DNA of 64,000 nt from the NCBI RefSeq assembly GCF_021261325.1, contig NZ_JAJSBI010000002.1, forward strand, positions 1 to 64,000, given 5' to 3'. Numbering within the stretch: the stretch's first letter is position 1; every line of letters starts with the position of its first letter. Under the pieces are notes generated by a model. That model searched no databases. It was not told the DNA's origin and was given only the letters and a program-made list of their open reading frames with translations. Shown piece by piece: positions 1 to 64,000 of the stretch. This DNA comes from Streptomyces guryensis. GTDB taxonomy: Bacteria; Actinomycetota; Actinomycetes; Streptomycetales; Streptomycetaceae. Made by a program: the position numbers and the translations under genes.

Positions 1-125
1 TCTCCAACGGCGCCTCTCGGGCCCGGTGGCACCACCCCCCAGGTCATCCCTTCGACAGGGGGGAACAGCCATGCCGGGCCCGGAGGCCAGCGGTCCCATT
101 GCAGGACCGCAGAAAACATAACGGG

Positions 126-181
126 GGCTCCACCCGTGGGTGGAGCCGGGGGCGGTGTGCGGATCCACCCGAGATCCACCC
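126..181. promoter_or_regulatory. Clustered CCACCC repeats before the first operon
   Basis: The first 273 bases hold no gene I can support. Inside them the inverted pair GGCTCCACCC (126-135) and GGGTGGAGCC (138-147) is followed by two direct copies of GATCCACCC (162-170 and 173-181). The core GNTCCACCC thus occurs four times within 56 bases, ending about 90 bases before the first start codon. This could be a binding array for the LuxR-type regulator encoded two genes downstream; that link is inference. The inverted pair alone could also act as a terminator for a gene to the left of the window. Confidence 0.35.
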
Positions 182-273
182 CTGCTCCGATCTGCTGACC
201 TGCGAACTTCCGTAGCGTCGAAGGTGTCGACAGCACTCGCTGCCGACGCCCCTCTTCGCTCTCGGAGGTTCTG

Positions 274-798
274 ATGTCCGGGCTGGTCAACGGGCTGGCG
301 ATCGCGGCCGTCGTCGTCCTCGTACTCGTGCGACAGTTCCGCGCGCAGCAGATCGGTGCGGGCAGGCGCTGGTGGCTGATGCCCGTGATCCTCGCCGTCG
401 TGGCGCTGCGCGAGCCCGGTATCGTCGACGCCCACCACCGGACGGAGTCGGTCGTCCTGCTCGGCGCCGAGCTGCTCGTCGGACTTGCAACCGGGGCCGG
501 CTGGGCCTGGACGACACGAATATGGGCCGAGCCGGACGGCACGACCTGGAGCAGGAGCACCACGGCGAGCGTGACCGTCTGGATCGTGGGCATCGCCCTG
601 CGTGTCGGCCTCTTCGCGCTCGGCGAGGCCTTCGGCGTCCATCAGGGCAGCTCCGCCCTGCTCGTCGCCCTCGCGGCCACCCTCCTGGTCCGCTCCGGCA
701 TCCTGGTTTGGCGGGCGCAGTCCGTGGCTCCCCCAACCCGTGGGGTTGCGGCGTACGGTGACCCCATGGTCCGCCCCGCGCGGAAGGAGCGCGTGTGA
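274..798 (+). CDS. DUF1453-like integral membrane protein
   Basis: A 174-residue protein that is almost entirely hydrophobic, with about four predicted membrane spans (roughly residues 5-20, 34-48, 58-76 and 92-114, perhaps a fifth at 122-140). It resembles the DUF1453 proteins of streptomycetes, for which no biochemical role is established. The ATG at 274 follows a GGAGG-like site (263-267). Its stop overlaps the GTG of the histidine kinase by 4 bases (GTGA at 795-798), so it is the first gene of a three-gene operon with a two-component system. A role as accessory or output of that system is inference from the overlap only. Confidence 0.75.
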   Translation: MSGLVNGLAIAAVVVLVLVRQFRAQQIGAGRRWWLMPVILAVVALREPGIVDAHHRTESVVLLGAELLVGLATGAGWAWTTRIWAEPDGTTWSRSTTASVTVWIVGIALRVGLFALGEAFGVHQGSSALLVALAATLLVRSGILVWRAQSVAPPTRGVAAYGDPMVRPARKERV

Positions 799-1946
799 CG
801 CAGAACGCCTGGATGCGCTGGCCCTCGCGGGAGGCCCTCGGGCGGGCGGACATCTCGCGACCCCGGCGCATGCTCGCCTGGGCAGTGAGGTTGTTCGCCC
901 TCGCCATCCTGTTGTGGGGCGCCTTCAACAGCAGCCGTGTCCACGGCTGGGTGACGGTGGTGGGTGCCCTCGGCGTGGCCGCGGCCGGAGTACTCGCGTG
1001 GGCCCTCTACCGGACCACGTTCCAGCACAGGCTCTGGCCCTCCCTCGCCATCCTGATTCTGCTGCTGGGGCTGGCCGTCGGAGCCCAGGCCGTGGGCTTC
1101 CGGGCACCGGCCCTCGTCCTCTGGTGCGGCTGCGCCATCACCGCGCTGGAGCGGCTGCCGCTGGCCGTAGCCCTGCCGACGGCGTCCGTGGCCCTCGCGT
1201 CGTACGCCGCGGTCAACAACGACGTGTGGCTGACCACGGCGGCCACGACGGCGGGCCTGGCCCTGGCCGGTTACGTCCTGCGGCTCGACGCCGAAGCCCG
1301 GGGCAGCGCCCAGCGCCTGCTCGCCCAGGAGCGTGCCGCCCGTGCCGCGGAGGCGGAGTCGGCGGCGCTCGCGGAGCGGGCCCGCATCGCACGTGAGATC
1401 CATGACGTGCTGGCGCACAGCCTCTCGGCCCAGCTCGTGCACCTGGAGGCGGCCCGGCTGCTGATCGAGCGGGGCGCCGGCCGGGAGCAGATCCTGGAGC
1501 GGGTGGTGGCGGCACGGGGGATGGCCCGTGACGGTCTCGACGAGACGCGGCAGGCGCTCTCGGCGCTGCGCGGCGAGCTGACTCCGCTGGAGGACTTCCT
1601 CTCGCAGCTCGTCGATACGTCGGCCGGGGCCGAGGTCACCATTACGGGTGAGCGCAGGCAGCTGCCCGCGGAGGCGTCGCAGGCCGTGCGCAGGGTCGCG
1701 CAGGAAGCCCTGACGAACGTGCGCAAGCACGCGGCGGGAGCCAAGGTACGGGTGCGGCTCGCCTACAGCGACCATCAAGTGGCGCTGGATGTGCGGGACT
1801 CCGGCGGTACGCCGGGCGAACTCGCCGAGGCCGGTGCCGGGTACGGTCTGCTGGGCATGCGCGAGCGTGCCGAGCTGTTGGGCGGTTCGCTGGAGGCCGG
1901 GCCGGACGAGGAGGGGTTCGTGGTGACGCTGAAGGTGCCCGTATGA
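795..1946 (+). CDS. Sensor histidine kinase, HPK7/NarL-partner type
   Basis: A 383-residue membrane histidine kinase that should autophosphorylate and pass phosphate to the LuxR-type regulator downstream. The N-terminal third is a bundle of about five to six membrane helices (residues 27-165) with no large extracellular domain, followed by a coiled coil rich in Ala/Glu/Arg. The HisKA_3 box reads AREIHDVLAHSLS with the phospho-acceptor His at about residue 203. The C-terminal HATPase has the N-box around 'EALTNVRKHA' and a glycine-rich end 'GYGLLGMRERAELLGG'. It starts at GTG 795, overlapping the gene before it, and ends in an ATGA overlap with the gene after it. The lack of an extracellular domain suggests it senses the membrane or a membrane partner. 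The stimulus is unknown. Confidence 0.9.
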   Translation: MTQNAWMRWPSREALGRADISRPRRMLAWAVRLFALAILLWGAFNSSRVHGWVTVVGALGVAAAGVLAWALYRTTFQHRLWPSLAILILLLGLAVGAQAVGFRAPALVLWCGCAITALERLPLAVALPTASVALASYAAVNNDVWLTTAATTAGLALAGYVLRLDAEARGSAQRLLAQERAARAAEAESAALAERARIAREIHDVLAHSLSAQLVHLEAARLLIERGAGREQILERVVAARGMARDGLDETRQALSALRGELTPLEDFLSQLVDTSAGAEVTITGERRQLPAEASQAVRRVAQEALTNVRKHAAGAKVRVRLAYSDHQVALDVRDSGGTPGELAEAGAGYGLLGMRERAELLGGSLEAGPDEEGFVVTLKVPV

Positions 1947-2626
1947 CGGAAGGGGCGGAACAGCGGCCGGCGCGTGTGGTGGTCGCGGACGACCAGACCG
2001 TCGTGCGTGAGGGCATCGTGATGCTGCTGGGGCTGTTGCCCGGGGTCGAGGTCGTCGGTGCCGCGGGGGACGGGGACGAAGCGGTCCAGCTCGTTGCGGA
2101 ACTCGCCCCGGACGTGGTGCTGATGGACCTGCGCATGCCGCGCTGCGACGGTGTGGAGGCGACACGGCGCATTCGCGAGGAGTACCCCGGGACGCAGGTC
2201 GTGGTGCTCACCACATACGCGGACGACGAGTCCCTGTTCCCGGCGCTGCGGGCGGGAGCGCGGGGTTATCTCACCAAGGACGCGGGCGGGGAGGAGATCG
2301 TACGGGCCGTGCAGAGCGTGCTGTCCGGGGACGCCGGGCTGTCGCCGAGCATCCAAAGACGGCTGTTGGAGAGGCTGTCCGCGCCGGAGCCGCAGCCGGC
2401 CGCCGTGACCGAGGCGCCGGACGGGCTCACCGCGCGGGAGACCGAGGTGCTGTTGCTGATCGCCGACGGTCTCAGCAACCAGGAGATCGCCCGCAAGCTG
2501 CATGTCTCGACCGCGACGGTGAAGACCCACATCAACAACCTCTTCACCAAGACAGGGCTCAAGGACCGTGCCCAGGCGGTGCGTTATGCGTATGCGAAGG
2601 GTCTCGCGCGGCCACCGGTGGGGTGA
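1943..2626 (+). CDS. LuxR/NarL-family response regulator
   Basis: A 227-residue two-domain regulator. The receiver domain (residues 10-125) shows the acidic pair D16-D17, phospho-acceptor D62 in 'DVVLMDLRMP', the conserved Thr in 'VVLTTYADD' and the Lys in 'LTKDAGG'. The C-terminal GerE helix-turn-helix starts near residue 160 with 'GLTARETEVLLLIADG' and contains 'SNQEIARKLHVSTATVKTH'. ATGA overlap with the kinase gene implies translational coupling and a cognate pair. It probably controls its own operon; the repeats at 126-181 are the best visible candidate sites. Confidence 0.92.
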   Translation: MTEGAEQRPARVVVADDQTVVREGIVMLLGLLPGVEVVGAAGDGDEAVQLVAELAPDVVLMDLRMPRCDGVEATRRIREEYPGTQVVVLTTYADDESLFPALRAGARGYLTKDAGGEEIVRAVQSVLSGDAGLSPSIQRRLLERLSAPEPQPAAVTEAPDGLTARETEVLLLIADGLSNQEIARKLHVSTATVKTHINNLFTKTGLKDRAQAVRYAYAKGLARPPVG

Positions 2627-2695
2627 GTCACCTGATGGGGTGAAGAGCGCGGAGAAGGAGAGCCGGGGATCTTTCCGTTCTGTCCATCCTTGGGC

Positions 2696-3262
2696 ATGCA
2701 GTCAAGTAATGGCCGTCCTCGTGGAAGCGGGGGCGACGACGAGGGTTCTGCCGAGTACCGCCAGGGGCATGACCCGTCCCCCGCCGACGCGACCGGATGC
2801 GCGAGGTACCACGACCCGTGGTACGAGGCACTTGCCTCCGGATGGGGCGAGTTGGACGGCCTGGGCGGGCAGGTGTCTGTGCCCGGGGAGGGAGTCGCAC
2901 CCCGGGCGAGCGAGGACGGGACAGGGGGCGCCGCCGATGTCTACCTCGAGGTGCAACGCAGCGCGGCGTTCCAGGAAGTGCGCAGCCGATACCTCAGGTT
3001 CGTCGTGCCGGGAGTCGCTGTCTTCTTCGTCTGGTACATGGCATACCTCGTGACCGCCACCACCGTGCCCGGGTTGATGGCGCATCCCGTGGCCGGCGCC
3101 ATGAACGTGGCGATGCTCGCCGGGCTCGGGCAGTTCCTCAGCACCTTCCTGTTCGCATGGGCCTACGCCCGGCATGCGAGGCTGCGCCGGGACCGGGCCG
3201 CGCTCGAACTGCGGTGGAACACGCAGGAACTGACGCGGGGCCTCGGGGGTGGTGCGTCGTGA
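2696..3262 (+). CDS. DUF485 membrane protein paired with acetate symporter
   Basis: About 188 residues. The C-terminal half (residues 85-180) is a DUF485 domain: an amphipathic lead-in 'YLEVQRSAAFQEVRSRYLRF' and two membrane helices (residues 105-126 and 135-158). The first 80 residues are a polar extension with no recognisable fold, longer than usual for the family. ATG 2696 is chosen; an in-frame TTG at 2690 is equally possible. It overlaps the symporter gene by 4 bases (GTGA), the standard arrangement in which a DUF485 protein accompanies an ActP/MctC-type symporter. Its exact role is not established. Confidence 0.85.
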   Translation: MQSSNGRPRGSGGDDEGSAEYRQGHDPSPADATGCARYHDPWYEALASGWGELDGLGGQVSVPGEGVAPRASEDGTGGAADVYLEVQRSAAFQEVRSRYLRFVVPGVAVFFVWYMAYLVTATTVPGLMAHPVAGAMNVAMLAGLGQFLSTFLFAWAYARHARLRRDRAALELRWNTQELTRGLGGGAS

Positions 3263-4851
3263 CCGGCGGCCATCAGACGCTCGCGCTGTTGCTGTTCAGT
3301 GTGTTCGTCGCCGTCACCCTGGCGATCACGACGTGGGTGAGCCGCAACAGGCAGGGTTCGGCGGAGGAGTTCTATGCGGGCGGGCGTCTTTTCTCGCCCA
3401 TGGAGAATGGTTTTGCCATTGCGGGCGACTACATGTCGGCCGCTTCCTTCCTGGGTGTCACGGGGCTCATCGCGCTGTTCGGATACGACGGGATGCTGTA
3501 CGTGGTCGGCTTCCTCGTCGCCTGGCTGCTGGTGCTCTTCCTCGTCGCCGAACTGGTGCGCAACTGCGGGCGGTTCACGCTCGCCGACGTGGTCGCGGCG
3601 CGGATGCGTGAACGGCCGGTGCGTATCGCGGCGGGAACTTCCTCGGTCACCGTGTCCGTCCTGTATCTGGTGGCGCAGATGGTGGGGGCCGGCAGCCTGG
3701 TCGCGCTGCTGCTGGGGGATACGAGCGCGGCGGCGCGGGCCTGGACCGTCATCGGTGTCGGCGCGCTCATGGTGATCTATGTGTCGCTGGGCGGGATGCG
3801 GGCAACCACCTGGATCCAGATCGTCAAGGCGGTGCTGCTGCTCGCCGGTACGGTCGCGTTGACCGTGCTCGTTCTGCTGCGCTTCCACGGCGATTTCGAC
3901 CGGCTGCTGTTGACGGCGGCCGCGCGCAGTGGTCACGGCGACGCGTTCCTGGCCCCGGGGCTGAAGTACGGCGGGGACTGGACCGCCCGCCTCGACTTCA
4001 TCAGCCTCGGGCTCGCCCTGGTGCTGGGCACGGCAGGGCTCCCGCACATCCTGTCCCGCTTCTACACCGTGCCCACCGCCCGGGCGGCGCGGTGCTCGGC
4101 GCTCTGGTCGATCGGGCTCATCGGCGGCTTCTACCTGATGACGATCATCCTCGGTTTCGGGGCGGCCGCGATCGTGGGGCCGGATGCGGTACGCGAGTCG
4201 AACGCGGCAGGGAACACGGCGGTGCCGCTCCTGGCGCTCGCCCTGGGTGGCGGTGCGAACTCCACCGCAGGAACGGTTCTCTTCGCGGTCGTCGCCGCCG
4301 TCGCCTTCGCCACGATCCTCGCGGTGGTCGCCGGGATCACGCTCGCCTCCTCGGCGTCCGTGGCCCACGACCTGTATGCGTCCCTGCGACGCGGCCGTGC
4401 CGAGCCGCGCAGCGAGGTTGCCGTGGCACGCGTCGCCTCGGTCGGTATCGGGGTGGTCGCGATCGCCCTCGGCCTGCTGGCCCGCGACCTCAATGTCGCG
4501 TTCCTGGTCGGCCTCGCCTTTGCAGTCGCCGCGTCCGCGAACCTCCCGGTGCTGCTCTACTCGTTGTTCTGGCGCGGCTTCACCACCCGTGGTGCCGTGT
4601 GGGCCGTATACGGCGGACTGGTCCCCGCACTCGCCCTCGTCGTGCTGTCGCCAGTGGTGTCGGGCAGTCCGGAATCGCTGTTCCCGACCGTCGACTTCCA
4701 GTACTTCCCGCTCCAGAACCCCGGCCTGGTGTCGATCCCGATGGGCTTCCTCGCGGGCTGGCTCGGCACGGTCACCTCCGACGAGATCCCCGACGAGGCC
4801 AAACACGCGGAGACCGAGGTGCGGGCGCTGACGGGGGCGGGGGCCGCATAA
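3259..4851 (+). CDS. Cation/acetate-type solute symporter (SSS family)
   Basis: A 530-residue member of the sodium:solute symporter family, closest in feel to the acetate/monocarboxylate permeases ActP and MctC. It has about 13 membrane helices. Family features seen are 'EEFYAGGRLFSPMENGFAIAG' near residue 35 (here broken up as EEFYAGGR and NGFAIAGDYMSAASFLG) and 'GGMRATTWIQIVKAVLLL' around residue 178. The start is GTG 3259, which gives a typical N-terminus; the open frame continues upstream but that part overlaps the DUF485 gene. The likely role is uptake of acetate or another short monocarboxylate with a cation. It ends 86 bases from the convergent response-regulator gene. Confidence 0.88.
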   Translation: MTGGHQTLALLLFSVFVAVTLAITTWVSRNRQGSAEEFYAGGRLFSPMENGFAIAGDYMSAASFLGVTGLIALFGYDGMLYVVGFLVAWLLVLFLVAELVRNCGRFTLADVVAARMRERPVRIAAGTSSVTVSVLYLVAQMVGAGSLVALLLGDTSAAARAWTVIGVGALMVIYVSLGGMRATTWIQIVKAVLLLAGTVALTVLVLLRFHGDFDRLLLTAAARSGHGDAFLAPGLKYGGDWTARLDFISLGLALVLGTAGLPHILSRFYTVPTARAARCSALWSIGLIGGFYLMTIILGFGAAAIVGPDAVRESNAAGNTAVPLLALALGGGANSTAGTVLFAVVAAVAFATILAVVAGITLASSASVAHDLYASLRRGRAEPRSEVAVARVASVGIGVVAIALGLLARDLNVAFLVGLAFAVAASANLPVLLYSLFWRGFTTRGAVWAVYGGLVPALALVVLSPVVSGSPESLFPTVDFQYFPLQNPGLVSIPMGFLAGWLGTVTSDEIPDEAKHAETEVRALTGAGAA

Positions 4852-4937
4852 GGAGCGCCGCCCTCACCGGCGTAGGGCGCCCGCTCGTCGTCGTAGTACA
4901 TCTGCCGCACGGTCGTACGGCGTACAGCGCCCTTCGG

Positions 4938-5630
4938 CTACGGGGCCACCCACGCGTACAGGTGTTCCGGGCGCCCCGTGTCGCCGTACTTGAGGGAGAG
5001 ACGGAGGCGGCCGGCCTGTTCGAGGTGGCGGAGGTAGCGCTGGGCGGTGGAGCGGCTCAGGCCGGTCGCCGCGGCCACCTCGTGCGCCGAGAGGGCGTGC
5101 TCGGCGTGGTGCAGGACCCGGCAGATCAGGTCGGTCGTCGGTTCCGAGTGGCCGCTGGGCAGGCCTGGTGACGACGGCGCCGGTGTGGTGCGCAGGGCAC
5201 CGAAGATCCGGTCCACCTGCTCCTGGCCGGCAATTCCACGGCCGCCGACCCGGTCGACGGTGCGGCGCAACGCGGCGTACGAGTCGAGGCGGGTGCGCAG
5301 AGCGGCGAAGGTGAACGGCTTGACCAGATAGTGCAGCGCGCCGAGGCGCATCGCGGCCTGCACGGTCGCCACGTCGCCGGCCGCGGTGATCATGATGACG
5401 TCCGTGCCGAGGCCCTGTTCCCGCATGCGGTGGACGAGTTCGAGGCCCGTCTGGTCGGGCAGGTAATGGTCGAGCAGGACCAGGTCGATCGTCCCACGCT
5501 GCACGCTGGCCAGCCCCTGGGCAGCGCTGTGTGCGCGGGCGGCGACCCGGAAGCCGGGAACCTTTCCCACGTATTTGGCGTTGATCTCGGCAACGCGGAA
5601 GTCGTCGTCCACGACCAGGACGTCAATCAT
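4938..5630 (-). CDS. CitB/DcuR-like response regulator (orphan copy)
   Basis: A 230-residue regulator of the citrate/dicarboxylate type. The receiver domain has 'VVDDDFRVAEIN' and phospho-acceptor D54 in 'LVLLDHYLPD'. The C-terminal part carries an HTH around 'EVAAATGLSRSTAQRYLRHL' that reads like the winged HTH of DcuR/CitB proteins. ATG 5630 is preceded by AGAGG; the open frame extends 33 codons further but lacks such a site. No sensor kinase gene adjoins it. It diverges from the ABC transporter ATPase gene 161 bases away, and its close paralogue lies at the other end of that transporter (8639-9319), so both may serve the same importer or share the one sensor. Confidence 0.88.
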   Translation of the reverse strand: MIDVLVVDDDFRVAEINAKYVGKVPGFRVAARAHSAAQGLASVQRGTIDLVLLDHYLPDQTGLELVHRMREQGLGTDVIMITAAGDVATVQAAMRLGALHYLVKPFTFAALRTRLDSYAALRRTVDRVGGRGIAGQEQVDRIFGALRTTPAPSSPGLPSGHSEPTTDLICRVLHHAEHALSAHEVAAATGLSRSTAQRYLRHLEQAGRLRLSLKYGDTGRPEHLYAWVAP

Positions 5631-5791
5631 CGGGCCTCTTTCTGTCAAGGCCTGGCGAGCGTTGAGCCCGTGTTTCGGCTCCGCTGTTGTAGCGCGCGCA
5701 AAACGAGCACAACAGGCTGTTGCAAGCAAAAGAACGGCATGCGCTCACAAGGCTGCTCCGGTGGCCCGGGCCACATCTACCGTCCCCGGCC

Positions 5792-6607
5792 ATGAGCGCA
5801 GACATCAGCCCCGCCATCCAGCTACGGGGCGCGAGCAAGATCTTCAGGACCCCGTCGGGGGGTCTGCACACGGCCGTCAGGGAGTTGGACCTCACGGTCG
5901 GGCGTGGCGAGTTCGTGGCGGTCGTCGGTCCCACGGGGTGCGGCAAGTCGACAACGTTGACCCTGGTCAGCGGGTTGGAAGAGCCCACCGAGGGTGACGT
6001 TCTGGTCGCCGGGGAGCCGGTTCGCGGTGTCGGTGACAAGGTCGGATTCGTCTTCCAGCAGGACGCCACCTTCCCCTGGCGCACCGTTCTGTCGAACGTC
6101 ATGGCGGGCCCGCGTTTCCGCGGTGTGCCCAAGGCGGAGGCGAAGCAGAAGGCGCGTGAATGGCTGGCCCGGGTCGGCCTCGCGGCCTTTGAGGACCGCT
6201 ACCCGCACCAGCTCTCCGGAGGTCAGCGCAAGCGCGTCGCCCTTGCCGCGACCTTCGTCAACGACCCCGAGATCCTGCTGATGGACGAGCCGTTCTCGGC
6301 GCTCGACGTGCAGACCAGGGCCCTGATGTCGGACGAGTTGCTGGAGCTCTGGTCGGGGACGGGTGCCTCCGTGGTCTTCGTCACACACGACCTGGAGGAG
6401 TCGATAGCACTGGCCGACAAGGTCGTCGTCATGACGGCCGGCCCGGCCACCGTGAAGCAGGTCTTCGACATCGACCTGCCGCGGCCGCGCAAGGTCGAGT
6501 CGGTGCGCCTCGAGCCGCGGTTCATCGAGATCTACCGCGAGATCTGGGAGTCCCTCGGCGAAGAGGTCCGCATCACCCGCGAGAGGGGCGCCGCCCATGT
6601 CGCCTGA
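5792..6607 (+). CDS. NitT/TauT-type ABC transporter ATP-binding protein
   Basis: A 271-residue ABC ATPase. Walker A is GPTGCGKST (residues 46-54), the Q-loop is in 'VFQQDATFPW', the signature is 'LSGGQRKRVALA', and Walker B is 'ILLMDEPFSALD' with the H-loop in 'VFVTHDLEE'. The pattern matches the SsuB/TauB/NrtD group, which energises uptake of sulfonates, nitrate or thiamine-precursor-like compounds. ATG 5792 is chosen from the family N-terminus; codons upstream to 5720 look non-coding. The permease gene begins 11 bases before its stop, and a binding protein follows. The transported compound cannot be read from the sequence. Confidence 0.9.
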   Translation: MSADISPAIQLRGASKIFRTPSGGLHTAVRELDLTVGRGEFVAVVGPTGCGKSTTLTLVSGLEEPTEGDVLVAGEPVRGVGDKVGFVFQQDATFPWRTVLSNVMAGPRFRGVPKAEAKQKAREWLARVGLAAFEDRYPHQLSGGQRKRVALAATFVNDPEILLMDEPFSALDVQTRALMSDELLELWSGTGASVVFVTHDLEESIALADKVVVMTAGPATVKQVFDIDLPRPRKVESVRLEPRFIEIYREIWESLGEEVRITRERGAAHVA

Positions 6608-7475
6608 CGTCATGCCCGAGGCACAGGTCGCGCCGACCATGACCGAGCCCGGCAACAAGACGGACCGTGCGCATTCGCGTGCGCGTGCCGCCCGTAGACG
6701 CAAGATCGCCGTGATGGCCGCCCGCGTGCTGCTCCTGGTCGCGGTCCTGGGGCTGTGGGAGGCGTTCTCCCGGGCCAAGGTCATCGATCCGTTCAACTTT
6801 TCGATGCCCTCGAAGATCTGGGACCAGGTCTACGCCTGGGTGATGCACGGGACGGCGCAGGGTCCGCTGGGGGAGCAGATCTGGTACACGCTGTACGAGG
6901 CGCTGCTCGGCTGGGTCCTCGGTGTGATCGTCGGTGTCGTGTTCGGCATCGTCCTCGGCCGGATCACCTTCCTCGCCGATGTCCTTGGTCCATACATCAA
7001 GGTGCTCAACTCGATACCCAGGATCGTCCTCGCCCCGATCTTCATGATCTGGTTCGGACTCGGTCCGGCCTCCAAGGTCGCGTCGGCCGTCGTCCTGGTC
7101 TTCTTTCCGGTCTTCTTCAACGCCTTCCAGGGTGCGCGGGAAGTCGATCGCAACCTCGTCGCCAACGCCCGGATCCTCGGCGCGAGCAATCGCAGGGTGA
7201 CCCTCCAGGTGGTCATTCCCTCTGCGACCTCGTGGATCTTCACCAGCCTTCATGTCAGCTTCGGCTTCGCCCTCATCGGCGCCATCGTCGGCGAGTACCT
7301 CGGCGCGACCAAGGGCATCGGCCTGCTCATCTCGCAGTCGCAGGGGACCTTCAACACGGCCGGTGTGTACGCCGCGATGGTCATCCTCGCCGTGGTCGCA
7401 CTTGCCGCCGAGGGGCTGCTGACCTTCGCCGAGCGCCGCATCTTCCGGTGGAAGCCGACGGGTTCCGACAGCTGA
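6597..7475 (+). CDS. NitT/TauT-type ABC transporter permease
   Basis: A 292-residue inner-membrane permease with six membrane helices. After a 40-residue basic cytoplasmic lead come spans at about residues 38-55, 97-120, 135-160 and further on. The EAA loop reads 'ANARILGASNRRVTLQVVIP' (roughly residues 190-209), the site that couples to the ATPase. It overlaps the ATPase gene by 11 bases and is followed 59 bases later by the binding-protein gene, so the three form one import operon. The homodimeric permease arrangement is typical of the family. Confidence 0.9.
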   Translation: MSPDVMPEAQVAPTMTEPGNKTDRAHSRARAARRRKIAVMAARVLLLVAVLGLWEAFSRAKVIDPFNFSMPSKIWDQVYAWVMHGTAQGPLGEQIWYTLYEALLGWVLGVIVGVVFGIVLGRITFLADVLGPYIKVLNSIPRIVLAPIFMIWFGLGPASKVASAVVLVFFPVFFNAFQGAREVDRNLVANARILGASNRRVTLQVVIPSATSWIFTSLHVSFGFALIGAIVGEYLGATKGIGLLISQSQGTFNTAGVYAAMVILAVVALAAEGLLTFAERRIFRWKPTGSDS

Positions 7476-7534
7476 ACTCCCGCCCCGAGCCGCCACTTTC
7501 CCCGCACCGCTCTCTCACAAGGACGTGAACCCTC

Positions 7535-8584
7535 ATGCGCAAGACCGCCAGATACTCCGCCCTGGCCGCCGCCGGTCTGCTCGCCCTCTCCTCCCTCACT
7601 GCCTGTGCCAATGACGTGGCCGGCACCGCCTCCAGCAAGGGCGACGGCAAGGGGACGAAAGTCAAGATCATGGTCGGCGGCCTGGACAAGGTCATCTACC
7701 TGCCCGCGATGCTCGGCCAGCGGCTCGGCTACTTCGATGCCGAGGGCCTCGACGTGGAGCTGCTGAGCGAGCCCGCCGGTGTCCAGGCCGAGACCGCGCT
7801 CGTCTCCGGACAGGTCCAGGGGGCCGTCGGTTTCTACGACCACACCCTCGACCTGCAGACCAAGGACAAGGCAGTGGAGTCGGTGGTGCAGTTCTCGCAC
7901 GCGCCCGGCGAGGTGGAGATCGTCTCCAGCAAGGCGGCGGGCGACATCAAGTCCCCCAAGGACTTCAAGGGCAAGAAGCTCGGCATCACCAGTCTCGGCT
8001 CGTCGACCGACTTCCTCTCCAAGTACCTTGCCGTCAAGAACGGGGTGAATGTCAGTGAGTTCACGCCGGTCGCGGTCGGAGCGGGGCCGACCTTCATCGC
8101 GGCGCTGCAGAAGGGTGCCATCGACGCGGGCATGACGACCGACCCGACCGTCGCCACCGTCCTGGACAAGAAGGCGGGCAAGGTGCTGCTCGACATGCGC
8201 ACTCCCGAGGGCTCCCAGGAGGCGCTCGGCGGCCCGTACCCGTCGTCGAGCCTGTACATGCAGACGGACTGGGTCAACAGTCACAAGGACACCGTCCAGA
8301 AGTTGGCCAATGCCTTCGTCAGGACGCTCAAGTGGATGTCCACCCACAGCTCGACGCAGATCGCCGACAAGATGCCTGCCGACTACTCGCAGGGCAACAA
8401 GATCCTGTACGCGGCAGCCATCGAGAGCTCTCTGCCGATGTTCACCAAGGACGGCGTCATGCCCAAGGACGGCCCCGAGACCGTCGAGAAGGTCCTCAAG
8501 GCGTTCAATCCCAACATCAAGAACGCCAAGATCGATCTGAGCAAGACGTTCACCACCGAATTCGTGGAGAAAGCCGCGGGCTGA
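7535..8584 (+). CDS. NMT1/SsuA-like solute-binding lipoprotein
   Basis: A 349-residue substrate-binding protein for the ABC importer. Residues 1-26 form a lipoprotein signal with lipobox LTAC (Cys26), so it should be anchored outside the membrane. The mature part has the type II periplasmic-binding fold seen in NMT1/THI5 and SsuA proteins: 'LGQRLGYFDAEGLDVEL' near residue 57 and 'FKGKKLGITSLGSSTDF' around residue 145. Translation is preceded by AAGGACGTGAA. Possible ligands are an aliphatic sulfonate, taurine, nitrate or a pyrimidine-like compound; none can be chosen from sequence. Its stop lies just before a convergent terminator. Confidence 0.88.
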   Translation: MRKTARYSALAAAGLLALSSLTACANDVAGTASSKGDGKGTKVKIMVGGLDKVIYLPAMLGQRLGYFDAEGLDVELLSEPAGVQAETALVSGQVQGAVGFYDHTLDLQTKDKAVESVVQFSHAPGEVEIVSSKAAGDIKSPKDFKGKKLGITSLGSSTDFLSKYLAVKNGVNVSEFTPVAVGAGPTFIAALQKGAIDAGMTTDPTVATVLDKKAGKVLLDMRTPEGSQEALGGPYPSSSLYMQTDWVNSHKDTVQKLANAFVRTLKWMSTHSSTQIADKMPADYSQGNKILYAAAIESSLPMFTKDGVMPKDGPETVEKVLKAFNPNIKNAKIDLSKTFTTEFVEKAAG

Positions 8585-8595
8585 GTCCGTATGTA

Positions 8596-8638
8596 GGTGG
8601 GGGCACGGCTCCTTCCCCCGCCCCCACCCGCCGTGCCC
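8596..8638. terminator. Two-way terminator between binding protein and regulator genes
   Basis: GGTGGGGGC (8596-8604) pairs with GCCCCCACC (8620-8628), and an interleaved alternative stem GGGCACGG (8601-8608) pairs with CCGTGCCC (8631-8638). It fills the 54-base gap between convergent genes, as expected for a shared terminator. Confidence 0.6.
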
Positions 8639-9319
8639 TCAGGCGCGGGTCGCCCACACGTAACGGTGTTCAGGGCGGCCCGCGTCGCCGTATTTCAGGG
8701 TGAGCCGGGCCCGTCCCGTGCGCTCCAGGAGCTTCAGGTAGCGCTGGGCGGTCTGGCGGCTCACTCCGGTCCGGTCGGCGATCTCCTGGGCCGACAGCGG
8801 GCCTTCGGCGCTCATCAGGGACTGACGTACGAGCTCCGCGGTGGTCGGGGAGTGGCCCTTGGGCAGCCCCGGCTCCGAAGAGGCCGACAGGGCGCCGAAG
8901 ATGCGGTCGACCTCGGCCTGCTCCGCCTCGCCGCCGCCGTCGAGCGTACGGCGCAGCTCCGCGTACGCCTCCAGTTTGGCGCGCAGGCCCGCGAAGGCGA
9001 ACGGCTTGACCAGGTACTGCAGCGCGCCGTGCCGCATCGCGGCCTGCACGGTCGAGATGTCACGAGCCGCCGTCACCATGATCACGTCGGTCTGGTGGCC
9101 GCGCCGGCGCATCTCCTGGACGACCGCGAGACCCGTGTCGTCGGGCAGGTAGTGGTCCATGAGGACCAGGTCCAGACGGGGCAGCGTCTCCAGCTGGCTG
9201 AGGGCCTCTGCGGCGCTGTGCGCCTCGCCGGCGACATGGAAGCCCGGCACCTTCTCGACGTAGGCGGCATTGACCTGGGCGACCCTGGTGTCGTCGTCCA
9301 CGACCAGGACCTCGATCAT
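8639..9319 (-). CDS. CitB/DcuR-like response regulator (paired with sensor)
   Basis: A 226-residue regulator, a clear paralogue of the one at 4938-5630. The receiver has 'VVDDDTRVAQVN', phospho-acceptor D55 in 'LVLMDHYLPDD', and the switch Thr in 'IMVTAARD'. The C-terminal HTH reads 'EIADRTGVSRQTAQRYLKLL'. Its ATG overlaps the sensor stop by 4 bases, so the two are a co-translated pair. Regulators of this family usually govern transport of organic acids; here the nearest transporter is the ABC importer that ends 54 bases away. Confidence 0.92.
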   Translation of the reverse strand: MIEVLVVDDDTRVAQVNAAYVEKVPGFHVAGEAHSAAEALSQLETLPRLDLVLMDHYLPDDTGLAVVQEMRRRGHQTDVIMVTAARDISTVQAAMRHGALQYLVKPFAFAGLRAKLEAYAELRRTLDGGGEAEQAEVDRIFGALSASSEPGLPKGHSPTTAELVRQSLMSAEGPLSAQEIADRTGVSRQTAQRYLKLLERTGRARLTLKYGDAGRPEHRYVWATRA

Positions 9320-11010
9320 CGCGACTCCTCCTTGACGCTCGTGGCCGCGTTGACGGTCGCGTCCGCGCTTGTGGTCAGGGCCGGCTCAGGCGCCGGTTCG
9401 GTCAGTGCTTCCGGCAGCACGACGGTGAACTCCGCGCCGCCGCCGTCCGCTTCACCCACTGTCGCGCTGCCGCCCTGGCGCTCCGCGAGCCTGCGCACCA
9501 TGGACAGGCCGATGCCGCGCTTGCGGTGTGCGGGTGGCTCCTTCGTGGACCACCCGTCAGTGAAGATCAACTCGTGTTGTCCCGCCGGGATTCCGGGCCC
9601 GGTGTCGCGCACCCTGAGGACGGCGGTGCGCCCTTCGGCGCGCAACTCGACCTCCACGCGCGCGTGGCGGGTGCCCGCGACCGCGTCGAGCGCGTTGTCC
9701 ACCAGGTTCCCGACGATCGTGACGAGCCCCCTGGGGTCGATCAGCCGGTCCGGGAGCCGCGTCCGGTCCGAGACCCACAGGGCGACGCCGCGCTCGGCCG
9801 CGACCGTTGCCTTGCCGACCAGCAGAGCGGCGATCAGCGGGTCCTGGATCTTCTCGGTGACCTGCTCCGCGGTGACCCGGTGGTCACCGACCACCTCCCC
9901 GACGAATTCCACGGCGTCGTCGTACATCTCCAGTTCGAGCAGGCCCAGGAGTGTGTGCATGCGGTTGGCGTGCTCGTGGTCCTGGGCGCGCAGGGCGTCG
10001 ATCAGTCCGCGTGTCGAGTCGAGTTCGCGGCCGAGCTGCTCCAGTTCGGTCCGGTCGCGCAGGGTGGCCACCGCGCCGCCGTCGTCGGTGGGCATGCGGT
10101 TGGCGACCAGGACGCGCTGGCCGCGGACGGTGAGCAGGTCGGTGCCCGCCACCCGGCCGGCCAGGATGTCGGCCGTACGTCCTTCGCCGAGCGCCTCGTC
10201 GGGGGACCGGCCGACGGCGTCGGCATCGATGCTCAGCAGCCGGTGTGCCTCGTCGTTGAGGAGGCGTACCCTGCCGGTTCGGTCCAGGGCTACGACGCCC
10301 TCCCGGATGCCGTGCAGCATCGCCTCGCGCTCCGCGAGCAGCGCCGAGATGTCAGAGAAGGCCAGGTCGCGGGTCTGGCGCTGGACCCGCCGCGAGATCA
10401 GCCAGGCGGCCAGCGCGCCGACCGCCAGGGCGCCACCGGCGTAGGCGAGCAGCCCGGGGATCGCGCCGATGAGGTCGGCCCGCACGCTGTCGTACTTGAT
10501 CCCGACCGAGACCGCCCCGATGATCTTGCCGTGGGTGTCCCGGAGGGGCACTTTGCCGCGGGCCGAGCGGCCCAGGGTGCCGCTGTCGATCTCCATGACC
10601 TCTTTGCCGGCCAGGGCTTCCTTGGGGCTCGTGGAGACAATGTTGCCTATCTCCGACGCCGTGGGGTGCGACCAGCGCACCTTGTGCCGGTTCAGCACCA
10701 CGATGTACTCGGCGTGTGTGGCCCGCCGGATCCGCTCGGCCTCCTTCTGCACCGGGCCGTTCCGGGTCGGCGGGGTGTTCAGGACCCCCTCGGCGATCTG
10801 CGGGTTCTGCGCCGTGGTCTCGGCTATGGCCAGCGCTTGGCGCATGGCCTCCTCATCGAGCTGCTTGCTCAGCGGCGCCAGGAACAGTCCGGTCGCGAGC
10901 ACCGCGACTCCCGCGGCGATCGCCACCTGCATCAGCAGCACCTGCGAGAACACTCGCCTAGGCATACCGAAGCGCAGACGGCGTGCAAGGGGAACGGGGC
11001 TCATACCCAT
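9316..11010 (-). CDS. DcuS/CitA-like sensor histidine kinase
   Basis: About 564 residues. One membrane helix (residues 24-46), an extracellular PAS-like sensor domain of the CitA/DcuS type (residues 47-180) and a second helix (183-206) are followed by a cytoplasmic PAS domain (about 220-330). The kinase His lies in 'ALRAQDHEHANRMH' near residue 345. The ATPase core shows 'GNLVDNALDAV' and 'RDTGPGIPAG' and ends 'RGIGLSMVRRLAERQGG'. Known members sense C4-dicarboxylates or citrate outside the cell; the ligand here is unknown. ATG 11010 or the in-frame ATG 11004 may be the start. The last 40 residues are a poorly conserved acidic tail. Confidence 0.9.
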   Translation of the reverse strand: MGMSPVPLARRLRFGMPRRVFSQVLLMQVAIAAGVAVLATGLFLAPLSKQLDEEAMRQALAIAETTAQNPQIAEGVLNTPPTRNGPVQKEAERIRRATHAEYIVVLNRHKVRWSHPTASEIGNIVSTSPKEALAGKEVMEIDSGTLGRSARGKVPLRDTHGKIIGAVSVGIKYDSVRADLIGAIPGLLAYAGGALAVGALAAWLISRRVQRQTRDLAFSDISALLAEREAMLHGIREGVVALDRTGRVRLLNDEAHRLLSIDADAVGRSPDEALGEGRTADILAGRVAGTDLLTVRGQRVLVANRMPTDDGGAVATLRDRTELEQLGRELDSTRGLIDALRAQDHEHANRMHTLLGLLELEMYDDAVEFVGEVVGDHRVTAEQVTEKIQDPLIAALLVGKATVAAERGVALWVSDRTRLPDRLIDPRGLVTIVGNLVDNALDAVAGTRHARVEVELRAEGRTAVLRVRDTGPGIPAGQHELIFTDGWSTKEPPAHRKRGIGLSMVRRLAERQGGSATVGEADGGGAEFTVVLPEALTEPAPEPALTTSADATVNAATSVKEESR

Positions 11011-11118
11011 GACGGTACGTGGGCGGACGGTGGTGGCCGTAGGGGTGTGGCATGGATCTCTGTTCTCGCGATCAGAAACCGGAGAGGCTCCAGGTATTCG
11101 CAGCAGCGCAGGAATGGC

Positions 11119-11147
11119 CTCCGGGAGTGCTGGGCGCACTCCCGGAG
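11119..11147. terminator. Terminator after the secreted-protein gene
   Basis: A perfect 12-bp stem, CTCCGGGAGTGC (11119-11130) with GCACTCCCGGAG (11136-11147), with a 5-base loop. It lies 16 bases beyond the stop of the minus-strand gene at 11163 and before the sensor kinase start at 11010, separating the two transcripts. Confidence 0.65.
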
Positions 11148-11162
11148 CTGTTCGGGATACCG

Positions 11163-11636
11163 TTATCCGGTGGCGAGGATCTTCCCCTTGGGGTTCACCA
11201 TGAGGTAGGTTCCCTTGATCGTTTTGCCGCTGCCGTCGGTGACCCACATTTCGGTCTGGTAGACCAACTTGTAGGACTTGGCCGCAATCGCTGCTTCGAA
11301 CGCGCCGTTGGCCTGCTTCTTGCCCCAGGTGTGGGAAGCCGCCCCGGCATTGTTCTTGTACGTGATCTCCACGTGGGGGTGGCAGCGCGGATCGAAGCCG
11401 GCCCCGGCGGAGTTGTAGGCAAAGCCGGAGAGGAATACATGCTGGCCGTGGTGGCCAGGGAAGTTCTGCGTGTCGGCCTGGATCCAGTTGTAGGTGCATT
11501 CGTTGTGGCTGCCGCCGGCCACCAGCCCGTGGGACTGCGGGTAATGCGGGCCTTCCGCGAACGCCGCTGAGGCAGTCCCGAGCACGATGGCCGCGCCGAG
11601 AGCCGTAGCCGCGAGTCCCTTTTTCTTCCACTTCAT
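11163..11636 (-). CDS. Small secreted protein of unknown function
   Basis: A 157-residue protein that I do not recognise. It begins with a strong Sec signal peptide: lysine-rich N-region, hydrophobic core and cleavage after 'ASAAFA' near residue 27. The mature part (about 130 residues) is rich in Gly, His and aromatics, has two cysteines ('NECTYNW' and 'DPRCHPH') that may form a disulphide, and is predicted mostly beta. ATG 11636 gives the correct signal peptide; codons upstream look non-coding. Debris of a second, similar-sized secreted gene lies directly upstream (11654-11838), hinting at a former tandem pair. Confidence 0.65.
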   Translation of the reverse strand: MKWKKKGLAATALGAAIVLGTASAAFAEGPHYPQSHGLVAGGSHNECTYNWIQADTQNFPGHHGQHVFLSGFAYNSAGAGFDPRCHPHVEITYKNNAGAASHTWGKKQANGAFEAAIAAKSYKLVYQTEMWVTDGSGKTIKGTYLMVNPKGKILATG

Positions 11637-11653
11637 GGTTGTTTTCCCCCTGG

Positions 11654-11838
11654 TCAGTTCTGAATGGTCGCGCAGGGCTTGCCGCCCCACGGTTTCCCGT
11701 CCGACTCCTTGTAAAAGGTCACGCACACCTTGGTGTCGTTCGGTCACCGCGTGTTCTGGGCCAGGTCGCCGCCGCCGTCACTGTTCCCGCCGCTGGGAGG
11801 GCCGCCGGCCCAGATGTATGCGGAATCGACTTGTGGCG
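11654..11838 (-). pseudogene. Remnant of a secreted-protein gene with an in-frame stop
   Basis: Read on the minus strand, the stretch gives 'VDSAYIWAGGPPSGG...DLAQNTR', then a TGA, then 'PNDTKVCVTFYKESDGKP...CATIQN' and a stop at 11654-11656. Both halves look like protein (aromatic and Gly/Cys content as in the neighbouring secreted gene), but there is no start codon upstream and the frame is interrupted. The rest of the 11637-11945 gap shows only AT-richer promoter-like sequence near 11850-11925. This call rests on appearance only. Confidence 0.35.
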
Positions 11839-11945
11839 AACGGGGTTGAGATTAACCACCGTTGTTCACGATGCTCAAACGACTTGAGCTACATCTGAGC
11901 ATGGTGGTCAATTCTTGAAGAAGCGGGTGCGGGAGGGGTTTCGGC

Positions 11946-12887
11946 TCAGCTCGCGAGCGCCGTCATCCGAAGTTCCCGCACCGCCACTGCCTCCATGCGT
12001 GCAGGTGATCCGAGAACCGACGTCCCGCAGCTCTCCGGGCGGGGCGGCAGGGACGCGCCCTGGGCCACCTCGACATGCCACTGGCGGCCGTCAGCGTGGG
12101 CCACGGTCACCTGCCAGCTCGGCGCGGCTCCATCCGTTCGTACGACGTTCAGGGCGTCCGCGGCGTACTCGTGCGCGGCGGCGCGCACGGCCAGCTCGGC
12201 CGTCTGGCCGGGACGTTCCCAGGCGGAACTCCCGCGGCATCCCGCCACGACGATGCGGCCTTCCCGGACGCCGTGCAGGACGTCCTGCACGGCGTGGGCC
12301 TCGGCGCGGCCGTACACGTATCCGTACGGCAGGACGAGCAGTGTGGGGGAGAAGCGATGGCCACCCAGATGAGTGACCTCCCAGACGCCTCCCACCTCGG
12401 AGGCGGCGAGCTCGGCCGCGAGCGGGCGGCCGAGCAGCGCGCAGCAGCGGTCGCGCTTGCCGTTGGTGCAGACGAGGGCAAGCGGATCACCGGCATGCGG
12501 TCGGCCACCGAGCGCCGAGCCGAAGGTGCGGTGCCCGCCCCTGCCGAGCGCGGCGAGGTCGAGGTCGAGCAGCGCCCGCGGATCGCGGACCGTGGCGGAG
12601 TGCAGCCATGCGTTGCCGGGCATGGTGTGGGCCGCGTACACCTGCCGTGTGGTCGGCGTGCCGCAGTCGGCGTGCCGTCCCGGGCGGCGGATCAGCGCGA
12701 TACGTACGCCCGTGTCCTTCGCGGCCGCCTCCAGGGCGCTGCCCACCGCCGGGTCGAGGTGGCTCGACGTGAGCGCCTTGGCGCCCCAGGGCCCCGGCTG
12801 CTCCAGCAGCAGCCAGGTCCTGGCGGTGGCAGCGGTTCCCGAGATGGGCTCGTCGAGCTCCTGGGAGACGGTTGAGCACGTCCTCAC
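11946..12887 (-). CDS. Sucrase/ferredoxin-like family protein, iron-regulated
   Basis: A 313-residue protein of the sucrase/ferredoxin-like family, which has a thioredoxin-like ferredoxin fold. Visible landmarks are 'LLLEQPGPWGAKAL' (about residues 26-39), the cysteine-bearing 'VCTNGKRDRCCALLGRPLA' (about 138-156) and 'VWEVTHLGGHRFSPTLLVLP' (about 168-187). The cysteines could bind an iron-sulfur cluster. The GTG at 12887 sits directly against an iron box, with a TAGGCT -10 inside that box, so the mRNA may be leaderless. The family's reaction is not settled, but iron control fits a role in iron or sulfur redox metabolism. Confidence 0.82.
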   Translation of the reverse strand: MRTCSTVSQELDEPISGTAATARTWLLLEQPGPWGAKALTSSHLDPAVGSALEAAAKDTGVRIALIRRPGRHADCGTPTTRQVYAAHTMPGNAWLHSATVRDPRALLDLDLAALGRGGHRTFGSALGGRPHAGDPLALVCTNGKRDRCCALLGRPLAAELAASEVGGVWEVTHLGGHRFSPTLLVLPYGYVYGRAEAHAVQDVLHGVREGRIVVAGCRGSSAWERPGQTAELAVRAAAHEYAADALNVVRTDGAAPSWQVTVAHADGRQWHVEVAQGASLPPRPESCGTSVLGSPARMEAVAVRELRMTALAS

Positions 12888-12906
12888 AGAGGTGAGCCTA
12901 ACCTGA
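12888..12906 (-). promoter_or_regulatory. Iron box (DmdR1/IdeR-type operator)
   Basis: AGAGGTGAGCCTAACCTGA matches the actinobacterial iron-box palindrome TTAGGTGAGCCTAACCTAA at 16 of 19 positions. On the minus strand it contains TAGGCT (12901-12896), a good -10 element, so repressor bound with iron would block the promoter directly. It touches the GTG start of the sucrase/ferredoxin-like gene. DtxR-family regulators using this box are established in Streptomyces. Confidence 0.8.
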
Positions 12907-12941
12907 CTTGGCTCGCGGCGGCTTCCGGTCGGGTTCGTGTC

Positions 12942-14219
12942 CTACGCCGGCAGAGGCCGATCCGGCTCCGGCAGCGGTTGGGGCGGCTTCGGACCGACGT
13001 AGTGTCCGCTGGGCCGCATGCGCAGCGGCCGTTCCCCGTACTCTTCGAGCGCGTGGGCGATCCAGCCCGCCGTACGCGCCACCGCGAAGATCGTCTCGCC
13101 CGCGGTGGAGGGCATTCCCGAGGACGCGGTGAGCACGGCCAGGGCCAGGTCGACATTGGCATGCAGCGCGGTGTGGCGGGCGGTGGTGGCCACGACGTCG
13201 CGGGCCGCGGCGAGGGCGGGGGCGGCGCTGGGGATCTCCTCCAGCAGGCCGAACAGGACACGCGCGCGTGGGTCCTCGCCGGGGTAGAGCCGGTGGCCCA
13301 GTCCCGGGATGCGGCGGCCGGCCCGCAGTTCTTCCGCGATGACGGGAGCTGCGTTGCCCTCGTCGAGCACGTCGAGCAGCAGCCGGTGGGCCAGACCGCT
13401 GGCTGCTCCGTGCAGGGGGCCTTCCAGCACGCCGAGCCCTGCGGAGACGGCCGCGTAGGCGTGGGCGCGGGCCGAGGCGGCGACGCGCACCGCAAGGGTC
13501 GAGGCTGCGAGGTCGTGGTCGACGAGGAGGCCGAGCGCGGTGTCCAGCACGCGCAGCGAGGCCTCGTCGGCGTCCCTTCCACTCAGCCGCGCCCACAGGC
13601 GGTGTGCCAGTGGGCCCTCGTCGCGGTGGCCGCGCCGGGCCGGTGGCAGGGCGGCGACCAGGGTGGGGATGAGGGTGCGCGCGGTGCCGAGCACGGCCTC
13701 CTCGGACAGGTCGAAGCGCAGCGGGTCCGCCACGGCGGCCGCGATCGCCGCAACCCGCAACCGGTCGGTCGGCCCGGTGTGGTCGGGCAGCGCGTCGACG
13801 GCGCCGCGGGCCACGGCGACGGAGCCCTCGGGCGCGGTGAACGCGACGCCGGGGCGCAGCCGGCCCGTCCACAGCCACTCGGCGACCTCTTCGTAGGAGT
13901 GGTGCGTGGCCAGTTCCGTGGCGTCGACGCCACGGAAGAAGTACCGGTCCGTCTCGATGAGGGTGATGCGGGTCCGTACGGAGAGTTCGCCGCCTGATGG
14001 TGAACTCCCGCTGCTCTCCCGCCTGTTCCGGCGGGCGAGCGCCTCCACCTCCTTGAGGTCGAAGGTGCTGCCCCGGCCGCCGGGCACGCGTCGGCTGCCG
14101 AGTTGGCCGCGGCTCACGTACGCGTACACGGTCTCGGGCTTCACGCCCAGCAGTTCGGCGGCTTCCTTGGTGGTCAGCCGACGTTCGGCGTGGCGGTCGG
14201 AGGGGTCTTGATCGCGCAT
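12942..14219 (-). CDS. Citrate synthase-like protein with N-terminal HTH
   Basis: A 425-residue protein. Residues 14-60 form an excisionase/MerR-type helix-turn-helix ('LTTKEAAELLGVKPETVYAY' followed by a wing 'SRRVPGGRG'). Residues 85-420 are a citrate-synthase domain with 'GPLHGAASGLAHRLLLDVL' (active-site His region) and 'IPGLGHRLYPGEDPRARVL' (second catalytic His). The usual catalytic Asp region reads 'LHANVDLALAVL', where the Asp is kept. It should condense acetyl-CoA or propionyl-CoA with oxaloacetate, if active. It diverges from a second citrate-synthase gene 653 bases away, and both start regions hold the same palindrome, so the HTH may make this a self-acting regulator. Confidence 0.88.
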   Translation of the reverse strand: MRDQDPSDRHAERRLTTKEAAELLGVKPETVYAYVSRGQLGSRRVPGGRGSTFDLKEVEALARRNRRESSGSSPSGGELSVRTRITLIETDRYFFRGVDATELATHHSYEEVAEWLWTGRLRPGVAFTAPEGSVAVARGAVDALPDHTGPTDRLRVAAIAAAVADPLRFDLSEEAVLGTARTLIPTLVAALPPARRGHRDEGPLAHRLWARLSGRDADEASLRVLDTALGLLVDHDLAASTLAVRVAASARAHAYAAVSAGLGVLEGPLHGAASGLAHRLLLDVLDEGNAAPVIAEELRAGRRIPGLGHRLYPGEDPRARVLFGLLEEIPSAAPALAAARDVVATTARHTALHANVDLALAVLTASSGMPSTAGETIFAVARTAGWIAHALEEYGERPLRMRPSGHYVGPKPPQPLPEPDRPLPA

Positions 14220-14258
14220 GGGGTCACCGTATCCGCATCACGACGTATGGATCCGAAG

Positions 14259-14275
14259 TATTGATTCGATCAAGA
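14259..14275. promoter_or_regulatory. Palindromic operator before HTH-citrate synthase
   Basis: TATTGATTCGATCAAGA contains the palindrome TTGAT-TCG-ATCAA (14261-14273). It ends about 40 bases upstream of the minus-strand start at 14219, where a promoter would lie, and it matches the site at 14803-14819. The shared motif at both ends of the divergent pair points to one regulator for both genes. Confidence 0.6.
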
Positions 14276-14790
14276 CTGATGACGGTCTGCTGCTGACACC
14301 GGGCGCGCTGCACTCGGGCGCCGCCCGGGATGTCACCGGGCAGATCGCGGCCGCCGCCGTACTGTTCGGTGACCGTTGAGGGTTCCCATGCGACGGCCCT
14401 CGAGCGGCTCGTCAGTGCGTGTGGTTCAGCTTGTCGTCCATCGCTGGTTGGCGGAGGCGGTGCAGATCCACAGTTCTTGACGGTGCCCGTTGATCCGGCG
14501 GGGTTGAGAGAACCGTCCGGCCGCTGTCACTTCCTGGCGGCGCCGGGTTCCGCGCCAATGGATCCCTGGTGGGCATCCGCGTAGGTCGGAGAGCCCTTCC
14601 TGCCGAAGGCGGTTCAGCAGCGGGCTGTTCCGACCGCCCCCGCAGGTAGGTCGACGTCAGCCGGCGCATGCCGGCCTTGGGCGGGACTCGCACGGTGGTC
14701 GCTCCGGCGTGCGGCTGCGCAGGGTCAGGTCCGCTTCTCCGGCGTTCGGTACCCCGGCCGGAGGGCGAGCGCCGCGTTCGAGGCACTGTA
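14276..14790. other. Non-coding gap with gene debris
   Basis: No intact gene is supported here. From 14263 to 14380 the plus strand reads through as 'KTDDGLLLTPGALHSG...AAAAVLFGDR' to a stop, without a start codon, and looks like the tail of a lost gene. On the minus strand about 14430-14660 a frame reads 'LLNRLRQEGLSDLRG' and 'LWICTASANQRW', again without a start. Both may be decayed insertions between the two citrate-synthase genes. Confidence 0.4.
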
Positions 14791-14802
14791 GTGCAGCAAG
14801 TG

Positions 14803-14825
14803 TATTGATTCAATCAATATTGACA
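14803..14825 (+). promoter_or_regulatory. Perfect 17-bp palindrome abutting a -35 box
   Basis: TATTGATTCAATCAATA (14803-14819) is a perfect palindrome. It is followed at once by TTGACA (14820-14825), a consensus -35 hexamer, with a weak -10 (GAAGGT, 14844-14849) 18 bases on. A related half-size palindrome TTGAATCAA (14849-14857) overlaps the probable start of transcription. A protein bound to the 17-mer would touch the polymerase at -35. It controls the citrate synthase gene at 14873. Confidence 0.7.
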
Positions 14826-14872
14826 GGTGTGCGGTCAAGCATGGAAGGTTGAATCAAGTTCAAGGAGGAAAC

Positions 14873-16033
14873 ATGCCGATCAACCGGGCCGCGACCGCCT
14901 CCGCCGACGTACCGCGAGGCCTCGCGGGCGTCGTCGTCACCGACACCGCACTGGGTGATGTCAGGGGGCTGGAGGGCTTCTATCACTATCGCCAGTACTC
15001 GGCCGTCGACCTCGCTCACACCCGCGGCTTCGAGGACGTCTGGCACCTGATGGTGCACGGTGAACTGCCGGACGCCGGGCAGTCGTCCGCCTTCGCCGCA
15101 CAGACCGCGGAGCTCCGCCGCCTGCCCGACGACGTACGCGCCGCGCTGCCGGCCGTTGCCGCGGCCGGCGGCCCGTCGGGACCGCTTGCCGGGCTGCGGA
15201 GTGCGTTGTCCCTGCTCGGGGCCTCGAAGGGGTTCAGGCCGGTGTACGACATCGACGCCGACCAGCGCCGCGCGGACACGATCGCGGCCGCAGCGGCCGT
15301 ACCCGCGCTGCTGACGGCCCTGTACCGCCTCGGGCAGGGCCTGGAACCGGTCGAGCCCCGCGCGGATCTGTCCTACGCCGCGAACTACCTCTACATGCTC
15401 ACCGGTTCGGAACCGGACGCGGAGCGGGTCAGGGCGATCGAGCAGTACCTGATCTCCACCATCGACCACGGCTTCAATGCCTCCACCTTCACCGCGAGGG
15501 TGATCGCATCCACGGGCGCGGACGTGGCGGCCGCCCTGGTCGGCGCGGTGGGCGCGCTCTCCGGCCCGCTGCACGGCGGCGCTCCCAGTCGCGCGCTGGA
15601 CACGCTCGACGCGATCGGCAGCCGAGACCGCATCGACGGCTGGATTCGTGAACACGTCCTGGCCGGGGAGCGCATCATGGGCTTCGGCCACCCCGTCTAC
15701 CGCACCGAGGATCCCCGCTCCCGCATGCTGCGCGGCATCGCGCAGCAATTCGGCGGCCCGCTGGTCGACTTCGCGATCGAGGTCGAACAGCGGGTGGAGG
15801 CGATCCTGGCCGAACTCAAGCCCGGGCGCGAACTCCACACGAACGTCGAGTTCTACGCGGGCGTGGTCATGGAACTGTGCGGCCTGCCCCGAGAGATGTT
15901 CACCCCGACGTTCGCGGCGGGGCGGGTGGTGGGCTGGAGCGCGAACATCCTGGAACAGGCGGAGGACTCGAAGATCATCCGGCCGGCGGCACGGTATGTG
16001 GGGCCGGAGGCGCCGGTTGCGGTCCCGGGGTGA
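14873..16033 (+). CDS. Citrate synthase / 2-methylcitrate synthase
   Basis: A 386-residue type II-like citrate synthase without an HTH. Catalytic landmarks are 'STIDHGFNASTFTARV' (first His region), 'GALSGPLHGGAPSRALD' (His of the substrate site), 'IMGFGHPVYRTEDPRSRML' (second His) and 'LHTNVEFYAGVVM', where Glu stands at the position usually held by the catalytic Asp. ATG 14873 follows a textbook AAGGAGGA (14861-14868). It makes citrate or methylcitrate from oxaloacetate and an acyl-CoA; which acyl-CoA cannot be told from the sequence. It is divergently paired with the HTH-bearing paralogue, so the two may form a mixed enzyme or a regulator/enzyme pair. Confidence 0.9.
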   Translation: MPINRAATASADVPRGLAGVVVTDTALGDVRGLEGFYHYRQYSAVDLAHTRGFEDVWHLMVHGELPDAGQSSAFAAQTAELRRLPDDVRAALPAVAAAGGPSGPLAGLRSALSLLGASKGFRPVYDIDADQRRADTIAAAAAVPALLTALYRLGQGLEPVEPRADLSYAANYLYMLTGSEPDAERVRAIEQYLISTIDHGFNASTFTARVIASTGADVAAALVGAVGALSGPLHGGAPSRALDTLDAIGSRDRIDGWIREHVLAGERIMGFGHPVYRTEDPRSRMLRGIAQQFGGPLVDFAIEVEQRVEAILAELKPGRELHTNVEFYAGVVMELCGLPREMFTPTFAAGRVVGWSANILEQAEDSKIIRPAARYVGPEAPVAVPG

Positions 16034-16042
16034 CCCCGTGCG

Positions 16043-16077
16043 GCGGTTTCGGCAGCACGGATTGAAGCCGAACCCGC
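16043..16077 (+). terminator. Probable terminator of citrate synthase
   Basis: GCGGTTTCGGC (16043-16053) pairs with GCCGAACCCGC (16067-16077) with one mismatch and a 13-base loop, 10 bases after the stop codon. Confidence 0.45.
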
Positions 16078-16138
16078 TGATGTGACGCCGATGGTGACGG
16101 CGACCGCAATGCGACTGGCCGGGCGGCCTTCACCGGCG

Positions 16139-16363
16139 TCAGTTGAGAGGAATGTCCAGGTGCGCAAGGGTGAGGAGTGCCTGGCGTCCCGCTGCCAGGC
16201 GTCGCCACCGGCTGCCGATCTCACGGTGGCGCTGACGCAGGTGACGGGCGAGGAATCGCAGGGTCGAACTGGACAGGTCGATCCCGGACGGGTACACAAG
16301 CACGGAAGCTCCTGGCGGACAACGGGTGATCTTGGTCGTGAACCCGTCTACCGGGAGCTTCAC
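16139..16363 (-). pseudogene. Truncated IS5-family transposase (N-terminal fragment)
   Basis: The minus-strand frame contains 'VLVYPSGIDLSSSTLRFLARH' and 'GSRWRRLAAGRQALLTLAHL', the typical N-terminal 60 residues of IS5-family transposases common in Streptomyces. After 'ALLTLAHL' the family continues for about 200 residues with a DDE domain; here it breaks off to 'DIPLN' and a stop. No inverted repeats are apparent. The neighbouring stretches 16078-16138 and 16364-16571 hold nothing else I can identify. Confidence 0.65.
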
Positions 16364-16571
16364 CGCGTTGTATAGACCTCCGCGACCAGCCAGCCACCCT
16401 CACCACGAGGTTGGAAGAGGCTCAGTGATCTTGGGGCGGTGGCCTCAAGGCCATGGTGTTGCCGCCCGCGGGTGCCCTGCCGTGGGGGGCTGCAGAGCAC
16501 CGGGGGCGTCGAAGTGCAACGAAGACAGGCTGACTGAACGGTCGAGTGTGCGGAGGGAATGACCCCGTGGG

Positions 16572-16811
16572 CTATGCGTCGGGGATGTCAGCCTTGGCGT
16601 GAATGAGAGTCTCGCGGGTGACCACGACAATGCGTTCGTAGTCGGCTCTGGAGGCGTCGGCAGGGAGCAGGGCGTCGAGTTCGTCGGTGATGTCCGTGCC
16701 GATGACAGCGAACCTTCCGTCGGAGAGCTCGAAGATATCGGGGCAATTGGCACCTGTCGCGCTTCCCCGGGCGTTCGGCGGTGTACCAATCCGACGGATG
16801 ATCTGGCTCAC
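16572..16811 (-). CDS. Small conserved streptomycete protein
   Basis: A 79-residue cytoplasmic protein starting at GTG 16811 ('SQIIRRIGTPPNARGSATGA'). Distinctive sections are 'NCPDIFELSDGRFAVIGTD' and the C-terminal 'YERIVVVTRETLIHAKADIP'. I recognise it as a small protein seen repeatedly in Streptomyces genomes, often beside accessory regulators, but with no known function. No partner regulator is next to it here; it sits between IS5 debris and a DUF6082 gene, which suggests a reshuffled locus. The open frame runs 54 codons further upstream but that part is Arg/Pro-rich noise. Confidence 0.6.
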   Translation of the reverse strand: MSQIIRRIGTPPNARGSATGANCPDIFELSDGRFAVIGTDITDELDALLPADASRADYERIVVVTRETLIHAKADIPDA

Positions 16812-17085
16812 TGTTCTGGCGTTCCTTTTGGTCTCGAGCTGGGTGCGCACTGGTGCAGCGCGGCGCGATTCGGCCCGGTGGGGCCGCGGTCTCGGCAACC
16901 GGGCGGCGTGGATGGCGGTTCGGCGGGGATCGACCCGTTTCGCAGGATGCGCAGTAGTCAACCTTGTTGGCATCTGGGGAAACGCGGCGGTTTACTGGTT
17001 TGTTACCGCCCAACCGTGTGATGCGCTCAGGAGAGTGGCTCGCCGGGACGCCGTTTCACGCCGCGAGGGCGAGGAACGGCTGCGC

Positions 17086-17643
17086 CTACTCGGTCGGCGG
17101 CTCTCCGACCACCCACCACTCGTCGATGTCCGTTTCCTCCAGCTGGACCAGAAGCTCGTCAACCATGCGGCCGAGTTTGGCTTCGTCGGACGTGCCGATC
17201 AGTGTCGCCCGATGAGGACGGGTTGCATACCAATACTCGCGGAATATGGGAATTTGGAGCATGCTCCGGGCGAAACCGAAGAACTCTTCGCGCGTCACGT
17301 TGCCCATGCGGTAGTAGCAGAGCGCATTGGTGTACAGGGCGTTGGCGAAGAGGAACTGGCGTTGCTTCCTGGGCGGAACGGTCCCGTTGTAGGCGTCCAG
17401 TACCTCGGCCAGGTCCGGATCGTCCATGGCCTTGCTCAGCAACTCCCAGTGCAGGCGCTGCTGGTGGGCGAAGTTGGTCTGGCGCTGCGTCTGAGCGGCT
17501 TCTTCCAGATGCTCGATCCGCGTGCGCAAGGCATGGAGAGCGGGCCGCTGGGCGGCCAGGGCAACGGCGGCGCCCGCCGCCAGGCCCACGCCTGCCGACG
17601 CGACGGCCCTCAGCCCCCGAAGCCCGAAGTTCTGTGTGGCCAT
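17086..17643 (-). CDS. DUF6082-like protein
   Basis: A 185-residue protein. A single hydrophobic helix (about residues 11-30) is followed by a coiled-coil-prone stretch ('LRTRIEHLEEAAQTQRQTN', residues 39-57). A helical domain then carries 'LLSKAMDDPDLAEVLDAY' and 'FANALYTNALCYYRMGNVT', the look of the DUF6082 family of streptomycetes. The C-terminus ends in an acidic 'DIDEWWVVGEPPTE'. Function is unknown. It is probably membrane-tethered with the helical domain inside the cell. Confidence 0.65.
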   Translation of the reverse strand: MATQNFGLRGLRAVASAGVGLAAGAAVALAAQRPALHALRTRIEHLEEAAQTQRQTNFAHQQRLHWELLSKAMDDPDLAEVLDAYNGTVPPRKQRQFLFANALYTNALCYYRMGNVTREEFFGFARSMLQIPIFREYWYATRPHRATLIGTSDEAKLGRMVDELLVQLEETDIDEWWVVGEPPTE

Positions 17644-17964
17644 GTCAACCCCCGAGTCAGGCGGCCGTCCGCCGGTCGTCGGGGTGCGGGTCGACTGATG
17701 GGGACCGGCGAGCGGTGGGCGGCGCTTGCCGTCTCCCAGGGTGCCGAGCGGCTCTGATCGGCAGGGAGGCGGAGAGGCGGCGCACGGAGGGAAGCGAGGG
17801 TCGCACGCTCCGGCGCCTTGCCCAACGTCTGCCCCGCAAGTGCTGCTAACAATCGTTCACTTCGCGGTGATTATTCCGGCTCGTATCCTGGTCCGGCATT
17901 CAATCCTCGGATGTGCGCCGGGACCGCGGTCCGGTGCACGCGTCGGTGTCAGAGAGGTCGCACG
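17644..17964. other. Divergent intergenic region before the CobW gene
   Basis: No gene is supported. The right part is AT-richer (17845-17910) and probably carries the promoter of the GTPase gene. It holds the small inverted repeat TCAC-TTCGCG-GTGA (about 17858-17871), a possible operator. I looked for a clear zinc (Zur) box because CobW proteins are often zinc-regulated, and none is convincing. Confidence 0.4.
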
Positions 17965-19038
17965 TTGAGCCAGCCGAGCCACAGCCTCCGGCAGATCCCG
18001 GTCGTCGTACTCGCCGGATTCCTGGGCTCCGGCAAGACCACCCTCCTCAACCACCTCCTGCATCGCAGCGGTGGCAGCCGTATCGGTGCCGTCGTCAATG
18101 ACTTCGGTTCCATCGAGATCGATGCCATGGCGGTGGCCGGAGCGCTCGGCGATTCCACCGTCTCGCTCGGAAACGGCTGCCTGTGCTGTGCCGTCGACGT
18201 CAGCGAGCTCGATCTCTATCTCGAACGGCTCGCCCGGCCCGCCGCCGGCATCGACGTCATCGTGATCGAGGCCAGCGGCCTCGCAGAACCCCAGGAACTC
18301 GTGCGCATGGTGCTCGCCAGTGAGCAACCGGGGATCGTGTACGGCGGCCTCGTCGAGGTCGTCGACGCCGCCGAGTTCGACGACACACGGGTGAGGCATC
18401 CCGAGGTCGACCGGCATCTCGCCCTCGCCGACCTCGTCGTCGTCAACAAGCTCGACCGGGCGCCGGACCCGGAGCGCGTCCTCGGGCTCGTCCGCTCCCT
18501 CGTCGACCGTGCTGCCGTCGTCCCGGCCACCTACGGCCGTATCGATCCCGAGTTCCTCTTCGACTGCAGGCCGAGCGAGGAGCGCATCGGCCAGCTGTCC
18601 TTCGACGACCTGCACGAGCACGGCGAGCACGGGGAGCACGGTCACGCCGAGCACCTGCACGCGGCGTACGACAGCCTGTCGTTCAGCTCCGAAGTGCCCC
18701 TGGACCCACGCCGGTTGATGGGGTTCCTCGACAGCAGGCCCGAGGGGCTGTACCGGATCAAAGGGTATGTCGACTTCGGGGCGTACGACGTCCACAACCG
18801 CTACGCCGTGCACGCGGTGGGGCGCTTCCTCCGGTTCTACCCGGAGCCCTGGGCGCCGGGCGACGCGCGTGTGACGCAGCTCGTCCTCATCGGCTCGGGC
18901 ATCGACGCGCCCGCCCTCGGCAAGGAACTCGAGGCGTGCCACAGCGACGCCCCGCACACCGCCGACGAGCACGGTATGTGGGGCGTCCTGCGCTACGTAC
19001 AGGATCCGGAAGAGGACCTCGTGGAGCCGCCGGCCTAG
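17965..19038 (+). CDS. CobW/COG0523-family metal-handling GTPase
   Basis: A 357-residue G3E GTPase. The P-loop 'GFLGSGKTTLLNHLL' begins near residue 16. The family metal site 'GNGCLCCAVDVSEL' (CxCC) is near residue 72, and the guanine-binding 'VVNKLD' near 161. A His-rich loop ('DDLHEHGEHGEHGHAEHLH', about residues 214-232) probably binds zinc or another metal. The C-terminal CobW_C domain follows. These proteins insert or deliver metals to target enzymes. TTG 17965 with AGAGAGG upstream fits the family N-terminus; ATG 17911 in the same frame is an alternative. It is convergent with parC, the two stop codons sharing CTAG. Confidence 0.88.
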   Translation: MSQPSHSLRQIPVVVLAGFLGSGKTTLLNHLLHRSGGSRIGAVVNDFGSIEIDAMAVAGALGDSTVSLGNGCLCCAVDVSELDLYLERLARPAAGIDVIVIEASGLAEPQELVRMVLASEQPGIVYGGLVEVVDAAEFDDTRVRHPEVDRHLALADLVVVNKLDRAPDPERVLGLVRSLVDRAAVVPATYGRIDPEFLFDCRPSEERIGQLSFDDLHEHGEHGEHGHAEHLHAAYDSLSFSSEVPLDPRRLMGFLDSRPEGLYRIKGYVDFGAYDVHNRYAVHAVGRFLRFYPEPWAPGDARVTQLVLIGSGIDAPALGKELEACHSDAPHTADEHGMWGVLRYVQDPEEDLVEPPA

Positions 19039-21491
19039 ACCGGTCCCGCCACGACCGAAACCGTCTTCGCCAGGGACACGCCCGAGCCGTCGCGGCGCGG
19101 GTCCATCTCGGGGAGGTCGGCCGGGGTGCCGTTCTTCTGCGCCGCCTTGGCCGGGACGGGACCCGCCCAGGCCAGGGACAGGCAGTCCTCACCCTTCAGG
19201 AACCGCTGGCAGCGCACGCCACCGGTGGCCCGGCCCTTGCGTGGGTACTGGTCGAACGGGGTCAGCTTGGCCGTCGTCTGGACCGAGTCGTCGAGCGTGC
19301 CGCGCGAGCCCGCGACCGTGAACACCACGGCGTCCGCCGCCGGGTCCACCGCGGTGAAGGAGATGACCTTCGCGCCCTCGGTGAGCTTGATGCCCGCCAT
19401 GCCGCCCGCCGGACGGCCCTGGGGGCGGACCTGCGCGGCCTGGTAGCGCAGCAGCTGCGCGTCGTCCGTGATGAAGACCAGGTCCTCGTCGCCGGTGCGC
19501 AGCTCGACCGCGCCGACGATCCGGTCGCCGTCCCTGAGCGTGATGACCTCCAACTCCTCCTTGTTGGACGGGTAGTCGGGGACCACACGCTTGACGACGC
19601 CCTGTTCGGTGCCGAGGGCGAGGCCGGGGGAGGACTCGTCCAGCGTGGACAGGCAGACCACCGTCTCGCCGTCCTCCAGGGAGAGGAACTCCGACAGGGG
19701 CGCCCCTCCGGAGAGGTTCGGCGCTGTCACCGTGTCCGGCAGCTGGGGAAGGTCGACGACGTTGATCCGCAGCAGACGGCCCGAGGAGGTCACCGCGCCG
19801 ATCTCGCCACGCTGGGTCGCGGGTACCGCCGACACGATGACGTCGTGCTTCGTGCGCCGGGCGTCGGCGTCCTCCGGGAACGGCTCGCCGTTCGAGGTGC
19901 GGGCCAGCAGGCCCGTGGAGGAGAGCAGGACCCGGCACGGGTCGTCCGCGACCTGCAGCGGTACGGCGGCCGCCGGGGCGCCGGACGCCTCCAGCAGGAC
20001 CGTACGCCGCTCGGTGCCGAACTTCTTGGCCACTGCGGCCAGTTCGGAGGAGACCAGCTTGCGCAGCTCCGCGTCCGACTCCAGGATCCGGGTCAGCTCC
20101 GCGATCTCCGCGTTGAGCCTGTCCTTCTCCGACTCCAGCTCGATGCGGTCGAACTTGGTCAGGCGGCGCAGCGGGGTGTCCAGGATGTACTGGGTCTGGA
20201 TCTCCGACAGGGAGAAGCGCTCCATCAGGCGCTCCTTGGCCTGCGCGCTGTTCTCGCTGGAGCGGATGAGACGGATGACCTCGTCGATGTCCACGAGCGC
20301 CGTGAGCAGGCCCTCCACCAGGTGCAGCCGGTCGCGGCGCTTGGTGCGGCGGAACTCGCTGCGGCGGCGCACGACCTCGAAGCGGTGGTCGAGGTAGACC
20401 TCCAGGAGCTCCTTGAGGCCCAGCGTGAGCGGCTGCCCGTCCACCAGCGCGACGTTGTTGATGCCGAAGGACTCCTCCATCGGCGTCAGCTTGTACAGCT
20501 GCTCCAGGACGGCCTCCGGCACGAAGCCGTTCTTGATCTCGATGACCAGGCGCAGGCCGTGCGCGCGGTCGGTGAGGTCCTTGACGTCGGCGATGCCCTG
20601 GATCTTCTTGGAGCCGACCAGGTCCTTGATCTTCGCGATGACCTTCTCGGGACCGATCGTGAAGGGCAGTTCGGTGATGACCAGGCCCTTGCGGCGGGCG
20701 GTGACGGTCTCGATCTCGACCGTGGCACGGATCTTGAAGGTGCCGCGGCCCGTCTCGTACGCGTCCCGGATGCCGGCGAGGCCGACGATGCGGCCGCCGG
20801 TGGGCAGGTCCGGGCCGGGGATGTGCTTCATCAGGGTGTCGAGGTCCGCGCCCGGGTAGCGGATCAGGTGCCGGGCGGCCGAGATGACCTCGGCCAGGTT
20901 GTGCGGCGGCATGTTCGTCGCCATGCCGACCGCGATGCCCGACGAGCCGTTCACCAGCAGGTTCGGGAAGGCTGCGGGCAGAGCGACGGGCTCCTGCTCC
21001 TGGCCGTCGTAGTTGGGCGTGAAGTCGACCGTGTCCTCGTCGATCGACTCCGTCATCAGGCTCGTCGCCTGGGCCTGGCGGCACTCGGTGTACCGCATGG
21101 CGGCCGGCGGGTCGTCGTTGCCCAGCGAGCCGAAGTTGCCGTGGCCGTCGACGAGCGGCACGCGCATGGAGAAGGGCTGGGCCATGCGTACCAGGGCGTC
21201 GTAGATCGACGCGTCGCCGTGCGGGTGCAGCTTGCCCATGACCTCGCCGACCACGCGCGCGCACTTCACATAGCCGCGGTCGGGGCGCAGCCCCATCTCG
21301 TTCATCTGGTAGACGATGCGACGGTGCACCGGCTTCAGGCCGTCGCGGGCGTCGGGCAGGGCTCGGGAGTAGATGACCGAGTACGCGTACTCGAGGAAGG
21401 AGCCCTGCATCTCGTCGACGACGTCGATGTCGAGGATGCGCTCCTCGAACGAGTCGTCGGGCGGCGGGGTCTTCGTGCTGCGGCGGGCCAT
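19035..21491 (-). CDS. parC: DNA topoisomerase IV subunit A
   Basis: An 818-residue type IIA topoisomerase A subunit that cuts and reseals DNA to decatenate chromosomes, acting with ParE. The winged-helix region '[20 protein letters not shown]' and catalytic Tyr in 'MRYTECR' (near residue 122) are intact, as is '[20 protein letters not shown]'. A coiled coil follows around residues 420-460. The C-terminal part is a beta-pinwheel of repeated strands without a GyrA box, supporting topoisomerase IV rather than gyrase. It starts 321 bases from the divergent M16 peptidase gene. Confidence 0.93.
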
Positions 21492-21812
21492 CGCTGCCGG
21501 CTCCTCTTTTCTGGCTGCTCGCCTACGGGTCGCTCACGTCCCCTTCGGCTCGCTCATGCTGAAGCGTGAACGGTATCTGTCGCGGACCATTGTGGACCGC
21601 GGCACTGACAACGCCGGCCCAGGACCCTGTGTCGGCGGTCCGGGCCGGTGCGCGGGGCCAACCTCGCCGCGACTGCCCGCAGGCTACGCGATCCGCTGTG
21701 GGCGTACGTCGTCCGGGAACTTCGCCGACGATCCGCACGCTTGCATACAGTGGCAGGACCGGCAGGAAAACCGCGGTTCGAACCACCGCATCCGCGAGGC
21801 GAAGGGACGTAC
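21492..21812. other. Divergent promoter region between parC and the M16 peptidase
   Basis: No gene is supported in these 321 bases. A -10-like TACAGT (21746-21751) lies 62 bases before the peptidase start, and a GAAGGGA ribosome site stands at 21801-21807. I see no long repeat or known operator. Confidence 0.4.
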
Positions 21813-23216
21813 ATGCCCATGGGTCACACGGCCACAGACCAGGCAGGCACCGGGGGCCTGACAGCGACCGAGCACCGCCTGGCCAACGGCCTGCGCGTGG
21901 TGCTCTCGGAGGATCACCTGACCCCGGTCGCGGCGGTGTGCCTCTGGTACGACGTCGGCTCGCGCCACGAAGTCAAGGGACGTACCGGCCTGGCTCACCT
22001 TTTCGAGCACCTGATGTTCCAGGGCTCCGGGCAGGTCAAGGGCAACGGGCACTTCGAGCTGGTGCAGGGCGCCGGCGGCTCGCTCAACGGCACCACCAGC
22101 TTCGAGCGCACCAACTACTTCGAGACCATGCCCGCCCACCAGTTGGAGCTCGCCCTCTGGCTGGAGGCCGACCGTATGGGCTCCCTGCTCGCCGCCCTCG
22201 ACGACGAGTCCATGGAGAACCAGCGCGACGTCGTCAAGAACGAGCGCAGGCAGCGCTACGACAACGTGCCGTACGGCACGGCGTTCGAGAGGCTGACCGC
22301 CCTCGCCTACCCGGAGGGCCACCCCTACCACCACACACCGATCGGCTCGATGGCCGACCTGGACGCGGCGACCCTGGAGGACGCGCGCGCGTTCTTCCGC
22401 ACGTACTACGCGCCGGGCAACGCCGTCCTCTCGGTGGTCGGCGACATCGACCCCGAGCAGACGCTCGCCTGGATCGAGAAGTACTTCGGGTCCATCGCCT
22501 CGCACGACGGGAAGCCGGAGCCCCGCGACGGCTCGCTGCCCGAGATCATCGGTGAGCAGCTGCGCGAGGTCATCGAGGAGGAGGTCCCGGCGCGCGCCCT
22601 GATGGCCGCCTACCGGCTGCCGGAGGACGGCACGCGCGCGGCGGACGCCGCCGACCTCGCGCTCACCGTCCTCGGCGGCGGCGAGTCCTCCCGCCTCTAC
22701 AACCGGCTGGTGCGGCGCGACCGTACGGCCGTCGCGGCCGGGTTCGGCCTGCTGCGGCTGGCCGGAGCGCCCTCCCTGGGCTGGCTGGACGTGAAGACCT
22801 CCGGTGACGTCGAGGTGCCGGTCATCGAGGCCGCCATCGACGAGGAGCTCGCCCGGTTCGCCGCGGAGGGCCCCACGGCCGAGGAAATGGAGCGCGCCCA
22901 GGCCCAGTTGGAGCGCGAGTGGCTGGACCGGCTCGGCACGGTCGCGGGCCGCGCCGACGAACTGTGCAGGTTCGCCGTCCTGTTCGGCGACCCGCAGCTC
23001 GCCCTCACGGCCGTCCAGCGCGTTCTGGAGGTGACGGCCAAGGAGGTCCAGGAGGTCGCCAAGGCCCGCCTGCGGCCCGACAACCGCGCCGTGCTCGTGT
23101 ACGAGCCCCTCTCGCCCGAGTCCGCCGAGCACACCCAGGACGAGGACTTCCCCGAAGACCCCGAGTCCGAAGCGACGGTGGAAGCCACCGACCAGAACGA
23201 GGAGGCGGCCAAGTGA
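21813..23216 (+). CDS. M16 zinc peptidase, catalytic subunit
   Basis: A 467-residue peptidase of the pitrilysin/processing-peptidase family. The inverted zinc motif HLFEH (HxxEH, residues 62-66) is intact, and the downstream 'NERRQRYDN' region with the third ligand Glu is present. Two M16 domains follow in order (about 20-190 and 200-390). The C-terminus is acidic. Together with the next gene it should form a dimeric protease in which only this half binds zinc. ATG 21813 has GAAGGGA at -6. No signal peptide is apparent, so the site of action is probably cytoplasmic. Confidence 0.9.
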   Translation: MPMGHTATDQAGTGGLTATEHRLANGLRVVLSEDHLTPVAAVCLWYDVGSRHEVKGRTGLAHLFEHLMFQGSGQVKGNGHFELVQGAGGSLNGTTSFERTNYFETMPAHQLELALWLEADRMGSLLAALDDESMENQRDVVKNERRQRYDNVPYGTAFERLTALAYPEGHPYHHTPIGSMADLDAATLEDARAFFRTYYAPGNAVLSVVGDIDPEQTLAWIEKYFGSIASHDGKPEPRDGSLPEIIGEQLREVIEEEVPARALMAAYRLPEDGTRAADAADLALTVLGGGESSRLYNRLVRRDRTAVAAGFGLLRLAGAPSLGWLDVKTSGDVEVPVIEAAIDEELARFAAEGPTAEEMERAQAQLEREWLDRLGTVAGRADELCRFAVLFGDPQLALTAVQRVLEVTAKEVQEVAKARLRPDNRAVLVYEPLSPESAEHTQDEDFPEDPESEATVEATDQNEEAAK

Positions 23217-24601
23217 CCGAGCTCGCCACGATGAAGTTCCACCCGCAGCCCCGGGCCGGCGAGGCCAAGCCGTGGGCGTTCCCGTCCCCCGAGCGCGGCG
23301 CGCTCGGCAACGGCCTGACCGTCCTGCGCTGCCACCGCCCCGGCCAGCAGGTCGTCGCCGTCGAGGTGCTCCTGGACGCGCCCCTGGAGGCCGAGCCGGC
23401 CGGCTTCGAAGGCGTCGCCACGATCATGGCGCGGGCCTTCTCCGAGGGCACCGACAAGCACTCCGCCGAGGAGTTCGCCGCCGAGCTGGAGCGCTGCGGC
23501 GCGACCCTCGACTCGCACGCCGACCACCCCGGCGTCCGGATCAGCCTCGAAGTGCCGGTCTCCCGTCTCGCCAAGGCGCTCGGTCTGCTGGCCGACGCCC
23601 TCAGGGCGCCCGCGTTCACCGACAGCGAGGTCGAGCGGCTGGTCCGCAACCGCCTCGACGAGATCCCGCACGAGCTCGCCAACCCCTCCCGCCGCGCCGC
23701 CAAGGAGCTCTCCAAGGAGCTGTTCCCGGCGGCCTCGCGCATGTCGCGCCCGCGCCAGGGCACCGAGGAGACGGTCGAGAAGATCGACGCGGCGGCCGTA
23801 CGTGCCTTCTACGACCGCCATGTCCGGCCCGCCACGGCCACCGCCGTCGTCGTCGGCGACCTCACCGGCATCGACCTGGACGCGCTGCTCGGCGAAACCC
23901 TGGGCGCCTGGACCGGCTCCAAGGCCGACCCGCGGCCCGTGCCGCCGGTGACCGCCGACGACACCGGGCGCGTGATCATCGTCGACCGTCCCGGCGCCGT
24001 CCAGACGCAGCTGCTCATCGGCCGCGTCGGCGCCGACCGGCACGACCGCGTGTGGCCCGCCCAGGTGCTCGGCACGTACTGCCTCGGCGGCACCCTCACC
24101 TCCCGCCTGGACCGCGTACTGCGCGAGGAGAAGGGCTACACCTACGGTGTGCGCGCGTTCGGCCAGGTCCTCAGGTCCGCCCCGGACGGCTCGGGTGCCG
24201 CGATGCTCGCCATCAGCGGCTCCGTCGACACCCCGAACACCGGCCCGGCACTCGACGACCTCTGGAAGGTGCTGCGCACGCTCGCCGAGGGAGGCCTCAC
24301 CGACGCCGAGCGCGACGTCGCCGTACAGAACCTCGTCGGAGTGGCACCGCTGAAGTACGAGACCGCGGCGGCCGTGGCGAGCACCCTGGCCGACCAGGTC
24401 GAGCAGCACCTGCCCGACGACTACCAGGCGACGCTGTACCAGCAGCTCGTCGCGACCGGCACCGTGGAGGCCACCGCGGCGGCCGTCAGCGCCTTCCCGG
24501 TGGACCGTCTGGTGACGGTTCTCGTCGGTGACGCGGCCGAGATCAAGGAGCCCGTCGCGGCCCTCGGGATCGGCGAAGTCAGGGTCGTGGCAGCCGAGTA
24601 G
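23213..24601 (+). CDS. M16 peptidase-like protein lacking the zinc motif
   Basis: A 462-residue partner of the preceding peptidase, overlapping it by 4 bases (GTGA). Where the zinc motif should stand it has 'TIMARAFSEGTDKHSAEEFA', so no HxxEH, and it is probably catalytically silent. The C-terminal domain keeps 'VLREEKGYTYGVRAFGQV', the R/Y pair that in M16 heterodimers holds substrate. This is the usual active/inactive pairing, as in mitochondrial processing peptidase. A strong terminator follows 26 bases after the stop. Confidence 0.88.
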   Translation: MTELATMKFHPQPRAGEAKPWAFPSPERGALGNGLTVLRCHRPGQQVVAVEVLLDAPLEAEPAGFEGVATIMARAFSEGTDKHSAEEFAAELERCGATLDSHADHPGVRISLEVPVSRLAKALGLLADALRAPAFTDSEVERLVRNRLDEIPHELANPSRRAAKELSKELFPAASRMSRPRQGTEETVEKIDAAAVRAFYDRHVRPATATAVVVGDLTGIDLDALLGETLGAWTGSKADPRPVPPVTADDTGRVIIVDRPGAVQTQLLIGRVGADRHDRVWPAQVLGTYCLGGTLTSRLDRVLREEKGYTYGVRAFGQVLRSAPDGSGAAMLAISGSVDTPNTGPALDDLWKVLRTLAEGGLTDAERDVAVQNLVGVAPLKYETAAAVASTLADQVEQHLPDDYQATLYQQLVATGTVEATAAAVSAFPVDRLVTVLVGDAAEIKEPVAALGIGEVRVVAAE

Positions 24602-24627
24602 AGGCCCGGTCAGCGGCACGTGCGCAC

Positions 24628-24663
24628 AGGGGCCCTGGTGACTGATGCGTCACCAGGGCCCCT
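24628..24663 (+). terminator. Strong terminator of the M16 pair
   Basis: A perfect 15-bp stem, AGGGGCCCTGGTGAC (24628-24642) with GTCACCAGGGCCCCT (24649-24663), and a 6-base loop. Confidence 0.8.
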
Positions 24664-24810
24664 TAATGTCCGAATTGGGGGAGAGGTTGCCTGTCTGCCC
24701 TGTGGCATGCGCTACAAAAGGCGTGATCCGTTTGGGGATTGAAAGCGGCCCCGCTTAGCGTCGTCCGGGCTGTCCGTCAGGCACCGCGCCGCATCCGCGG
24801 CACCGGACAG

Positions 24811-24965
24811 CCATCGCCGAGTCCCCGTACGGCGCGAGCCAGGGGAGCCGGGGACCCATCGCAGTCCCTGGGGTGAATCGGACGCCCGCGCGCGCAGCGA
24901 GGGGGTCCGTAGGAGACCTTCCTGCTCCGAACCCGTCAGCTAACCCGGTAGGCGAGAGGGAAGGA
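24811..24965 (+). ncRNA. ydaO-yuaA riboswitch (c-di-AMP)
   Basis: The leader of the M23 peptidase gene shows the conserved parts of the ydaO riboswitch in order: GGGACCCAT (24852-24860), GGGGTGAATCGG (24870-24881) and CCGAACCCGTCAGCTAACCC (24927-24946), with the outer helix formed by CGCC (about 24815) and GGCG (about 24951). It binds c-di-AMP and in actinobacteria typically sits before cell-wall hydrolase genes, shutting them off when c-di-AMP is high. The 3' edge is close to the ribosome site, so control of initiation or of read-through are both possible. Confidence 0.9.
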
Positions 24966-24981
24966 AAGGACCAGCCACTAC

Positions 24982-25746
24982 ATGGCGTTCACGCGCGCCA
25001 CCGGGAAGCACCGTCGTCCCACGCGGATGCACCGCACCACCACTTGCGCCGCCGGAGTCGCGGCCCTCGCCACCACCGGCGTCATCGGCGCCCTGGCAGC
25101 TCCGGCGCTCGCCGCCGACAACTCCGTCGAGCAGACCGGCCTCACGCCCGTCATCAGCATCGGCGACACGATCGCCGACAGGATCGACGCGCAGGCCGAC
25201 GCCCAGAAGCAGGCCGCCGAGGAGGCCGCTCTCAAGAAGGCGGCCCTGGAGGCGGCACGCGAGAAGGCCGCTGCGAAGGCCAAGGCGGAGCGCGAGGTCA
25301 AGGAGCGCGCCGCCCGCGAGGCAGAGCGCAGGCGCCTCAACACGTTCGTGGCGCCGATATCCAACTCGTACGTCTCGACCGGCTACCAGGCCAGCAGCTC
25401 CCTGTGGTCCTCCGGCAGCCACACCGGCATCGACTTCCACGCCGCGAGCGGCACGACCGTCCACGCGGTCGGCTCCGGCACCGTCGTCCAGACCGGCTGG
25501 GGCGGCGCCTACGGCAACCAGATCGTGATCAAGATGCACGACGGCACGTACACCCAGTACGGCCATCTGTCGTCCATCGGTGTCTCGGTGGGCCAGACCG
25601 TCACCCCGGGCCAGCAGATAGGCCTCTCCGGCGCGACCGGCAACACCACCGGACCGCATCTGCACTTCGAGGCCCGTACGACCCCCGAGTACGGCTCGGA
25701 CATCGACCCCGTCGCCTACCTGCGCTCGCACGGCGTGAACGTCTGA
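24982..25746 (+). CDS. Secreted M23 peptidoglycan endopeptidase
   Basis: A 254-residue exported cell-wall hydrolase. The signal peptide ends at 'APALAA' (cleavage near residue 45). A helical, Ala/Lys/Glu-rich coiled coil occupies about residues 68-118. The LytM/M23 domain (125-250) has zinc ligands H147 and D151 in 'SHTGIDFHA', and 'GPHLHFEA' with H226 and H228. It should cut peptide cross-bridges in peptidoglycan. The c-di-AMP riboswitch in its leader ties expression to turgor or potassium status. Similar NlpC/M23 genes in streptomycetes act in germination and growth. Confidence 0.92.
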   Translation: MAFTRATGKHRRPTRMHRTTTCAAGVAALATTGVIGALAAPALAADNSVEQTGLTPVISIGDTIADRIDAQADAQKQAAEEAALKKAALEAAREKAAAKAKAEREVKERAAREAERRRLNTFVAPISNSYVSTGYQASSSLWSSGSHTGIDFHAASGTTVHAVGSGTVVQTGWGGAYGNQIVIKMHDGTYTQYGHLSSIGVSVGQTVTPGQQIGLSGATGNTTGPHLHFEARTTPEYGSDIDPVAYLRSHGVNV

Positions 25747-25771
25747 CGACGGATCGCAGGATCTCCTTCAG

Positions 25772-25796
25772 GCCCCGGCTCCCGAGCCGGGGCTTT
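25772..25796 (+). terminator. Terminator of the M23 peptidase gene
   Basis: GCCCCGGCT (25772-25780), loop CCCG, AGCCGGGGC (25785-25793), then TTT. It lies 26 bases after the stop codon. Confidence 0.8.
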
Positions 25797-25933
25797 CGAC
25801 GTTTCCGCCGCCCCGCTGTCCAAAAAATATCCATGGATTCCGGCCCGCCGTCGGAAATTCCGGCTCCGTGCAATAGAGTCACCGATACACGTCAATCATC
25901 GACGTTTCACGGGGATTAAGTCGGAGGTCGGTC

Positions 25934-26626
25934 ATGCGTATTCCGGCGCACTCGGTGTGCACGGCGATCCGGGACGACATCGTCGCCGGTGTCTACGAGC
26001 GTGGCAGCCGGCTCACCGAGGAACTCCTCGCACGCCGCTACGGCGTCTCGCGTGTCCCCGTCCGCGAGGCGCTGCGCACCCTGGAGGCCGAGGGCTTCGT
26101 GGTGACCCGGCGGCACGCGGGCGCGTGCGTCGCGGAACCCACCGAACGGGAGGCCGTCGACCTGCTGGAGATGCGGATGCTCCTGGAGCCCCTCGGCGCC
26201 TCCCGGGCCGCCCAGCGGCGCACCGACGCCCACCTCAAGGTCCTGCGCGGCCTGGTCAGACTGGGCCAGGAGCGGGCCAGGAGGGGCAACAGCGAGGATC
26301 TGCGCTCCCTGGGGGGCTGGTTCCACGAGACGCTCGCCCAGGCCTCCGGCAGCCCCGCGCTGACCTCGATGCTGACCCAGCTGCGCCACAAGATCGCCTG
26401 GATGTACACCGTGGAGGCACCGGCCGACCCCGTGGAGTCCTGGGCGGAGCACGGTGCGATCGTCGACGCCGTGGCCCGCGGTGACAGCGAGCGCGCGCGG
26501 GCGGTCACGGCGCTGCACACCGAGCGCTCGAGCACGGCACACCGGCTGCGGTTCGGCGGCCCGGAACGGGCGAACGGTGTGAGGAACTCGCAACATGCCG
26601 TAAACATGTCGGGCCTGCGGCATTAA
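25934..26626 (+). CDS. GntR-family regulator (FCD/FadR-type)
   Basis: A 230-residue repressor-type protein. The winged HTH (residues 3-68) reads 'LTEELLARRYGVSRVPVREA' and 'LRTLEAEGFVVTRRHAGACV'. The C-terminal all-helical FCD domain (about 80-205) has the family metal/ligand residues, with 'HETLAQASGSPALTSML' and 'EHGAIVDAVARGD'. FCD regulators usually respond to small organic acids. The target is unknown; its nearest neighbours are the M23 gene and ptsH. ATG 25934 follows GGAGG (25923-25927). Confidence 0.88.
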   Translation: MRIPAHSVCTAIRDDIVAGVYERGSRLTEELLARRYGVSRVPVREALRTLEAEGFVVTRRHAGACVAEPTEREAVDLLEMRMLLEPLGASRAAQRRTDAHLKVLRGLVRLGQERARRGNSEDLRSLGGWFHETLAQASGSPALTSMLTQLRHKIAWMYTVEAPADPVESWAEHGAIVDAVARGDSERARAVTALHTERSSTAHRLRFGGPERANGVRNSQHAVNMSGLRH

Positions 26627-26718
26627 CACGGGCGCCGTATACAAAGAAGGAACAATTTGCGGGGCATTATTTCTGCTGCCCGCGACCGGAAATTCGACCG
26701 CCCTTGTGCGGGAAATGC

Positions 26719-26752
26719 GAAGGGCTCGCCCGGAAATTCGGACGAGCCCTTC
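26719..26752. terminator. Two-way terminator between GntR and ptsH
   Basis: GAAGGGCTCG (26719-26728) and CGAGCCCTTC (26743-26752) form a perfect 10-bp stem with a 14-base loop, between convergent genes, 14 bases from the ptsH stop. Confidence 0.75.
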
Positions 26753-26765
26753 TGTGCTGCCGTGA

Positions 26766-27047
26766 TCAGACGGTCTCGGGAAGCTCCTCGAGCCCCTCGG
26801 AGACCAGCTTCGCCAGACGGTCGAGGGCGACGTCCGCACCCTCGGCCTCGGAGGCGAGGACGATCTCCTCGCCGCCCTGGGCGCCCAGGCCGAGAACGGC
26901 CAGCATGGAGGCCGCGTTGACGGGGTTGCCGTCGGCCTTGGCGATCGTCACCGGGATACCTGCGGCCGTGGCGGCCCGGACGAAGATGGAAGCGGGGCGG
27001 GCGTGGAGGCCCTCGGCCCAGCCGACGTTGACGCGGCGCTCAGCCAT
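26766..27047 (-). CDS. ptsH: Phosphocarrier protein HPr
   Basis: A 93-residue HPr of the sugar phosphotransferase system. It accepts phosphate from enzyme I on H15 ('GLHARPAS') and passes it to sugar-specific EIIA proteins. Ser47 stands at the regulatory position, in 'NAASMLAVLGLG'; whether it is phosphorylated is not shown by sequence. In Streptomyces HPr links N-acetylglucosamine and fructose uptake to development. A DasR-type site lies 27 bases upstream of the start codon. The gene stands alone, without ptsI or crr nearby. Confidence 0.94.
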   Translation of the reverse strand: MAERRVNVGWAEGLHARPASIFVRAATAAGIPVTIAKADGNPVNAASMLAVLGLGAQGGEEIVLASEAEGADVALDRLAKLVSEGLEELPETV

Positions 27048-27073
27048 GTGATGCTGCCCTTCAGAGTCTCAGG

Positions 27074-27089
27074 GTTGTCTAGACCAGTT
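27074..27089 (-). promoter_or_regulatory. DasR-responsive element (dre) of ptsH
   Basis: On the minus strand the site reads AACTGGTCTAGACAAC, close to the dre consensus with core TGGTCTAGACCA. DasR is the GntR-type repressor that responds to amino-sugar phosphates, and it is known to control pts genes in Streptomyces. The site lies between the probable promoter and the ptsH start. Confidence 0.78.
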
Positions 27090-27256
27090 TCCCACAACGT
27101 GAAGCGTCTCCGGAGCGGTCCTGTGTCCCGTCCGGGGTGGGCAGTCGGACCGCGGCCTCGGCCCGACTTCCGTCCTTGTTCTCTTCTCAGCGGACTGCCG
27201 TGTTCTCCACAGACTGCCTCGCGCCGTTGTCGGACGCGAGCCGTACTCTGGGGCCC

Positions 27257-30085
27257 ATGCAGACCTCGCCGGACCGGCACGAGTACCCCGCACACTGGGA
27301 AGCCGACGTGGTGCTGCGCGACGGCGGCACCGCGCGCATCCGCCCCATCACCGTTGATGACGCCGAGCGCCTGGTCAGCTTCTACGAGCAGGTTTCGGAC
27401 GAGTCGAAGTACTACCGGTTCTTCGCGCCCTACCCTCGTCTGTCCGCCAAGGACGTCCACCGCTTCACGCACCACGACTTTGTGGACCGGGTGGGACTCG
27501 CGGCCACGGTGGGCGGCGAGTTCATCGCCACCGTACGCTATGACCGCATCGGTGCCGACGGCATGCCCGCGTCAGCTCCGGCCGACGAGGCCGAGGTCGC
27601 CTTCCTCGTCCAGGACGCCCACCAGGGGCGCGGCGTCGCCTCCGCGCTGCTGGAGCACATCGGCGCGGTCGCCCGGGAGCGCGGCATCCGCCGCTTCGCC
27701 GCCGAGGTGCTGCCCGCCAACAACAAGATGATCAAGGTGTTCACGGACGCCGGGTACACACAGAAGCGCAGCTTCGAGGACGGCGTCGTACGCCTGGAGT
27801 TCGACCTCGAACCCACCGACCGCTCACTCGCCGTCCAGCGCGCGCGTGAGCAGCGCGCCGAGGCGCGGTCCGTACGACGGCTGCTCGTGCCCGGCTCCGT
27901 CGCCGTCGTCGGCACCGGCCGCACCCCGGGAGGCGTGGGCCGCAGCATCCTCGACAACATCCGTGACGCCGGCTTCACAGGGTCGCTGTACGCCGTGAAC
28001 AAGGCGCTCCCCGAAGACGTCAAGGAGCTCGACGGCGTCCCCGCCCACCGCTCCGTCCGGGACATCGACAGCCCCGTCGACCTCGCGGTCGTCGCCGTGC
28101 CGGCCGCACACGTCCCCGCGGCCGTCACCGAGTGCGGCGAGCACGGCGTGCAGGGGATCGTCGTCGTCTCCGCCGGGTACGCCGAGAGCGGGCCCGAGGG
28201 CCGCGAGCGCCAGCGCGAACTCGTGCGGCACGCGCGCACGTACGGCATGCGGATCATCGGGCCGAACGCCTTCGGGATCATCAACACGTCCCCCGACGTA
28301 CGGCTGAACGCCTCACTCGCCCCCGAGATGCCCCGCCCCGGCCGGATCGGCCTGTTCGCCCAGTCCGGTGCCATCGGCATCGCGCTGCTGTCCCGGCTGC
28401 AGCGCCGCGGCGGCGGAGTCACCGGCGTCACGGGCGTGTCCACCTTCGTGTCGTCCGGCAACCGCGCGGACGTGTCGGGCAACGACGTCATCCAGTACTG
28501 GTACGACGACCCGGACACCGATGTCGTCCTCATGTACCTGGAGTCCATCGGCAACCCGCGCAAGTTCACCCGTCTCGCGCGGCGGACGGCGGCCGCGAAG
28601 CCGCTGGTCGTGGTCCAGGGTGCCGGTTCCGCCCCGCAGGGGCATGCGGTACGGGCCACACGGTTGCCGCACGCGACGGTGTCCGCGCTGCTCAGGCAGG
28701 CGGGCGTGATCCGGGTGGACACGATCACCGAACTCGTCGACGCGGGCCTGCTGCTCGCCCGGCAGCCGCTGCCGACGGGCCCGCGCGTGGCGATCCTCGG
28801 GAACTCCGAGTCCCTGGGGCTGCTGACCTACGACGCATGCCTCTCCGAGGGGCTCAGGCCGCTCAGACCGCTGGACCTGACCACCGCGGCCTCGGCGGAG
28901 GACTTCCACGCGGCGCTGCTGCGGGCCCTCGGGGACGACTCGTGCGACGCGGTCGTGGTGACCGCCATCCCGGCGATCGGCGAGGGATCCCCTGGAGACG
29001 CCGAGCTGGCGGAGGCGCTGCGATCAGCCGCCGAGTCCGTTCCGGGCAAGCCCGTGCTGGTCGTGCACGTGGAGCTCGGCGGACTCGCGGAGGCGCTGTC
29101 GGCCGCGACGAGCACGGCACCGCAGCAGGACACCACGGCGACCGGCACCCGCCGGCTCCGCCCGTCCCAGCAACTGCCCCCTCCCGTTCGGACGCAGGAA
29201 CCGGCCGCCCCTGCCACCTGCTCCCGCCTCATCCCCGCCTACCCCGCCGCCGAGCGCGCCGTCCGCGCCCTCGGTGAAGCGGTGAAGTACGCGCAATGGC
29301 GGCGCGACAGCGCCGACCCCGGCAAGGTGCCCGAGTACGAGGACATCGACGAGAAGGGAGCCGCCCGGCTCATCGACGGGATGCTCGCCCGCGGGCAGGG
29401 CCTCACCCTCGGCACCGAGGACACCTGCGAGCTGCTCGGGCAGTACGGCATCCCCGTGCGCAGGGCGGTGCCGACCTTCACCCCGGACGACGCCGTCCGG
29501 GCCGCCGGCGCCCTCGGCTACCCGGTCGCCCTCAAGGCCACCGCCCCCCACCTGCGCCACCGCGCCGACCTGGGCGGCGTACGACTGGATCTCGCCGACG
29601 AGGAGCAACTGCGGCGGGCGTACGCCGAGTTGACCGAGCTGTTCGGGAAGCCGGAGGAGCTGCGGCCGGTGGTACAGGGGATGGCACCACGCGGCGTGGA
29701 CACGGTGGTACGGGCCGTCATCGACCCGGCGGCCGGCGCCGTCCTGTCGTTCGGGCTGGCCGGAGCCGCCTCCCAGCTGCTCGGCGACATGGCGCACCGG
29801 CTGGTCCCGGTCACCGACCGGGAGGCGACCTCGCTGGTCCGGGCGATCCGGACGGCACCGCTCCTGTTCGGCTGGCGGGGCTCGACACCGGTCGACACCC
29901 CGGCGCTGGAAGAGCTGCTGCTGAGAGTGTCCAGGCTGGTCGACGACCACCCCGAGGTCGTCGCGGTGACCCTGGAGCCGGTCGTCGTCGCACCCCGCGG
30001 TCTGACCGTCCTCGGCGCCTCCGTCCGCCTCGCGCCACCGCCCGCCCGCGACGACCTCGGCCCGCGCACCCTTCCCGTGTACTGA
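27257..30085 (+). CDS. patA: GNAT/acyl-CoA synthetase-like protein acetyltransferase
   Basis: A 942-residue fusion. Residues 1-185 are a GNAT acetyltransferase ('VQDAHQGRGVASALLEHIG' is the acetyl-CoA loop). Residues 205-700 resemble the CoA-binding and ligase domains of ADP-forming acyl-CoA synthetase ('GRSILDNIRDAGFTGSLYAV', 'FAQSGAIGIALLSRLQRR'). Residues 715-940 are an ATP-grasp-like subunit. The GNAT-first order is that of S. lividans PatA, which acetylates and inactivates acetoacetyl-CoA synthetase; the enterobacterial Pat has GNAT last. The synthetase part is thought to act as a sensor. A Thr/Pro-rich linker around residues 620-655 separates the parts. ATG 27257 is chosen to match the family. 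Confidence 0.88.
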   Translation: MQTSPDRHEYPAHWEADVVLRDGGTARIRPITVDDAERLVSFYEQVSDESKYYRFFAPYPRLSAKDVHRFTHHDFVDRVGLAATVGGEFIATVRYDRIGADGMPASAPADEAEVAFLVQDAHQGRGVASALLEHIGAVARERGIRRFAAEVLPANNKMIKVFTDAGYTQKRSFEDGVVRLEFDLEPTDRSLAVQRAREQRAEARSVRRLLVPGSVAVVGTGRTPGGVGRSILDNIRDAGFTGSLYAVNKALPEDVKELDGVPAHRSVRDIDSPVDLAVVAVPAAHVPAAVTECGEHGVQGIVVVSAGYAESGPEGRERQRELVRHARTYGMRIIGPNAFGIINTSPDVRLNASLAPEMPRPGRIGLFAQSGAIGIALLSRLQRRGGGVTGVTGVSTFVSSGNRADVSGNDVIQYWYDDPDTDVVLMYLESIGNPRKFTRLARRTAAAKPLVVVQGAGSAPQGHAVRATRLPHATVSALLRQAGVIRVDTITELVDAGLLLARQPLPTGPRVAILGNSESLGLLTYDACLSEGLRPLRPLDLTTAASAEDFHAALLRALGDDSCDAVVVTAIPAIGEGSPGDAELAEALRSAAESVPGKPVLVVHVELGGLAEALSAATSTAPQQDTTATGTRRLRPSQQLPPPVRTQEPAAPATCSRLIPAYPAAERAVRALGEAVKYAQWRRDSADPGKVPEYEDIDEKGAARLIDGMLARGQGLTLGTEDTCELLGQYGIPVRRAVPTFTPDDAVRAAGALGYPVALKATAPHLRHRADLGGVRLDLADEEQLRRAYAELTELFGKPEELRPVVQGMAPRGVDTVVRAVIDPAAGAVLSFGLAGAASQLLGDMAHRLVPVTDREATSLVRAIRTAPLLFGWRGSTPVDTPALEELLLRVSRLVDDHPEVVAVTLEPVVVAPRGLTVLGASVRLAPPPARDDLGPRTLPVY

Positions 30086-30149
30086 GACGGGCACGGAGAC
30101 AGCGCTGACCGGTGCCTCGCAGTCAGTGCACCCCCGTAGGATGGACGTC

Positions 30150-30737
30150 ATGGCCAAGACCAGTACGACGACCCAGGGGCTGCGCACGGCGATCGAGCGC
30201 AGTGGCTACTACCCGGCCCTCGTGGCCGAGGCGGTGGAGGCCGCCGTGGGCGGCGAGCCCATCCGGTCGTACCTGGTCCACCAGGAGACCACATTCGACG
30301 CGAACGAGGTGCGGCGGCACGTCACGGTGCTCGTCCTCACCGGCAACCGCTTCATCGTCAGCCACACCGACGAGCAGGCCGCGGACACCACCTCCCCGAC
30401 GCCGTACGCCACGACCTCGACGGAGTCCGTGAAACTCGACCGGATCTCCTCGGTGGTGGTCAGCCGCGTCGTCGCCAACCCGGAGCAGTACCAGCCGGGC
30501 ACCCTGCCCCGCGAGGTCGTCGTCACCATCGGCTGGGGAGCCGTCTCCCGCCTCGACCTCGAGCCCGCGGCCTGCGGCGACCCCAACTGCGAGGCCGACC
30601 ACGGGTACACGGGCAGCTCGACGGCGGACGACCTCAGCCTGCGTGTCAGCGAGGCCGGAGACGGACCGGAGACGGTGCGCCAGGCGCTCGCCTTCGCCCA
30701 GTCGCTCTCCGAGGCGACCGCGGACACCACACGCTGA
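30150..30737 (+). CDS. DUF5998-family protein
   Basis: A 195-residue soluble protein conserved in streptomycetes. It opens with 'GLRTAIERSGYYPALVAEAV' and has a beta-rich middle with 'HVTVLVLTGNRFIVSHTDEQ'. A possible metal-binding cluster 'ACGDPNCEADHGYTG' (residues about 148-162, Cys-Cys-His) follows, then a helical C-terminus. Function is unknown. Its stop overlaps the start of the phosphodiesterase gene (TGATG), and tdk follows, so it leads a three-gene operon. ATG 30150 is used; 30141 in the same frame is possible. Confidence 0.78.
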   Translation: MAKTSTTTQGLRTAIERSGYYPALVAEAVEAAVGGEPIRSYLVHQETTFDANEVRRHVTVLVLTGNRFIVSHTDEQAADTTSPTPYATTSTESVKLDRISSVVVSRVVANPEQYQPGTLPREVVVTIGWGAVSRLDLEPAACGDPNCEADHGYTGSSTADDLSLRVSEAGDGPETVRQALAFAQSLSEATADTTR

Positions 30738-31930
30738 TGTCCCAGTCCGCTCCCTGGGACACCCACCCGGAACCCCTCGCCGTCGACTCCGCTCCGCTGC
30801 CCGAGTACGGCAGCGGCTCCCTCGCCGACCTGCTGCCCACGCTGGCCGCCGGCATGGCCGTACCCGACATGACCGCCGCGATCACCGAGCTGACGCCGGC
30901 CGACCGGAACTGCGTGTTCCTGATCGACGGACTCGGCTGGGAGCAGCTGAAGGCGCATCCGGACGAGGCCCCCTTCATGACCTCGCTCCTCGGCACCTCG
31001 CGCGGTGGCACCGGCCGCCCCCTGACCACGGGCTACCCGGCGACCACCGCGACATCCCTCGCCTCCGTCGGCACCGGCCTGCCGCCCGGCGCGCACGGCC
31101 TGCCCGGCTACACCGTGCGCAACCCGGAGACCGGCGAGCTGATGAACCAGCTGCGCTGGCAGCCGTGGACATCGCCGCGCGCCTGGCAGCCGTATCCCAC
31201 GGTGTTCCAGCTGGCCGAACAGGCCGGGGTGCACGCGGCCCAGGTGACATCGCCCACCTTCGAGAACACCCCGCTGACCAAGGTCGCACTCAGTGGCGGA
31301 AGGTTCCACGGGCGGCTGTCCGGCGAGGACCGCATGGACCTCGCGGCCGGGCAACTGGCCGCCGGCGACCGCTCCTTGGTCTACACGTACTACGCCGAAC
31401 TCGACGGCGCCGGCCACCGCTACGGCGTCGAGTCGGACACCTGGCGCGGCCAGCTCATGCATGTCGACCGCCTCGTGCAGCGCCTCGCCGAGCAACTCCC
31501 GCCGCGCACCGCGCTGTACGTCACCGCCGACCACGGCATGGTCGACATCCCCTTCGACGAGCAGCACCGCATCGACTTCGACGAGGACTGGGAACTGCGC
31601 GCCGGCGTCGCCCTGCTGGGCGGCGAGGGCCGCGCCCGGCACGTGTACGCGGTGCCGGGCGCCGAGAACGACGTGCTGACCTGCTGGCGCGAGGTGCTCG
31701 GCGAGCAGTTCTGGGTGGCCTCGCGGGACGAGGCGATCGCGGCGGGCTGGTTCGGACCGCACATCGACGAGCGGGTGTACGCGCGCATCGGCGATGTCGT
31801 CGCGGCCGCCCGCGACGACGTCCTGATCATCGCCTCCGAGCGGGAGCCCAAGGAGTCGGCGATGGTCGGCAACCACGGCTCGATGACCCCTGCCGAACAG
31901 CTGGTCCCCCTGCTCGAAGTACGCTCCTGA
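30737..31930 (+). CDS. Nucleotide pyrophosphatase/phosphodiesterase-like hydrolase
   Basis: A 397-residue member of the alkaline-phosphatase superfamily, NPP type. It has the nucleophile region 'LTTGYPATTATSLASVGTG' (about residues 97-115), metal sites 'FLIDGLGWEQL' (Asp) and 'YVTADHGMVDIP' (Asp-His), and 'YYAELDGAGHRYG'. The protein should hydrolyse a phosphodiester or pyrophosphate bond in a nucleotide or nucleotide-like substrate using two metals. No signal peptide is seen, so it is probably cytoplasmic. It is coupled to DUF5998 upstream and to tdk 40 bases downstream, suggesting a nucleotide-salvage theme. Confidence 0.87.
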   Translation: MSQSAPWDTHPEPLAVDSAPLPEYGSGSLADLLPTLAAGMAVPDMTAAITELTPADRNCVFLIDGLGWEQLKAHPDEAPFMTSLLGTSRGGTGRPLTTGYPATTATSLASVGTGLPPGAHGLPGYTVRNPETGELMNQLRWQPWTSPRAWQPYPTVFQLAEQAGVHAAQVTSPTFENTPLTKVALSGGRFHGRLSGEDRMDLAAGQLAAGDRSLVYTYYAELDGAGHRYGVESDTWRGQLMHVDRLVQRLAEQLPPRTALYVTADHGMVDIPFDEQHRIDFDEDWELRAGVALLGGEGRARHVYAVPGAENDVLTCWREVLGEQFWVASRDEAIAAGWFGPHIDERVYARIGDVVAAARDDVLIIASEREPKESAMVGNHGSMTPAEQLVPLLEVRS

Positions 31931-31970
31931 CGCTCCCCGATCCTCTCCACCGAAAGGTGCTCAACTCCCC

Positions 31971-32147
31971 ATGCCCGAGCTGGTGTTCTTCTCCGGAACC
32001 ATGGACTGCGGGAAGTCGACCTACTTGCTTGGGTATCCGCCATCAGCCGGCCATGCAGTGGGTGATGCGATGTCGGCTGGTGGTGAAGTTGTCTGTGCCG
32101 ACAACGCCCCCTCTGTTCGTTTGGTCCGAAAGGTTCCTCTGGCCTGA
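31971..32147 (+). pseudogene. tdk: 5' fragment of native thymidine kinase gene, extended into the island
   Basis: ATG 31971 opens 'MPELVFFSGTMDCGKST', the exact start of a type II thymidine kinase up to the P-loop. At 32021 the sequence leaves tdk and continues in frame through 42 island-derived codons ('YLLGYPPSAGHAVGD...') to TGA 32145-32147. That TGA overlaps the ATG of the island tdk (TGATG). The rest of the native gene is at 41261-41861. Removing 32021-41260 and one copy of GAC rejoins the frame perfectly as '...CGKSTLALQIEHNRSARG'. The 58-codon product cannot be a kinase but may serve as a leader that feeds ribosomes to the new tdk. Confidence 0.88.
32025..32042 (+). repeat. Left terminal inverted repeat of the island
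   Basis: TTGCTTGGGTATCCGCCA, 4 bases inside the left boundary. It matches the reverse complement of 41240-41257 at 16 of 18 positions. Confidence 0.8.
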
Positions 32148-32791
32148 TGTCCGAATTGGTGTTCTTCTCGGGGACGATGGACTGCGGGAAGTCAACTTTG
32201 GCGCTGCAGATGGGGCACAACCGGTCGGCGCGGGGCCTGCAGGGTGTGATCTTCACGCGGGATGACCGCGCGGGGGAGGGGAAGCTCTCTTCGCGGCTCG
32301 GTCTGGTGACGGAGGCGGTCGAGGCGGCGCCGGGCATGGATTTGCATGGCTATCTGGTGGACCAGATGTCGAGGGGCGGCAAGGTCGACTATGTGATCGT
32401 GGATGAGGCGCAGTTCCTCGCTCCGGAACAGATCGACCAGCTGGCACGGATCGTGGACGACTTGGGCCTGGACGTCTTCGCCTTTGGCATCACGACCGAC
32501 TTCCGTACGAAGCTCTTCCCGGGCTCGCAGCGGCTGATTGAGCTGGCGGACCGGATCGAGACCCTCCAGGTCCAGGCGATGTGCTGGTGCGGGGCGCGTG
32601 CTACGCACAATGCCCGAACGGTGGGCGGCGAGATGGTGGTGGAGGGCGAGCAGGTTGTGGTCGGTGATGTGAACCGGCCAGCCGAGGCGGTCGGCTATGA
32701 GGTGCTGTGCCGGCGCCACCATCGTCGCCGTATGACGAGCGTTTCCGCGCACGCGTCCGTCATCTCTCCGGATGTCCTGCCGGTCACCTGA
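32147..32791 (+). CDS. tdk: Thymidine kinase carried by the island
   Basis: A 214-residue type II thymidine kinase that phosphorylates thymidine to dTMP for salvage. It has the intact P-loop GTMDCGKST (residues 9-17), 'DEAQFLAP' (catalytic/Walker B region), the lasso region after 'FGITTDFRTKLFPGSQ', and a zinc site with Cys in 'AMCWCGARATHN' and 'EVLCRRHH'. The protein is nearly the same as the remnant of the native enzyme downstream, but the DNA differs at many third positions (more G/T-ending codons). Its ATG overlaps the stop of the interrupted native frame, so it should be translated from the native operon message. Confidence 0.93.
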   Translation: MSELVFFSGTMDCGKSTLALQMGHNRSARGLQGVIFTRDDRAGEGKLSSRLGLVTEAVEAAPGMDLHGYLVDQMSRGGKVDYVIVDEAQFLAPEQIDQLARIVDDLGLDVFAFGITTDFRTKLFPGSQRLIELADRIETLQVQAMCWCGARATHNARTVGGEMVVEGEQVVVGDVNRPAEAVGYEVLCRRHHRRRMTSVSAHASVISPDVLPVT

Positions 32792-33093
32792 CCGCCCGCC
32801 CGCCGGTGCGGTCGTCGGCGGTGTATGAGGAATCCTGCGGTGGCAGCTGGAAGACGGACACGCAGTGGCTCAGCCGCACACACCAGGAGGGGTTCAGCCA
32901 CTGGGGCCAGAAGTCGCTGATGAGCTGCTGGCCTCCCGTCCCCAGCTCCCGGTGAACGGCTCTGACCAGCGACGATGCAACCAAATGACAAGTGTATTTT
33001 TTGCTGGCCAGTTGAGCAGGGGTGGATGGCAGTGCCGAGTTCGGCCGGGGCTTGGGGTGGCGTGGCTGCTGTGCAGCGGGCGTGGCCCGGCGG
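32792..33093. other. Island gap without a supported gene
   Basis: Between the tdk stop and the end of the minus-strand cassette. On the minus strand (about 32840-32990) a frame reads 'LVRAVHRELGTGGQQLISDFWPQW', which is aromatic-rich and protein-like, but it has no plausible start or recognised family. It is probably decayed coding sequence. The stretch is slightly less GC-rich near 32980-33010. Confidence 0.35.
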
Positions 33094-33750
33094 TCAGCGC
33101 TTGTCCGCTGGAGCCCAGTGGTCCGCGGCCAGATGTGCGGGCGTGAACTCCGGCTCCTTGCCATCTGGATGGAAGGTGCGGTAGGTGGTCTCGGCCGTCG
33201 TCTGCAGGGTCCAGGCGGGCTCGGCGTGGCTGCCGCCGTACGACACCTCGGCCGTGAGGCGCCACGTCAGCAACCGTCGGTCCTCGGTGTACGGCGAGAG
33301 CACCACCCGCCGGATCTCCCCGGCGGGCACTGTCAGCGGCAGAGCGAACCCCGGGTTGACCTGGCGCCCCGTCGCGTCGAGGGCGGTGCGCACGACCGGG
33401 GGCGTGACGTCGAGCAGCACCTCCTGGTCCGGCGTGAGCATCGGCCGGTAGTTCTCCTGGCTTCGGCGCCGGGCGTCGGCCAGATCCTCGGCGAAGGCGA
33501 CCGCGGGTCCCGGCAGCGCGGAGAGCACGACTCCATCGGGCTTGAAGTCCTCGCGGGAGATCACCTCGGCGCGCAGCGAGCGCAGCACGACATCGACCGT
33601 GCCGACGGCGTTGAGGTCGACGTACGCGTTGTAACCGGAGCAGGGGGTGTCCACGGGTTCGGGGCCGACGTCGGTACCGGGCATCCGCCGTACGCTGATG
33701 TGGGCCAGGCCCTGCACGCGCGCGGCGAACCGGACGATGTCCTCGGGCAT
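33094..33750 (-). CDS. Unknown island protein B of a paralogous pair
   Basis: A 218-residue soluble protein that I cannot assign. It starts at ATG 33750 (TGATG overlap with the gene upstream), with 'MPEDIVRFAARVQGLAHISV'. It looks beta-rich: several alternating hydrophobic strands, 'VDVVLRSLRAEVISREDF', and 'RRLLTWRLTAEVSYGG' followed by 'WTLQTTAETTYRTF'. This last part aligns by eye with the end of protein A (33750-34505), suggesting an ancient duplication. It has no signal peptide or membrane segment. The two genes oppose all other island genes and probably form a separate transcription unit. Confidence 0.65.
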   Translation of the reverse strand: MPEDIVRFAARVQGLAHISVRRMPGTDVGPEPVDTPCSGYNAYVDLNAVGTVDVVLRSLRAEVISREDFKPDGVVLSALPGPAVAFAEDLADARRRSQENYRPMLTPDQEVLLDVTPPVVRTALDATGRQVNPGFALPLTVPAGEIRRVVLSPYTEDRRLLTWRLTAEVSYGGSHAEPAWTLQTTAETTYRTFHPDGKEPEFTPAHLAADHWAPADKR

Positions 33751-34505
33751 CAGGCAGTCCTCCAATGCAGGCTCCGCGGCGGGCGGGCCATCGTGCGGAA
33801 GGGGTGGCCCGCCAAGTCGATCACGGCGGTGCCCTGGCGGTCCTCGCTGACCCAGTCCAGCTCCAACGTCCAGACCACGTACCACCGTTCGGTCTGCACC
33901 AGCAGCTCGAAGACCTCCGGGTCGTCCGGGCTCACCTTGTACGAGAAGGGGTGCCCGTCGGCCTCGCGTGACTCCAGTCGAGGCGGGTCCTCGTCGAGCA
34001 GGACGGTGTAGCGGCGGGGCGGGACAATCCCGGCGTGCGGGTTGAACACTCCGCGGGGAGTGTGCCGTTCGAGGACGACGGGGCGCAGCGCGGAGAGCAC
34101 GACGGTCCTGCCCGAGAGGGCGGTGACAGTCAGCCGCAGGATGAACCCGCTGGCAGGCACCATGCGTTCGGGTTCGTTGCCTTGCGCGGCTACCTGGAAG
34201 AAGTTGGCTTGATCCAGCTTCACATGGCACGCGAAGGGGGGCTCCGCTTCGGTGAGCCGAGGGTTCGGTTCGGGGGGATCCGGGTCGCGTTCCGGGGAAC
34301 GGCGCCGGAAGACCTCGACGAGCTTCTCCACCAGAACGCCCGTGATCACAGCGGTGAGCGCGGGCGCCAGCCATGACGGTGCCTTGTCCGATGCCCACAG
34401 CAGCACTCCGCACAGTCCCGCGACCGCGGCGGTCCCCACGGTAGTGCGCAAGGTGTCGCGTGCCCGCATCATGGCCCCCGTCGGCGGGTGAATCACTGTG
34501 GCCAC
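33750..34505 (-). CDS. Unknown island membrane protein A of a paralogous pair
   Basis: A 251-residue protein of unknown function. Residues 18-38 and 43-62 are hydrophobic and could form a helical hairpin in the membrane. A Pro/Glu/Arg-rich linker (65-90) leads to a beta-rich domain (95-245) with 'GFILRLTVTALSGRTVVLSA', 'RYTVLLDEDPP' and 'WYVVWTLELDWVSEDRQG'. The beta domain resembles protein B encoded next, so one is membrane-anchored and one soluble. The start is ATG 34505; the in-frame ATGs 12 and 13 codons later are alternatives. The arrangement suggests a two-part complex at the membrane, which is inference. Confidence 0.62.
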   Translation of the reverse strand: MATVIHPPTGAMMRARDTLRTTVGTAAVAGLCGVLLWASDKAPSWLAPALTAVITGVLVEKLVEVFRRRSPERDPDPPEPNPRLTEAEPPFACHVKLDQANFFQVAAQGNEPERMVPASGFILRLTVTALSGRTVVLSALRPVVLERHTPRGVFNPHAGIVPPRRYTVLLDEDPPRLESREADGHPFSYKVSPDDPEVFELLVQTERWYVVWTLELDWVSEDRQGTAVIDLAGHPFRTMARPPRSLHWRTA

Positions 34506-34894
34506 TCAACTGTCCACCTGGAACGGCAAGATGAGCAAGTGACGGGCGCCCCGGAGGTTGGACGTCAGTCCTGTTCGAGGGTGATGGCGGCCTCGTACGT
34601 CCTGCAGGGGTGGTCTGCTCGGCGGCCTCGATGGTGTACTCGCCAGCGAGGCCACCGCGGCCCTCGACGGGCAGGGCGAATCAGCTGCTGTAATCGGTGG
34701 TGACGCGGGCTCCGTCCAGTGTGTCGCCTCTCTGGCAGGCCGTGCGCAGGCCGAAGCCATTGAGCAAGTTATGGACAGCTGTGCTGGCCAGCCGGGCGGT
34801 CCCTTGATGGCTCCACTTCGCCTGTACCAGCCAGATCTCGGCGGTCACGGGGGAGACCAGCACGGCACCGACACGTGGTCGCCAGCTCCGTCGA
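34506..34894. other. Island gap with possible nuclease remnant
   Basis: No intact gene. On the minus strand about 34681-34870 a frame ending at 34681 reads 'AEIWLVQAKWSHQGTARLAS' and 'LLNGFGL', which resembles the E-x-K region of restriction-like or AIPR-like nucleases. It has no start and is out of frame with its neighbours. Taken as debris, with low confidence. Confidence 0.3.
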
Positions 34895-35488
34895 CTACGG
34901 CTTCCGCCGCCTCCACTGACGTGCAGTCCGCGACCAGCTGCGCTGCCTTCGAAGCCAACGCCCGGGAGAAGAGGGCCTGGCCCGGCGATGGCTTGGAGCG
35001 AAGGGCGTTGTGCGGGCGGAGGTTGGGGAGGACGATTTGCGCAAACTGGCCATGGCTTGTGGTGCGTTGCCGGTCCGCAGCTGGGAGGCATCCTCGGTAA
35101 AGGTGGTGCCGTGTAAGTGCTGCACCGCCTTGACGGCCCAGTGATCCTTGATCGGCTTTGTGAGATGGGTCGTTGCGGCCTGCCCGGCGGTCAGGCTGGT
35201 GACGGCGTAGACGGTCTTGACGGTGGTCTTTCCGCTCTTGCGGCAGGTGCGTCGGCGCTTGACCTGGATGACCCGATGGGTACCGGGGAAGAGCAGGTTG
35301 TTCACGGCGGTGACCTTGATCCGCCGGGTCTCGCTACGGCCTTGCGGAGGGAAGTCCTTCCAGGGAGGCGACTTGAGCTGGACACGCAGCTTCGTCCGGC
35401 TCCCCTTCACGATCACGATGTAGTGGGCGTCGCGGCTCGGCAGGTGCTCGGCGTGTTCGGTCTGGGTGTGCAGGGCGTCGCTGGGCAC
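34895..35488 (-). pseudogene. Decayed ISAs1-family transposase
   Basis: The minus-strand frame carries ISAs1-type transposase segments in the right order: '[20 protein letters not shown]', '[20 protein letters not shown]', '[19 protein letters not shown]' and '[20 protein letters not shown]'. The first half of the family protein, including its first catalytic Asp, is missing, and after 'AMASL' the reading turns to basic noise, showing a frameshift or breakpoint. No intact ends are seen. It shows the island was visited by another element; it does not match the island's own terminal repeats. Confidence 0.7.
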
Positions 35489-35715
35489 GGGGAGTAGAGA
35501 ACTCCGTGATCACGGAAGCATTGCCCGCTTCCCTACTCGCACCCGTCAACCCGAGAGAACGTCACTTACCGCCCCGGGGAGGCGCTTTGCCGGTGCAATG
35601 ATCCCGGGTCCGACAAGCCCAGGCCGTCAACTTGATCGCGCATTTGCCCGACCGTTACCCCTTCATGGGCGGCATGCCTGATGGGCTGTCGTAGATGTGA
35701 CACACGGGGGTCAGG

Positions 35716-36447
35716 ATGGCAATCGAGCTGCCGGAGGAAGTGGTGTCGTTCCTCCAGTTCATCGGGGTGAACTGGCCGAACGTCAATGAGGACAAGGTCC
35801 GTGAATTCGCCGCGCATGTGCGGGAGTTCGCGCAGAACGTGGACAACACGCACCAGGACTCCACCGCGACGATCAAACGTCTTGGCGCGGTGTACCAGGG
35901 GGCGTCGTACGAGGCACTGCTCGCGAAGTGGGCGCAGCTGTCCAACAGCCACATGAACGAGCTGATCGAGGCCTGCCACACCGTGGCCACCGCCCTGGAT
36001 GTCGCGGCCGATGTGATCGTGGCCATGAAGGGCGAGGCGATCGCCGAACTGGTGGTGCTTGCCGCCACGTTCGTTGCGGACCAGGCGGCGGCGGTGGCGA
36101 CCCTGGGCCTCGCGGAGGCGGCCGAGGCGCTGGTCGTGGAGGCGGCAGAGAAGCTGATGGATTTCCTTGAGCAGCAGCTGGAGCAGTGCATCATCGGGCA
36201 GGTGATCGAGGCCGCCATGAACCCGTTGGTGGACGTGGTGGGGAAGGCCGTGACGGGGCTGGTGTTCCATACCACCGAATCCGCGCTCGGGGTGTCCGGC
36301 GGCGGGAGTACCGGGTTGGGCGAAGGCTTCTCGGTCGACCCCGAGCAGATGCACGCGCACGCGGAGCTGATGCGCGGCCATGCCCGGACGGTGGCCTCTC
36401 ATGCGGAGACGTTCCGGACCAAGCTCGCGACGGTGAGCTTCGAATGA
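35716..36447 (+). CDS. WXG100-like export partner of the Rhs toxin
   Basis: A 243-residue helical protein of the ESX/WXG superfamily. The first 110 residues form a helical hairpin like WXG100 proteins, with W-rich turns 'IGVNWPNVNEDKVREFA' and 'ALLAKWAQLSNSHMNEL'. The middle (105-185) is Ala-rich and hydrophobic. The tail has 'GFSVDPEQMHAHAELMRGHA', another helical pair typical of ESX substrates. Such genes precede DUF6531/Rhs toxin genes in actinobacteria and are thought to guide them to the type VII secretion system. ATGA overlap with the toxin gene supports co-production. Confidence 0.8.
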   Translation: MAIELPEEVVSFLQFIGVNWPNVNEDKVREFAAHVREFAQNVDNTHQDSTATIKRLGAVYQGASYEALLAKWAQLSNSHMNELIEACHTVATALDVAADVIVAMKGEAIAELVVLAATFVADQAAAVATLGLAEAAEALVVEAAEKLMDFLEQQLEQCIIGQVIEAAMNPLVDVVGKAVTGLVFHTTESALGVSGGGSTGLGEGFSVDPEQMHAHAELMRGHARTVASHAETFRTKLATVSFE

Positions 36448-39400
36448 CCAACCGGATCGTCAAGGCCCTGGAGGACGGGGCCCAGAAAATGGGCAAGGCC
36501 ATCGGTGAGGACGCCGGCAAGGCCGTCAAGGACTTCTATCACGACACCGGTACACGGCTGAAGAAGGTCGCTCAGAACCACGTCGAGAACGACGCCAAGC
36601 ACGCCGGCGAAATGGAGAAGATCCTCAAGGGCGGCGGCAAGGAAGACGTGCCCGGTCCGCACGTCGGCACCAGTGGCACAGGGCGGGCGTCGGGCGCGGG
36701 GCAGGGCCGCGAGCAGGCGGAGAACCGGGCCGGCGAGGGCGTCGAGGAAAACGCCGGCTCCGGGGCCCGGCGCAGCGCCCGGGACGCGCTCGACGACAAC
36801 CCGAAGCACGAGGGGCAGTCGGCCAAGGAGAAGGTCTGCGACGGCGACCCGATCGACATGGCCACCGGCCGCATGCTCATGTCCCAGACGGATATCGCGC
36901 TGCCCGGCACGCTGCCGCTGGTGTTCACCCGGACCTTCGAGTCCTCCTTCCGATCCGGCGGCTGGTTCGGCCCCGCCTGGTGCTCCACCCTCGACCAGCG
37001 CCTGCTGATCGACGACCAGGGCGTGATCTTCGTACGCGAGGACCGCTCCCTGCTCTCCTACCGGCACCCAGCACCGGGGGCAGCGACGCTGCCGGTGGAG
37101 GGAGAGCGCTGGCCGCTGGAGGCGACCGAAGACGGCTACACCGTCACCGACCCGGCCACCGGCCGCATCTGGTGCTTCACCCACCACGACGGGTCGCTGG
37201 CGCTCCTCGACCAGCTCGACGACCGCAACGGCAACTGGATCGCCTTCGACCACGACCCGGCCACCGGCGCACCCCTCGCGATCCGGCACTGCGGTGGCTA
37301 CCAGCTGAACATCACCACGGACCAGGGCCGCATCACCGGCCTGTGCCTTGCGGGAGCCGCCGAGGACGGCGGCGACCGACTCATCAAGACGTACGCATAC
37401 AACAGCGCAGGTCAGCTCATCGAGGTCGCCGACCCCGAGGGGCGTGCCATGCGCTTCGGTCTCGATGCCCTGGGCCGTATCACGTCGTGGACGGACAGCA
37501 ACGGCAGCAGCTACACCTACGCCTACGACGAACGGCACCGCTGCGTCCACCAGTCAGGAATCGCAGGGCACCTCAGCGCCACGTTCACCTACGACGCGAT
37601 CGATCCGGAAACCGGTCATCGCGTCACCGCGATCACCGACTCTCAAGGCAACACCACGCGCTACCTGATCAACGACGCGTCGCAAGTCGTCGCCGAGATC
37701 AGCCCTCTGGGCGCGGTGACCCGTTTCGAGCGTGACCGCTACAACCGCCTGCTGTCATGCACCGACCCGCTCGGCCACACGACGACCTTCACATATGACG
37801 AGGAAGGACGGCTCGTCACCGTCCACCGAGCCGACGGACGCAGCAGCCACATCGACTACAACGCTCTGGGCCTGCCCGTCCGGATCACCGGCTTCGACGG
37901 CCGAGCCATACGGCAGACCTACGACAGCCGCGGCAACCGCACCTCCCTGGCTTCCTCGACCGGCGCCACGACCACGTACGCGTACACACCGCAGGGCCAC
38001 GTGTCGGCGATGACGCATCCGGACGGCAGTACCTCGCACGTACGGTGCAACGCAGCCGGGATGCCCCTGGAGATCACGGATCCCCTGGGGAAAGCGACCC
38101 GTTACGAACGCGATGCCTTCGGCCGCCCGATCACGCTGACCAGCGCGCTGGGTGCGGCGACTCAGCTGCGCTGGACCGTCGAAGGCAAGCTCAAGACCCG
38201 GATCTTCCCGGACGGTCACGCCGAATGCTGGACCTACGACGGCGAGGGCAATCAGCGCACGCACACCGATGTCCTCGGCCAGGTGACCCGCTTCGAGTAC
38301 ACCCACTTCGACCGTCTCGCCGCGCGCACCGGCCCGGACGGCGTACGGCACGAGTTCGCCTACGACACCCGACTCCGGCTCACCCAGGTCACCAACCCGC
38401 TGGGAGAGACCTGGAGATACTCCTACGACGCCGACGGACGCCTGGCTCTCGAAGAGGACTTCGACGGGCGCGTGATGCGCTATGGCCACGACGCCGCGGG
38501 ACGCCTGGTCTCCCGCACCACCCCCATGGGGCAGACCGTCGGTTTCACACGCGATGCGCTCGGGCGCATCGTCCAGAAGGACGTCGACGGCGCGCTCACC
38601 ACGTACACGTACGACACGACGGATCAACTGGCCGCGGCAGTGAGTCCCGATGTCCGGCTGGAGCTACAGCGCGACCAGCACGGCCGCGTGCTCACCGAGA
38701 CGGTCAACGGCCGCGTCATGTCGTTCGGCTACGACGCGATCGGCCGGAGGGTCTCTCGTACCACCCCCACCGGTGTGCGTAGTTCATGGACCTATGACCA
38801 CTTCGGCAACCGCGTGCAGCTGGTCACTGGTGGACGAACCGTGACGTTCACGCGCGACGCCGTCGGACGCGAGACGAGCCGCACCTTCGAGGGCGGCCTG
38901 ACCATGGACTTCGCCTACGACCCCCTCGGCCGACTCGTCGGCCACACCAGCGCGGCGCCGGACACCGGCATCATCCAGTCACGCGCGTACCGGTACCGCG
39001 CCGACGGCCATCTCACAGGCGTCGACGATCAGTTGCACGGCCCCTCACACTTCACCCTGGACGCAGTCGGCCGCGTCACCGCCGTCAACGCCCACAACTG
39101 GAGCGAGACCTACGCCTACGACGCCGCGGGCAACCAGACGGCCGCCACCTGGCCCGACGTCCTCGCCCCTGAAGGCCAGGGCGAGCGCACCTACACCGGG
39201 ACCCGCATCGACCGCGCCGGCGGCCTGCGTTACGAGTACGACGCAGCCGGCCGCACCGTGCTGCGCCAGAAGACTCGCCTTTCCCGCAAACCCGACATCT
39301 GGCGCTACCACTACAACGCCGAGGACCAGCTCACGTCCGTCACCACCCCCGACGGCACGACCTGGCGCTACCTCTACGACCCGCTCGGCCGACGCACGGC

Positions 39401-40298
39401 CAAGCAACGCCTCGACGCCGGCGCAGCCGTCGTGGAACAGGTCGATTTCGCTTGGGACGGGAGCACCCTCTGCGAGGAAACCCAGAGCACGACCGGCGTC
39501 ACCCTCACCTGGGACCACGACGGCCGACGCCCCGTCGCTCAGTACGAACGCAAGCCGCTGTCGACGACCGAAGTCGACGAGCGCTTCTTCGCCATCGTCA
39601 CCGACGTCGTCGGCACCCCCACCGAGCTGATCGACGAACATGGACGCCTCGCGGCCCGCACCCGCACGACGCTGTGGGGAACCACTGCCTGGGACCACGG
39701 CGCCACGGCTCATACCCCACTACGCTTCCCTGGGCAGTACCACGACGCCGAGACCGGGCTCCACTACAACCATCACCGCATCTACGACCCCGTCACCGCT
39801 CGGTACCTCACGCCCGACCCCCTGGGCCTGGCGCCTGCACCCAACCCGGCGTCATACGTGCACAATCCGCACGTCTGGAGCGACCCACTCGGCCTCGCTC
39901 CCAAGGAATGCGACCCTGATAATGTCCCGGGCACCAAGCGCACCTATGAGGAAGCCAAAGCCAAGGCACTCAGGGACGCAGGTATTCCAGAGGGTGCGGT
40001 CCCCCTGGAGAGCAACGATTGGGTAGAGGCCACGACGCCGGAGTGGCAAGGCGGCAAGCAGCTCATGGATGAGAACCACCAACCGATCTACTACACGGAG
40101 GAGATATACGAACACCCCAACGGCGAGAACCTCATCGTGTTCCAGGACCACCACTTCGGTCATCAGGAACCCGGAACCCCTGGCCATCAACCCGCACACG
40201 TCCACGTGCGACCGATAGACGACACCCGCAATGGGCAAGTCCCCGGAGCCGAAGAGCACTATTACTATGACCGTTCCACTCATCCCAGCCGACCCTGA
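36444..40298 (+). CDS. Rhs/YD-repeat polymorphic toxin with His-rich C-terminal tip
   Basis: A 1284-residue toxin. Residues 1-130 are polar and helical. DUF6531 starts near 132 ('CDGDPIDMATGRMLMSQTDI'). Dozens of YD repeats (about 300-1080; for example 'TYAYDERHR', 'FAYDPLGRLVGH') should fold into a shell. The Rhs core ends with 'RYLTPDPLGLAPAPNP' near residue 1120 and a second 'DPLGL' near 1150. The last roughly 133 residues are the toxin: 'WVEATTPEWQGGKQLMDENH', then 'FQDHHFGHQEPGTPGHQPAH' with 'VHVRP' and 'EEHYYYD'. The cluster of His residues suggests a metal-dependent nuclease, possibly a predicted Ntox/HNH type; the exact family is uncertain. Immunity genes follow, the first overlapping by 32 bases. 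Confidence 0.87.
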   Translation: MTNRIVKALEDGAQKMGKAIGEDAGKAVKDFYHDTGTRLKKVAQNHVENDAKHAGEMEKILKGGGKEDVPGPHVGTSGTGRASGAGQGREQAENRAGEGVEENAGSGARRSARDALDDNPKHEGQSAKEKVCDGDPIDMATGRMLMSQTDIALPGTLPLVFTRTFESSFRSGGWFGPAWCSTLDQRLLIDDQGVIFVREDRSLLSYRHPAPGAATLPVEGERWPLEATEDGYTVTDPATGRIWCFTHHDGSLALLDQLDDRNGNWIAFDHDPATGAPLAIRHCGGYQLNITTDQGRITGLCLAGAAEDGGDRLIKTYAYNSAGQLIEVADPEGRAMRFGLDALGRITSWTDSNGSSYTYAYDERHRCVHQSGIAGHLSATFTYDAIDPETGHRVTAITDSQGNTTRYLINDASQVVAEISPLGAVTRFERDRYNRLLSCTDPLGHTTTFTYDEEGRLVTVHRADGRSSHIDYNALGLPVRITGFDGRAIRQTYDSRGNRTSLASSTGATTTYAYTPQGHVSAMTHPDGSTSHVRCNAAGMPLEITDPLGKATRYERDAFGRPITLTSALGAATQLRWTVEGKLKTRIFPDGHAECWTYDGEGNQRTHTDVLGQVTRFEYTHFDRLAARTGPDGVRHEFAYDTRLRLTQVTNPLGETWRYSYDADGRLALEEDFDGRVMRYGHDAAGRLVSRTTPMGQTVGFTRDALGRIVQKDVDGALTTYTYDTTDQLAAAVSPDVRLELQRDQHGRVLTETVNGRVMSFGYDAIGRRVSRTTPTGVRSSWTYDHFGNRVQLVTGGRTVTFTRDAVGRETSRTFEGGLTMDFAYDPLGRLVGHTSAAPDTGIIQSRAYRYRADGHLTGVDDQLHGPSHFTLDAVGRVTAVNAHNWSETYAYDAAGNQTAATWPDVLAPEGQGERTYTGTRIDRAGGLRYEYDAAGRTVLRQKTRLSRKPDIWRYHYNAEDQLTSVTTPDGTTWRYLYDPLGRRTAKQRLDAGAAVVEQVDFAWDGSTLCEETQSTTGVTLTWDHDGRRPVAQYERKPLSTTEVDERFFAIVTDVVGTPTELIDEHGRLAARTRTTLWGTTAWDHGATAHTPLRFPGQYHDAETGLHYNHHRIYDPVTARYLTPDPLGLAPAPNPASYVHNPHVWSDPLGLAPKECDPDNVPGTKRTYEEAKAKALRDAGIPEGAVPLESNDWVEATTPEWQGGKQLMDENHQPIYYTEEIYEHPNGENLIVFQDHHFGHQEPGTPGHQPAHVHVRPIDDTRNGQVPGAEEHYYYDRSTHPSRP

Positions 40299-40764
40299 GC
40301 CGCTGCGCCGGCTTTACGGCGAATTTCCCGGCCTGGACGAATTCAGGCTCCGCTCGATCAACATCGACCGGGCGGGCCCCTCGCTCACGCTCCGTATCGA
40401 CCTCCTGGATTTCCCCGGCCACCCGCCGGAGGAGTGGGTGGCAAACCAGTGCGACGTGGTGCAGTGCCACATCCACTTCCTGGCGGTTGATCAACTCGCG
40501 CTGGAGGAGTGGAATCCGCCGACGAGGGCACGGCTCACCACCACACCCACGGCGGAACCTCGGATGATTGATGTGTCCGTCCGTGGCCCTGGGGTTTCGC
40601 TCGATTTCCAGAGCCACGAGCAAGTGACCATCCGTCACATCAGCGGCTTCCGCATGGCACCCGATGGTTCGGACGAGGTCCCCCACCAGTTCCTCAGCAA
40701 GCTCGACGCACACCGCTTCTCGACGATCCCCCGCACCTACGAAAAGACCTTCTATGCGCGCTGA
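40267..40764 (+). CDS. Imm50-like immunity protein, copy 1
   Basis: A 165-residue soluble protein beginning inside the last 32 bases of the toxin gene (ATG 40267), the usual position of the cognate immunity gene. The pattern 'LRRLYGEFPGLDEFRLRSIN', 'GPSLTLRIDLLDFPGHPPEE' and 'VVQCHIHFLAVDQLALEEW' matches my memory of the Imm50 family. It should bind and block the C-terminal toxin domain in the producing cell. A second, shorter paralogue follows, overlapping by 11 bases. Confidence 0.72.
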   Translation: MTVPLIPADPEPLRRLYGEFPGLDEFRLRSINIDRAGPSLTLRIDLLDFPGHPPEEWVANQCDVVQCHIHFLAVDQLALEEWNPPTRARLTTTPTAEPRMIDVSVRGPGVSLDFQSHEQVTIRHISGFRMAPDGSDEVPHQFLSKLDAHRFSTIPRTYEKTFYAR

Positions 40765-41161
40765 CAGCTGGGTTCAACTGCTCACGGGGCCCGCACTCAT
40801 CGCGAGCCTCTACGATTCCCCGCCAGAGCTGAGCGCATGCGCCCTCTTCTACGTCCATCTCGACGAGCGCGCAGATTCCGTGACACTGGGATTCGATACC
40901 TCGCACCTCCCGTCAAACCCGCGCACGGAATGGCAGGAGAAACCCTTCAATGCCTTCGAGTTTCATTTGCAGTTCGAATCCGTTTCAGGACTTCGCGTCG
41001 CGGGATGGGCTGCACCAGCGCAGAAGAACATTCTGATGTCTGCACGCGAGGCCGGAGGCGTAAAATTTTCGGCGACCGCGCCTGGATCACTGCTCGAATT
41101 CGCGGCGGACCGGGTCCGAGTCGCGCGGACGCGTACCTATCTCGCCTCGGCAGCACCCTGA
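40754..41161 (+). CDS. Imm50-like immunity protein, copy 2
   Basis: A 135-residue protein with the same layout as the gene before it: 'LLTGPALIASLYDSPPELSA', then 'DSVTLGFDTSHLPSNPRTEW' and 'FEFHLQFESVSGLRVAGW'. It is shorter at the C-terminus. Two different immunity proteins behind one toxin suggest that one protects against an earlier or foreign toxin variant. It is the last intact island gene; the right terminal repeat lies 79 bases after its stop. GC content and codon bias are lower than in the flanking core genes. Confidence 0.65.
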   Translation: MRADSWVQLLTGPALIASLYDSPPELSACALFYVHLDERADSVTLGFDTSHLPSNPRTEWQEKPFNAFEFHLQFESVSGLRVAGWAAPAQKNILMSAREAGGVKFSATAPGSLLEFAADRVRVARTRTYLASAAP

Positions 41162-41239
41162 TGGGGAGGCCAATCCTTCTTCCTGTAGCCGCGTCGGGAT
41201 CAAGACCCTCGATCTCATGTCGGCGGCGCTCTCCGGAAA

Positions 41240-41257
41240 TGGTGGATTCCCAAGCAA
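41240..41257 (-). repeat. Right terminal inverted repeat of the island
   Basis: Read on the minus strand it is TTGCTTGGGAATCCACCA. It differs from the left end only at two positions and ends 3 bases inside the right boundary; the left copy is 4 bases inside. Confidence 0.8.
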
Positions 41258-41260
41258 AAG

Positions 41261-41861
41261 GACGCTGGCTCTGCAGATCGAGCACAACCGTTCGGCACGT
41301 GGCCTGGCAGGGATGATCTTCACCCGTGACGACCGCGCGGGCGAGGGCAAGCTCTCCTCCCGTCTCGGCCTGGTCACCAACGCGGTGGAGGTCGAGGACG
41401 GGCAGGACCTGTACGCCTACGTCGTCGACCACCTCTCGCAGGGCGGCCGCGCGGACTACGTCATCGCGGACGAGGCGCAGTTCCTGGCGCCGGAGCAGAT
41501 AGACCAACTCGCGCGCGTGGTCGACGACCTGGGCCTCGACGTCTATGCCTTCGGCATCACGACCGACTTCCGCACCAAGCTGTTCCCCGGCTCCCAGCGC
41601 CTTGTCGAGCTGGCCGACCGCGTCGAGGTCCTCCAGGTGGAGGCCCTGTGCTGGTGCGGCGCGCGCGCCACACACAACGCCCGGACGGTGGGCGGCGCCA
41701 TGGTCGTCGAGGGCGCGCAGGTCGTCGTCGGCGACGTCAACCAGTCGGAGGCCGTCGGCTACGAGGTCCTCTGCCGCCGCCACCACCGCCGCCGTATGAC
41801 GGCGACGACATCCGGCTCGGCGACGCTTTCCCCGGACGTGCTGCCGGTCTCGCAGGCCTAG
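41261..41861 (+). pseudogene. tdk: 3' remainder of the native thymidine kinase gene
   Basis: From GACG 41261 the frame reads 'TLALQIEHNRSARGLAGMIF' and continues to the normal tdk end, including the zinc-site cysteines and 'DEAQFLAP'. The first 16 codons, with the P-loop glycines and lysine, are on the far side of the island. An open frame from ATG 41217 in the island runs into it, giving 'GNGGFPSKRTLALQ' in place of GTMDCGKST, so any product could not bind ATP normally. The frame is otherwise undamaged, which suggests either a recent insertion or some retained use. Confidence 0.85.
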
Positions 41862-41877
41862 AAGGACCGCCCTGCGC

Positions 41878-42681
41878 TCAGCGCGGGCTCTCGATCAGGC
41901 AGAAGCGGGCGCCCTCGGGGTCGGCGACCGTGGCCACGCGCCCGTGGGCGCTGTCCCTCGGGGACTTGAGGACATGACCGCCCAGGTCCACGAGGCGGAC
42001 GACGGCTTCGTCCGTGTCGGCGACTTCGAAGTACGTGATCCAGTGCGGGCCCCGGTCGCGCGGCAGGGCGGTGCCCACGCCGTGGATACCGGCGACCGGA
42101 CGGCCCCCGACGTGCAGACTCACGTAGTCGAAGTCGGCGGAGACGACCGGCTCCTCCTCGTAGCCGAAGACCGTCTCGTAGAACTTGGCCACGCTCGCCG
42201 ACTCGAAGGTCAGCAGCTCGTTCCAGGCCGGGGTGCCGGGCACGCCCGTGAGAGCAGTGCCGAGGTACTCGGCCGCCTGCCAGATGCCGAAGACGGCGCC
42301 GGAGGGGTCCGAGCCGATCGCGAGACGCCCGGCCTCGGCGGCGTCCAGGGGGCCCACCCCGATCGTGCCGCCGCACAGCCGCACCGTCTCGGCCGTCAGG
42401 TCCACGTCGTCCGAGGCGAGGTAGGGCGTCCAGGCGATCGGCAGATGGCGGTCCGGCGGCAGCTGGCCGATGCCGGCCACCTCGTAGCCGTCGAGCAGGG
42501 CCCGTGCGTACGGGCCGAGCTGCTGGGGGCCCGGCTGGAACTCCCAGCCGAACAGCGAACCGTAGAAGTCCTGGGTCGCGGCCAGTCCGTGCACCATCAG
42601 GCTCACCCAGCAGGGCGTGCCGGGCGCGTGCTGGGCGTGCGCCTCGCCGTTCGGGCCGGCCGACCGCCGTGCCTCCGTCAT
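41878..42681 (-). CDS. Two-domain VOC (glyoxalase-like) protein
   Basis: A 267-residue protein made of two VOC modules (about residues 22-130 and 145-262). Each has the beta-alpha-beta-beta-beta order: 'CWVSLMVHGLAATQDFYGSL' opens the first and 'WNELLTFESASVAKFYETVF' the second. The family includes lyases, dioxygenases and antibiotic-binding proteins, usually with a metal; the usual His/Glu metal ligands are not all obvious here, so an enzymatic role is open. ATG 42681 is used. It is convergent with the tdk remnant (16-base gap) and divergent from the sulfurtransferase gene. Confidence 0.82.
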   Translation of the reverse strand: MTEARRSAGPNGEAHAQHAPGTPCWVSLMVHGLAATQDFYGSLFGWEFQPGPQQLGPYARALLDGYEVAGIGQLPPDRHLPIAWTPYLASDDVDLTAETVRLCGGTIGVGPLDAAEAGRLAIGSDPSGAVFGIWQAAEYLGTALTGVPGTPAWNELLTFESASVAKFYETVFGYEEEPVVSADFDYVSLHVGGRPVAGIHGVGTALPRDRGPHWITYFEVADTDEAVVRLVDLGGHVLKSPRDSAHGRVATVADPEGARFCLIESPR

Positions 42682-42965
42682 CGTCACTCTCTCCTCGACC
42701 CCTCGCGGTCGCCGTGTCGCTTCCGCACTCCGGATCTCCGTGCAGATGCTCGCACCACAGATGCGACCGCGCGCTCCGGGCGCGCCGCATGCCAGGAGGA
42801 TGCCCGGTGTGCGGTTTGTCGTCCGTTTCTGTGCGATTGCCGACGGGTGTCGATCAGCTGTACAGCATGTGCCCGAACCCGTACGCCTCGTGATCGGGCC
42901 TGTCCGGCGGAGCAGAGTAGCCGGACCTGGACGAAGCGGCCACCCCGTGCGCAAGGATGGTGGCC

Positions 42966-43817
42966 ATGAACGCCATCATCTCCGCTTCCGAACTCGCGAG
43001 TGGCCTGGCGGGGCCGCGCCCGCCCGTACTGCTCGACGTCCGCTGGCAGCTCAGTGTGGCCAAGGCGGCCGGCGAACCGCCCTTCGACGGCCGGGCCGCC
43101 TACGCGGCCGGGCACATCCCCGGTGCCGTCTACGTCGACCTGGACTCGGAACTCGCCTCCGCGCCCGGCGAACGCGGCCGTCACCCGCTGCCCGAGCTGG
43201 AGGTCTTCGGTGCCGCCATGCGACGGGCGGGCGTCTCGGCCGGGACTCCGGTGATCGTGTACGACGGCGGGCAGGGCTGGGCGGCGGCCCGCGCGTGGTG
43301 GCTGCTGCGCTGGACGGGTCACCCGGACGTGCGGGTCCTCGACGGCGGGTTGCCGTCGTGGGAGGGGGCGCTGGAGACGTCGGCCCCCGCGCCCGCGGAG
43401 GGCGACTTCGAGCCGGTTCCGGGCGGTGCGGGGCTGCTGGACGCCGACGGCGCGGCGGGACTCGCGCGGGCCGGGGTGCTGTTCGACGCGCGGGCGGGGG
43501 AGCGGTACCGCGGGGAGGTGGAGCCGATCGACCGGGTCGGCGGGCACATCCCCGGGGCGGTGTCGGCGCCCACCAACGAGAACGGGGGGGCCGACGGCCG
43601 GTTCCTGCCCGCCGAGGAACTGGCCGAGAGGTTCAAGGCGCTCGGCGCCGCCGACGGTTCGCCGGTCGGTGTGTACTGCGGCTCGGGTGTCTCCGGGGCG
43701 CACGAGGTGCTGGCCCTGGCGGTCGCGGGGATCGACGCGGCGCTGTACGTGGGCTCGTGGTCGGAGTGGTCGCAGGATTCGTCACGGCCGGTTGCCGTGG
43801 GGGCTGATCCCCAGTAG
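42966..43817 (+). CDS. Thiosulfate/3-mercaptopyruvate sulfurtransferase
   Basis: A 283-residue tandem rhodanese. The first, inactive domain (residues 5-135) has 'LLDVRWQLS' and 'GHIPGAVYVDLD'. The second (160-275) has 'FDARAGERYRGEVEP' and the active-site loop 'VYCGSGVSG' with persulfide-carrying C238. The CGSGVSG loop is of the thiosulfate/mercaptopyruvate type. It transfers sulfur to an acceptor such as cyanide or a thiol. ATG 42966 or ATG 42957 in the same frame may be the start. A very long hairpin follows the gene. Confidence 0.9.
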   Translation: MNAIISASELASGLAGPRPPVLLDVRWQLSVAKAAGEPPFDGRAAYAAGHIPGAVYVDLDSELASAPGERGRHPLPELEVFGAAMRRAGVSAGTPVIVYDGGQGWAAARAWWLLRWTGHPDVRVLDGGLPSWEGALETSAPAPAEGDFEPVPGGAGLLDADGAAGLARAGVLFDARAGERYRGEVEPIDRVGGHIPGAVSAPTNENGGADGRFLPAEELAERFKALGAADGSPVGVYCGSGVSGAHEVLALAVAGIDAALYVGSWSEWSQDSSRPVAVGADPQ

Positions 43818-43955
43818 CCCTGGGGTGCCGCGGGGGAGCGGGCTCGCCGGCGCCGGCCGGGTGCCGCCTGCGCCCACCCGTGCCGCCCTGGGCGGCACGA
43901 ATGCCCGCAGGCCGCGCAGGGTGGGGTGTTGCCGGAAGCGGTACGAATGCCTGCA

Positions 43956-44012
43956 GGCCGTACATGAGTGAGGGCCGCGCCCGGTCGGCGCGGCCCTCAC
44001 TCATGTACGGCC
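43956..44012. terminator. 25-bp perfect hairpin between convergent genes
   Basis: GGCCGTACATGAGTGAGGGC with 5 further bases (43956-43980) pairs perfectly with 43988-44012 across a 7-base loop. It lies between the sulfurtransferase and sepH stops and should end both transcripts. Two near-identical direct copies of GAATGCCYGCAGGCCG (about 43899 and 43944) precede and partly enter it. Confidence 0.85.
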
Positions 44013-44034
44013 GTCTGCGCGGCCGTACGGCTGA

Positions 44035-45087
44035 CTACTCCTGCTTCTTGCGCCGTGTCCCGAACACGATCTCGTCCCAGCTGGGTACCGCCGCGCGGCG
44101 GCCCGGGCGGACGCCGTCGGCCTCGGCCTGGCGGTCCGTGGCGCCGACGAGGCGGTCGCGGTGGCTGGTGACGGAGCGGGGCATGAGGACGTCCGCGTAG
44201 GCGGAACCGGCCGAGGCCGCGGGGGCTGGGGGCTCCTCCTCCTCGGGTTCGGCGGCGGCGGGCTCCTCCGGCGGTGGCGGTGGAGGAGACGCTTCTGCGG
44301 GGCGCTCCGGGACCACCAGGTCGCCGCGGAAACTCGGTACCGCCTCCAACAGGCTGGTCAGCGAGTCCCGTTCACCCGTGCTCTCGTCGGAGGGCTCGGA
44401 CGCCTGTGCCGGCAGGCTCGGACGCTCCCGGTCGAGGGAACGGTCCAGCGGGCGGTCACGCGGCAGCCGTGCGATGCGCGGGACGAACGGAAAGCTGGGT
44501 TCCGGCGCCGCGAGGTCCTCGGACTCCCCGATCAGCGAGCGAGCCTCCTCGTCGACGGCCTGGACGAGCCGCCGGGGCGGGTCGTACGTCCAGCTCGCCG
44601 AGTGCGGTTCGCCCGCGACCAGGTAGACCAGCAGGACCTCCCAGGTGCCGTCGTCGCGGCGCCACGAGTCCCACTGCACGGTGTCCTTCTCGGCGCCGCG
44701 CAGCAGCAGTCGCTCCTGGACGGCCTCGCCGAGCTGCGGCCCGGCGTTCTCACCGGGCCGACGGACGGGCGTCTTGCGGGCCCGCTCGGCCATGAACGCG
44801 CGCTCCGCGAGCACGGGGCCCTCGAAGCGTCGTACGCGGTCGACGGGGATACCGGCGAGCTGGGCGACTTCTTCCGCGGAGGCACCGGCGCGTATACGCG
44901 CCTGGATGTCACGGGGGCGGAGATGGCTCTCCACCTCGATCTCGATCTGGCCGAGGCGGGGCCGGTCGCCGCGGACGGCGGCGCGCAGCCGCTCGTCGAT
45001 CGGAAGCGTGTACTCCGTTGCGTCGGCAGCCTTCAGCACCAGCCGTGTGCCGTCATTCGAGACGGCCACGACACGCAGTTCGGGCAT
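44035..45087 (-). CDS. sepH: Septation protein SepH
   Basis: A 350-residue actinobacterial cell-division protein. The N-terminal DUF3071 domain (1-170) contains a helix-turn-helix-like motif ('IRAGASAEEVAQLAGIPVDR', residues 67-86). The C-terminal half is a disordered, Pro/Glu-rich linker ending in a conserved 'RRAAVPSWDEIVFGTRRKKQ'. In S. venezuelae SepH binds FtsZ and promotes filament assembly during growth and sporulation. ATG 45087 has GGGAGGT upstream. Confidence 0.93.
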   Translation of the reverse strand: MPELRVVAVSNDGTRLVLKAADATEYTLPIDERLRAAVRGDRPRLGQIEIEVESHLRPRDIQARIRAGASAEEVAQLAGIPVDRVRRFEGPVLAERAFMAERARKTPVRRPGENAGPQLGEAVQERLLLRGAEKDTVQWDSWRRDDGTWEVLLVYLVAGEPHSASWTYDPPRRLVQAVDEEARSLIGESEDLAAPEPSFPFVPRIARLPRDRPLDRSLDRERPSLPAQASEPSDESTGERDSLTSLLEAVPSFRGDLVVPERPAEASPPPPPPEEPAAAEPEEEEPPAPAASAGSAYADVLMPRSVTSHRDRLVGATDRQAEADGVRPGRRAAVPSWDEIVFGTRRKKQE

Positions 45088-45489
45088 GGGGACCTCCCGG
45101 GTGGTGCCTGCCGACGTCACGTGCGTCGCTGCTTCCGCTAGTCGAGTGTGGCCTGCCCGGGTGCAGCCTGCCACAACCTTGCCGAGTTGCCCGGCGTGTC
45201 GGGCCAGGGCCCTGGATCGCCGTTATGGCACGGTTACCTATTCGCAACGCTAAGTGACCAACTCCGTCACCCTGTGCAACTAGCCCCCTCCCGGCCGCCC
45301 TTGAAGGCCACGGACGTCCTGGCGGGAGGCCGGACCCAGGGCTCGCAACAGTACTCCATTCGGGCCACGTGCGTGGATTGGCGCGCCGCCCAACTTCTGG
45401 CAACGGACCGGACCCGGCCGCCCGTTGCGGGGTTTCGGGGATCTTGGACGTGGCGTAGTTCACGGAATCGGCAGAAACGGAACCAATGG
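45088..45489. other. Intergenic region upstream of sepH
   Basis: No gene is supported in these 402 bases. On the minus strand a weak promoter-like pair, TTGCGA (45247-45242) and TAACGG (45225-45220), stands about 130 bases before sepH. The left neighbour (45490, same strand) ends here, but I see no clear terminator hairpin for it. Confidence 0.4.
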
Positions 45490-46809
45490 CTACGGCCCCA
45501 ACACCCGCCGCAGGTAGTCGTTCTGGAAGCGCCGGTCCGGATCGAGCCGGTCCCGCAGCGCCGTGAACTCGCCGAAGCGCGGATAGACCCCGGAGAAGTA
45601 CTCGGCGTCCCGCGTGTGCACCTTGCCCCAGTGCGGCCGGCCCTCGTGGGCGGTGAGGATGCGCTCGGCGGCGGTGAAGTACGCCTGGTAGGGCGTCCCC
45701 CGGAACATGTGGACGGCGACGTACGCACTGTCGCGGCCCGACGCCGTGGACAGGGCGATGTCGTCGGCGGGAGCCGTACGCACCTCGACGGGGAAGCTGA
45801 TCCTCAGGTCGGAGCGCTCCACCATCGTCTTCAGTTCACGCAGCGTTTCGGGGAGGGCCTCGCGCGGGACGGCGTACTCCATCTCCACGAAGCGCACCCG
45901 GCGAGGTGAGGTGAAGACCCTGTACGGAATGTCGGTGTAGGTGCGCGCGGACAGGGCCTTGCTGGAGATCTGGGCGATCGTCGGGACGGTCGCGGGCGCC
46001 GCGCGGCCGACCCACTGGGCCACCTGGAAGACGCCGTTGGAGAGGAACTCGTCCTCGAACCAGCCTGCGATCCGGCTCACCGGCTTCTCGGGGCCCGCGC
46101 TGCGGTTGTTGCGCTTGGTGTTGGTGGAGCCGGTGTGCGGGAACCAGTAGAACTCGAAGTGCTCGTTCTCGGTCCAGAGTTCGTCGAACTCGGCGAGCAC
46201 CCTGTCGAAGGGCATCGGTTCCTCGCGCGCGGTGAGCAGGAAGATCGGCTCCACGGCGAAGGTGATCGCGGTGACCACACCGAGGGCGCCGAGGCCGATC
46301 CGGGCGGCCGCGAAGACCTCCGGATTCTCCTTCTCGGAGCAGGTGAGCACCGAGCCGTCGGCGATGACCAGCTCAAGGCCCTTGATCTGGGCGGCTATCG
46401 AGGCCGAATCGCGGCCGGTGCCGTGCGTGCCGGTGCTGGTGGCTCCGGAGACCGTCTGCTCCATGATGTCGCCCATGTTGGTCAGCGACAGACCCTCCCG
46501 GGCCAGAGCCAGGTTGAGCCTCTTGAGCGGGGTGCCGGCCTCCACCGTGACCGTCATGGCGTCGCGATCGATCTTGCGGATGCCGGTCAACAGTTGAGGG
46601 CGGATCAACACACCGTCGGTCGCGGCGATCGAGGTGAAGGAGTGCCCGGTGCCGACGGCCTTCACGGTCAGCCCGTCCTGAGCGGCCTGCCGTACGGCCG
46701 CGGACAGTTCCTCCACGGAGGCCGGCTCGACCTCCCGCGCGGGACGGGCCGTGACGTTGCCGCCCCAGTTACGCCACGTGCCGTTCTTCCCGCTCGCTGT
46801 GCTGCTCAA
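45490..46809 (-). CDS. FAD-dependent sugar-1,4-lactone oxidase
   Basis: A 439-residue oxidase of the L-gulono/D-arabinono-1,4-lactone oxidase family. The FAD-binding PCMH domain (residues 15-185) has 'VKAVGTGHSFTSIAATDGVL' and 'TVSGATSTGTHGTG', where a His-linked FAD could sit. The C-terminal ALO domain ends 'RLDPDRRFQNDYLRRVLG'. It oxidises a sugar lactone with oxygen, producing hydrogen peroxide; the substrate is unknown. TTG 46809 with GGGAGG upstream starts the protein and overlaps the MFS gene by 41 bases, so the two are co-transcribed. No signal peptide is seen. Confidence 0.88.
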   Translation of the reverse strand: MSSTASGKNGTWRNWGGNVTARPAREVEPASVEELSAAVRQAAQDGLTVKAVGTGHSFTSIAATDGVLIRPQLLTGIRKIDRDAMTVTVEAGTPLKRLNLALAREGLSLTNMGDIMEQTVSGATSTGTHGTGRDSASIAAQIKGLELVIADGSVLTCSEKENPEVFAAARIGLGALGVVTAITFAVEPIFLLTAREEPMPFDRVLAEFDELWTENEHFEFYWFPHTGSTNTKRNNRSAGPEKPVSRIAGWFEDEFLSNGVFQVAQWVGRAAPATVPTIAQISSKALSARTYTDIPYRVFTSPRRVRFVEMEYAVPREALPETLRELKTMVERSDLRISFPVEVRTAPADDIALSTASGRDSAYVAVHMFRGTPYQAYFTAAERILTAHEGRPHWGKVHTRDAEYFSGVYPRFGEFTALRDRLDPDRRFQNDYLRRVLGP

Positions 46810-48007
46810 CGGTGCCTCCCCGACGCGGAGCCGGCCTGCTGAGCCGGCGGTACCCCAGGAAACCGACCGCGACCGCGACGGCCCCGGACACCGCCGGAAC
46901 CCCGTACCCGGCCCGCGCGCCGGCCGCGTCGATGACCCAGCCGGCCACCGAGGAGCCGAGCGCGACACCGACCGCCAGGCCGGTGCTCACCCAGGTCATG
47001 CCCTCGGTCAACTGCGCGCGTGGTACGTGCTCTTCGATCAGGGACATCGTCGTGATCATCGTGGGAGCGATGGACAGGCCCGCAACGAACAGCGCCACGG
47101 CCAGAAACGGCAAGTTTCCGACCAGTAGGAGGGGGATCATACTCACGGCCATCGCGCATATGCCCAGCAGCCAGCGACGTCCGGCCGCCCCCTTGAAGTG
47201 CAGCAGCCCGAACACGACCCCCGCCACGCAGGAACCCGCCGCGTACAGCGCGAGCACGAGGCTCGCGACGGCCTTGTGCCCGCGCTCGTCGGCGAAGGCC
47301 ACGGTGACCACGTCGACGGAACCGAAGATCGTCCCGGTCGCCACGAAGGTGGCCACCAGTACCTGCAGGCCACGCGCGCGCAGTGCCGTACCGCCGCCCT
47401 GCTTCTCCCGGGGGTGCGGCTCGGGCTCGGTGGAGCGCTGCGCGGTCAGCCAGAACACGCCGGTCGCCAGGAAGCAGGCGGCCAGTAGCGGCCCCGCCTC
47501 CGGGAACCAGGCCGTGGACAGGCCGATGGAGATGATCGGCCCGAAGATGAAGCACACCTCGTCCACCACGGACTCGAAGGAGTACGCGGTGTGCAGCTGC
47601 GGGGTGCCCCGGTACAGGGCCGCCCAGCGGGCCCGGATCATCGCGCCGAGGCTCGGCACGGAACCGATGCCGGCGGCGCACACGAACAGCACCCAGTCCG
47701 GCCACCCGAAGTGCGCGCTGAGCAACAGGCCCGCCGCCGAGGTGAGTGCCACGAGCGTCGCGGGCCGCAGCACCCTGCGCTGTCCGTGCTGGTCCACCAG
47801 CCGGGAGATCTGCGGCCCGATCGCCGCGGCCGCGAGCGCGATGGTCGCCGACAGGGCACCGGCGAGCCCGTAGCGCCCGGTGAGCTGGGAGATCATCGTG
47901 ACCACGCCGATGCCCATCATCGACAGCGGCATCCGGCCGAGGAGACCCGCGGCGGAGAAGCCCTTGGTGCCGGGGGCGGCGAACAGGGCGCGGTAGGGGC
48001 TGGGCAC
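46769..48007 (-). CDS. MFS transporter
   Basis: A 412-residue major-facilitator protein with 12 membrane helices and the usual central cytoplasmic loop ('QRSTEPEPHPREKQGG', residues about 192-207). The loop 2-3 motif A is degenerate ('PQISRLVDQHGQRRVLRPA'). It looks like an exporter of small molecules; no substrate can be inferred. The 5' region faces hemH across 231 bases. The first codons 'MPSPYRALFAAPGTKGFSAA' form a short cytoplasmic N-terminus. Confidence 0.87.
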   Translation of the reverse strand: MPSPYRALFAAPGTKGFSAAGLLGRMPLSMMGIGVVTMISQLTGRYGLAGALSATIALAAAAIGPQISRLVDQHGQRRVLRPATLVALTSAAGLLLSAHFGWPDWVLFVCAAGIGSVPSLGAMIRARWAALYRGTPQLHTAYSFESVVDEVCFIFGPIISIGLSTAWFPEAGPLLAACFLATGVFWLTAQRSTEPEPHPREKQGGGTALRARGLQVLVATFVATGTIFGSVDVVTVAFADERGHKAVASLVLALYAAGSCVAGVVFGLLHFKGAAGRRWLLGICAMAVSMIPLLLVGNLPFLAVALFVAGLSIAPTMITTMSLIEEHVPRAQLTEGMTWVSTGLAVGVALGSSVAGWVIDAAGARAGYGVPAVSGAVAVAVGFLGYRRLSRPAPRRGGTVEQHSEREERHVA

Positions 48008-48238
48008 GGGGTCTCCGATGGCTACGGCTCAGAAAGGTGCTGGCTACGACAAGGTGTCGACCACGACAAGGTGCTGGCTACGGATCGGTAAGGTGCGAAT
48101 TCAACTGATACAGCTTACGAGCGAGGTCACCCTAATGCACCCGGCGATTCGGCCGGTGAACATGTCCGGAAGGCGGCCCGCCCCCGTTCGTCACCCCGCC
48201 GTTTCCCGGCTGTCAGTGCCGGGTGGCAGGATCGACCC
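48008..48238. other. Divergent promoter region of the MFS and ferrochelatase genes
   Basis: Holds two direct copies of AAGGTGCTGGCTACG (about 48034 and 48068) and two copies of ACGACAAGGTG. A partial inverted repeat AACTGATACAGCTT (48103-48116) resembles a TetR- or MarR-type operator. No gene is supported. Candidate control of the divergent exporter is inference. Confidence 0.4.
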
Positions 48239-49366
48239 ATGTCAGACGCGCTCGATGCCACCCCCTACGACGCCCTGCTCCTGCTCTCGTTCGGCGGCCC
48301 GGAGGGCCCGGACGACGTGGTCCCGTTCCTGGAGAACGTGACGCGCGGGCGAGGCATCCCCAAGGAACGCCTGAAGGAAGTCGGGCAGCACTACTTCCTG
48401 TTCGGCGGGGTCAGCCCCATCAACGACCAGAACCGCGCCCTGCTGGACGCCCTCCGCAAGGACTTCGCGGAGCACGGCCTGGATCTCCCGGTCTACTGGG
48501 GCAACCGCAACTGGGCGCCCTATCTGACGGACACCCTGCGCGAGATGGTCGCCGACGGCCGCCGCCGCATCCTGGTCCTCGCCACCAGCGCCTACGCCTC
48601 GTACTCGGGCTGCCGCCAGTACCGCGAGAACCTCGCCGACTCGCTCGCCGAGCTGGAGGCCGAGGGCCTGGAGCTGCCGAGGATCGACAAGATCCGGCAC
48701 TACTTCAACCACGAGGGCTTCCTGGAGCCCATGATCGAGGGTGTCCTGCAGTCCCTGGCCGACCTCCCCGAGGACGTTCGGGAGGGCGCGCACCTCGCGT
48801 TCTCGACGCACTCGATCCCGACCGCGTCCGCGGACACCTCCGGCCCGGTCGAGGACCACGGCGACGGCGGCGCGTACGTCGAAGAGCACCTCGAGGTGGC
48901 TCAGCTGATCGCCGACGCGGTCCGCGAGCGCACCGGCGTCGACCACCCCTGGCGGCTCGTCTACCAGTCACGCTCCGGCGCCCCGCACATCCCCTGGCTC
49001 GAGCCCGACATCTGCGACCACCTGGAGGAGCGGCACGCGGCCGGCGTCCCGGCCGTCGTCATCGCCCCCATCGGTTTCGTCTCCGACCACATGGAGGTCC
49101 GCTACGACCTCGACACGGAGGCCAGGGCGAAGGCCGAGGAGCTGGGCCTGCCGATGCGCCGCTCGGCCACCGTCGGCGCCGACCCGCGCTTCGCCGCCGC
49201 GGTCCGCGACCTCGTCCTGGAGCGGGCGTCCGTGGAGCGCGGCGAGGACGTCACGCCCTGCGCCCTGGGCGCGCTCGGCGCGAGCCACAACCTCTGCCCG
49301 GTCGGCTGCTGCCCGGCCCGTGCCCCCCGCCCGGCCGCCGCGGGCGCCGACAGCCCCTACGTGTGA
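48239..49366 (+). CDS. cpfC: Coproporphyrin III ferrochelatase
   Basis: A 375-residue ferrochelatase (also called hemH) that inserts iron into the porphyrin ring; actinobacteria use the coproporphyrin route, so the substrate is probably coproporphyrin III. Motifs are '[20 protein letters not shown]' (1-30), '[20 protein letters not shown]' (catalytic His region near residue 187) and a C-terminal [2Fe-2S] site with C341, C353, C357 and C358 ('[18 protein letters not shown]'). This cluster type is usual in actinobacterial enzymes. The inositol-phosphatase-like gene follows after 8 bases. Confidence 0.93.
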
Positions 49367-49374
49367 GGAGCCCC

Positions 49375-50190
49375 GTGACCGACCCCCTGCACCAGGAACT
49401 GCTCACGCTGGCCCAGGAGGCCGCCCGCCGCGCCGGGGAGCTGCTGCGGGACGGCCGCCCGGCCGACCTCGCGGTCGCCGCGACCAAGTCGAGCCCGATC
49501 GACGTGGTCACCGAGATGGACATCGCGGCGGAGAAGCTGATCACGGACCTGATCTCCGCCCACCGCCCGGACGACGGCTTCCTCGGCGAGGAGGGCGCCT
49601 CCAGCGAGGGCACCAGCGGCGTCCGCTGGGTGATCGACCCGCTCGACGGCACGGTCAACTACCTGTACGGGCTGCCCACTTGGGCTGTCTCCATCGCGGC
49701 CGAGCAGGACGGCGAGACCGTCGTCGGGGTCGTCGCGGCCCCGATGCGCGGCGAGACCTACCACGCGGTCCGCGGCGGCGGCGCCCGCGCCACGGGCGCC
49801 TGGGAGGGCGAGCGCGAGCTGGCCTGCCGACCCGCGCCGCCCCTCGACCAGGCGCTGGTCTCGACGGGCTTCAACTACGTCACCGAGGTCCGCACCCACC
49901 AGGCCGAGGTCGCGCGGAAGCTGATCCCCCTGCTGCGCGACATCCGGCGGGGCGGCTCGGCCGCCGTCGACCTGTGCGACCTCGCGTCCGGCCGCCTCGA
50001 CGGCTACTACGAGCGGGGGCTGCACCCGTGGGACCTCGCGGCCGGCGACCTCATCGCCCGGGAAGCGGGCGCGCTGACCGGTGGACGCCCCGGAGAGCGC
50101 CCCGCACACCCTCTGACGGTTGCCGGTACCCCGGGCGTCTTCGAGCCCCTCCAGCGCCTCCTGGAGGACTTCGGCGCCTGGCACGACTGA
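49375..50190 (+). CDS. Inositol monophosphatase-family phosphatase
   Basis: A 271-residue Mg-dependent phosphatase. The metal sites are 'SSPIDVVTEMDIAAE', 'GFLGEEGA', 'WVIDPLDGTVNYLYGLP' (residues about 83-99) and 'HPWDLAAGDLIAREAGA' near 222. It removes phosphate from inositol monophosphate or a related metabolite such as histidinol phosphate or 3'-phosphoadenosine 5'-phosphate; the choice is open. GTG 49375 follows GAGGAG. It is co-transcribed with cpfC and ends before a strong hairpin. Confidence 0.88.
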   Translation: MTDPLHQELLTLAQEAARRAGELLRDGRPADLAVAATKSSPIDVVTEMDIAAEKLITDLISAHRPDDGFLGEEGASSEGTSGVRWVIDPLDGTVNYLYGLPTWAVSIAAEQDGETVVGVVAAPMRGETYHAVRGGGARATGAWEGERELACRPAPPLDQALVSTGFNYVTEVRTHQAEVARKLIPLLRDIRRGGSAAVDLCDLASGRLDGYYERGLHPWDLAAGDLIAREAGALTGGRPGERPAHPLTVAGTPGVFEPLQRLLEDFGAWHD

Positions 50191-50249
50191 CGGCCGTACC
50201 GCCGGGCGGCATCTTGGCCAACGGCGGGTGAACGCCGTCGTACGACAAC

Positions 50250-50290
50250 ACAGCGGGCCCCCGGCGCTGGATTCGCCGGGGGCCCGCTGT
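50250..50290. terminator. Strong terminator after the phosphatase gene
   Basis: A perfect 17-bp stem: 50250-50266 (ACAGCGGGCCCCCGGCG) with 50274-50290, and a 7-base loop. It also faces the convergent small gene at 50320. Confidence 0.85.
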
Positions 50291-50319
50291 CGTACGTACG
50301 CGCTGATCAGACGCAGACG

Positions 50320-50484
50320 CTAGGCGCCGACCTCCACACCGTGCTCGGCGGCGAGGCGGCGCAGGTCGTCGAGCTCGCCCTGCTCCACCTCGACGAGGAA
50401 GTCGTCGCCCTCGTCGCGAGCCCGCGTCAGGTCGGACTCGGTCGTCCTTATGCGCTGCAGAAGTCCTGCGGTGAATGCGTCCAT
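50320..50484 (-). CDS. Small conserved helical protein
   Basis: A 54-residue acidic protein, 'MDAFTAGLLQRIRTTESDLT' onwards, predicted to be one long amphipathic helix or helical hairpin ending 'LRRLAAEHGVEVGA'. It reads like a short conserved streptomycete gene between the phosphatase and cutRS. Function is unknown. Codons upstream of ATG 50484 are Arg/Pro-rich noise, supporting this start. Confidence 0.65.
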   Translation of the reverse strand: MDAFTAGLLQRIRTTESDLTRARDEGDDFLVEVEQGELDDLRRLAAEHGVEVGA

Positions 50485-50767
50485 GCTGCGCCCCCTCGTC
50501 CTGGGTCGTGGGTCGGTGGCACGGGGGTGTGCCGTTCGGAAGGGGCGATCACGTCTCCAGCAGGTGCCCGGCACACGGGCGCCGGGGGTGGCGACGGTGC
50601 CGGACACCCACGCCCACTCTGCGGAAAGCGGATTGCGCCGTGCCGCATGGTGTTGCGGCACTAGCAGAGCGTGATCGCGGGGTATGAACCGTCCTCCCCC
50701 CGCTCCCTTCCACGGAAACCTCAACCCGGCGAGAAAATCTCGCATTCCCGGGTCCCACACCTGTCCT

Positions 50768-50784
50768 TCATCCTGCCCTCATCC
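50768..50784 (+). promoter_or_regulatory. TCATCC direct repeat upstream of cutR
   Basis: TCATCC at 50768-50773 and again at 50779-50784, 11 bases apart, which is one turn of DNA and typical of OmpR-family sites. They lie about 130 bases before the cutR start, so autoregulation by CutR is possible. The rest of 50485-50911 holds no gene I can support. Confidence 0.4.
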
Positions 50785-50911
50785 CCGCGCACCCGCCTTA
50801 CCGCCGACTTATGACCGAAAAGGGCAGGATGGAGGCACACACTCATGCAGGCCCCTGCCCGCGTGTGCCCTTGTGGGCGCTACGCGGGTGGACACAGGAA
50901 GGACAAGCGAC

Positions 50912-51565
50912 GTGCGCGTACTCGTCGTCGAGGACGAGCAGCTGCTCGCCGATGCGGTGGCCACCGGACTGCGCCGGGAGGCCATGGCCGTCGACGTCGT
51001 GTACGACGGTGCGGCCGCCCTGGAGCGCATCGGCGTCAACGACTACGACGTGGTCGTCCTCGACCGCGACCTCCCGCTCGTCCACGGCGACGACGTCTGC
51101 CGCAAGATCGTGGAACTCGGCATGCCCACGCGCGTGCTGATGCTCACGGCCTCCGGCGACGTCAGCGACCGCGTCGAGGGACTGGAGATCGGCGCCGACG
51201 ACTACCTCCCCAAGCCGTTCGCGTTCAGCGAGCTCATCGCACGCGTGCGTGCCCTCGGCCGGCGCACCAGTGTGCCGCTGCCGCCGGTCCTGGAGCGGGC
51301 GGGCATCAAGCTCGACCCCAACCGCCGCGAGGTCTTCCGCGACGGCAAGGAGGTCCAGCTCGCGCCCAAGGAGTTCGCCGTCCTGGAGGTGCTGATGCGC
51401 TCGGAGGGTGCCGTCGTCTCCGCGGAGCAGCTCCTGGAGAAGGCCTGGGACGAGAACACCGACCCGTTCACGAACGTCGTGCGCGTGACCGTCATGACCT
51501 TGCGCCGCAAGCTGGGCGAGCCGCCCGTGATCGTCACCGTGCCCGGCTCCGGCTACCGGATCTGA
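50912..51565 (+). CDS. cutR: Response regulator CutR
   Basis: A 217-residue OmpR-family regulator, the same length as CutR of S. lividans. The receiver has 'VEDEQLLADAV', phospho-acceptor D51 ('VVVLDRDLP') and the switch region 'LMLTASGD'. The winged HTH (125-215) ends 'MTLRRKLGEPPVIVTVPGSG'. CutRS was first linked to melanin/copper and later to secretion stress and antibiotic control in Streptomyces. GTG 50912 gives the correct N-terminus ('RVLVVEDEQ'). cutS follows after 6 bases. Confidence 0.93.
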   Translation: MRVLVVEDEQLLADAVATGLRREAMAVDVVYDGAAALERIGVNDYDVVVLDRDLPLVHGDDVCRKIVELGMPTRVLMLTASGDVSDRVEGLEIGADDYLPKPFAFSELIARVRALGRRTSVPLPPVLERAGIKLDPNRREVFRDGKEVQLAPKEFAVLEVLMRSEGAVVSAEQLLEKAWDENTDPFTNVVRVTVMTLRRKLGEPPVIVTVPGSGYRI

Positions 51566-51571
51566 TGCGCG

Positions 51572-52807
51572 ATGGCCGCAACACCCGCTCTCCCCACGGC
51601 ACCCCCCAAGCCCACCTGGGACCCCAGAAAACCCGAACCGCCGTTCCCCTGGCTGCGCCCGACCATCCGCATACGGCTCACGCTGCTGTACGGCGGCATG
51701 TTCCTGATCGCCGGCATCCTGCTGCTGTCGATCATCTACCTGCTGGCGGCCCAGGCCCTCCATGAGGGCAGTGGCCAGGCGTTCTCCGTGTCCGGCAACT
51801 TCGACATCACCAGCACCACCTGCCCCGCCGTGAACTCGGCACCGCTGAGCGAGGTCAGCTCGATCCTCAAGAACTGCGACGCCATCCAGCGCCAGCACGC
51901 CCTCGACGACCTGCTCAGCCGCTCCCTGCTCGCCCTGCTCGGCCTCGCGATCATCGCCTTCGCCTTCGGCTACGCGATGGCCGGCCGGGTGCTCTCCCCG
52001 CTCGGCAGGATTCTGCGCACCGCGCGCGCGGTCGCCGGCTCGGACCTCTCCCGCCGGATCGAGCTGGACGGCCCGGACGACGAGATCAAGGAACTCGCCG
52101 ACACCTTCGACGACATGCTGGAGCGCCTGCAGCGTGCCTTCACCGCCCAGCAGCGCTTCGTCGGCAACGCCTCGCACGAGCTGCGCACGCCCCTCGCGAT
52201 CAACCGCACGCTCCTCGAGGTGCACCTGTCCGACCCGAACGCCCCGGCGGAGCTGCACCAGCTGGGCAAGACGCTGCTGGCCACCAACGAGCGCAGCGAG
52301 CAGCTCGTCGAGGGCCTGCTGCTGCTCGCCCGCAGCGACAACCAGATCGTCGAGCGCAAGCCGGTCGACCTCGCCGAGGTCGCCGAGCAGGCCGTCGACC
52401 AGGTCCGCTCGGAAGCGGACGCCAAGGGCGTGGTGATCCGCGGCGAGCAGAAACCCGCGGTCGTACAGGGCAACGGTGTGCTCCTGGAGCGCATCGCCCT
52501 GAACCTCGTACAGAACGCCGTGCGGTACAACGTGCCGGACGACGGCTGGGTCGAGGTCACGACCGAGGTCCAGCACGGCCAGGCGGTCCTGGTCGTGTCG
52601 AACACCGGACCCGTCGTACCGGCGTACGAGATCGACAATCTCTTTGAGCCCTTCCGGCGACTGCGCACGGAGCGCACGGGGAGCGACAAGGGCGTCGGCC
52701 TGGGTCTTTCCATCGTCCGGTCCGTGGCCCGGGCCCACGGCGGGCACATCTCGGCGCAGCCGCGTGAGGGGGGTGGGCTCGTGATGCGCGTGGCGCTGCC
52801 GATCTGA
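51572..52807 (+). CDS. cutS: Sensor histidine kinase CutS
   Basis: A 411-residue kinase. A Pro-rich N-terminus is followed by membrane helix 1 (35-58) and a short extracellular loop with two cysteines, C84 ('STTCPAVNS') and C102 ('LKNCDAI'). Helix 2 (117-137), a HAMP domain and the H-box 'NASHELRTPLA' with H202 come next. The ATPase core has 'NLVQNAVRYN' and ends in 'GLGLSIVRSVARAHGG'. The two extracellular cysteines could sense redox or disulphide state outside the cell, fitting the proposed role in extracellular protein folding. It forms a two-gene operon with cutR. Confidence 0.93.
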   Translation: MAATPALPTAPPKPTWDPRKPEPPFPWLRPTIRIRLTLLYGGMFLIAGILLLSIIYLLAAQALHEGSGQAFSVSGNFDITSTTCPAVNSAPLSEVSSILKNCDAIQRQHALDDLLSRSLLALLGLAIIAFAFGYAMAGRVLSPLGRILRTARAVAGSDLSRRIELDGPDDEIKELADTFDDMLERLQRAFTAQQRFVGNASHELRTPLAINRTLLEVHLSDPNAPAELHQLGKTLLATNERSEQLVEGLLLLARSDNQIVERKPVDLAEVAEQAVDQVRSEADAKGVVIRGEQKPAVVQGNGVLLERIALNLVQNAVRYNVPDDGWVEVTTEVQHGQAVLVVSNTGPVVPAYEIDNLFEPFRRLRTERTGSDKGVGLGLSIVRSVARAHGGHISAQPREGGGLVMRVALPI

Positions 52808-53199
52808 GATCATGTCGCCGACACACGGGGATGTTCGCTTTGCGCGGAATTTTCTGGCCGCCGAACGGTGCATCCCATGTGTGATCGATCACAAGGGCGA
52901 TTTTCGAGCCATCTACTCTCCGTGATCATGCGGGCTGCCGTAAAGCCGGGAAAATCCGGGTTTTCGGGTGTCCTGATCACGGGAAGTACAGGGTGAGACG
53001 CCTTTGAAGAGCGGCAGGGGACCGTGTACGGTCCCGTTCGCCATCCAAGCCGATCACTCTTGAGGAGTCCGGTTGGGTGTCGATTGAGTAACAGACCTTG
53101 ATGTGAGGCAAAATCTCCGCCTCGGGTCGGGCACAAGTCCGGCCTCTCACGCGTTACGTGCGCTGGAGACACCGCAGACACCCAGAGGGGGAGAGCGAC
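52808..53199. other. Intergenic region before the DUF4193 gene
   Basis: No gene in these 392 bases. It holds the perfect palindrome TGTGATCGATCACA (52880-52893), and a hairpin GGGACCGT-GT-ACGGTCCC (53018-53035). The hairpin might be a terminator or attenuator for the DUF4193 gene, which has GAGGGGGAGAG upstream of its ATG. The palindrome is two bases short of the CRP spacing. Confidence 0.45.
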
Positions 53200-53496
53200 A
53201 TGGCAACGGATTACGACACCCCACGCAAGACCGACGACGACGTCGACTCGGACAGCCTTGAAGAGCTGAAGGCCAGGCGGAACGACAAGTCGACGTCCGC
53301 AGTGGACGTCGACGAGTTCGAGGCCGCCGAAGGCCTGGAGCTGCCCGGCGCGGACCTCTCGAACGAGGAGTTGGCCGTCCGGGTGCTGCCCAAGCAGCAG
53401 GACGAGTTCACCTGCATGAGCTGCTTCCTGGTGCACCACCGCAGCCAGCTGGCCCGGGAGAAGAACGGGCAGCCGATCTGCCGCGACTGCGACTGA
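53200..53496 (+). CDS. DUF4193 small zinc-finger-like protein
   Basis: A 98-residue acidic protein conserved throughout actinobacteria. The N-terminal two-thirds are charged and probably flexible. The C-terminus has two Cys pairs, 'CMSCFLVHHRSQLA' and 'CRDCD', which form a CxxC...CxxC zinc ribbon. It resembles RNA-polymerase-associated zinc ribbon proteins, but no function is established for DUF4193. The DUF is one of the clearest actinobacterial markers in the window. Confidence 0.85.
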   Translation: MATDYDTPRKTDDDVDSDSLEELKARRNDKSTSAVDVDEFEAAEGLELPGADLSNEELAVRVLPKQQDEFTCMSCFLVHHRSQLAREKNGQPICRDCD

Positions 53497-53509
53497 GGCC
53501 GGGTCGGCC

Positions 53510-54436
53510 GTGACTGGCTCGACCCCTCCTTGGAAGCGCCGCTCCCCCCTGCCGGGAGCGGACGAAGGGCCGCCTGGCGGCCCTCATGGCGCGCGTGACG
53601 ACGAGCGGGGCCCATCCGGTACGACACCGGGTACGACAGGGCCCACAGGATCGGCCTCGCTCGAACCGGCGGCCGGCCGGGCTGACCTCCCGGCCCCGTC
53701 GCGGAACGCCGCGCCCGTCGCCAAGCGGCGGGCGGCGGTGATCCGTGACAAGGCCAGGGAAGGCGTCCGCAAGGGCGGCAGCGCCGCCAGGGCAGGCCTG
53801 GCGTACGTCGCCGACCGGATCATCGAGAACGCCCCGCGGATCCCGGTAAGGGACCTCGCGGCGCTCCGAAAGCAGTTCCCGGGCCTGGGGCCCGAGCAAC
53901 TGGCGGACAAGCTCGTGGCGGGCGCGGCGGCCGCAACCTCGACGGTCGGAGCGGGGATCGGAGCGGCGGCGATGCTGCCCGTACCGCCCGCGATGCCGAC
54001 GGAACTGGCCGCCGAGATCACCGGCGTCGCCGCGATCGAGCTGAAACTGATCGCCGAACTCCACGAGGTCTACGGCGTACGCCCGCCGGGCAATCTCAAG
54101 CAGCGCAGCACCGCGTATCTCAACTCCTGGTCGGGAGAGCGCGGGATCGACGTGACCAAGCCGTCGAGCGTGAGCTCCGCGCTGAACGGCCCCATGAAGC
54201 GCGAACTGCGCCAGCAGATCATGAAACGCATGGTCCGCGACCTGCCGAACCTCATGCCCTTCATGGTGGGAGCCGCCGTAGGGGCGGTCATGAACCGCCG
54301 GGACACCAGGAAACTCGCGGAGCGGATCCGTAAGGACCTGAGAAAGATGCAGGTGTCCTGGGAGGCGCTCCCCGAACTCCCGCCTCTGGAGGCCCCGGAG
54401 CGGCCGTTGGCGCTGGGGGACGGTTCAGCGGGCTGA
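53510..54436 (+). CDS. Unknown protein with hydrophobic core and Pro-rich N-terminus
   Basis: A 308-residue protein. The first 75 residues are disordered and Pro/Gly/Arg-rich. A helical section (75-120) with 'VIRDKAREGVRKGGSAAR' leads to an Ala/Gly-rich hydrophobic stretch (residues 140-170) with a small 'MLPVPPAMPTELAAEITGVA' motif. The C-terminal half is helical and basic ('RQQIMKRMVRDLPNLMPFM', 'MNRRDTRKLAERIRKDLRKM'). The hydrophobic parts might be membrane-associated, and the layout recalls EcsC- or YcjF-like proteins, but I cannot assign it. GTG 53510 is 13 bases after the DUF4193 stop. Confidence 0.65.
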   Translation: MTGSTPPWKRRSPLPGADEGPPGGPHGARDDERGPSGTTPGTTGPTGSASLEPAAGRADLPAPSRNAAPVAKRRAAVIRDKAREGVRKGGSAARAGLAYVADRIIENAPRIPVRDLAALRKQFPGLGPEQLADKLVAGAAAATSTVGAGIGAAAMLPVPPAMPTELAAEITGVAAIELKLIAELHEVYGVRPPGNLKQRSTAYLNSWSGERGIDVTKPSSVSSALNGPMKRELRQQIMKRMVRDLPNLMPFMVGAAVGAVMNRRDTRKLAERIRKDLRKMQVSWEALPELPPLEAPERPLALGDGSAG

Positions 54437-54442
54437 GAGCTG

Positions 54443-54907
54443 CTACGCCACGGCCTCCCGGGCCGTCCGCAGCGCCTCGGCCAGACGCTCCGGCTCCCGG
54501 GTCGACAGGTACAGATACGGCGTCGGGTCCTCGGGGTCGGTGACCTCCACACGCAGGGCCGTGGGGATGTAGGCGCGCAGCAGGAGGAAGGCGCGGGTGT
54601 CGGCCTTGTAGGTGCGCCAAGCGCGCGCCTCTTCAGGGTCCAGGATCTCGGCCTCGCCCAGCGCGGTGACCGGGATCTTCGCCTCGCCCGCGATCAGAGA
54701 GCCGCCCACCACGCGGATGCGGACCGAGCCGTACGAGCTGGCCGCGACCGCCATCGCCGCCGTGCCGCCGACCAGCCCGCCGAGCAGCGGCAGGGTGCCG
54801 AAGGGCAGCATGATCAGGGCGAAGGAGACGCCCACCAGGAAGGAGATCAGCCACCACGAGCGGGGGGCGGTGAGGCGTTCTTCGTAAGGGGTGGCGGAGA
54901 GCTGCAT
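54443..54907 (-). CDS. DUF3093 membrane protein
   Basis: A 154-residue protein with two membrane helices near the N-terminus (about residues 17-35 and 38-56), then a beta-rich cytoplasmic domain ('VGGSLIAGEAKIPVTALG', 'RTYKADTRAFLLLRAYIPTA'), as in the actinobacterial DUF3093 family next to dut. Function is unknown. It lies divergent to the thioesterase gene, 58 bases apart. Confidence 0.85.
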   Translation of the reverse strand: MQLSATPYEERLTAPRSWWLISFLVGVSFALIMLPFGTLPLLGGLVGGTAAMAVAASSYGSVRIRVVGGSLIAGEAKIPVTALGEAEILDPEEARAWRTYKADTRAFLLLRAYIPTALRVEVTDPEDPTPYLYLSTREPERLAEALRTAREAVA

Positions 54908-54965
54908 GCAGCCAAGCTTGGCACGGTGTCCGGATATGGCGGACGCGCGGGTAAGGTCTGCGGCT

Positions 54966-55550
54966 GTGAGTGGTACTTCCCCGTCCCTGAAGCCTCCCGC
55001 CGACGCGGTGAAACCGGTGCGGCACCCCGATGCTCCCGCGCCCGGTGAGCTGCTCGGTGCCCACTACGAACAGTGTTTCGGATGCGGCGGCGAGCAGCCC
55101 CACGGGCTGCATCTGGCGGCGCGGGCCGGCGAGGGCGTCACCATCACGGCCGAGTTCACCGTCCAGCCCGCTCACCAGGGGGCGCCCGGCCTCGCCCACG
55201 GCGGTGTGCTGGCCACCGCCCTGGACGAGACGCTCGGCTCGCTGAACTGGCTGCTCAGGACGATCGCCGTGACCGGACGGCTGGAGACCGACTTCGTGCG
55301 GCCCGTCCCGCTCGGGACGGTGCTGTATCTGGAGGCCGAAGTCACGGCGGTCGCGGGCCGCAAGATCTACTCGTCAGCCACCGGACGCATCGGCGGCCCG
55401 GACGGGCCGGTGGCCGTGCGCGCCGACGCACTCTTCATCGAGGTGAAGGTCGACCACTTCATCGACAACGGCCGTCCGGAGGAGATCCGGGCCGCCATGA
55501 ACGACCCGGACCAGAGCCGGCGCTCCCGTGCCTTCGAGGTGAACCCGTGA
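54966..55550 (+). CDS. PaaI-type hotdog thioesterase
   Basis: A 194-residue single hotdog-fold thioesterase. The helix motif 'GLAHGGVLATALDETLG' (about residues 75-91) carries the catalytic acid and the His/Gly turn. 'CFGCGGEQPHGLHL' (37-50) has a Cys pair common in actinobacterial members. It should hydrolyse acyl-CoA or acyl-ACP thioesters. GTG 54966 starts the protein; the stop overlaps the dut start by 4 bases (GTGA), so the two are translationally coupled. Confidence 0.85.
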   Translation: MSGTSPSLKPPADAVKPVRHPDAPAPGELLGAHYEQCFGCGGEQPHGLHLAARAGEGVTITAEFTVQPAHQGAPGLAHGGVLATALDETLGSLNWLLRTIAVTGRLETDFVRPVPLGTVLYLEAEVTAVAGRKIYSSATGRIGGPDGPVAVRADALFIEVKVDHFIDNGRPEEIRAAMNDPDQSRRSRAFEVNP

Positions 55551-56098
55551 GCCGTGATCCCGTGGACGTGCAGATCCGGCGCGTCGACCCCGACGTACCG
55601 CTTCCGTCGTACGCACATCCCGGTGACGCGGGCGCCGATCTGCGTACCACCGAGGGGTGTGAACTGAAGCCGGGCGAGCGGGTCGTGCTGCCCACCGGGG
55701 TGTCGATCGCCCTCCCCGAGGGGTACGCGGCCTTCGTGCACCCCCGGTCCGGGCTGGCCGCCCGCTGCGGTGTCGCCCTGGTGAATGCCCCGGGGACGGT
55801 TGATGCCGGGTACCGTGGGGAGATCAAGGTGATCGTGGTGAATCTCGACCCGCGCGAGGCCGTGCGGTTCGAGCGCTTCGACCGGATTGCCCAACTGGTC
55901 GTCCAGCAGGTCGAGAAGGTCCGCTTCCAGGAGGTCGCGGAGCTTCCCGGCTCGGCACGGGCCGAAGGGGGCTTCGGGTCCACCGGAGGTCATGCCGCGG
56001 TGGCCGGGACGGGCAGCGCAAGCGGTGAGGCCGCCATGGGCGGCACTACGGGTGGGAATCGATACGCTTCGGTCGTATCCGACCGGGAAGGACAGTGA
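55547..56098 (+). CDS. dut: dUTP diphosphatase
   Basis: A 183-residue trimeric dUTPase that splits dUTP to dUMP, keeping uracil out of DNA and supplying dTMP synthesis. The five motifs are in order: 'HPGDAGADLR', 'PRSGLAARCGVALVNAPG', 'TVDAGYRGEIKV', 'RFDRIAQLVVQ' and 'EGGFGSTGG'. A Gly/Ala-rich tail of about 35 residues after motif 5 is an actinobacterial extension. The start GTG 55547 overlaps the thioesterase stop. DUF3710 follows after 1 base. Confidence 0.95.
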   Translation: MSRDPVDVQIRRVDPDVPLPSYAHPGDAGADLRTTEGCELKPGERVVLPTGVSIALPEGYAAFVHPRSGLAARCGVALVNAPGTVDAGYRGEIKVIVVNLDPREAVRFERFDRIAQLVVQQVEKVRFQEVAELPGSARAEGGFGSTGGHAAVAGTGSASGEAAMGGTTGGNRYASVVSDREGQ

Positions 56099-56099
56099 C

Positions 56100-56861
56100 G
56101 TGTTCGGACGTCGCAACAAGAAGGGTGCCGCCGAGGACGCGGCCGGCGAGGCCGAGCAGGTCGTCGACTTTGTCGACACTGAGGCGGACGACGAAGAGGG
56201 CGAGCGCGAGCGCGTGAGGCTCGAGCCCGAGCCGCGGCCGGACGGGCCCTGGGACGACTCCGAGGTGCGCGACCCGGCCGAGGGCCGGGTGGACCTGGGC
56301 GGGCTCTTCGTGCCCGGCGTCGACGGCATGGAGCTGCGGGTCGAGGTCGCGGGCGACGCGATCGTCGCGGCGACCGTCGTGCTGCGCGACAGCGCCATCC
56401 AGCTGCAGGCCTTCGCCGCTCCCAAGCGCGAGGGCATCTGGGGCGAGGTGCGCGAGGAGATCGGCTCGGGCATCACCCAGCAGGGTGGCATCATCGACGA
56501 GGTCGAGGGCCCGCTGGGCTGGGAGCTGCGGGCCCAGGTGCCGGTGCAGCTGCCGGACGGCACGGGCGGCTTCCAGGTCGTGCGGTTCGTCGGTGTGGAC
56601 GGTCCGCGCTGGTTCCTGCGCGGTGTGATCTCGGGCCAGGGCGCGGTGCAGCCGCAGGCGGCCGGCCTGCTCGAGCAGATCTTCCGGGACACGGTCGTGG
56701 TCCGCGGCGAGGGGCCGATGGCGCCCCGCGACCCGATCGTCCTCAAGCTGCCGGACGACGCTCAGATGATGCCCGAGGGTGTCCAGCAGGAGGAGGGCTC
56801 GCGCTTCTCCGGTGGCATGGGGCAGCTGCAGCGCGGACCGGAGATCACCGAGGTCCGCTAG
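56100..56861 (+). CDS. DUF3710 protein
   Basis: A 253-residue soluble protein conserved downstream of dut in actinobacteria. An acidic, disordered N-terminus (to residue about 60) leads to an alpha/beta core with 'VDLGGLFVPGVDGMELRVEV' and 'GPRWFLRGVISGQGAVQP'. The C-terminus contains 'VVVRGEGPMAPRDPIVLKLP'. Function is unknown. GTG 56100 begins just after the dut stop. Confidence 0.85.
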   Translation: MFGRRNKKGAAEDAAGEAEQVVDFVDTEADDEEGERERVRLEPEPRPDGPWDDSEVRDPAEGRVDLGGLFVPGVDGMELRVEVAGDAIVAATVVLRDSAIQLQAFAAPKREGIWGEVREEIGSGITQQGGIIDEVEGPLGWELRAQVPVQLPDGTGGFQVVRFVGVDGPRWFLRGVISGQGAVQPQAAGLLEQIFRDTVVVRGEGPMAPRDPIVLKLPDDAQMMPEGVQQEEGSRFSGGMGQLQRGPEITEVR

Positions 56862-56984
56862 GCGCTCCGCTGGGCTGAGCCGCGATGGGCGCGGCTTGCC
56901 GGCGGCACCGTTGTGGCTGGTCGCGCCCCGCGGCGGAGCCGCTGATGTCACAGCCCCGGCCCCTTTGAGGCGCGCCACGGCTCG

Positions 56985-57012
56985 AGAGCCGCACCCTGCT
57001 GGGTGCGGCTCT
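56985..57012 (+). terminator. Terminator of the dut-DUF3710 operon
   Basis: AGAGCCGCACCC (56985-56996), loop TGCT, GGGTGCGGCTCT (57001-57012): a perfect 12-bp stem followed by a T. Confidence 0.8.
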
Positions 57013-57029
57013 TCTGCATGCGTGACCCC

Positions 57030-57058
57030 TTGACGACGCATTGGTCTGTACCTACGGT
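57030..57058 (+). promoter_or_regulatory. Promoter with DasR-like site before the alginate-lyase-like gene
   Basis: TTGACG (57030-57035) and TACGGT (57053-57058) form a good -35/-10 pair with a 17-base spacer. In the spacer TTGGTCTGTACCTA (57041-57054) resembles the DasR site (core TGGTCTAGACCA) with two changes in the centre and one at the end. Repressor binding there would block the polymerase. Confidence 0.55.
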
Positions 57059-57112
57059 CTCCGCTCAACGCGTCTGTTCATAAAGGCGCTTCGCGTTCAT
57101 ATATAAGAACGG

Positions 57113-58303
57113 ATGACCCCCGCCATGCGTCGTACCGCACTCCTCGCGACCGCCTCCGCTCTTGTCGTGGGCATGATCGCCTGGCCTGCCGCCCGCCACG
57201 CCGACGCCGCCCCCGCCGCCTTCGCGCACCCCGGAGTCACCGTCTCCAGGGCGCAGTTGGACTTCACCCGCAGCAAGGTTGATGCGGGTGCGCAGCCCTG
57301 GAAGGGCGCGTTCGACCAGATGATGGCGAGCAAGTACGCCGACCTGAACCGCACCCCGAAACCGCGGGCGACGGTCGAGTGCGGCTCCTACTCGAACCCC
57401 GACCTCGGCTGCACGGACGAGCGCCAGGACGCCATAGCCGCGTACACCGACGCACTCGCCTGGTACCTCACCCGCGACGACCGGTACGCGAAGAAGTCGA
57501 TCGAGCTGATGGACGCCTGGTCCGCCGTGATCAGGGAGCACACCAACAGCAACGCGCCCCTGCAGACCGGCTGGGCCGGCTCCTCCTGGCCGAAGGCCGC
57601 CGAGATCATCAAGTACACGTACACCGGCAGCTGGCCGAACTCCGGCCGCTTCGCGAGCATGCTCCGGAACGTCTACCTCCCCGAGATCATCAACGGCTCC
57701 GACTCCAACGGCAATTGGGAGCTGTCGATGATGGAGGCCGCGGTCGGCATCTCCGTCTTCCTGGAGGACAGGACGTCGTACGACAAGGCCATGGCGAAGT
57801 TCCGGACGCGTACGGCCGCGTATGTCTATCTCTCCTCCGACGGTGATCTGCCCAGGACCGTGCCCAGCCAGAACCTCGACACCAAGGCGAAGATCGTCAA
57901 CTACTGGCAGGGGCAGTCCACCTTCGTCACCGGCCTCACCCAGGAGACCTGCCGCGACCTCACCCACACGGGGTACGGCATCTCCGCGATCTCGCACATC
58001 GCCGAGACCAGCCGGATCCAGGGCCAGGACCTGTACGGCACCGACGTCGGCGAGCGGCTGCGGCAGGCGCTCGGGTTCCAGGCCAAGTACCAGCTGGGTG
58101 CCGCCGTCCCGAGCCGGCTGTGCGGCGGCTCGCTGAAGCTCGGGCTCGGGCCCGTCACCGAGGTCGGCTACAACGCCCTGCACAACCGCCTCGGCATCGC
58201 GATGGCCAACACCCGGACACTGACCCAGCAGCAGCGCCCGGCCGGCACCAACAACCTCTTCGTCGCCTGGGAGACCCTCACCCACGGGGACAACCCGAGC
58301 TGA
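57113..58303 (+). CDS. Secreted alginate-lyase-like enzyme
   Basis: A 396-residue exported protein. The signal peptide is 'MRRTALLATASALVVGMIAW' within residues 5-24, with cleavage near 'ADA' (residue 32). The mature part is an all-helical toroid of the alginate lyase (PL5-like) type, with 'YTDALAWYLTRDDRYAKKSI', 'NGNWELSMMEAAVGISVF' and 'LTHTGYGISAISHIAETSR' as conserved patches; Asn/His/Tyr for catalysis are present. The actual substrate could be alginate or another uronic or amino-sugar polymer. The DasR-like promoter fits an amino-sugar link. ATG 57113 is used; ATG 57125 is an alternative. Confidence 0.82.
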   Translation: MTPAMRRTALLATASALVVGMIAWPAARHADAAPAAFAHPGVTVSRAQLDFTRSKVDAGAQPWKGAFDQMMASKYADLNRTPKPRATVECGSYSNPDLGCTDERQDAIAAYTDALAWYLTRDDRYAKKSIELMDAWSAVIREHTNSNAPLQTGWAGSSWPKAAEIIKYTYTGSWPNSGRFASMLRNVYLPEIINGSDSNGNWELSMMEAAVGISVFLEDRTSYDKAMAKFRTRTAAYVYLSSDGDLPRTVPSQNLDTKAKIVNYWQGQSTFVTGLTQETCRDLTHTGYGISAISHIAETSRIQGQDLYGTDVGERLRQALGFQAKYQLGAAVPSRLCGGSLKLGLGPVTEVGYNALHNRLGIAMANTRTLTQQQRPAGTNNLFVAWETLTHGDNPS

Positions 58304-58427
58304 ACCGAGTACGGCGTCAGAATCCCGTCAAAGACGGCTCCGAGGCCGCTCCCGGGCCCTTTCACGGCGATGGCCGGCCGTAAGGTCGACGCTGCGTGGG
58401 CAGCAGTGACCGGAAGACAATGGGGCC

Positions 58428-60974
58428 ATGGGACGCGGCAAGCTTCGGATCTACCTCGGTGCGGCACCGGGTGTCGGCAAGACGTACGCGATGCTCTCCG
58501 AGGCGCACCGGCGGGTGGAGCGGGGCACCGACTGCGTGGTCGCCTTCGTGGAGCACCACGAGCGGCCGCGCACCGAGGTGATGCTGCACGGCCTGGAGCA
58601 GGTGGCGCGCAAGGAGCTGGAGTACCGGGACACGACCTTCACCGAGATGGACGTCGACGCCGTCCTGGCCCGCGCCCCCCAGGTGGCTCTGGTGGACGAG
58701 CTCGCCCACACCAACGTCCCCGGCTCCCGCAACGCCAAGCGCTGGCAGGACGTGGAAAAGCTGCTCGCCGCCGGCATCGACGTCGTCTCGACCGTCAACA
58801 TCCAGCACCTGGAGTCGCTCGGTGACGTCGTCGAGTCGATCACCGGGGTACGGCAGCGGGAGACCGTGCCGGACGAGGTGGTGCGGCGGGCGGACCAGAT
58901 AGAGCTCGTCGACATGTCGCCCGAGGCGCTGCGCCGGCGGATGGCGCACGGCAACATCTACCGGCCCGACAAGGTCGACGCGGCCCTGTCGAACTACTTC
59001 CGGCCCGGCAATCTGACCGCCCTGCGGGAACTGGCCCTGCTGTGGGTGGCGGACCGGGTCGACGAGTACCTGAAGCAGTACCGCAGCGACCACCGGGTGT
59101 CGAAGATCTGGGGCTCCCGGGAGCGGATCGTGGTCGGCCTGACCGGCGGACCCGAGGGCCGGACCCTCATCCGGCGGGCCGCGCGCCTCGCCGAGAAGGG
59201 CGCGGGCGGCGAGGTGCTGGCCGTCTACATAGCCAGCAGCGACGGACTGACGGCCGCCTCGCCGAAGGAACTGGCCGTGCAGCGCACCCTCGCGGAGGAC
59301 CTCGGTGGCACCTTCCACCACGTGGTCGGCGACGACATACCGGCGGCGCTGCTCGCCTTCGCACGCGGGGTCAACGCCACCCAGATAGTGCTGGGCGTCT
59401 CACGGCGCAAGAGCTGGCAGTACGTCTTCGGGCCGGGCGTCGGCGCGACGGTCGCCCGGGACTCGGGCCCCGACCTCGACGTCCACCTGATCACGCACGA
59501 CGAGGCGGGCAAGGGGCGGGGGCTGCCGGTGGCCCGCGGGGCGCGGCTGGGCCGGTCGCGGATCATCTGGGGCTGGCTGGTCGGCGTGCTCGGCCCCGCG
59601 GTCATGGCGGTGCTCCTGAACACCATCCATCTCGGACTCGCCAACGACATGCTGCTGTTCCTGGCGGTGACGGTCGCGGCGGCGCTGCTCGGCGGCCTGC
59701 TGCCCGCCCTGGCCTCGGCCGCGGTGGGCTCACTGCTGCTGAACTACTTCTACACACCGCCCCTGCACCGCTGGACCATCGCCGATCCGAAGAACATCGT
59801 CGCCATCGTGATCTTCGTCGGCGTCGGCGTCTCGGTGGCCTCGGTGGTCGACCTGGCCGCCCGGCGCACCCACCAGGCGGCCCGGCTGCGCGCCGAGTCG
59901 GAGATCCTGTCCTTCCTCGCGGGCAACGTGCTGCGCGGCGAGACCGGCCTGGAGGAGCTCCTCGAACGGGTCCGCGAGACCTTCGGCATGGAGTCGGCGG
60001 CCCTGCTGGAGCGGGCCGGCGACCACGACCCGTGGACCTGCGCGGGCCGCGCGGGCCTCGGCCCCGCGGTGCAGCGGCCGGACGAGGCGGACGTCGACGT
60101 GCCGGCCGGGGACCACATGGCGCTGGCGCTGACCGGCCGGGTGCTGCCCGCCGAGGACCGCCGGGTGCTGGCCGCGTTCGCCGCCCAGGCGGCCGTCGTA
60201 CTGGACCGCCGGCGCCTCCAGGAGGAGGCCGAACGGGCCCGTGCGCTGGCCGAGGGCAACCGCATCCGCACGGCGCTGCTGGCCGCCGTGAGCCATGACC
60301 TCCGTACCCCCCTGGCCGGGATCAAGGCGGCCGTGTCGTCCCTGCGCTCGGACGACGTGGCGTGGTCCGAGGAGGACCAGGCGGAGCTGCTGGAGGGCAT
60401 CGAGGAGGGCGCCGACCGGCTCGACCACCTGGTGGGCAACCTGCTCGACATGTCCCGCCTGCAGACCGGCACGGTCACCCCGCTGATCCGTGAGGTCGAC
60501 CTGGACGAGGTCGTGCCGATGGCGCTGGTCGGGGTGCCCGAGGACAGCGTCGATCTGGACGTGCCGGAGACCCTGCCCATGGTCGAGGTGGACCCGGGCC
60601 TCCTTGAGCGGTCGGTGGCCAACCTGGTCGAGAACGCCGTCAAGTACAGCCCGCCGGGCCGGGCGGTGCTGGTCGCCGCCAGCGCCATCGCCGACCGGGT
60701 CGAGGTACGCGTGGTCGACCGCGGACCCGGCGTCCCCGACGAAGCCAAGGAGCGCATCTTCGAGCCCTTCCAGCGCTACGGCGACGCCCCGCGCGGGGCC
60801 GGCGTGGGCCTGGGTCTCGCCGTGGCCCGTGGCTTCGCCGAGGCCATGGGCGGCACCCTCAACGCCGAGGACACGCCGGGTGGCGGCCTCACCATGGTCC
60901 TCACCCTGCGCGCGGCAGGATCGCGTGCCCAGGAACTTCTCCACCCGGCGGAACCCGAAAGGCAGGTCACATGA
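58428..60974 (+). CDS. kdpD: Sensor histidine kinase KdpD
   Basis: An 848-residue potassium-sensing kinase. The N-terminal KdpD domain (1-210) has the Walker A-like 'GAAPGVGKT' (11-19), and a USP-like domain follows (about 225-370). Four close-packed membrane helices lie at about 385-480. A GAF domain (485-600) precedes the kinase with H-box 'AVSHDLRTPLAG' (H623), N-box 'NLVENAVKYS' and 'GLGLAVARGFAEAMGG'. It responds to low potassium and turgor. It is coupled to kdpE by ATGA, but the pump genes kdpFABC are not in this window. Confidence 0.94.
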   Translation: MGRGKLRIYLGAAPGVGKTYAMLSEAHRRVERGTDCVVAFVEHHERPRTEVMLHGLEQVARKELEYRDTTFTEMDVDAVLARAPQVALVDELAHTNVPGSRNAKRWQDVEKLLAAGIDVVSTVNIQHLESLGDVVESITGVRQRETVPDEVVRRADQIELVDMSPEALRRRMAHGNIYRPDKVDAALSNYFRPGNLTALRELALLWVADRVDEYLKQYRSDHRVSKIWGSRERIVVGLTGGPEGRTLIRRAARLAEKGAGGEVLAVYIASSDGLTAASPKELAVQRTLAEDLGGTFHHVVGDDIPAALLAFARGVNATQIVLGVSRRKSWQYVFGPGVGATVARDSGPDLDVHLITHDEAGKGRGLPVARGARLGRSRIIWGWLVGVLGPAVMAVLLNTIHLGLANDMLLFLAVTVAAALLGGLLPALASAAVGSLLLNYFYTPPLHRWTIADPKNIVAIVIFVGVGVSVASVVDLAARRTHQAARLRAESEILSFLAGNVLRGETGLEELLERVRETFGMESAALLERAGDHDPWTCAGRAGLGPAVQRPDEADVDVPAGDHMALALTGRVLPAEDRRVLAAFAAQAAVVLDRRRLQEEAERARALAEGNRIRTALLAAVSHDLRTPLAGIKAAVSSLRSDDVAWSEEDQAELLEGIEEGADRLDHLVGNLLDMSRLQTGTVTPLIREVDLDEVVPMALVGVPEDSVDLDVPETLPMVEVDPGLLERSVANLVENAVKYSPPGRAVLVAASAIADRVEVRVVDRGPGVPDEAKERIFEPFQRYGDAPRGAGVGLGLAVARGFAEAMGGTLNAEDTPGGGLTMVLTLRAAGSRAQELLHPAEPERQVT

Positions 60975-61657
60975 CCCGCGTGTTGGTCATTGACGACGAG
61001 CCGCAGATCGTGCGCGCCCTCGTGATCAACCTCAAGGCACGCAAGTACGAGGTGGACGCGGCCCACGACGGCGCCACCGCCCTCCAGCTCGCCGCCGCCC
61101 GCCACCCCGACGTGGTCGTCCTGGACCTGGGGCTGCCCGACATGGACGGCGTCGAGGTGATCAGGGGCCTGCGCGGCTGGACCCGGGTGCCGATCCTGGT
61201 GCTGTCCGCCCGGCACACCTCCGACGAGAAGGTGGAGGCACTCGACGCGGGCGCTGACGACTACGTCACCAAGCCCTTCGGTATGGACGAACTGCTCGCC
61301 CGGCTGCGGGCCGCCGTCCGCCGCGCCGAACCGGTCGGCGCCGGCGAGGACGACGTGACGACCGTGGAGACCGAGCAGTTCACCGTCGACCTGGCCGCGA
61401 AGAAGGTCAACCGGGGCGGCAAGGACGTACGGCTCACGCCCACGGAGTGGCATCTGCTGGAAGTGCTGGTGCGCAGCACGGGCCGGCTGGTCAGCCAGCG
61501 GCAGCTCCTCCAGGAAGTGTGGGGCCCGTCATACGGCACCGAGACGAACTACCTGAGGGTGTACATGGCGCAGCTGCGCAGGAAGCTGGAGGCCGACCCG
61601 TCGCACCCCAAGCACTTCATCACCGAGCCCGGTATGGGGTACCGGTTCGAGAATTGA
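60971..61657 (+). CDS. kdpE: Response regulator KdpE
   Basis: A 228-residue OmpR-family regulator, partner of KdpD. The receiver has the acidic pair in 'VIDDEPQI', phospho-acceptor D52 ('VVVLDLGLPD') and 'LVLSARHTSD'. The winged HTH has 'LTPTEWHLLEVLVRSTGRLV' and ends 'HFITEPGMGYRFEN', typical for KdpE. ATG 60971 overlaps the kdpD stop by 4 bases. It normally activates the high-affinity potassium pump operon. Confidence 0.95.
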   Translation: MTRVLVIDDEPQIVRALVINLKARKYEVDAAHDGATALQLAAARHPDVVVLDLGLPDMDGVEVIRGLRGWTRVPILVLSARHTSDEKVEALDAGADDYVTKPFGMDELLARLRAAVRRAEPVGAGEDDVTTVETEQFTVDLAAKKVNRGGKDVRLTPTEWHLLEVLVRSTGRLVSQRQLLQEVWGPSYGTETNYLRVYMAQLRRKLEADPSHPKHFITEPGMGYRFEN

Positions 61658-61659
61658 GG

Positions 61660-61684
61660 GGCGCCGGTTCGAGCTCCCGGCGCC
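61660..61684 (+). terminator. Probable terminator after kdpE
   Basis: GGCGCCGG (61660-61667) pairs with CCGGCGCC (61677-61684) across a 9-base loop, directly after the kdpE stop. Confidence 0.5.
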
Positions 61685-61725
61685 GCGGGTACGTAGCTGT
61701 CAGTGCACCCCGGTACGCTTCAGAT

Positions 61726-62124
61726 ATGAGTGCTGTTCCTCGTTCCGAAAAGCCGGTGGGCCGGTTCCGGCGCATGCTCGACCGGCTCTCCTCGTCGCAG
61801 GAGGACCTGGAGTCCGAGGAGCTGCGGGAGGATACGGCGACCGCCGGATGTACCCGGATCGGTGACTGTCACGACCGACAGATCGTCACGGTTACTGGTA
61901 CCTTGCGCACGGTCACCCTACGGCCGCGCGCGGGCGTCCCGGCCCTGGAGGCCGAACTGTTCGACGGTTCCGCCGCCCTGGACGTGGTGTGGCTCGGCAG
62001 GCGCTCCATCGTGGGCATAGAACCGGGGCGCAGGCTGATCGCATCGGGCCGCGTCTCGCTCAGCCGGGGCCGCCGGGTGCTGTTCAATCCGAAGTACGAA
62101 CTGAGACCCCTCGGACGGGAGTAG
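61726..62124 (+). CDS. OB-fold nucleic-acid-binding-like protein
   Basis: A 132-residue protein. A basic N-terminus ('GRFRRMLDRLSSSQEDLES') precedes an OB fold (about residues 42-130) with 'QIVTVTGTLRTVTLRP' and 'ELFDGSAALDVVWLGRRSIV', as in tRNA-anticodon-binding or RecG-like OB domains. It could bind nucleic acid; no target is known. It is found upstream of DUF3159 genes in actinobacteria. The next gene starts 3 bases after the stop. Confidence 0.8.
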   Translation: MSAVPRSEKPVGRFRRMLDRLSSSQEDLESEELREDTATAGCTRIGDCHDRQIVTVTGTLRTVTLRPRAGVPALEAELFDGSAALDVVWLGRRSIVGIEPGRRLIASGRVSLSRGRRVLFNPKYELRPLGRE

Positions 62125-62127
62125 CCG

Positions 62128-62892
62128 GTGACGTCGCTCGACAAGCCGACCGAAGACACTCAGCAGGACGACGCCCGGGCGGTGACCGAGGCCGCCCTGT
62201 TCGAGGCGTTCGGCGGAGTGCGGGGCATGGTCGAGACGGTGCTGCCCGGCCTCCTCTTCGTCACCATCTTCACGATCAACAAGGACCTGCACTGGTCGGC
62301 CATCGCCGCCCTCGCCGTGTCCCTGCTGCTCGTGGTGGTGCGGCTGGTCATGCGGGACACCGTCAAGCACGCGTTCAGCGGTGTCTTCGGTGTCGCCTTC
62401 GGTGTCGTGTTCGCGATGATGACGGGCAACGCCAAGGACTTCTACCTCCCTGGCATGCTCTACACGCTGGGCCTGGCGCTGGCGTACATCGTCACGACCC
62501 TGTGCGGGGTTCCGCTGCTCGGGCTGATCCTCGGGCCGGTGTTCAAGGAGAACCTCTCCTGGCGGACGCGTAATCCGGGGCGCAAGAAGGCGTACGCGAA
62601 GGCGAGTTGGGCCTGGGGCCTGATTCTGCTCGCCAAGTGCGCGATTCTCTTTCCGCTGTACTGGTGGGCGAACACGGCGCAGTTGGGCTGGGTGCTGGTC
62701 GCGCTGAAGATTCCGCCGTTCCTGCTGGCCGTCTGGCTCACCTGGGTGTTCCTGGCGAAGGCGCCCGCGCCGATCGACGTGTTCGCGGAGATGGAGGCGG
62801 AGGAGCGGGCCGAGAAGGAGCGGGCCGAGAAGGAGCGGACCGCTGCCGCGGAGGCTGAGCCGAGTGGCGGGCGGCACCGCCGGGAGGCGTAG
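62128..62892 (+). CDS. DUF3159 membrane protein
   Basis: A 254-residue protein with about six membrane helices between residues 38 and 210. The N-terminus has 'AALFEAFGGVRGMVETVLPG', the marker of DUF3159. The last 35 residues are a charged helix with the direct repeat 'AEKERAEKER', probably cytoplasmic. The family resembles small intracellular septation/transport proteins (IspZ-like), but no function is proved. It is co-transcribed with the OB-fold gene (3-base gap). GTG 62128 is the start. Confidence 0.85.
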   Translation: MTSLDKPTEDTQQDDARAVTEAALFEAFGGVRGMVETVLPGLLFVTIFTINKDLHWSAIAALAVSLLLVVVRLVMRDTVKHAFSGVFGVAFGVVFAMMTGNAKDFYLPGMLYTLGLALAYIVTTLCGVPLLGLILGPVFKENLSWRTRNPGRKKAYAKASWAWGLILLAKCAILFPLYWWANTAQLGWVLVALKIPPFLLAVWLTWVFLAKAPAPIDVFAEMEAEERAEKERAEKERTAAAEAEPSGGRHRREA

Positions 62893-62990
62893 AGGCGTTC
62901 TTCGCCCCCGCCGCCCCTTCCCGTCCCGACCCTGGGGGCTCTGCCCCCAGACCCCCGTTTCGGCCTGGACGGCCTCGTCCTCGAACGCCG

Positions 62991-63065
62991 GACCGGCTGA
63001 AAGAGACAGAACCCGGACCGGCTGAAAGAGACAGAACCCGGACGGGCTGAAAGAGACAGAACTGG
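62991..63065 (+). repeat. Three tandem copies of a 25-bp unit
   Basis: Units at 62991-63015, 63016-63040 and 63041-63065. The first two are identical, the third differs at three bases. Core: CGGCTGAAAGAGACAGAACC. They lie in the gap between convergent DUF3159 and trkA genes, beside a short GC-rich stretch (63066-63085) able to form a hairpin ('GGGCGCCCC...GGGGCACCC'). Confidence 0.9.
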
Positions 63066-63093
63066 GCGCCCCCGGTTTCAGGGGCACCCTTCG

Positions 63094-63771
63094 TCAGCTC
63101 GCCGTATCCTCGCGCCGCACCGAGAGCAGATCCTCCAGCTGCTCCTCCCGGGCCTGGGCGGCCACGAACAGGAGTTCGTCGCCCGGCTCCAGGGAGTCCT
63201 CGCGGGACGGGGTGAGGACTCGGGTGCCGCGGATGATGGTGACCAGGGACGTGTCCTCGGGCCATTCGACGTCACCGACCTGGGTGCCGGCCAGGGCCGA
63301 CTCCTCCGGCAGGGTCAGCTCCACCAGGTTCGCGTCGCCGTGGCTGAAGCGCAGGAGGCGGACCAGGTCACCGACCGAGACCGCTTCCTCGACCAGGGCC
63401 GACATCAGACGGGGGGTCGAGACCGCCACGTCGACGCCCCAGGACTCGTTGAAGAGCCACTCGTTCTTGGGGTTGTTGACGCGGGCCACGACGCGCGGGA
63501 CGCCGTACTCCGTCTTCGCCAGGAGCGAGACGACCAGGTTGACCTTGTCGTCGCCGGTCGCGGCGATGACGACGTTGCAGCGCTGGAGCGCGGCCTCGTC
63601 CAAGGACGTGATCTCGCAGGCATCGGCCAGCAGCCACTCCGCCTGCGGGACGCGCTCGACCGAGATGGCGGTCGGCGCCTTGTCGACGAGCAGGACCTCA
63701 TGGCCGTTCTCCAGCAGCTCGCCCGCGATCGAGCGGCCGACCGCGCCGGCACCGGCAATGGCGACCCTCAT
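63094..63771 (-). CDS. trkA: TrkA-type potassium uptake regulator
   Basis: A 225-residue cytoplasmic protein with an N-terminal NAD-binding RCK domain ('IAGAGAVGRSIAGELLENGH', residues 4-23, with 'DACEITSL') and a C-terminal RCK_C domain (about 135-220). It should bind NAD or ATP and gate a TrkH/Ktr-type potassium channel. No channel gene is visible. Its start overlaps the stop of the paralogous gene upstream (TGATG), so the two form a pair. With kdpDE nearby this is a potassium-handling neighbourhood. Confidence 0.92.
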   Translation of the reverse strand: MRVAIAGAGAVGRSIAGELLENGHEVLLVDKAPTAISVERVPQAEWLLADACEITSLDEAALQRCNVVIAATGDDKVNLVVSLLAKTEYGVPRVVARVNNPKNEWLFNESWGVDVAVSTPRLMSALVEEAVSVGDLVRLLRFSHGDANLVELTLPEESALAGTQVGDVEWPEDTSLVTIIRGTRVLTPSREDSLEPGDELLFVAAQAREEQLEDLLSVRREDTAS

Positions 63772-64000
63772 CAGTGACCGCCCTCCTCTTCGGGACCCTT
63801 GGCGAACGACGCCTCGACCTTGTCGACCTCGTCGGTGCGCATCATCACGTGCACCAGGTCGCCCTCCTGCAGCACCGTCTGCGAGCTGGGCAGGATCGCC
63901 TCGCCGAGCCGGGTGAGGAACGCCACGCGGACGCCCGTCTCCTCCTGCAACTTGCTGATCTTGTGGCCGACCCAGGCGGCCGAGGCGTGTACCTCGGCTA
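63771..64000 (-). CDS. Second TrkA-type protein (partial, C-terminal end only)
   Basis: Only the last 76 codons are in the window; the gene runs past 64000. The visible part reads 'AEVHASAAWVGHKISKLQEE' and 'TVLQEGDLVHVMMRTDEVDK', then 'ASFAKGPEEEGGH', the RCK_C domain with an acidic tail. It overlaps the trkA start (TGATG). Two adjacent Trk proteins are common in streptomycetes and probably form a hetero-oligomer. Confidence 0.85.
   Translation of the reverse strand, partial: AEVHASAAWVGHKISKLQEETGVRVAFLTRLGEAILPSSQTVLQEGDLVHVMMRTDEVDKVEASFAKGPEEEGGH

Follow-up and report, generated by a model that had tools for sequence, protein, structure and literature searches.

Genomic islands usually pick the ends of tRNA genes or expendable sites, sparing their host. 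SCCmec and the other staphylococcal cassettes use the large serine recombinases CcrA/CcrB, enter a fixed site in rlmH, stack there and carry variable cargo; to our knowledge, the end of the target gene is restored by the cassette's own site and no replacement gene is brought. Phages of the phiC31/Bxb1 type have palindromic attP arms around a 2-bp core with int beside attP, and here too we know of no replacement gene. In the accessible text of PMC3146451, the ssrA-specific islands of Dehalococcoides have a CcrB-like serine recombinase adjoining one attachment end and pile up in tandem at a single conserved gene, with repeats of the gene's end as their boundaries; some of them apparently lack an integration module. 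Among actinomycete AICEs, 19 of 144 use serine recombinases and some sit inside protein-encoding genes; disruption of the target gene is stated for one, no replacement being described in the accessible text, and neither tdk nor thymidine occurs in the main text of that paper (PMC3218068). An earlier note on the DNA studied here knew of no described element that targets tdk and repairs it with a cargo copy. Our search of open PMC papers gave none that names tdk as an attachment site in its title or at the start of its abstract.

The locus studied lies in Streptomyces guryensis, in a window of 64,000 nucleotides (the whole stretch analysed; assembly GCF_021261325.1, contig NZ_JAJSBI010000002.1, positions 1 to 64,000). 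Its thymidine kinase gene tdk is interrupted by an insert of 9.24 kb (32021-41261). We consider it highly probable that this insert belongs to a Streptomyces island family which a large serine recombinase places at the AC in tdk codon Thr17, and whose cargo tdk would replace the broken gene. The features are as follows.

31971..32147, + strand: leader open reading frame of 58 aa, from the native tdk start through the left end; its TGA overlaps the cargo ATG (TGATG)
31971..32020, + strand: 5' piece of native tdk, codons 1-16 plus the AC of codon 17, in frame with 41264-41861
32019..32020, + strand: left core dinucleotide AC (crossover position), the sole bases common to both junctions in AGC-type hosts
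32021..32043, + strand: left arm (L), half of the presumed attP, 18/23 identical to the right arm
32147..32791, + strand: complete cargo tdk, 214 aa (PF00265, E 1.3e-24; core TCA ACT TTG)
33094..33750, - strand: open reading frame of 218 aa, no family found (open reading frame list and family scans)
33750..34505, - strand: open reading frame of 251 aa, no family over the cut-off (open reading frame list and family scans)
34895..35488, - strand: ISAs1-type transposase remnant, read as a passenger (NF033564, E 2.4e-18, 66.4 bits for a cut-off of 70, profile positions 144-309 of 314)
35716..36447, + strand: WXG100-like protein, type VII secretion substrate type (PF25547, E 1.1e-12; PF06013, E 1.4e-11)
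36444..40298, + strand: RHS/YD-repeat polymorphic toxin with a C-terminal HNH/EndoVII nuclease, Tox-HNH-EHHH (PF05593, PF20148, PF15657 E 3.2e-13; scanned from 36447)
40267..40764, + strand: Imm50 immunity protein (PF15594, E 3.9e-17; start ATG 40267 picked from the sequence, family scan in the frame from 40258)
40754..41161, + strand: second Imm50 immunity protein (PF15594, E 2.9e-14)
41239..41261, - strand: right arm (R), other half of the presumed attP (arm matching and shuffles)
41262..41263, + strand: right core dinucleotide AC (arm alignment and comparison of junctions)
41262..41861, + strand: 3' piece of native tdk, codon 17 to stop (PF00265, E 1.2e-18, frame from 41217)

The native gene, which starts at 31971, is cut in codon 17 of its P-loop (K15 S16 T17), at the AC of the threonine codon; the earlier note had placed the cut inside the P-loop codons. 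Its two pieces are intact, as the note proposed: when the flanks were joined at AC by script, they encoded an uninterrupted thymidine kinase of 215 aa, 88.8% identical without gaps to that of the intact tdk of genome G097. In the tree, the 3' piece groups with other resident-type copies and not with the cargo tdk. The suggested 3-bp target duplication, GAC, stood only for its AC, since the G depends on the host: in hosts with an AGC serine codon (G012, G257) the junctions share the 2 bp AC only. The GAC repeat is thus partly a coincidence of the TCG serine codon of the window host.

The inverted ends, described at first as 18-bp terminal repeats, are real, with 17 of 19 positions matching between the arm TTGCTTGGGTATCCGCCAT (32025-32043) and its partner at 41239-41257. 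Shuffling the window 100 times gave an expectation of 0.02 for the end pattern at up to 3 mismatches. When counting starts at the core, the window arms agree at 18 of 23 positions, the best of 20,000 random window pairs reaching 16. One consensus is common to the 7 L and 18 R arms tabulated and aligned on AC; within one genome, L and R agree at 18/23 in two of five genomes, and at 14-15 of 23, below the best random pair, in G302, G012 and G257. It is their reading as transposon ends that did not hold. Because a large serine recombinase lies near the junction in relatives, the repeats most likely represent an attachment site for such an enzyme, one arm on each side of a 2-bp core. The arms would then be the halves of an attP of about 48 bp (arm-AC-arm), and attB would be the conserved P-loop DNA of tdk. 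The Rfam scan of 31900-42000 returned nothing, and the window contains no tRNA.

The same ends were searched for in 392 Streptomyces genomes and were found at tdk in other genomes. A left end lies inside tdk in 7 of the 392 (the seventh being G239). The end pattern gave 17 matches, of which 9 flank tdk, one flanks a recombinase and 7 lie elsewhere; the reversed-pattern control gave 9. A tdk match was present in 378 genomes, and 358 of these had just one (E<=1e-20; not every one inspected), consistent with the sites without insert anticipated by the earlier note. Two or more matches occurred in 20 genomes, 16 of which have a truncated tdk that begins at AC behind a right arm; the search with that arm found no right junction in the other four (G108, G110, G385, G191). 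Right junctions at codon 17 numbered 26 when up to 3 substitutions were allowed, and 23 when the limit was 2; three of the 26 (G310, G126, G178) are reached at 3 substitutions, where the pattern also picks up four intact P-loops. All 26, together with the 7 left ends, fall at the same base, the AC of codon 17. With six left ends and 25 right junctions beyond those of the window, a one-off rearrangement is ruled out. As for cargo, it differs between the islands, and unrelated cargo separates the truncated tdk pieces; the toxin-immunity module of the window would be one of several cargoes. Gains in the tdk stacks include toxin-immunity modules and a biosynthetic-looking cluster. G012 was also considered as one island of 147 kb, and this was rejected: the middle stretch, judged by gene names that we presume from their N-termini, looks like core chromosome, so a rearrangement must lie between its ends.

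In five of the 392 genomes we found a clade of recombinases (>=70% identity), and all five have a tdk island. The protein scanned, from G257, which is Streptomyces sp. AP-93, has Resolvase, Recombinase and Zn_ribbon domains. In three of the five genomes (G257, G012, G310) the start of the gene is about 45 bp away from the tdk junction; in G175, which is strain CB02959, and in G302 it is found at an R-type arm that has something other than tdk on its far side. The nearest solved structure was 9iu2 ('Integrase', 500 aa, E 2.5e-36), which we take to be Bxb1. The tdk-island recombinase shares the domain order of the phiC31/Bxb1 type, and its gene stands beside a presumed site with palindromic arms around a 2-bp core; it differs from that type in that the best phage integrase listed is 32.7% identical. 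This recombinase, carried by some islands, likely makes the insertion, its gene lying at the right end in some relatives and lacking in the window copy. Since the clade occurs in 5 genomes and right junctions in 16, most layers would have lost the recombinase or moved in trans. In the window genome the clade is absent, the best match being 33% identical and about 97 kb away, so the window copy is probably a stranded remnant.

These observations bear on the reading of the insert as a DDE transposon, bounded by terminal inverted repeats and a short target duplication, which happens to favor the tdk P-loop. The inverted ends and the GAC repeat of the window would fit it, as would the ISAs1 transposase remnant inside the insert, but that remnant is incomplete and internal, the bases in common are GAC or just AC according to the host rather than a duplication of fixed length, and the 26 junctions lie at one place. 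Given the single site, the 2-bp core and the serine recombinase at the right end of relatives, we reject it as hardly credible. Prophage remnants with a serine integrase are another alternative, favored by Mycobacterium phage integrases, 32.7% identical to the recombinase, being the best among the phage matches listed. However, all 1142 matching phage records are below 60% identity and the one related viral contig reaches 24%. Also, G175 carries T4SS coupling-protein domains (TrwB/TraG-D_C), a TraC/TraG-type ATPase and Replic_Relax, and G302 one TraG/TraC-like gene. We thus regard prophage remnants, as opposed to conjugative or mobilizable islands, as very unlikely. Family scans of its open reading frames detected no conjugation families in the window copy; given the genes of G175, spread between cells would likely be by conjugation.

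The earlier note had also seen that the island brings a complete tdk adjoining its left end, and both PF00265 and the NCBIfam thymidine kinase equivalog (351.7 bits for a cut-off of 252) identify the gene at 32147-32791. In all seven left ends the target is cut, its own end is not restored, and a separate complete tdk follows directly behind. As first gene at the left end, this cargo tdk would take over from the broken one. In six of the seven left ends the leader stays in frame until the TGATG that overlaps the new start; in G191 it stops earlier. Its lengths, four different ones, are equal modulo 3; frame +1 is likewise stop-free in 7/7. The TGATG arrangement suggests translational coupling of the cargo tdk to the frame of the broken gene, so that the native promoter and start codon would drive it via a short leader. 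A reading of the leader as a conserved peptide found no support, third positions varying most in just 2 of 6 pairs. In a rival reading, recombinase and site are as described, and tdk serves the island's own nucleotide supply, host replacement being a by-product. Being whole and having its own ribosome-binding-like GAAAGG, the cargo gene could function independently of the host's start; what speaks against this reading is its position behind the left end, in the leader's frame, and the presence of exactly one full-length tdk in each of 19 multi-tdk genomes. We judge this reading unlikely and replacement of the host gene the more probable role of the cargo tdk.

All seven replacements with a left end share the core TCA/AGT-ACT-TTG, which occurs in no other match among the 392 genomes. 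The usual (G/C)-AC-N-CTG has become (A/T)-AC-T-TTG, leaving the protein unchanged. Possibly, this recoded core protects the replacement tdk from attack and would make it a poor target. The case for full immunity is weakened because ACTTTGG is present at at least 4 of the 26 right junctions, at truncated ends, and because four genomes with no known left end (G007, G342, G071, G134) have similar codons: a serine codon ending in A or T, then ACC or ACG, then TTG. In the tree, the window remnant falls with G097 (99/86) and with the remnant of G302 (99/87), and the window cargo tdk with natives of three other species (100/90); by this grouping, host remnant and cargo tdk are of different ancestry. 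The cargo tdk genes do not form a single clade: six changes on the tree are required to account for the seven replacements, so their 3' parts were exchanged or come from several hosts.

Other genomes have lost the left end and carry one intact tdk, whose 5' piece is of native type and whose 3' part, fused to it, is that of a replacement. G022 is, by these comparisons, the sole clean chimera and the clearest case, with the switch at AC: its nt 1-48 have 0 or 1 mismatch to each of nine intact genes and 6 to the G191 cargo, and from nt 51 on it is 95.9% identical to the G191 cargo tdk. In G086, the 5' part differs at 6-7 positions from the nine compared genes and at 9 from the G175 cargo; the fused genes of G209, G167 and G025 had no cargo relative above 88.3%. 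Homologous deletion is less likely as the source of the fused genes, since in 5 of 5 with ACTTTG (the pattern required TTG) the preceding serine codon is TCG or AGC, not the cargo's TCA/AGT.

Below one intact tdk lie several truncated pieces, most of them in G046, G257 and G209. Their order recurs: the top layer of G209 is a deep layer in G046 (97%), and the next layer, 97% alike in these two genomes, is the top layer of G199. The truncated ends are thus layered in the same order across species, as if islands entered on top, and their rows likely record repeated rounds of insertion. A fused, intact tdk could be hit again, and successive islands would stack below the working gene, each leaving one truncated 3' end. 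Tandem duplication and homologous recombination at tdk, with no integration, could also yield the many tandem tdk-like pieces, which within one group of related genomes are for the most part 84-95% alike; yet all 26 pieces begin at a single position following a shared arm, unrelated cargo lies between them, and host and cargo copies differ in ancestry, which makes this explanation extremely improbable. Returning to repeated integration, loss of the left end would restore the native left half and re-arm the site, making tdk a perpetual docking port. The whole of this picture, a self-renewing landing site in which a coupled and recoded tdk would be uncuttable for the island's own recombinase, site-specific left-end loss would re-arm it, and the islands would leave a stratigraphic record, is offered tentatively, as rather doubtful.

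Like SCCmec, the tdk islands have a large serine recombinase, keep to a single site in a conserved gene, stack there and vary in cargo, whereas they leave the target cut and follow it with a separate complete gene. Like some serine-recombinase AICEs, as far as the accessible text on these goes, they integrate in a protein-encoding gene, the replacement gene being a feature of the tdk islands. With the ssrA islands, as described in the accessible text, they share a serine recombinase at one end, tandem stacking and copies without recombinase. The boundary of ssrA islands is ssrA or its 20-bp direct repeat (PMC3146451), in contrast to a protein gene cut in its P-loop, a complete second gene and truncated genes of about 600 bp. 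For the recombinase clade, our analysis predicts a natural attB inside a conserved gene, and thymidine kinase is selectable both for and against. The pile of truncated tdk genes would be a readable order of past gene gains, comparable between species. The tdk family appears to target highly conserved codons of a metabolic gene and to pay with a spare gene, a strategy which may be another way to a stable target across species.

In the window, the native tdk lies in two pieces on either side of the island, as listed below.

Features of the broken tdk and of the island in the window
31971 to 32019-32020: native tdk, 5′ piece, starting MPELVFFSGTMDCGKST and ending after the AC of codon 17
32147-32791: complete second tdk, within the island
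33094-34505, minus strand: two adjoining ORFs without a family
34895-35488: ISAs1-type transposase remnant, inside the island
41262-41263 (AC) to 41859-41861 (stop): native tdk, 3′ piece

The earlier note had stated that the two pieces rejoin in frame once the insert is removed, and that the insert brings a complete tdk beside its left end. Both statements were borne out. The pieces, 9,241 bp apart, give when fused at AC a thymidine kinase of 215 aa in one reading frame, which is 88.8% identical, ungapped, to the intact gene of the surveyed Streptomyces genome G097. Between its left and right arms, the island has the complete tdk, two unassigned ORFs and a partial ISAs1 transposase; these are followed by a WXG100 protein, an RHS protein whose toxin domain is an HNH/EndoVII nuclease, and two Imm50 immunity genes. 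The two ORFs matched no family of Pfam or PADLOC, nor any of NCBIfam over cut-off.

The ends seen in the window were expected to recur inside tdk of other genomes, and they do. A search of 392 genomes of the genus with the arm pattern (up to 2 mismatches) gave 17 matches, 9 of them flanking tdk (two each in the window's genome, G175 and G302, one each in G191, G257 and G012), 1 flanking a recombinase gene (G302) and 7 elsewhere; the reversed pattern, used as control, gave 9 matches, so that the background of this search is accounted for. An extra left end was present in G239, outside the 17 matches. The total is 7 left ends in 392 genomes, the window's included, and more diverged ends could have escaped. 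All 7 have the same order, that is native codons 1-16, AC, left arm and complete tdk. The window's genome and G175 (contig name Streptomyces sp. CB02959) belong to one genus. In G239 (contig C218:48264-66000), ketosynthase-type genes come after the left end and its second tdk; no native 3′ piece turned up there, as the tdk protein search returned only one tdk match in this genome. Also, in G012 (C1:2483001-2629951) the left and right ends are 147 kb apart, with a relaxase gene (PF03432) near the right end. The DNA between them is, judging from N-termini, presumably core chromosome, and a rearrangement between the ends is thus likely.

The opposite junctions were approached through truncated tdk genes. 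The tdk protein search, with positions taken from among the matches listed, gave a match in 378 of the 392 genomes and at least two matches at E ≤ 1e-20 in 20. When 19 of the 20 were searched more closely (all but the window's genome), each had exactly one full-length tdk, plus pieces. Stretches from all 20, and from G239, G086, G022 and G025, were then scanned for a right arm joined to codon 17. This gave 26 junctions at up to 3 substitutions, spread over 16 of the 20 genomes, and 23 at up to 2.

Right-arm/codon-17 junctions
Several per genome: G257, 4; G209, 4; G046, 3; G012, 2; G321, 2
One each: window, G199, G083, G377, G310, G167, G175, G302, G126, G178, G097

The junctions at exactly 3 substitutions (G310, G126, G178) were accepted by eye, because four intact P-loops also reach this level, and 4-substitution matches were excluded. 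At up to 3 substitutions, G108, G110, G385 and G191, with decayed extra tdk pieces, showed no right junction, and neither did G239, G086, G022 and G025.

Aligned on AC, the 7 left arms and the 18 right arms tabulated (from 18 of the 26 junctions) follow a single consensus, near YNNYTTGCTTGGGNATCCRCCA. Within a genome, left and right arms agree at 18 of 23 positions in the window and in G175, at 15 in G302, and at 14 in G012 and G257; random pairs agree at 6.6 on average, and the best of 20,000 reached 16. The pairs of G302, G012 and G257, taken alone, are thus within chance, and it is the shared consensus which carries the argument that the island ends may be read as attachment arms. Arm, AC and arm would together form a 48-bp imperfect palindrome; imperfect palindromic sites are of the kind used by serine integrases. 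The 3-bp target duplication proposed earlier stood only in part: GAC is common to both junctions in hosts with TCG, but only AC in hosts with AGC.

A candidate enzyme, a large serine recombinase, was found by a PF07508 search in six island genomes and later by tblastn. In G257 and G012 it lies at the right island end, with its start some 45 bp inward of the tdk junction, and in G257 it has Resolvase, Recombinase and zinc-ribbon domains. G310 resembles these two genomes; above its junction there are only tdk and the recombinase, and the left end is absent. Five of the 392 genomes have a member of the clade (70-98% identity to the G257 protein), namely G257, G012, G310, G175 and G302 (frameshifted); all 5 also have a tdk island, and the next matches have at most 43% identity. 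In a class survey of 374 genomes from 133 genera, some of the same genus included, the sole match at E ≤ 1e-80 had 36% identity and came from the same genus. Among 7997 candidates scored from a large protein collection, 12 clusters were at 75-98% before a fall to 45%, and all organism-named clusters of the 12 were Streptomyces. The best listed identities were 32.7% in phage records, 30.2% in plasmids and 24% in viral contigs. In G175 (C7:193906-195959, gene intact) and G302 (C141:119596-121651, gene frameshifted), the recombinase gene adjoins an R-type arm, which borders on its other side not tdk but some 300 bp of flank shared by both; the whole 2.05-kb segment is 91% identical between the two islands, in opposite orientation.

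In a tree of 67 tdk sequences, from which the first 15 codons were left out, the window, G302, G175 and G310 have remnants that cluster with the intact G097 and G110 genes (100/98), apart from the cargo tdk of the window, G302 and G175. Three other species have native genes that group with the window's cargo (100/90); the cargo genes of G302 and G191 fall with the intact G022 gene (100/99), and that of G175 with the intact G086 gene (100/99). We read this pattern as replacement, not duplication, of tdk. The G022 gene is a fusion: its first 48 bases differ at no more than one position from any of nine intact genes compared but at 6 from the G191 cargo, identity to that cargo is 95.9% over the rest from base 51, and the switch lies between bases 48 and 52, at AC. 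G086 is less clear as a fused gene, with 6-7 differences from the nine genes and 9 from the G175 cargo in the first 48 bases, and 88.6% identity to this cargo in the remainder. For G209, G167 and G025, the nearest cargo tdk is at most 88.3% identical. No leftover tdk 5′ piece was found inside the mapped stacks (tblastn, E ≤ 1e-3).

In 6 of the 7 left ends the native frame stays open through the end, and its stop TGA overlaps the ATG of the cargo tdk (TGATG); in G191 the stop comes 20 bases earlier. The leaders so formed have 43, 46, 57 or 58 aa, and the spacing from the Thr17 codon to the cargo ATG (80, 89, 122 or 125 bases) is equal modulo 3. The +1 frame is likewise open at all seven left ends, and third positions are the most variable in only 2 of 6 leader pairs. 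This putative leader is likely a coupling device. Also, the P-loop core of the replacements is recoded. A P-loop pattern requiring TTG at Leu18 matched in 17 of the 392 genomes. The seven replacements behind left ends have TCA-ACT-TTG (5) or AGT-ACT-TTG (2), found in no other match of this search; TCG- or AGC-ACT-TTG occurs in five genomes (G022, G025, G086, G209, G167), and ACC or ACG precedes TTG in five, preceded by TCA or AGT in four (G007, G342, G071, G134). Third-position GC over codons 1-30 of the window copy is 0.90, so that the A/T-ending core codons stand out there; in the other six replacements the whole first 30 codons are GC-poorer (0.57-0.73). Such recoding may protect the replacement against the island's own recombinase.

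Stacking at a single gene, driven by serine recombinases, is already known (PMC3146451), as are actinobacterial ICEs that use such recombinases and lie in protein genes (PMC3218068). A family that cuts tdk and combines a complete replacement, a coupled leader, a recoded core and a record of truncated genes was not found in searches of open PMC papers.

The cargo varies among islands. The window, G257, G083 and G046 have RHS-type genes, and alignment with the window and G257 shows them in G321 as well; the toxin ends identified are HNH-EHHH in the window and G257, and a DNA/RNA non-specific endonuclease in G046. G257 also carries a T7SS-signal protein with a glutamine deamidase domain, G239 a ketosynthase and a ferritin-like protein, and G175 a type I restriction system, T7SS genes and conjugation genes. 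A layer common to G209 and G046 encodes ATP-grasp, PALP and arginine-deiminase-like domains, as the scan of the G209 copy showed. This small biosynthetic-looking cluster (G209 C68, about 10 kb; G046 C214) is one layer, 97% identical in two species whose tdk upstream regions are 92% alike.

Locus maps were aligned with each other, and the following figures are among the alignments listed. The G209 layer 4714-14982, directly below the intact tdk, corresponds to the G046 layer 26366-36634 (97.05%), and the next G209 layer, 15173-17439, to G046 36641-38907 (97.35%), which follows there too. The same second layer lies beneath another one in G321, at 93.4% to G209; in G199 it is uppermost (93.6% to G321, with the alignment starting from codon 17). 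In the simplest history, islands would enter at the top of the stack, one after another.
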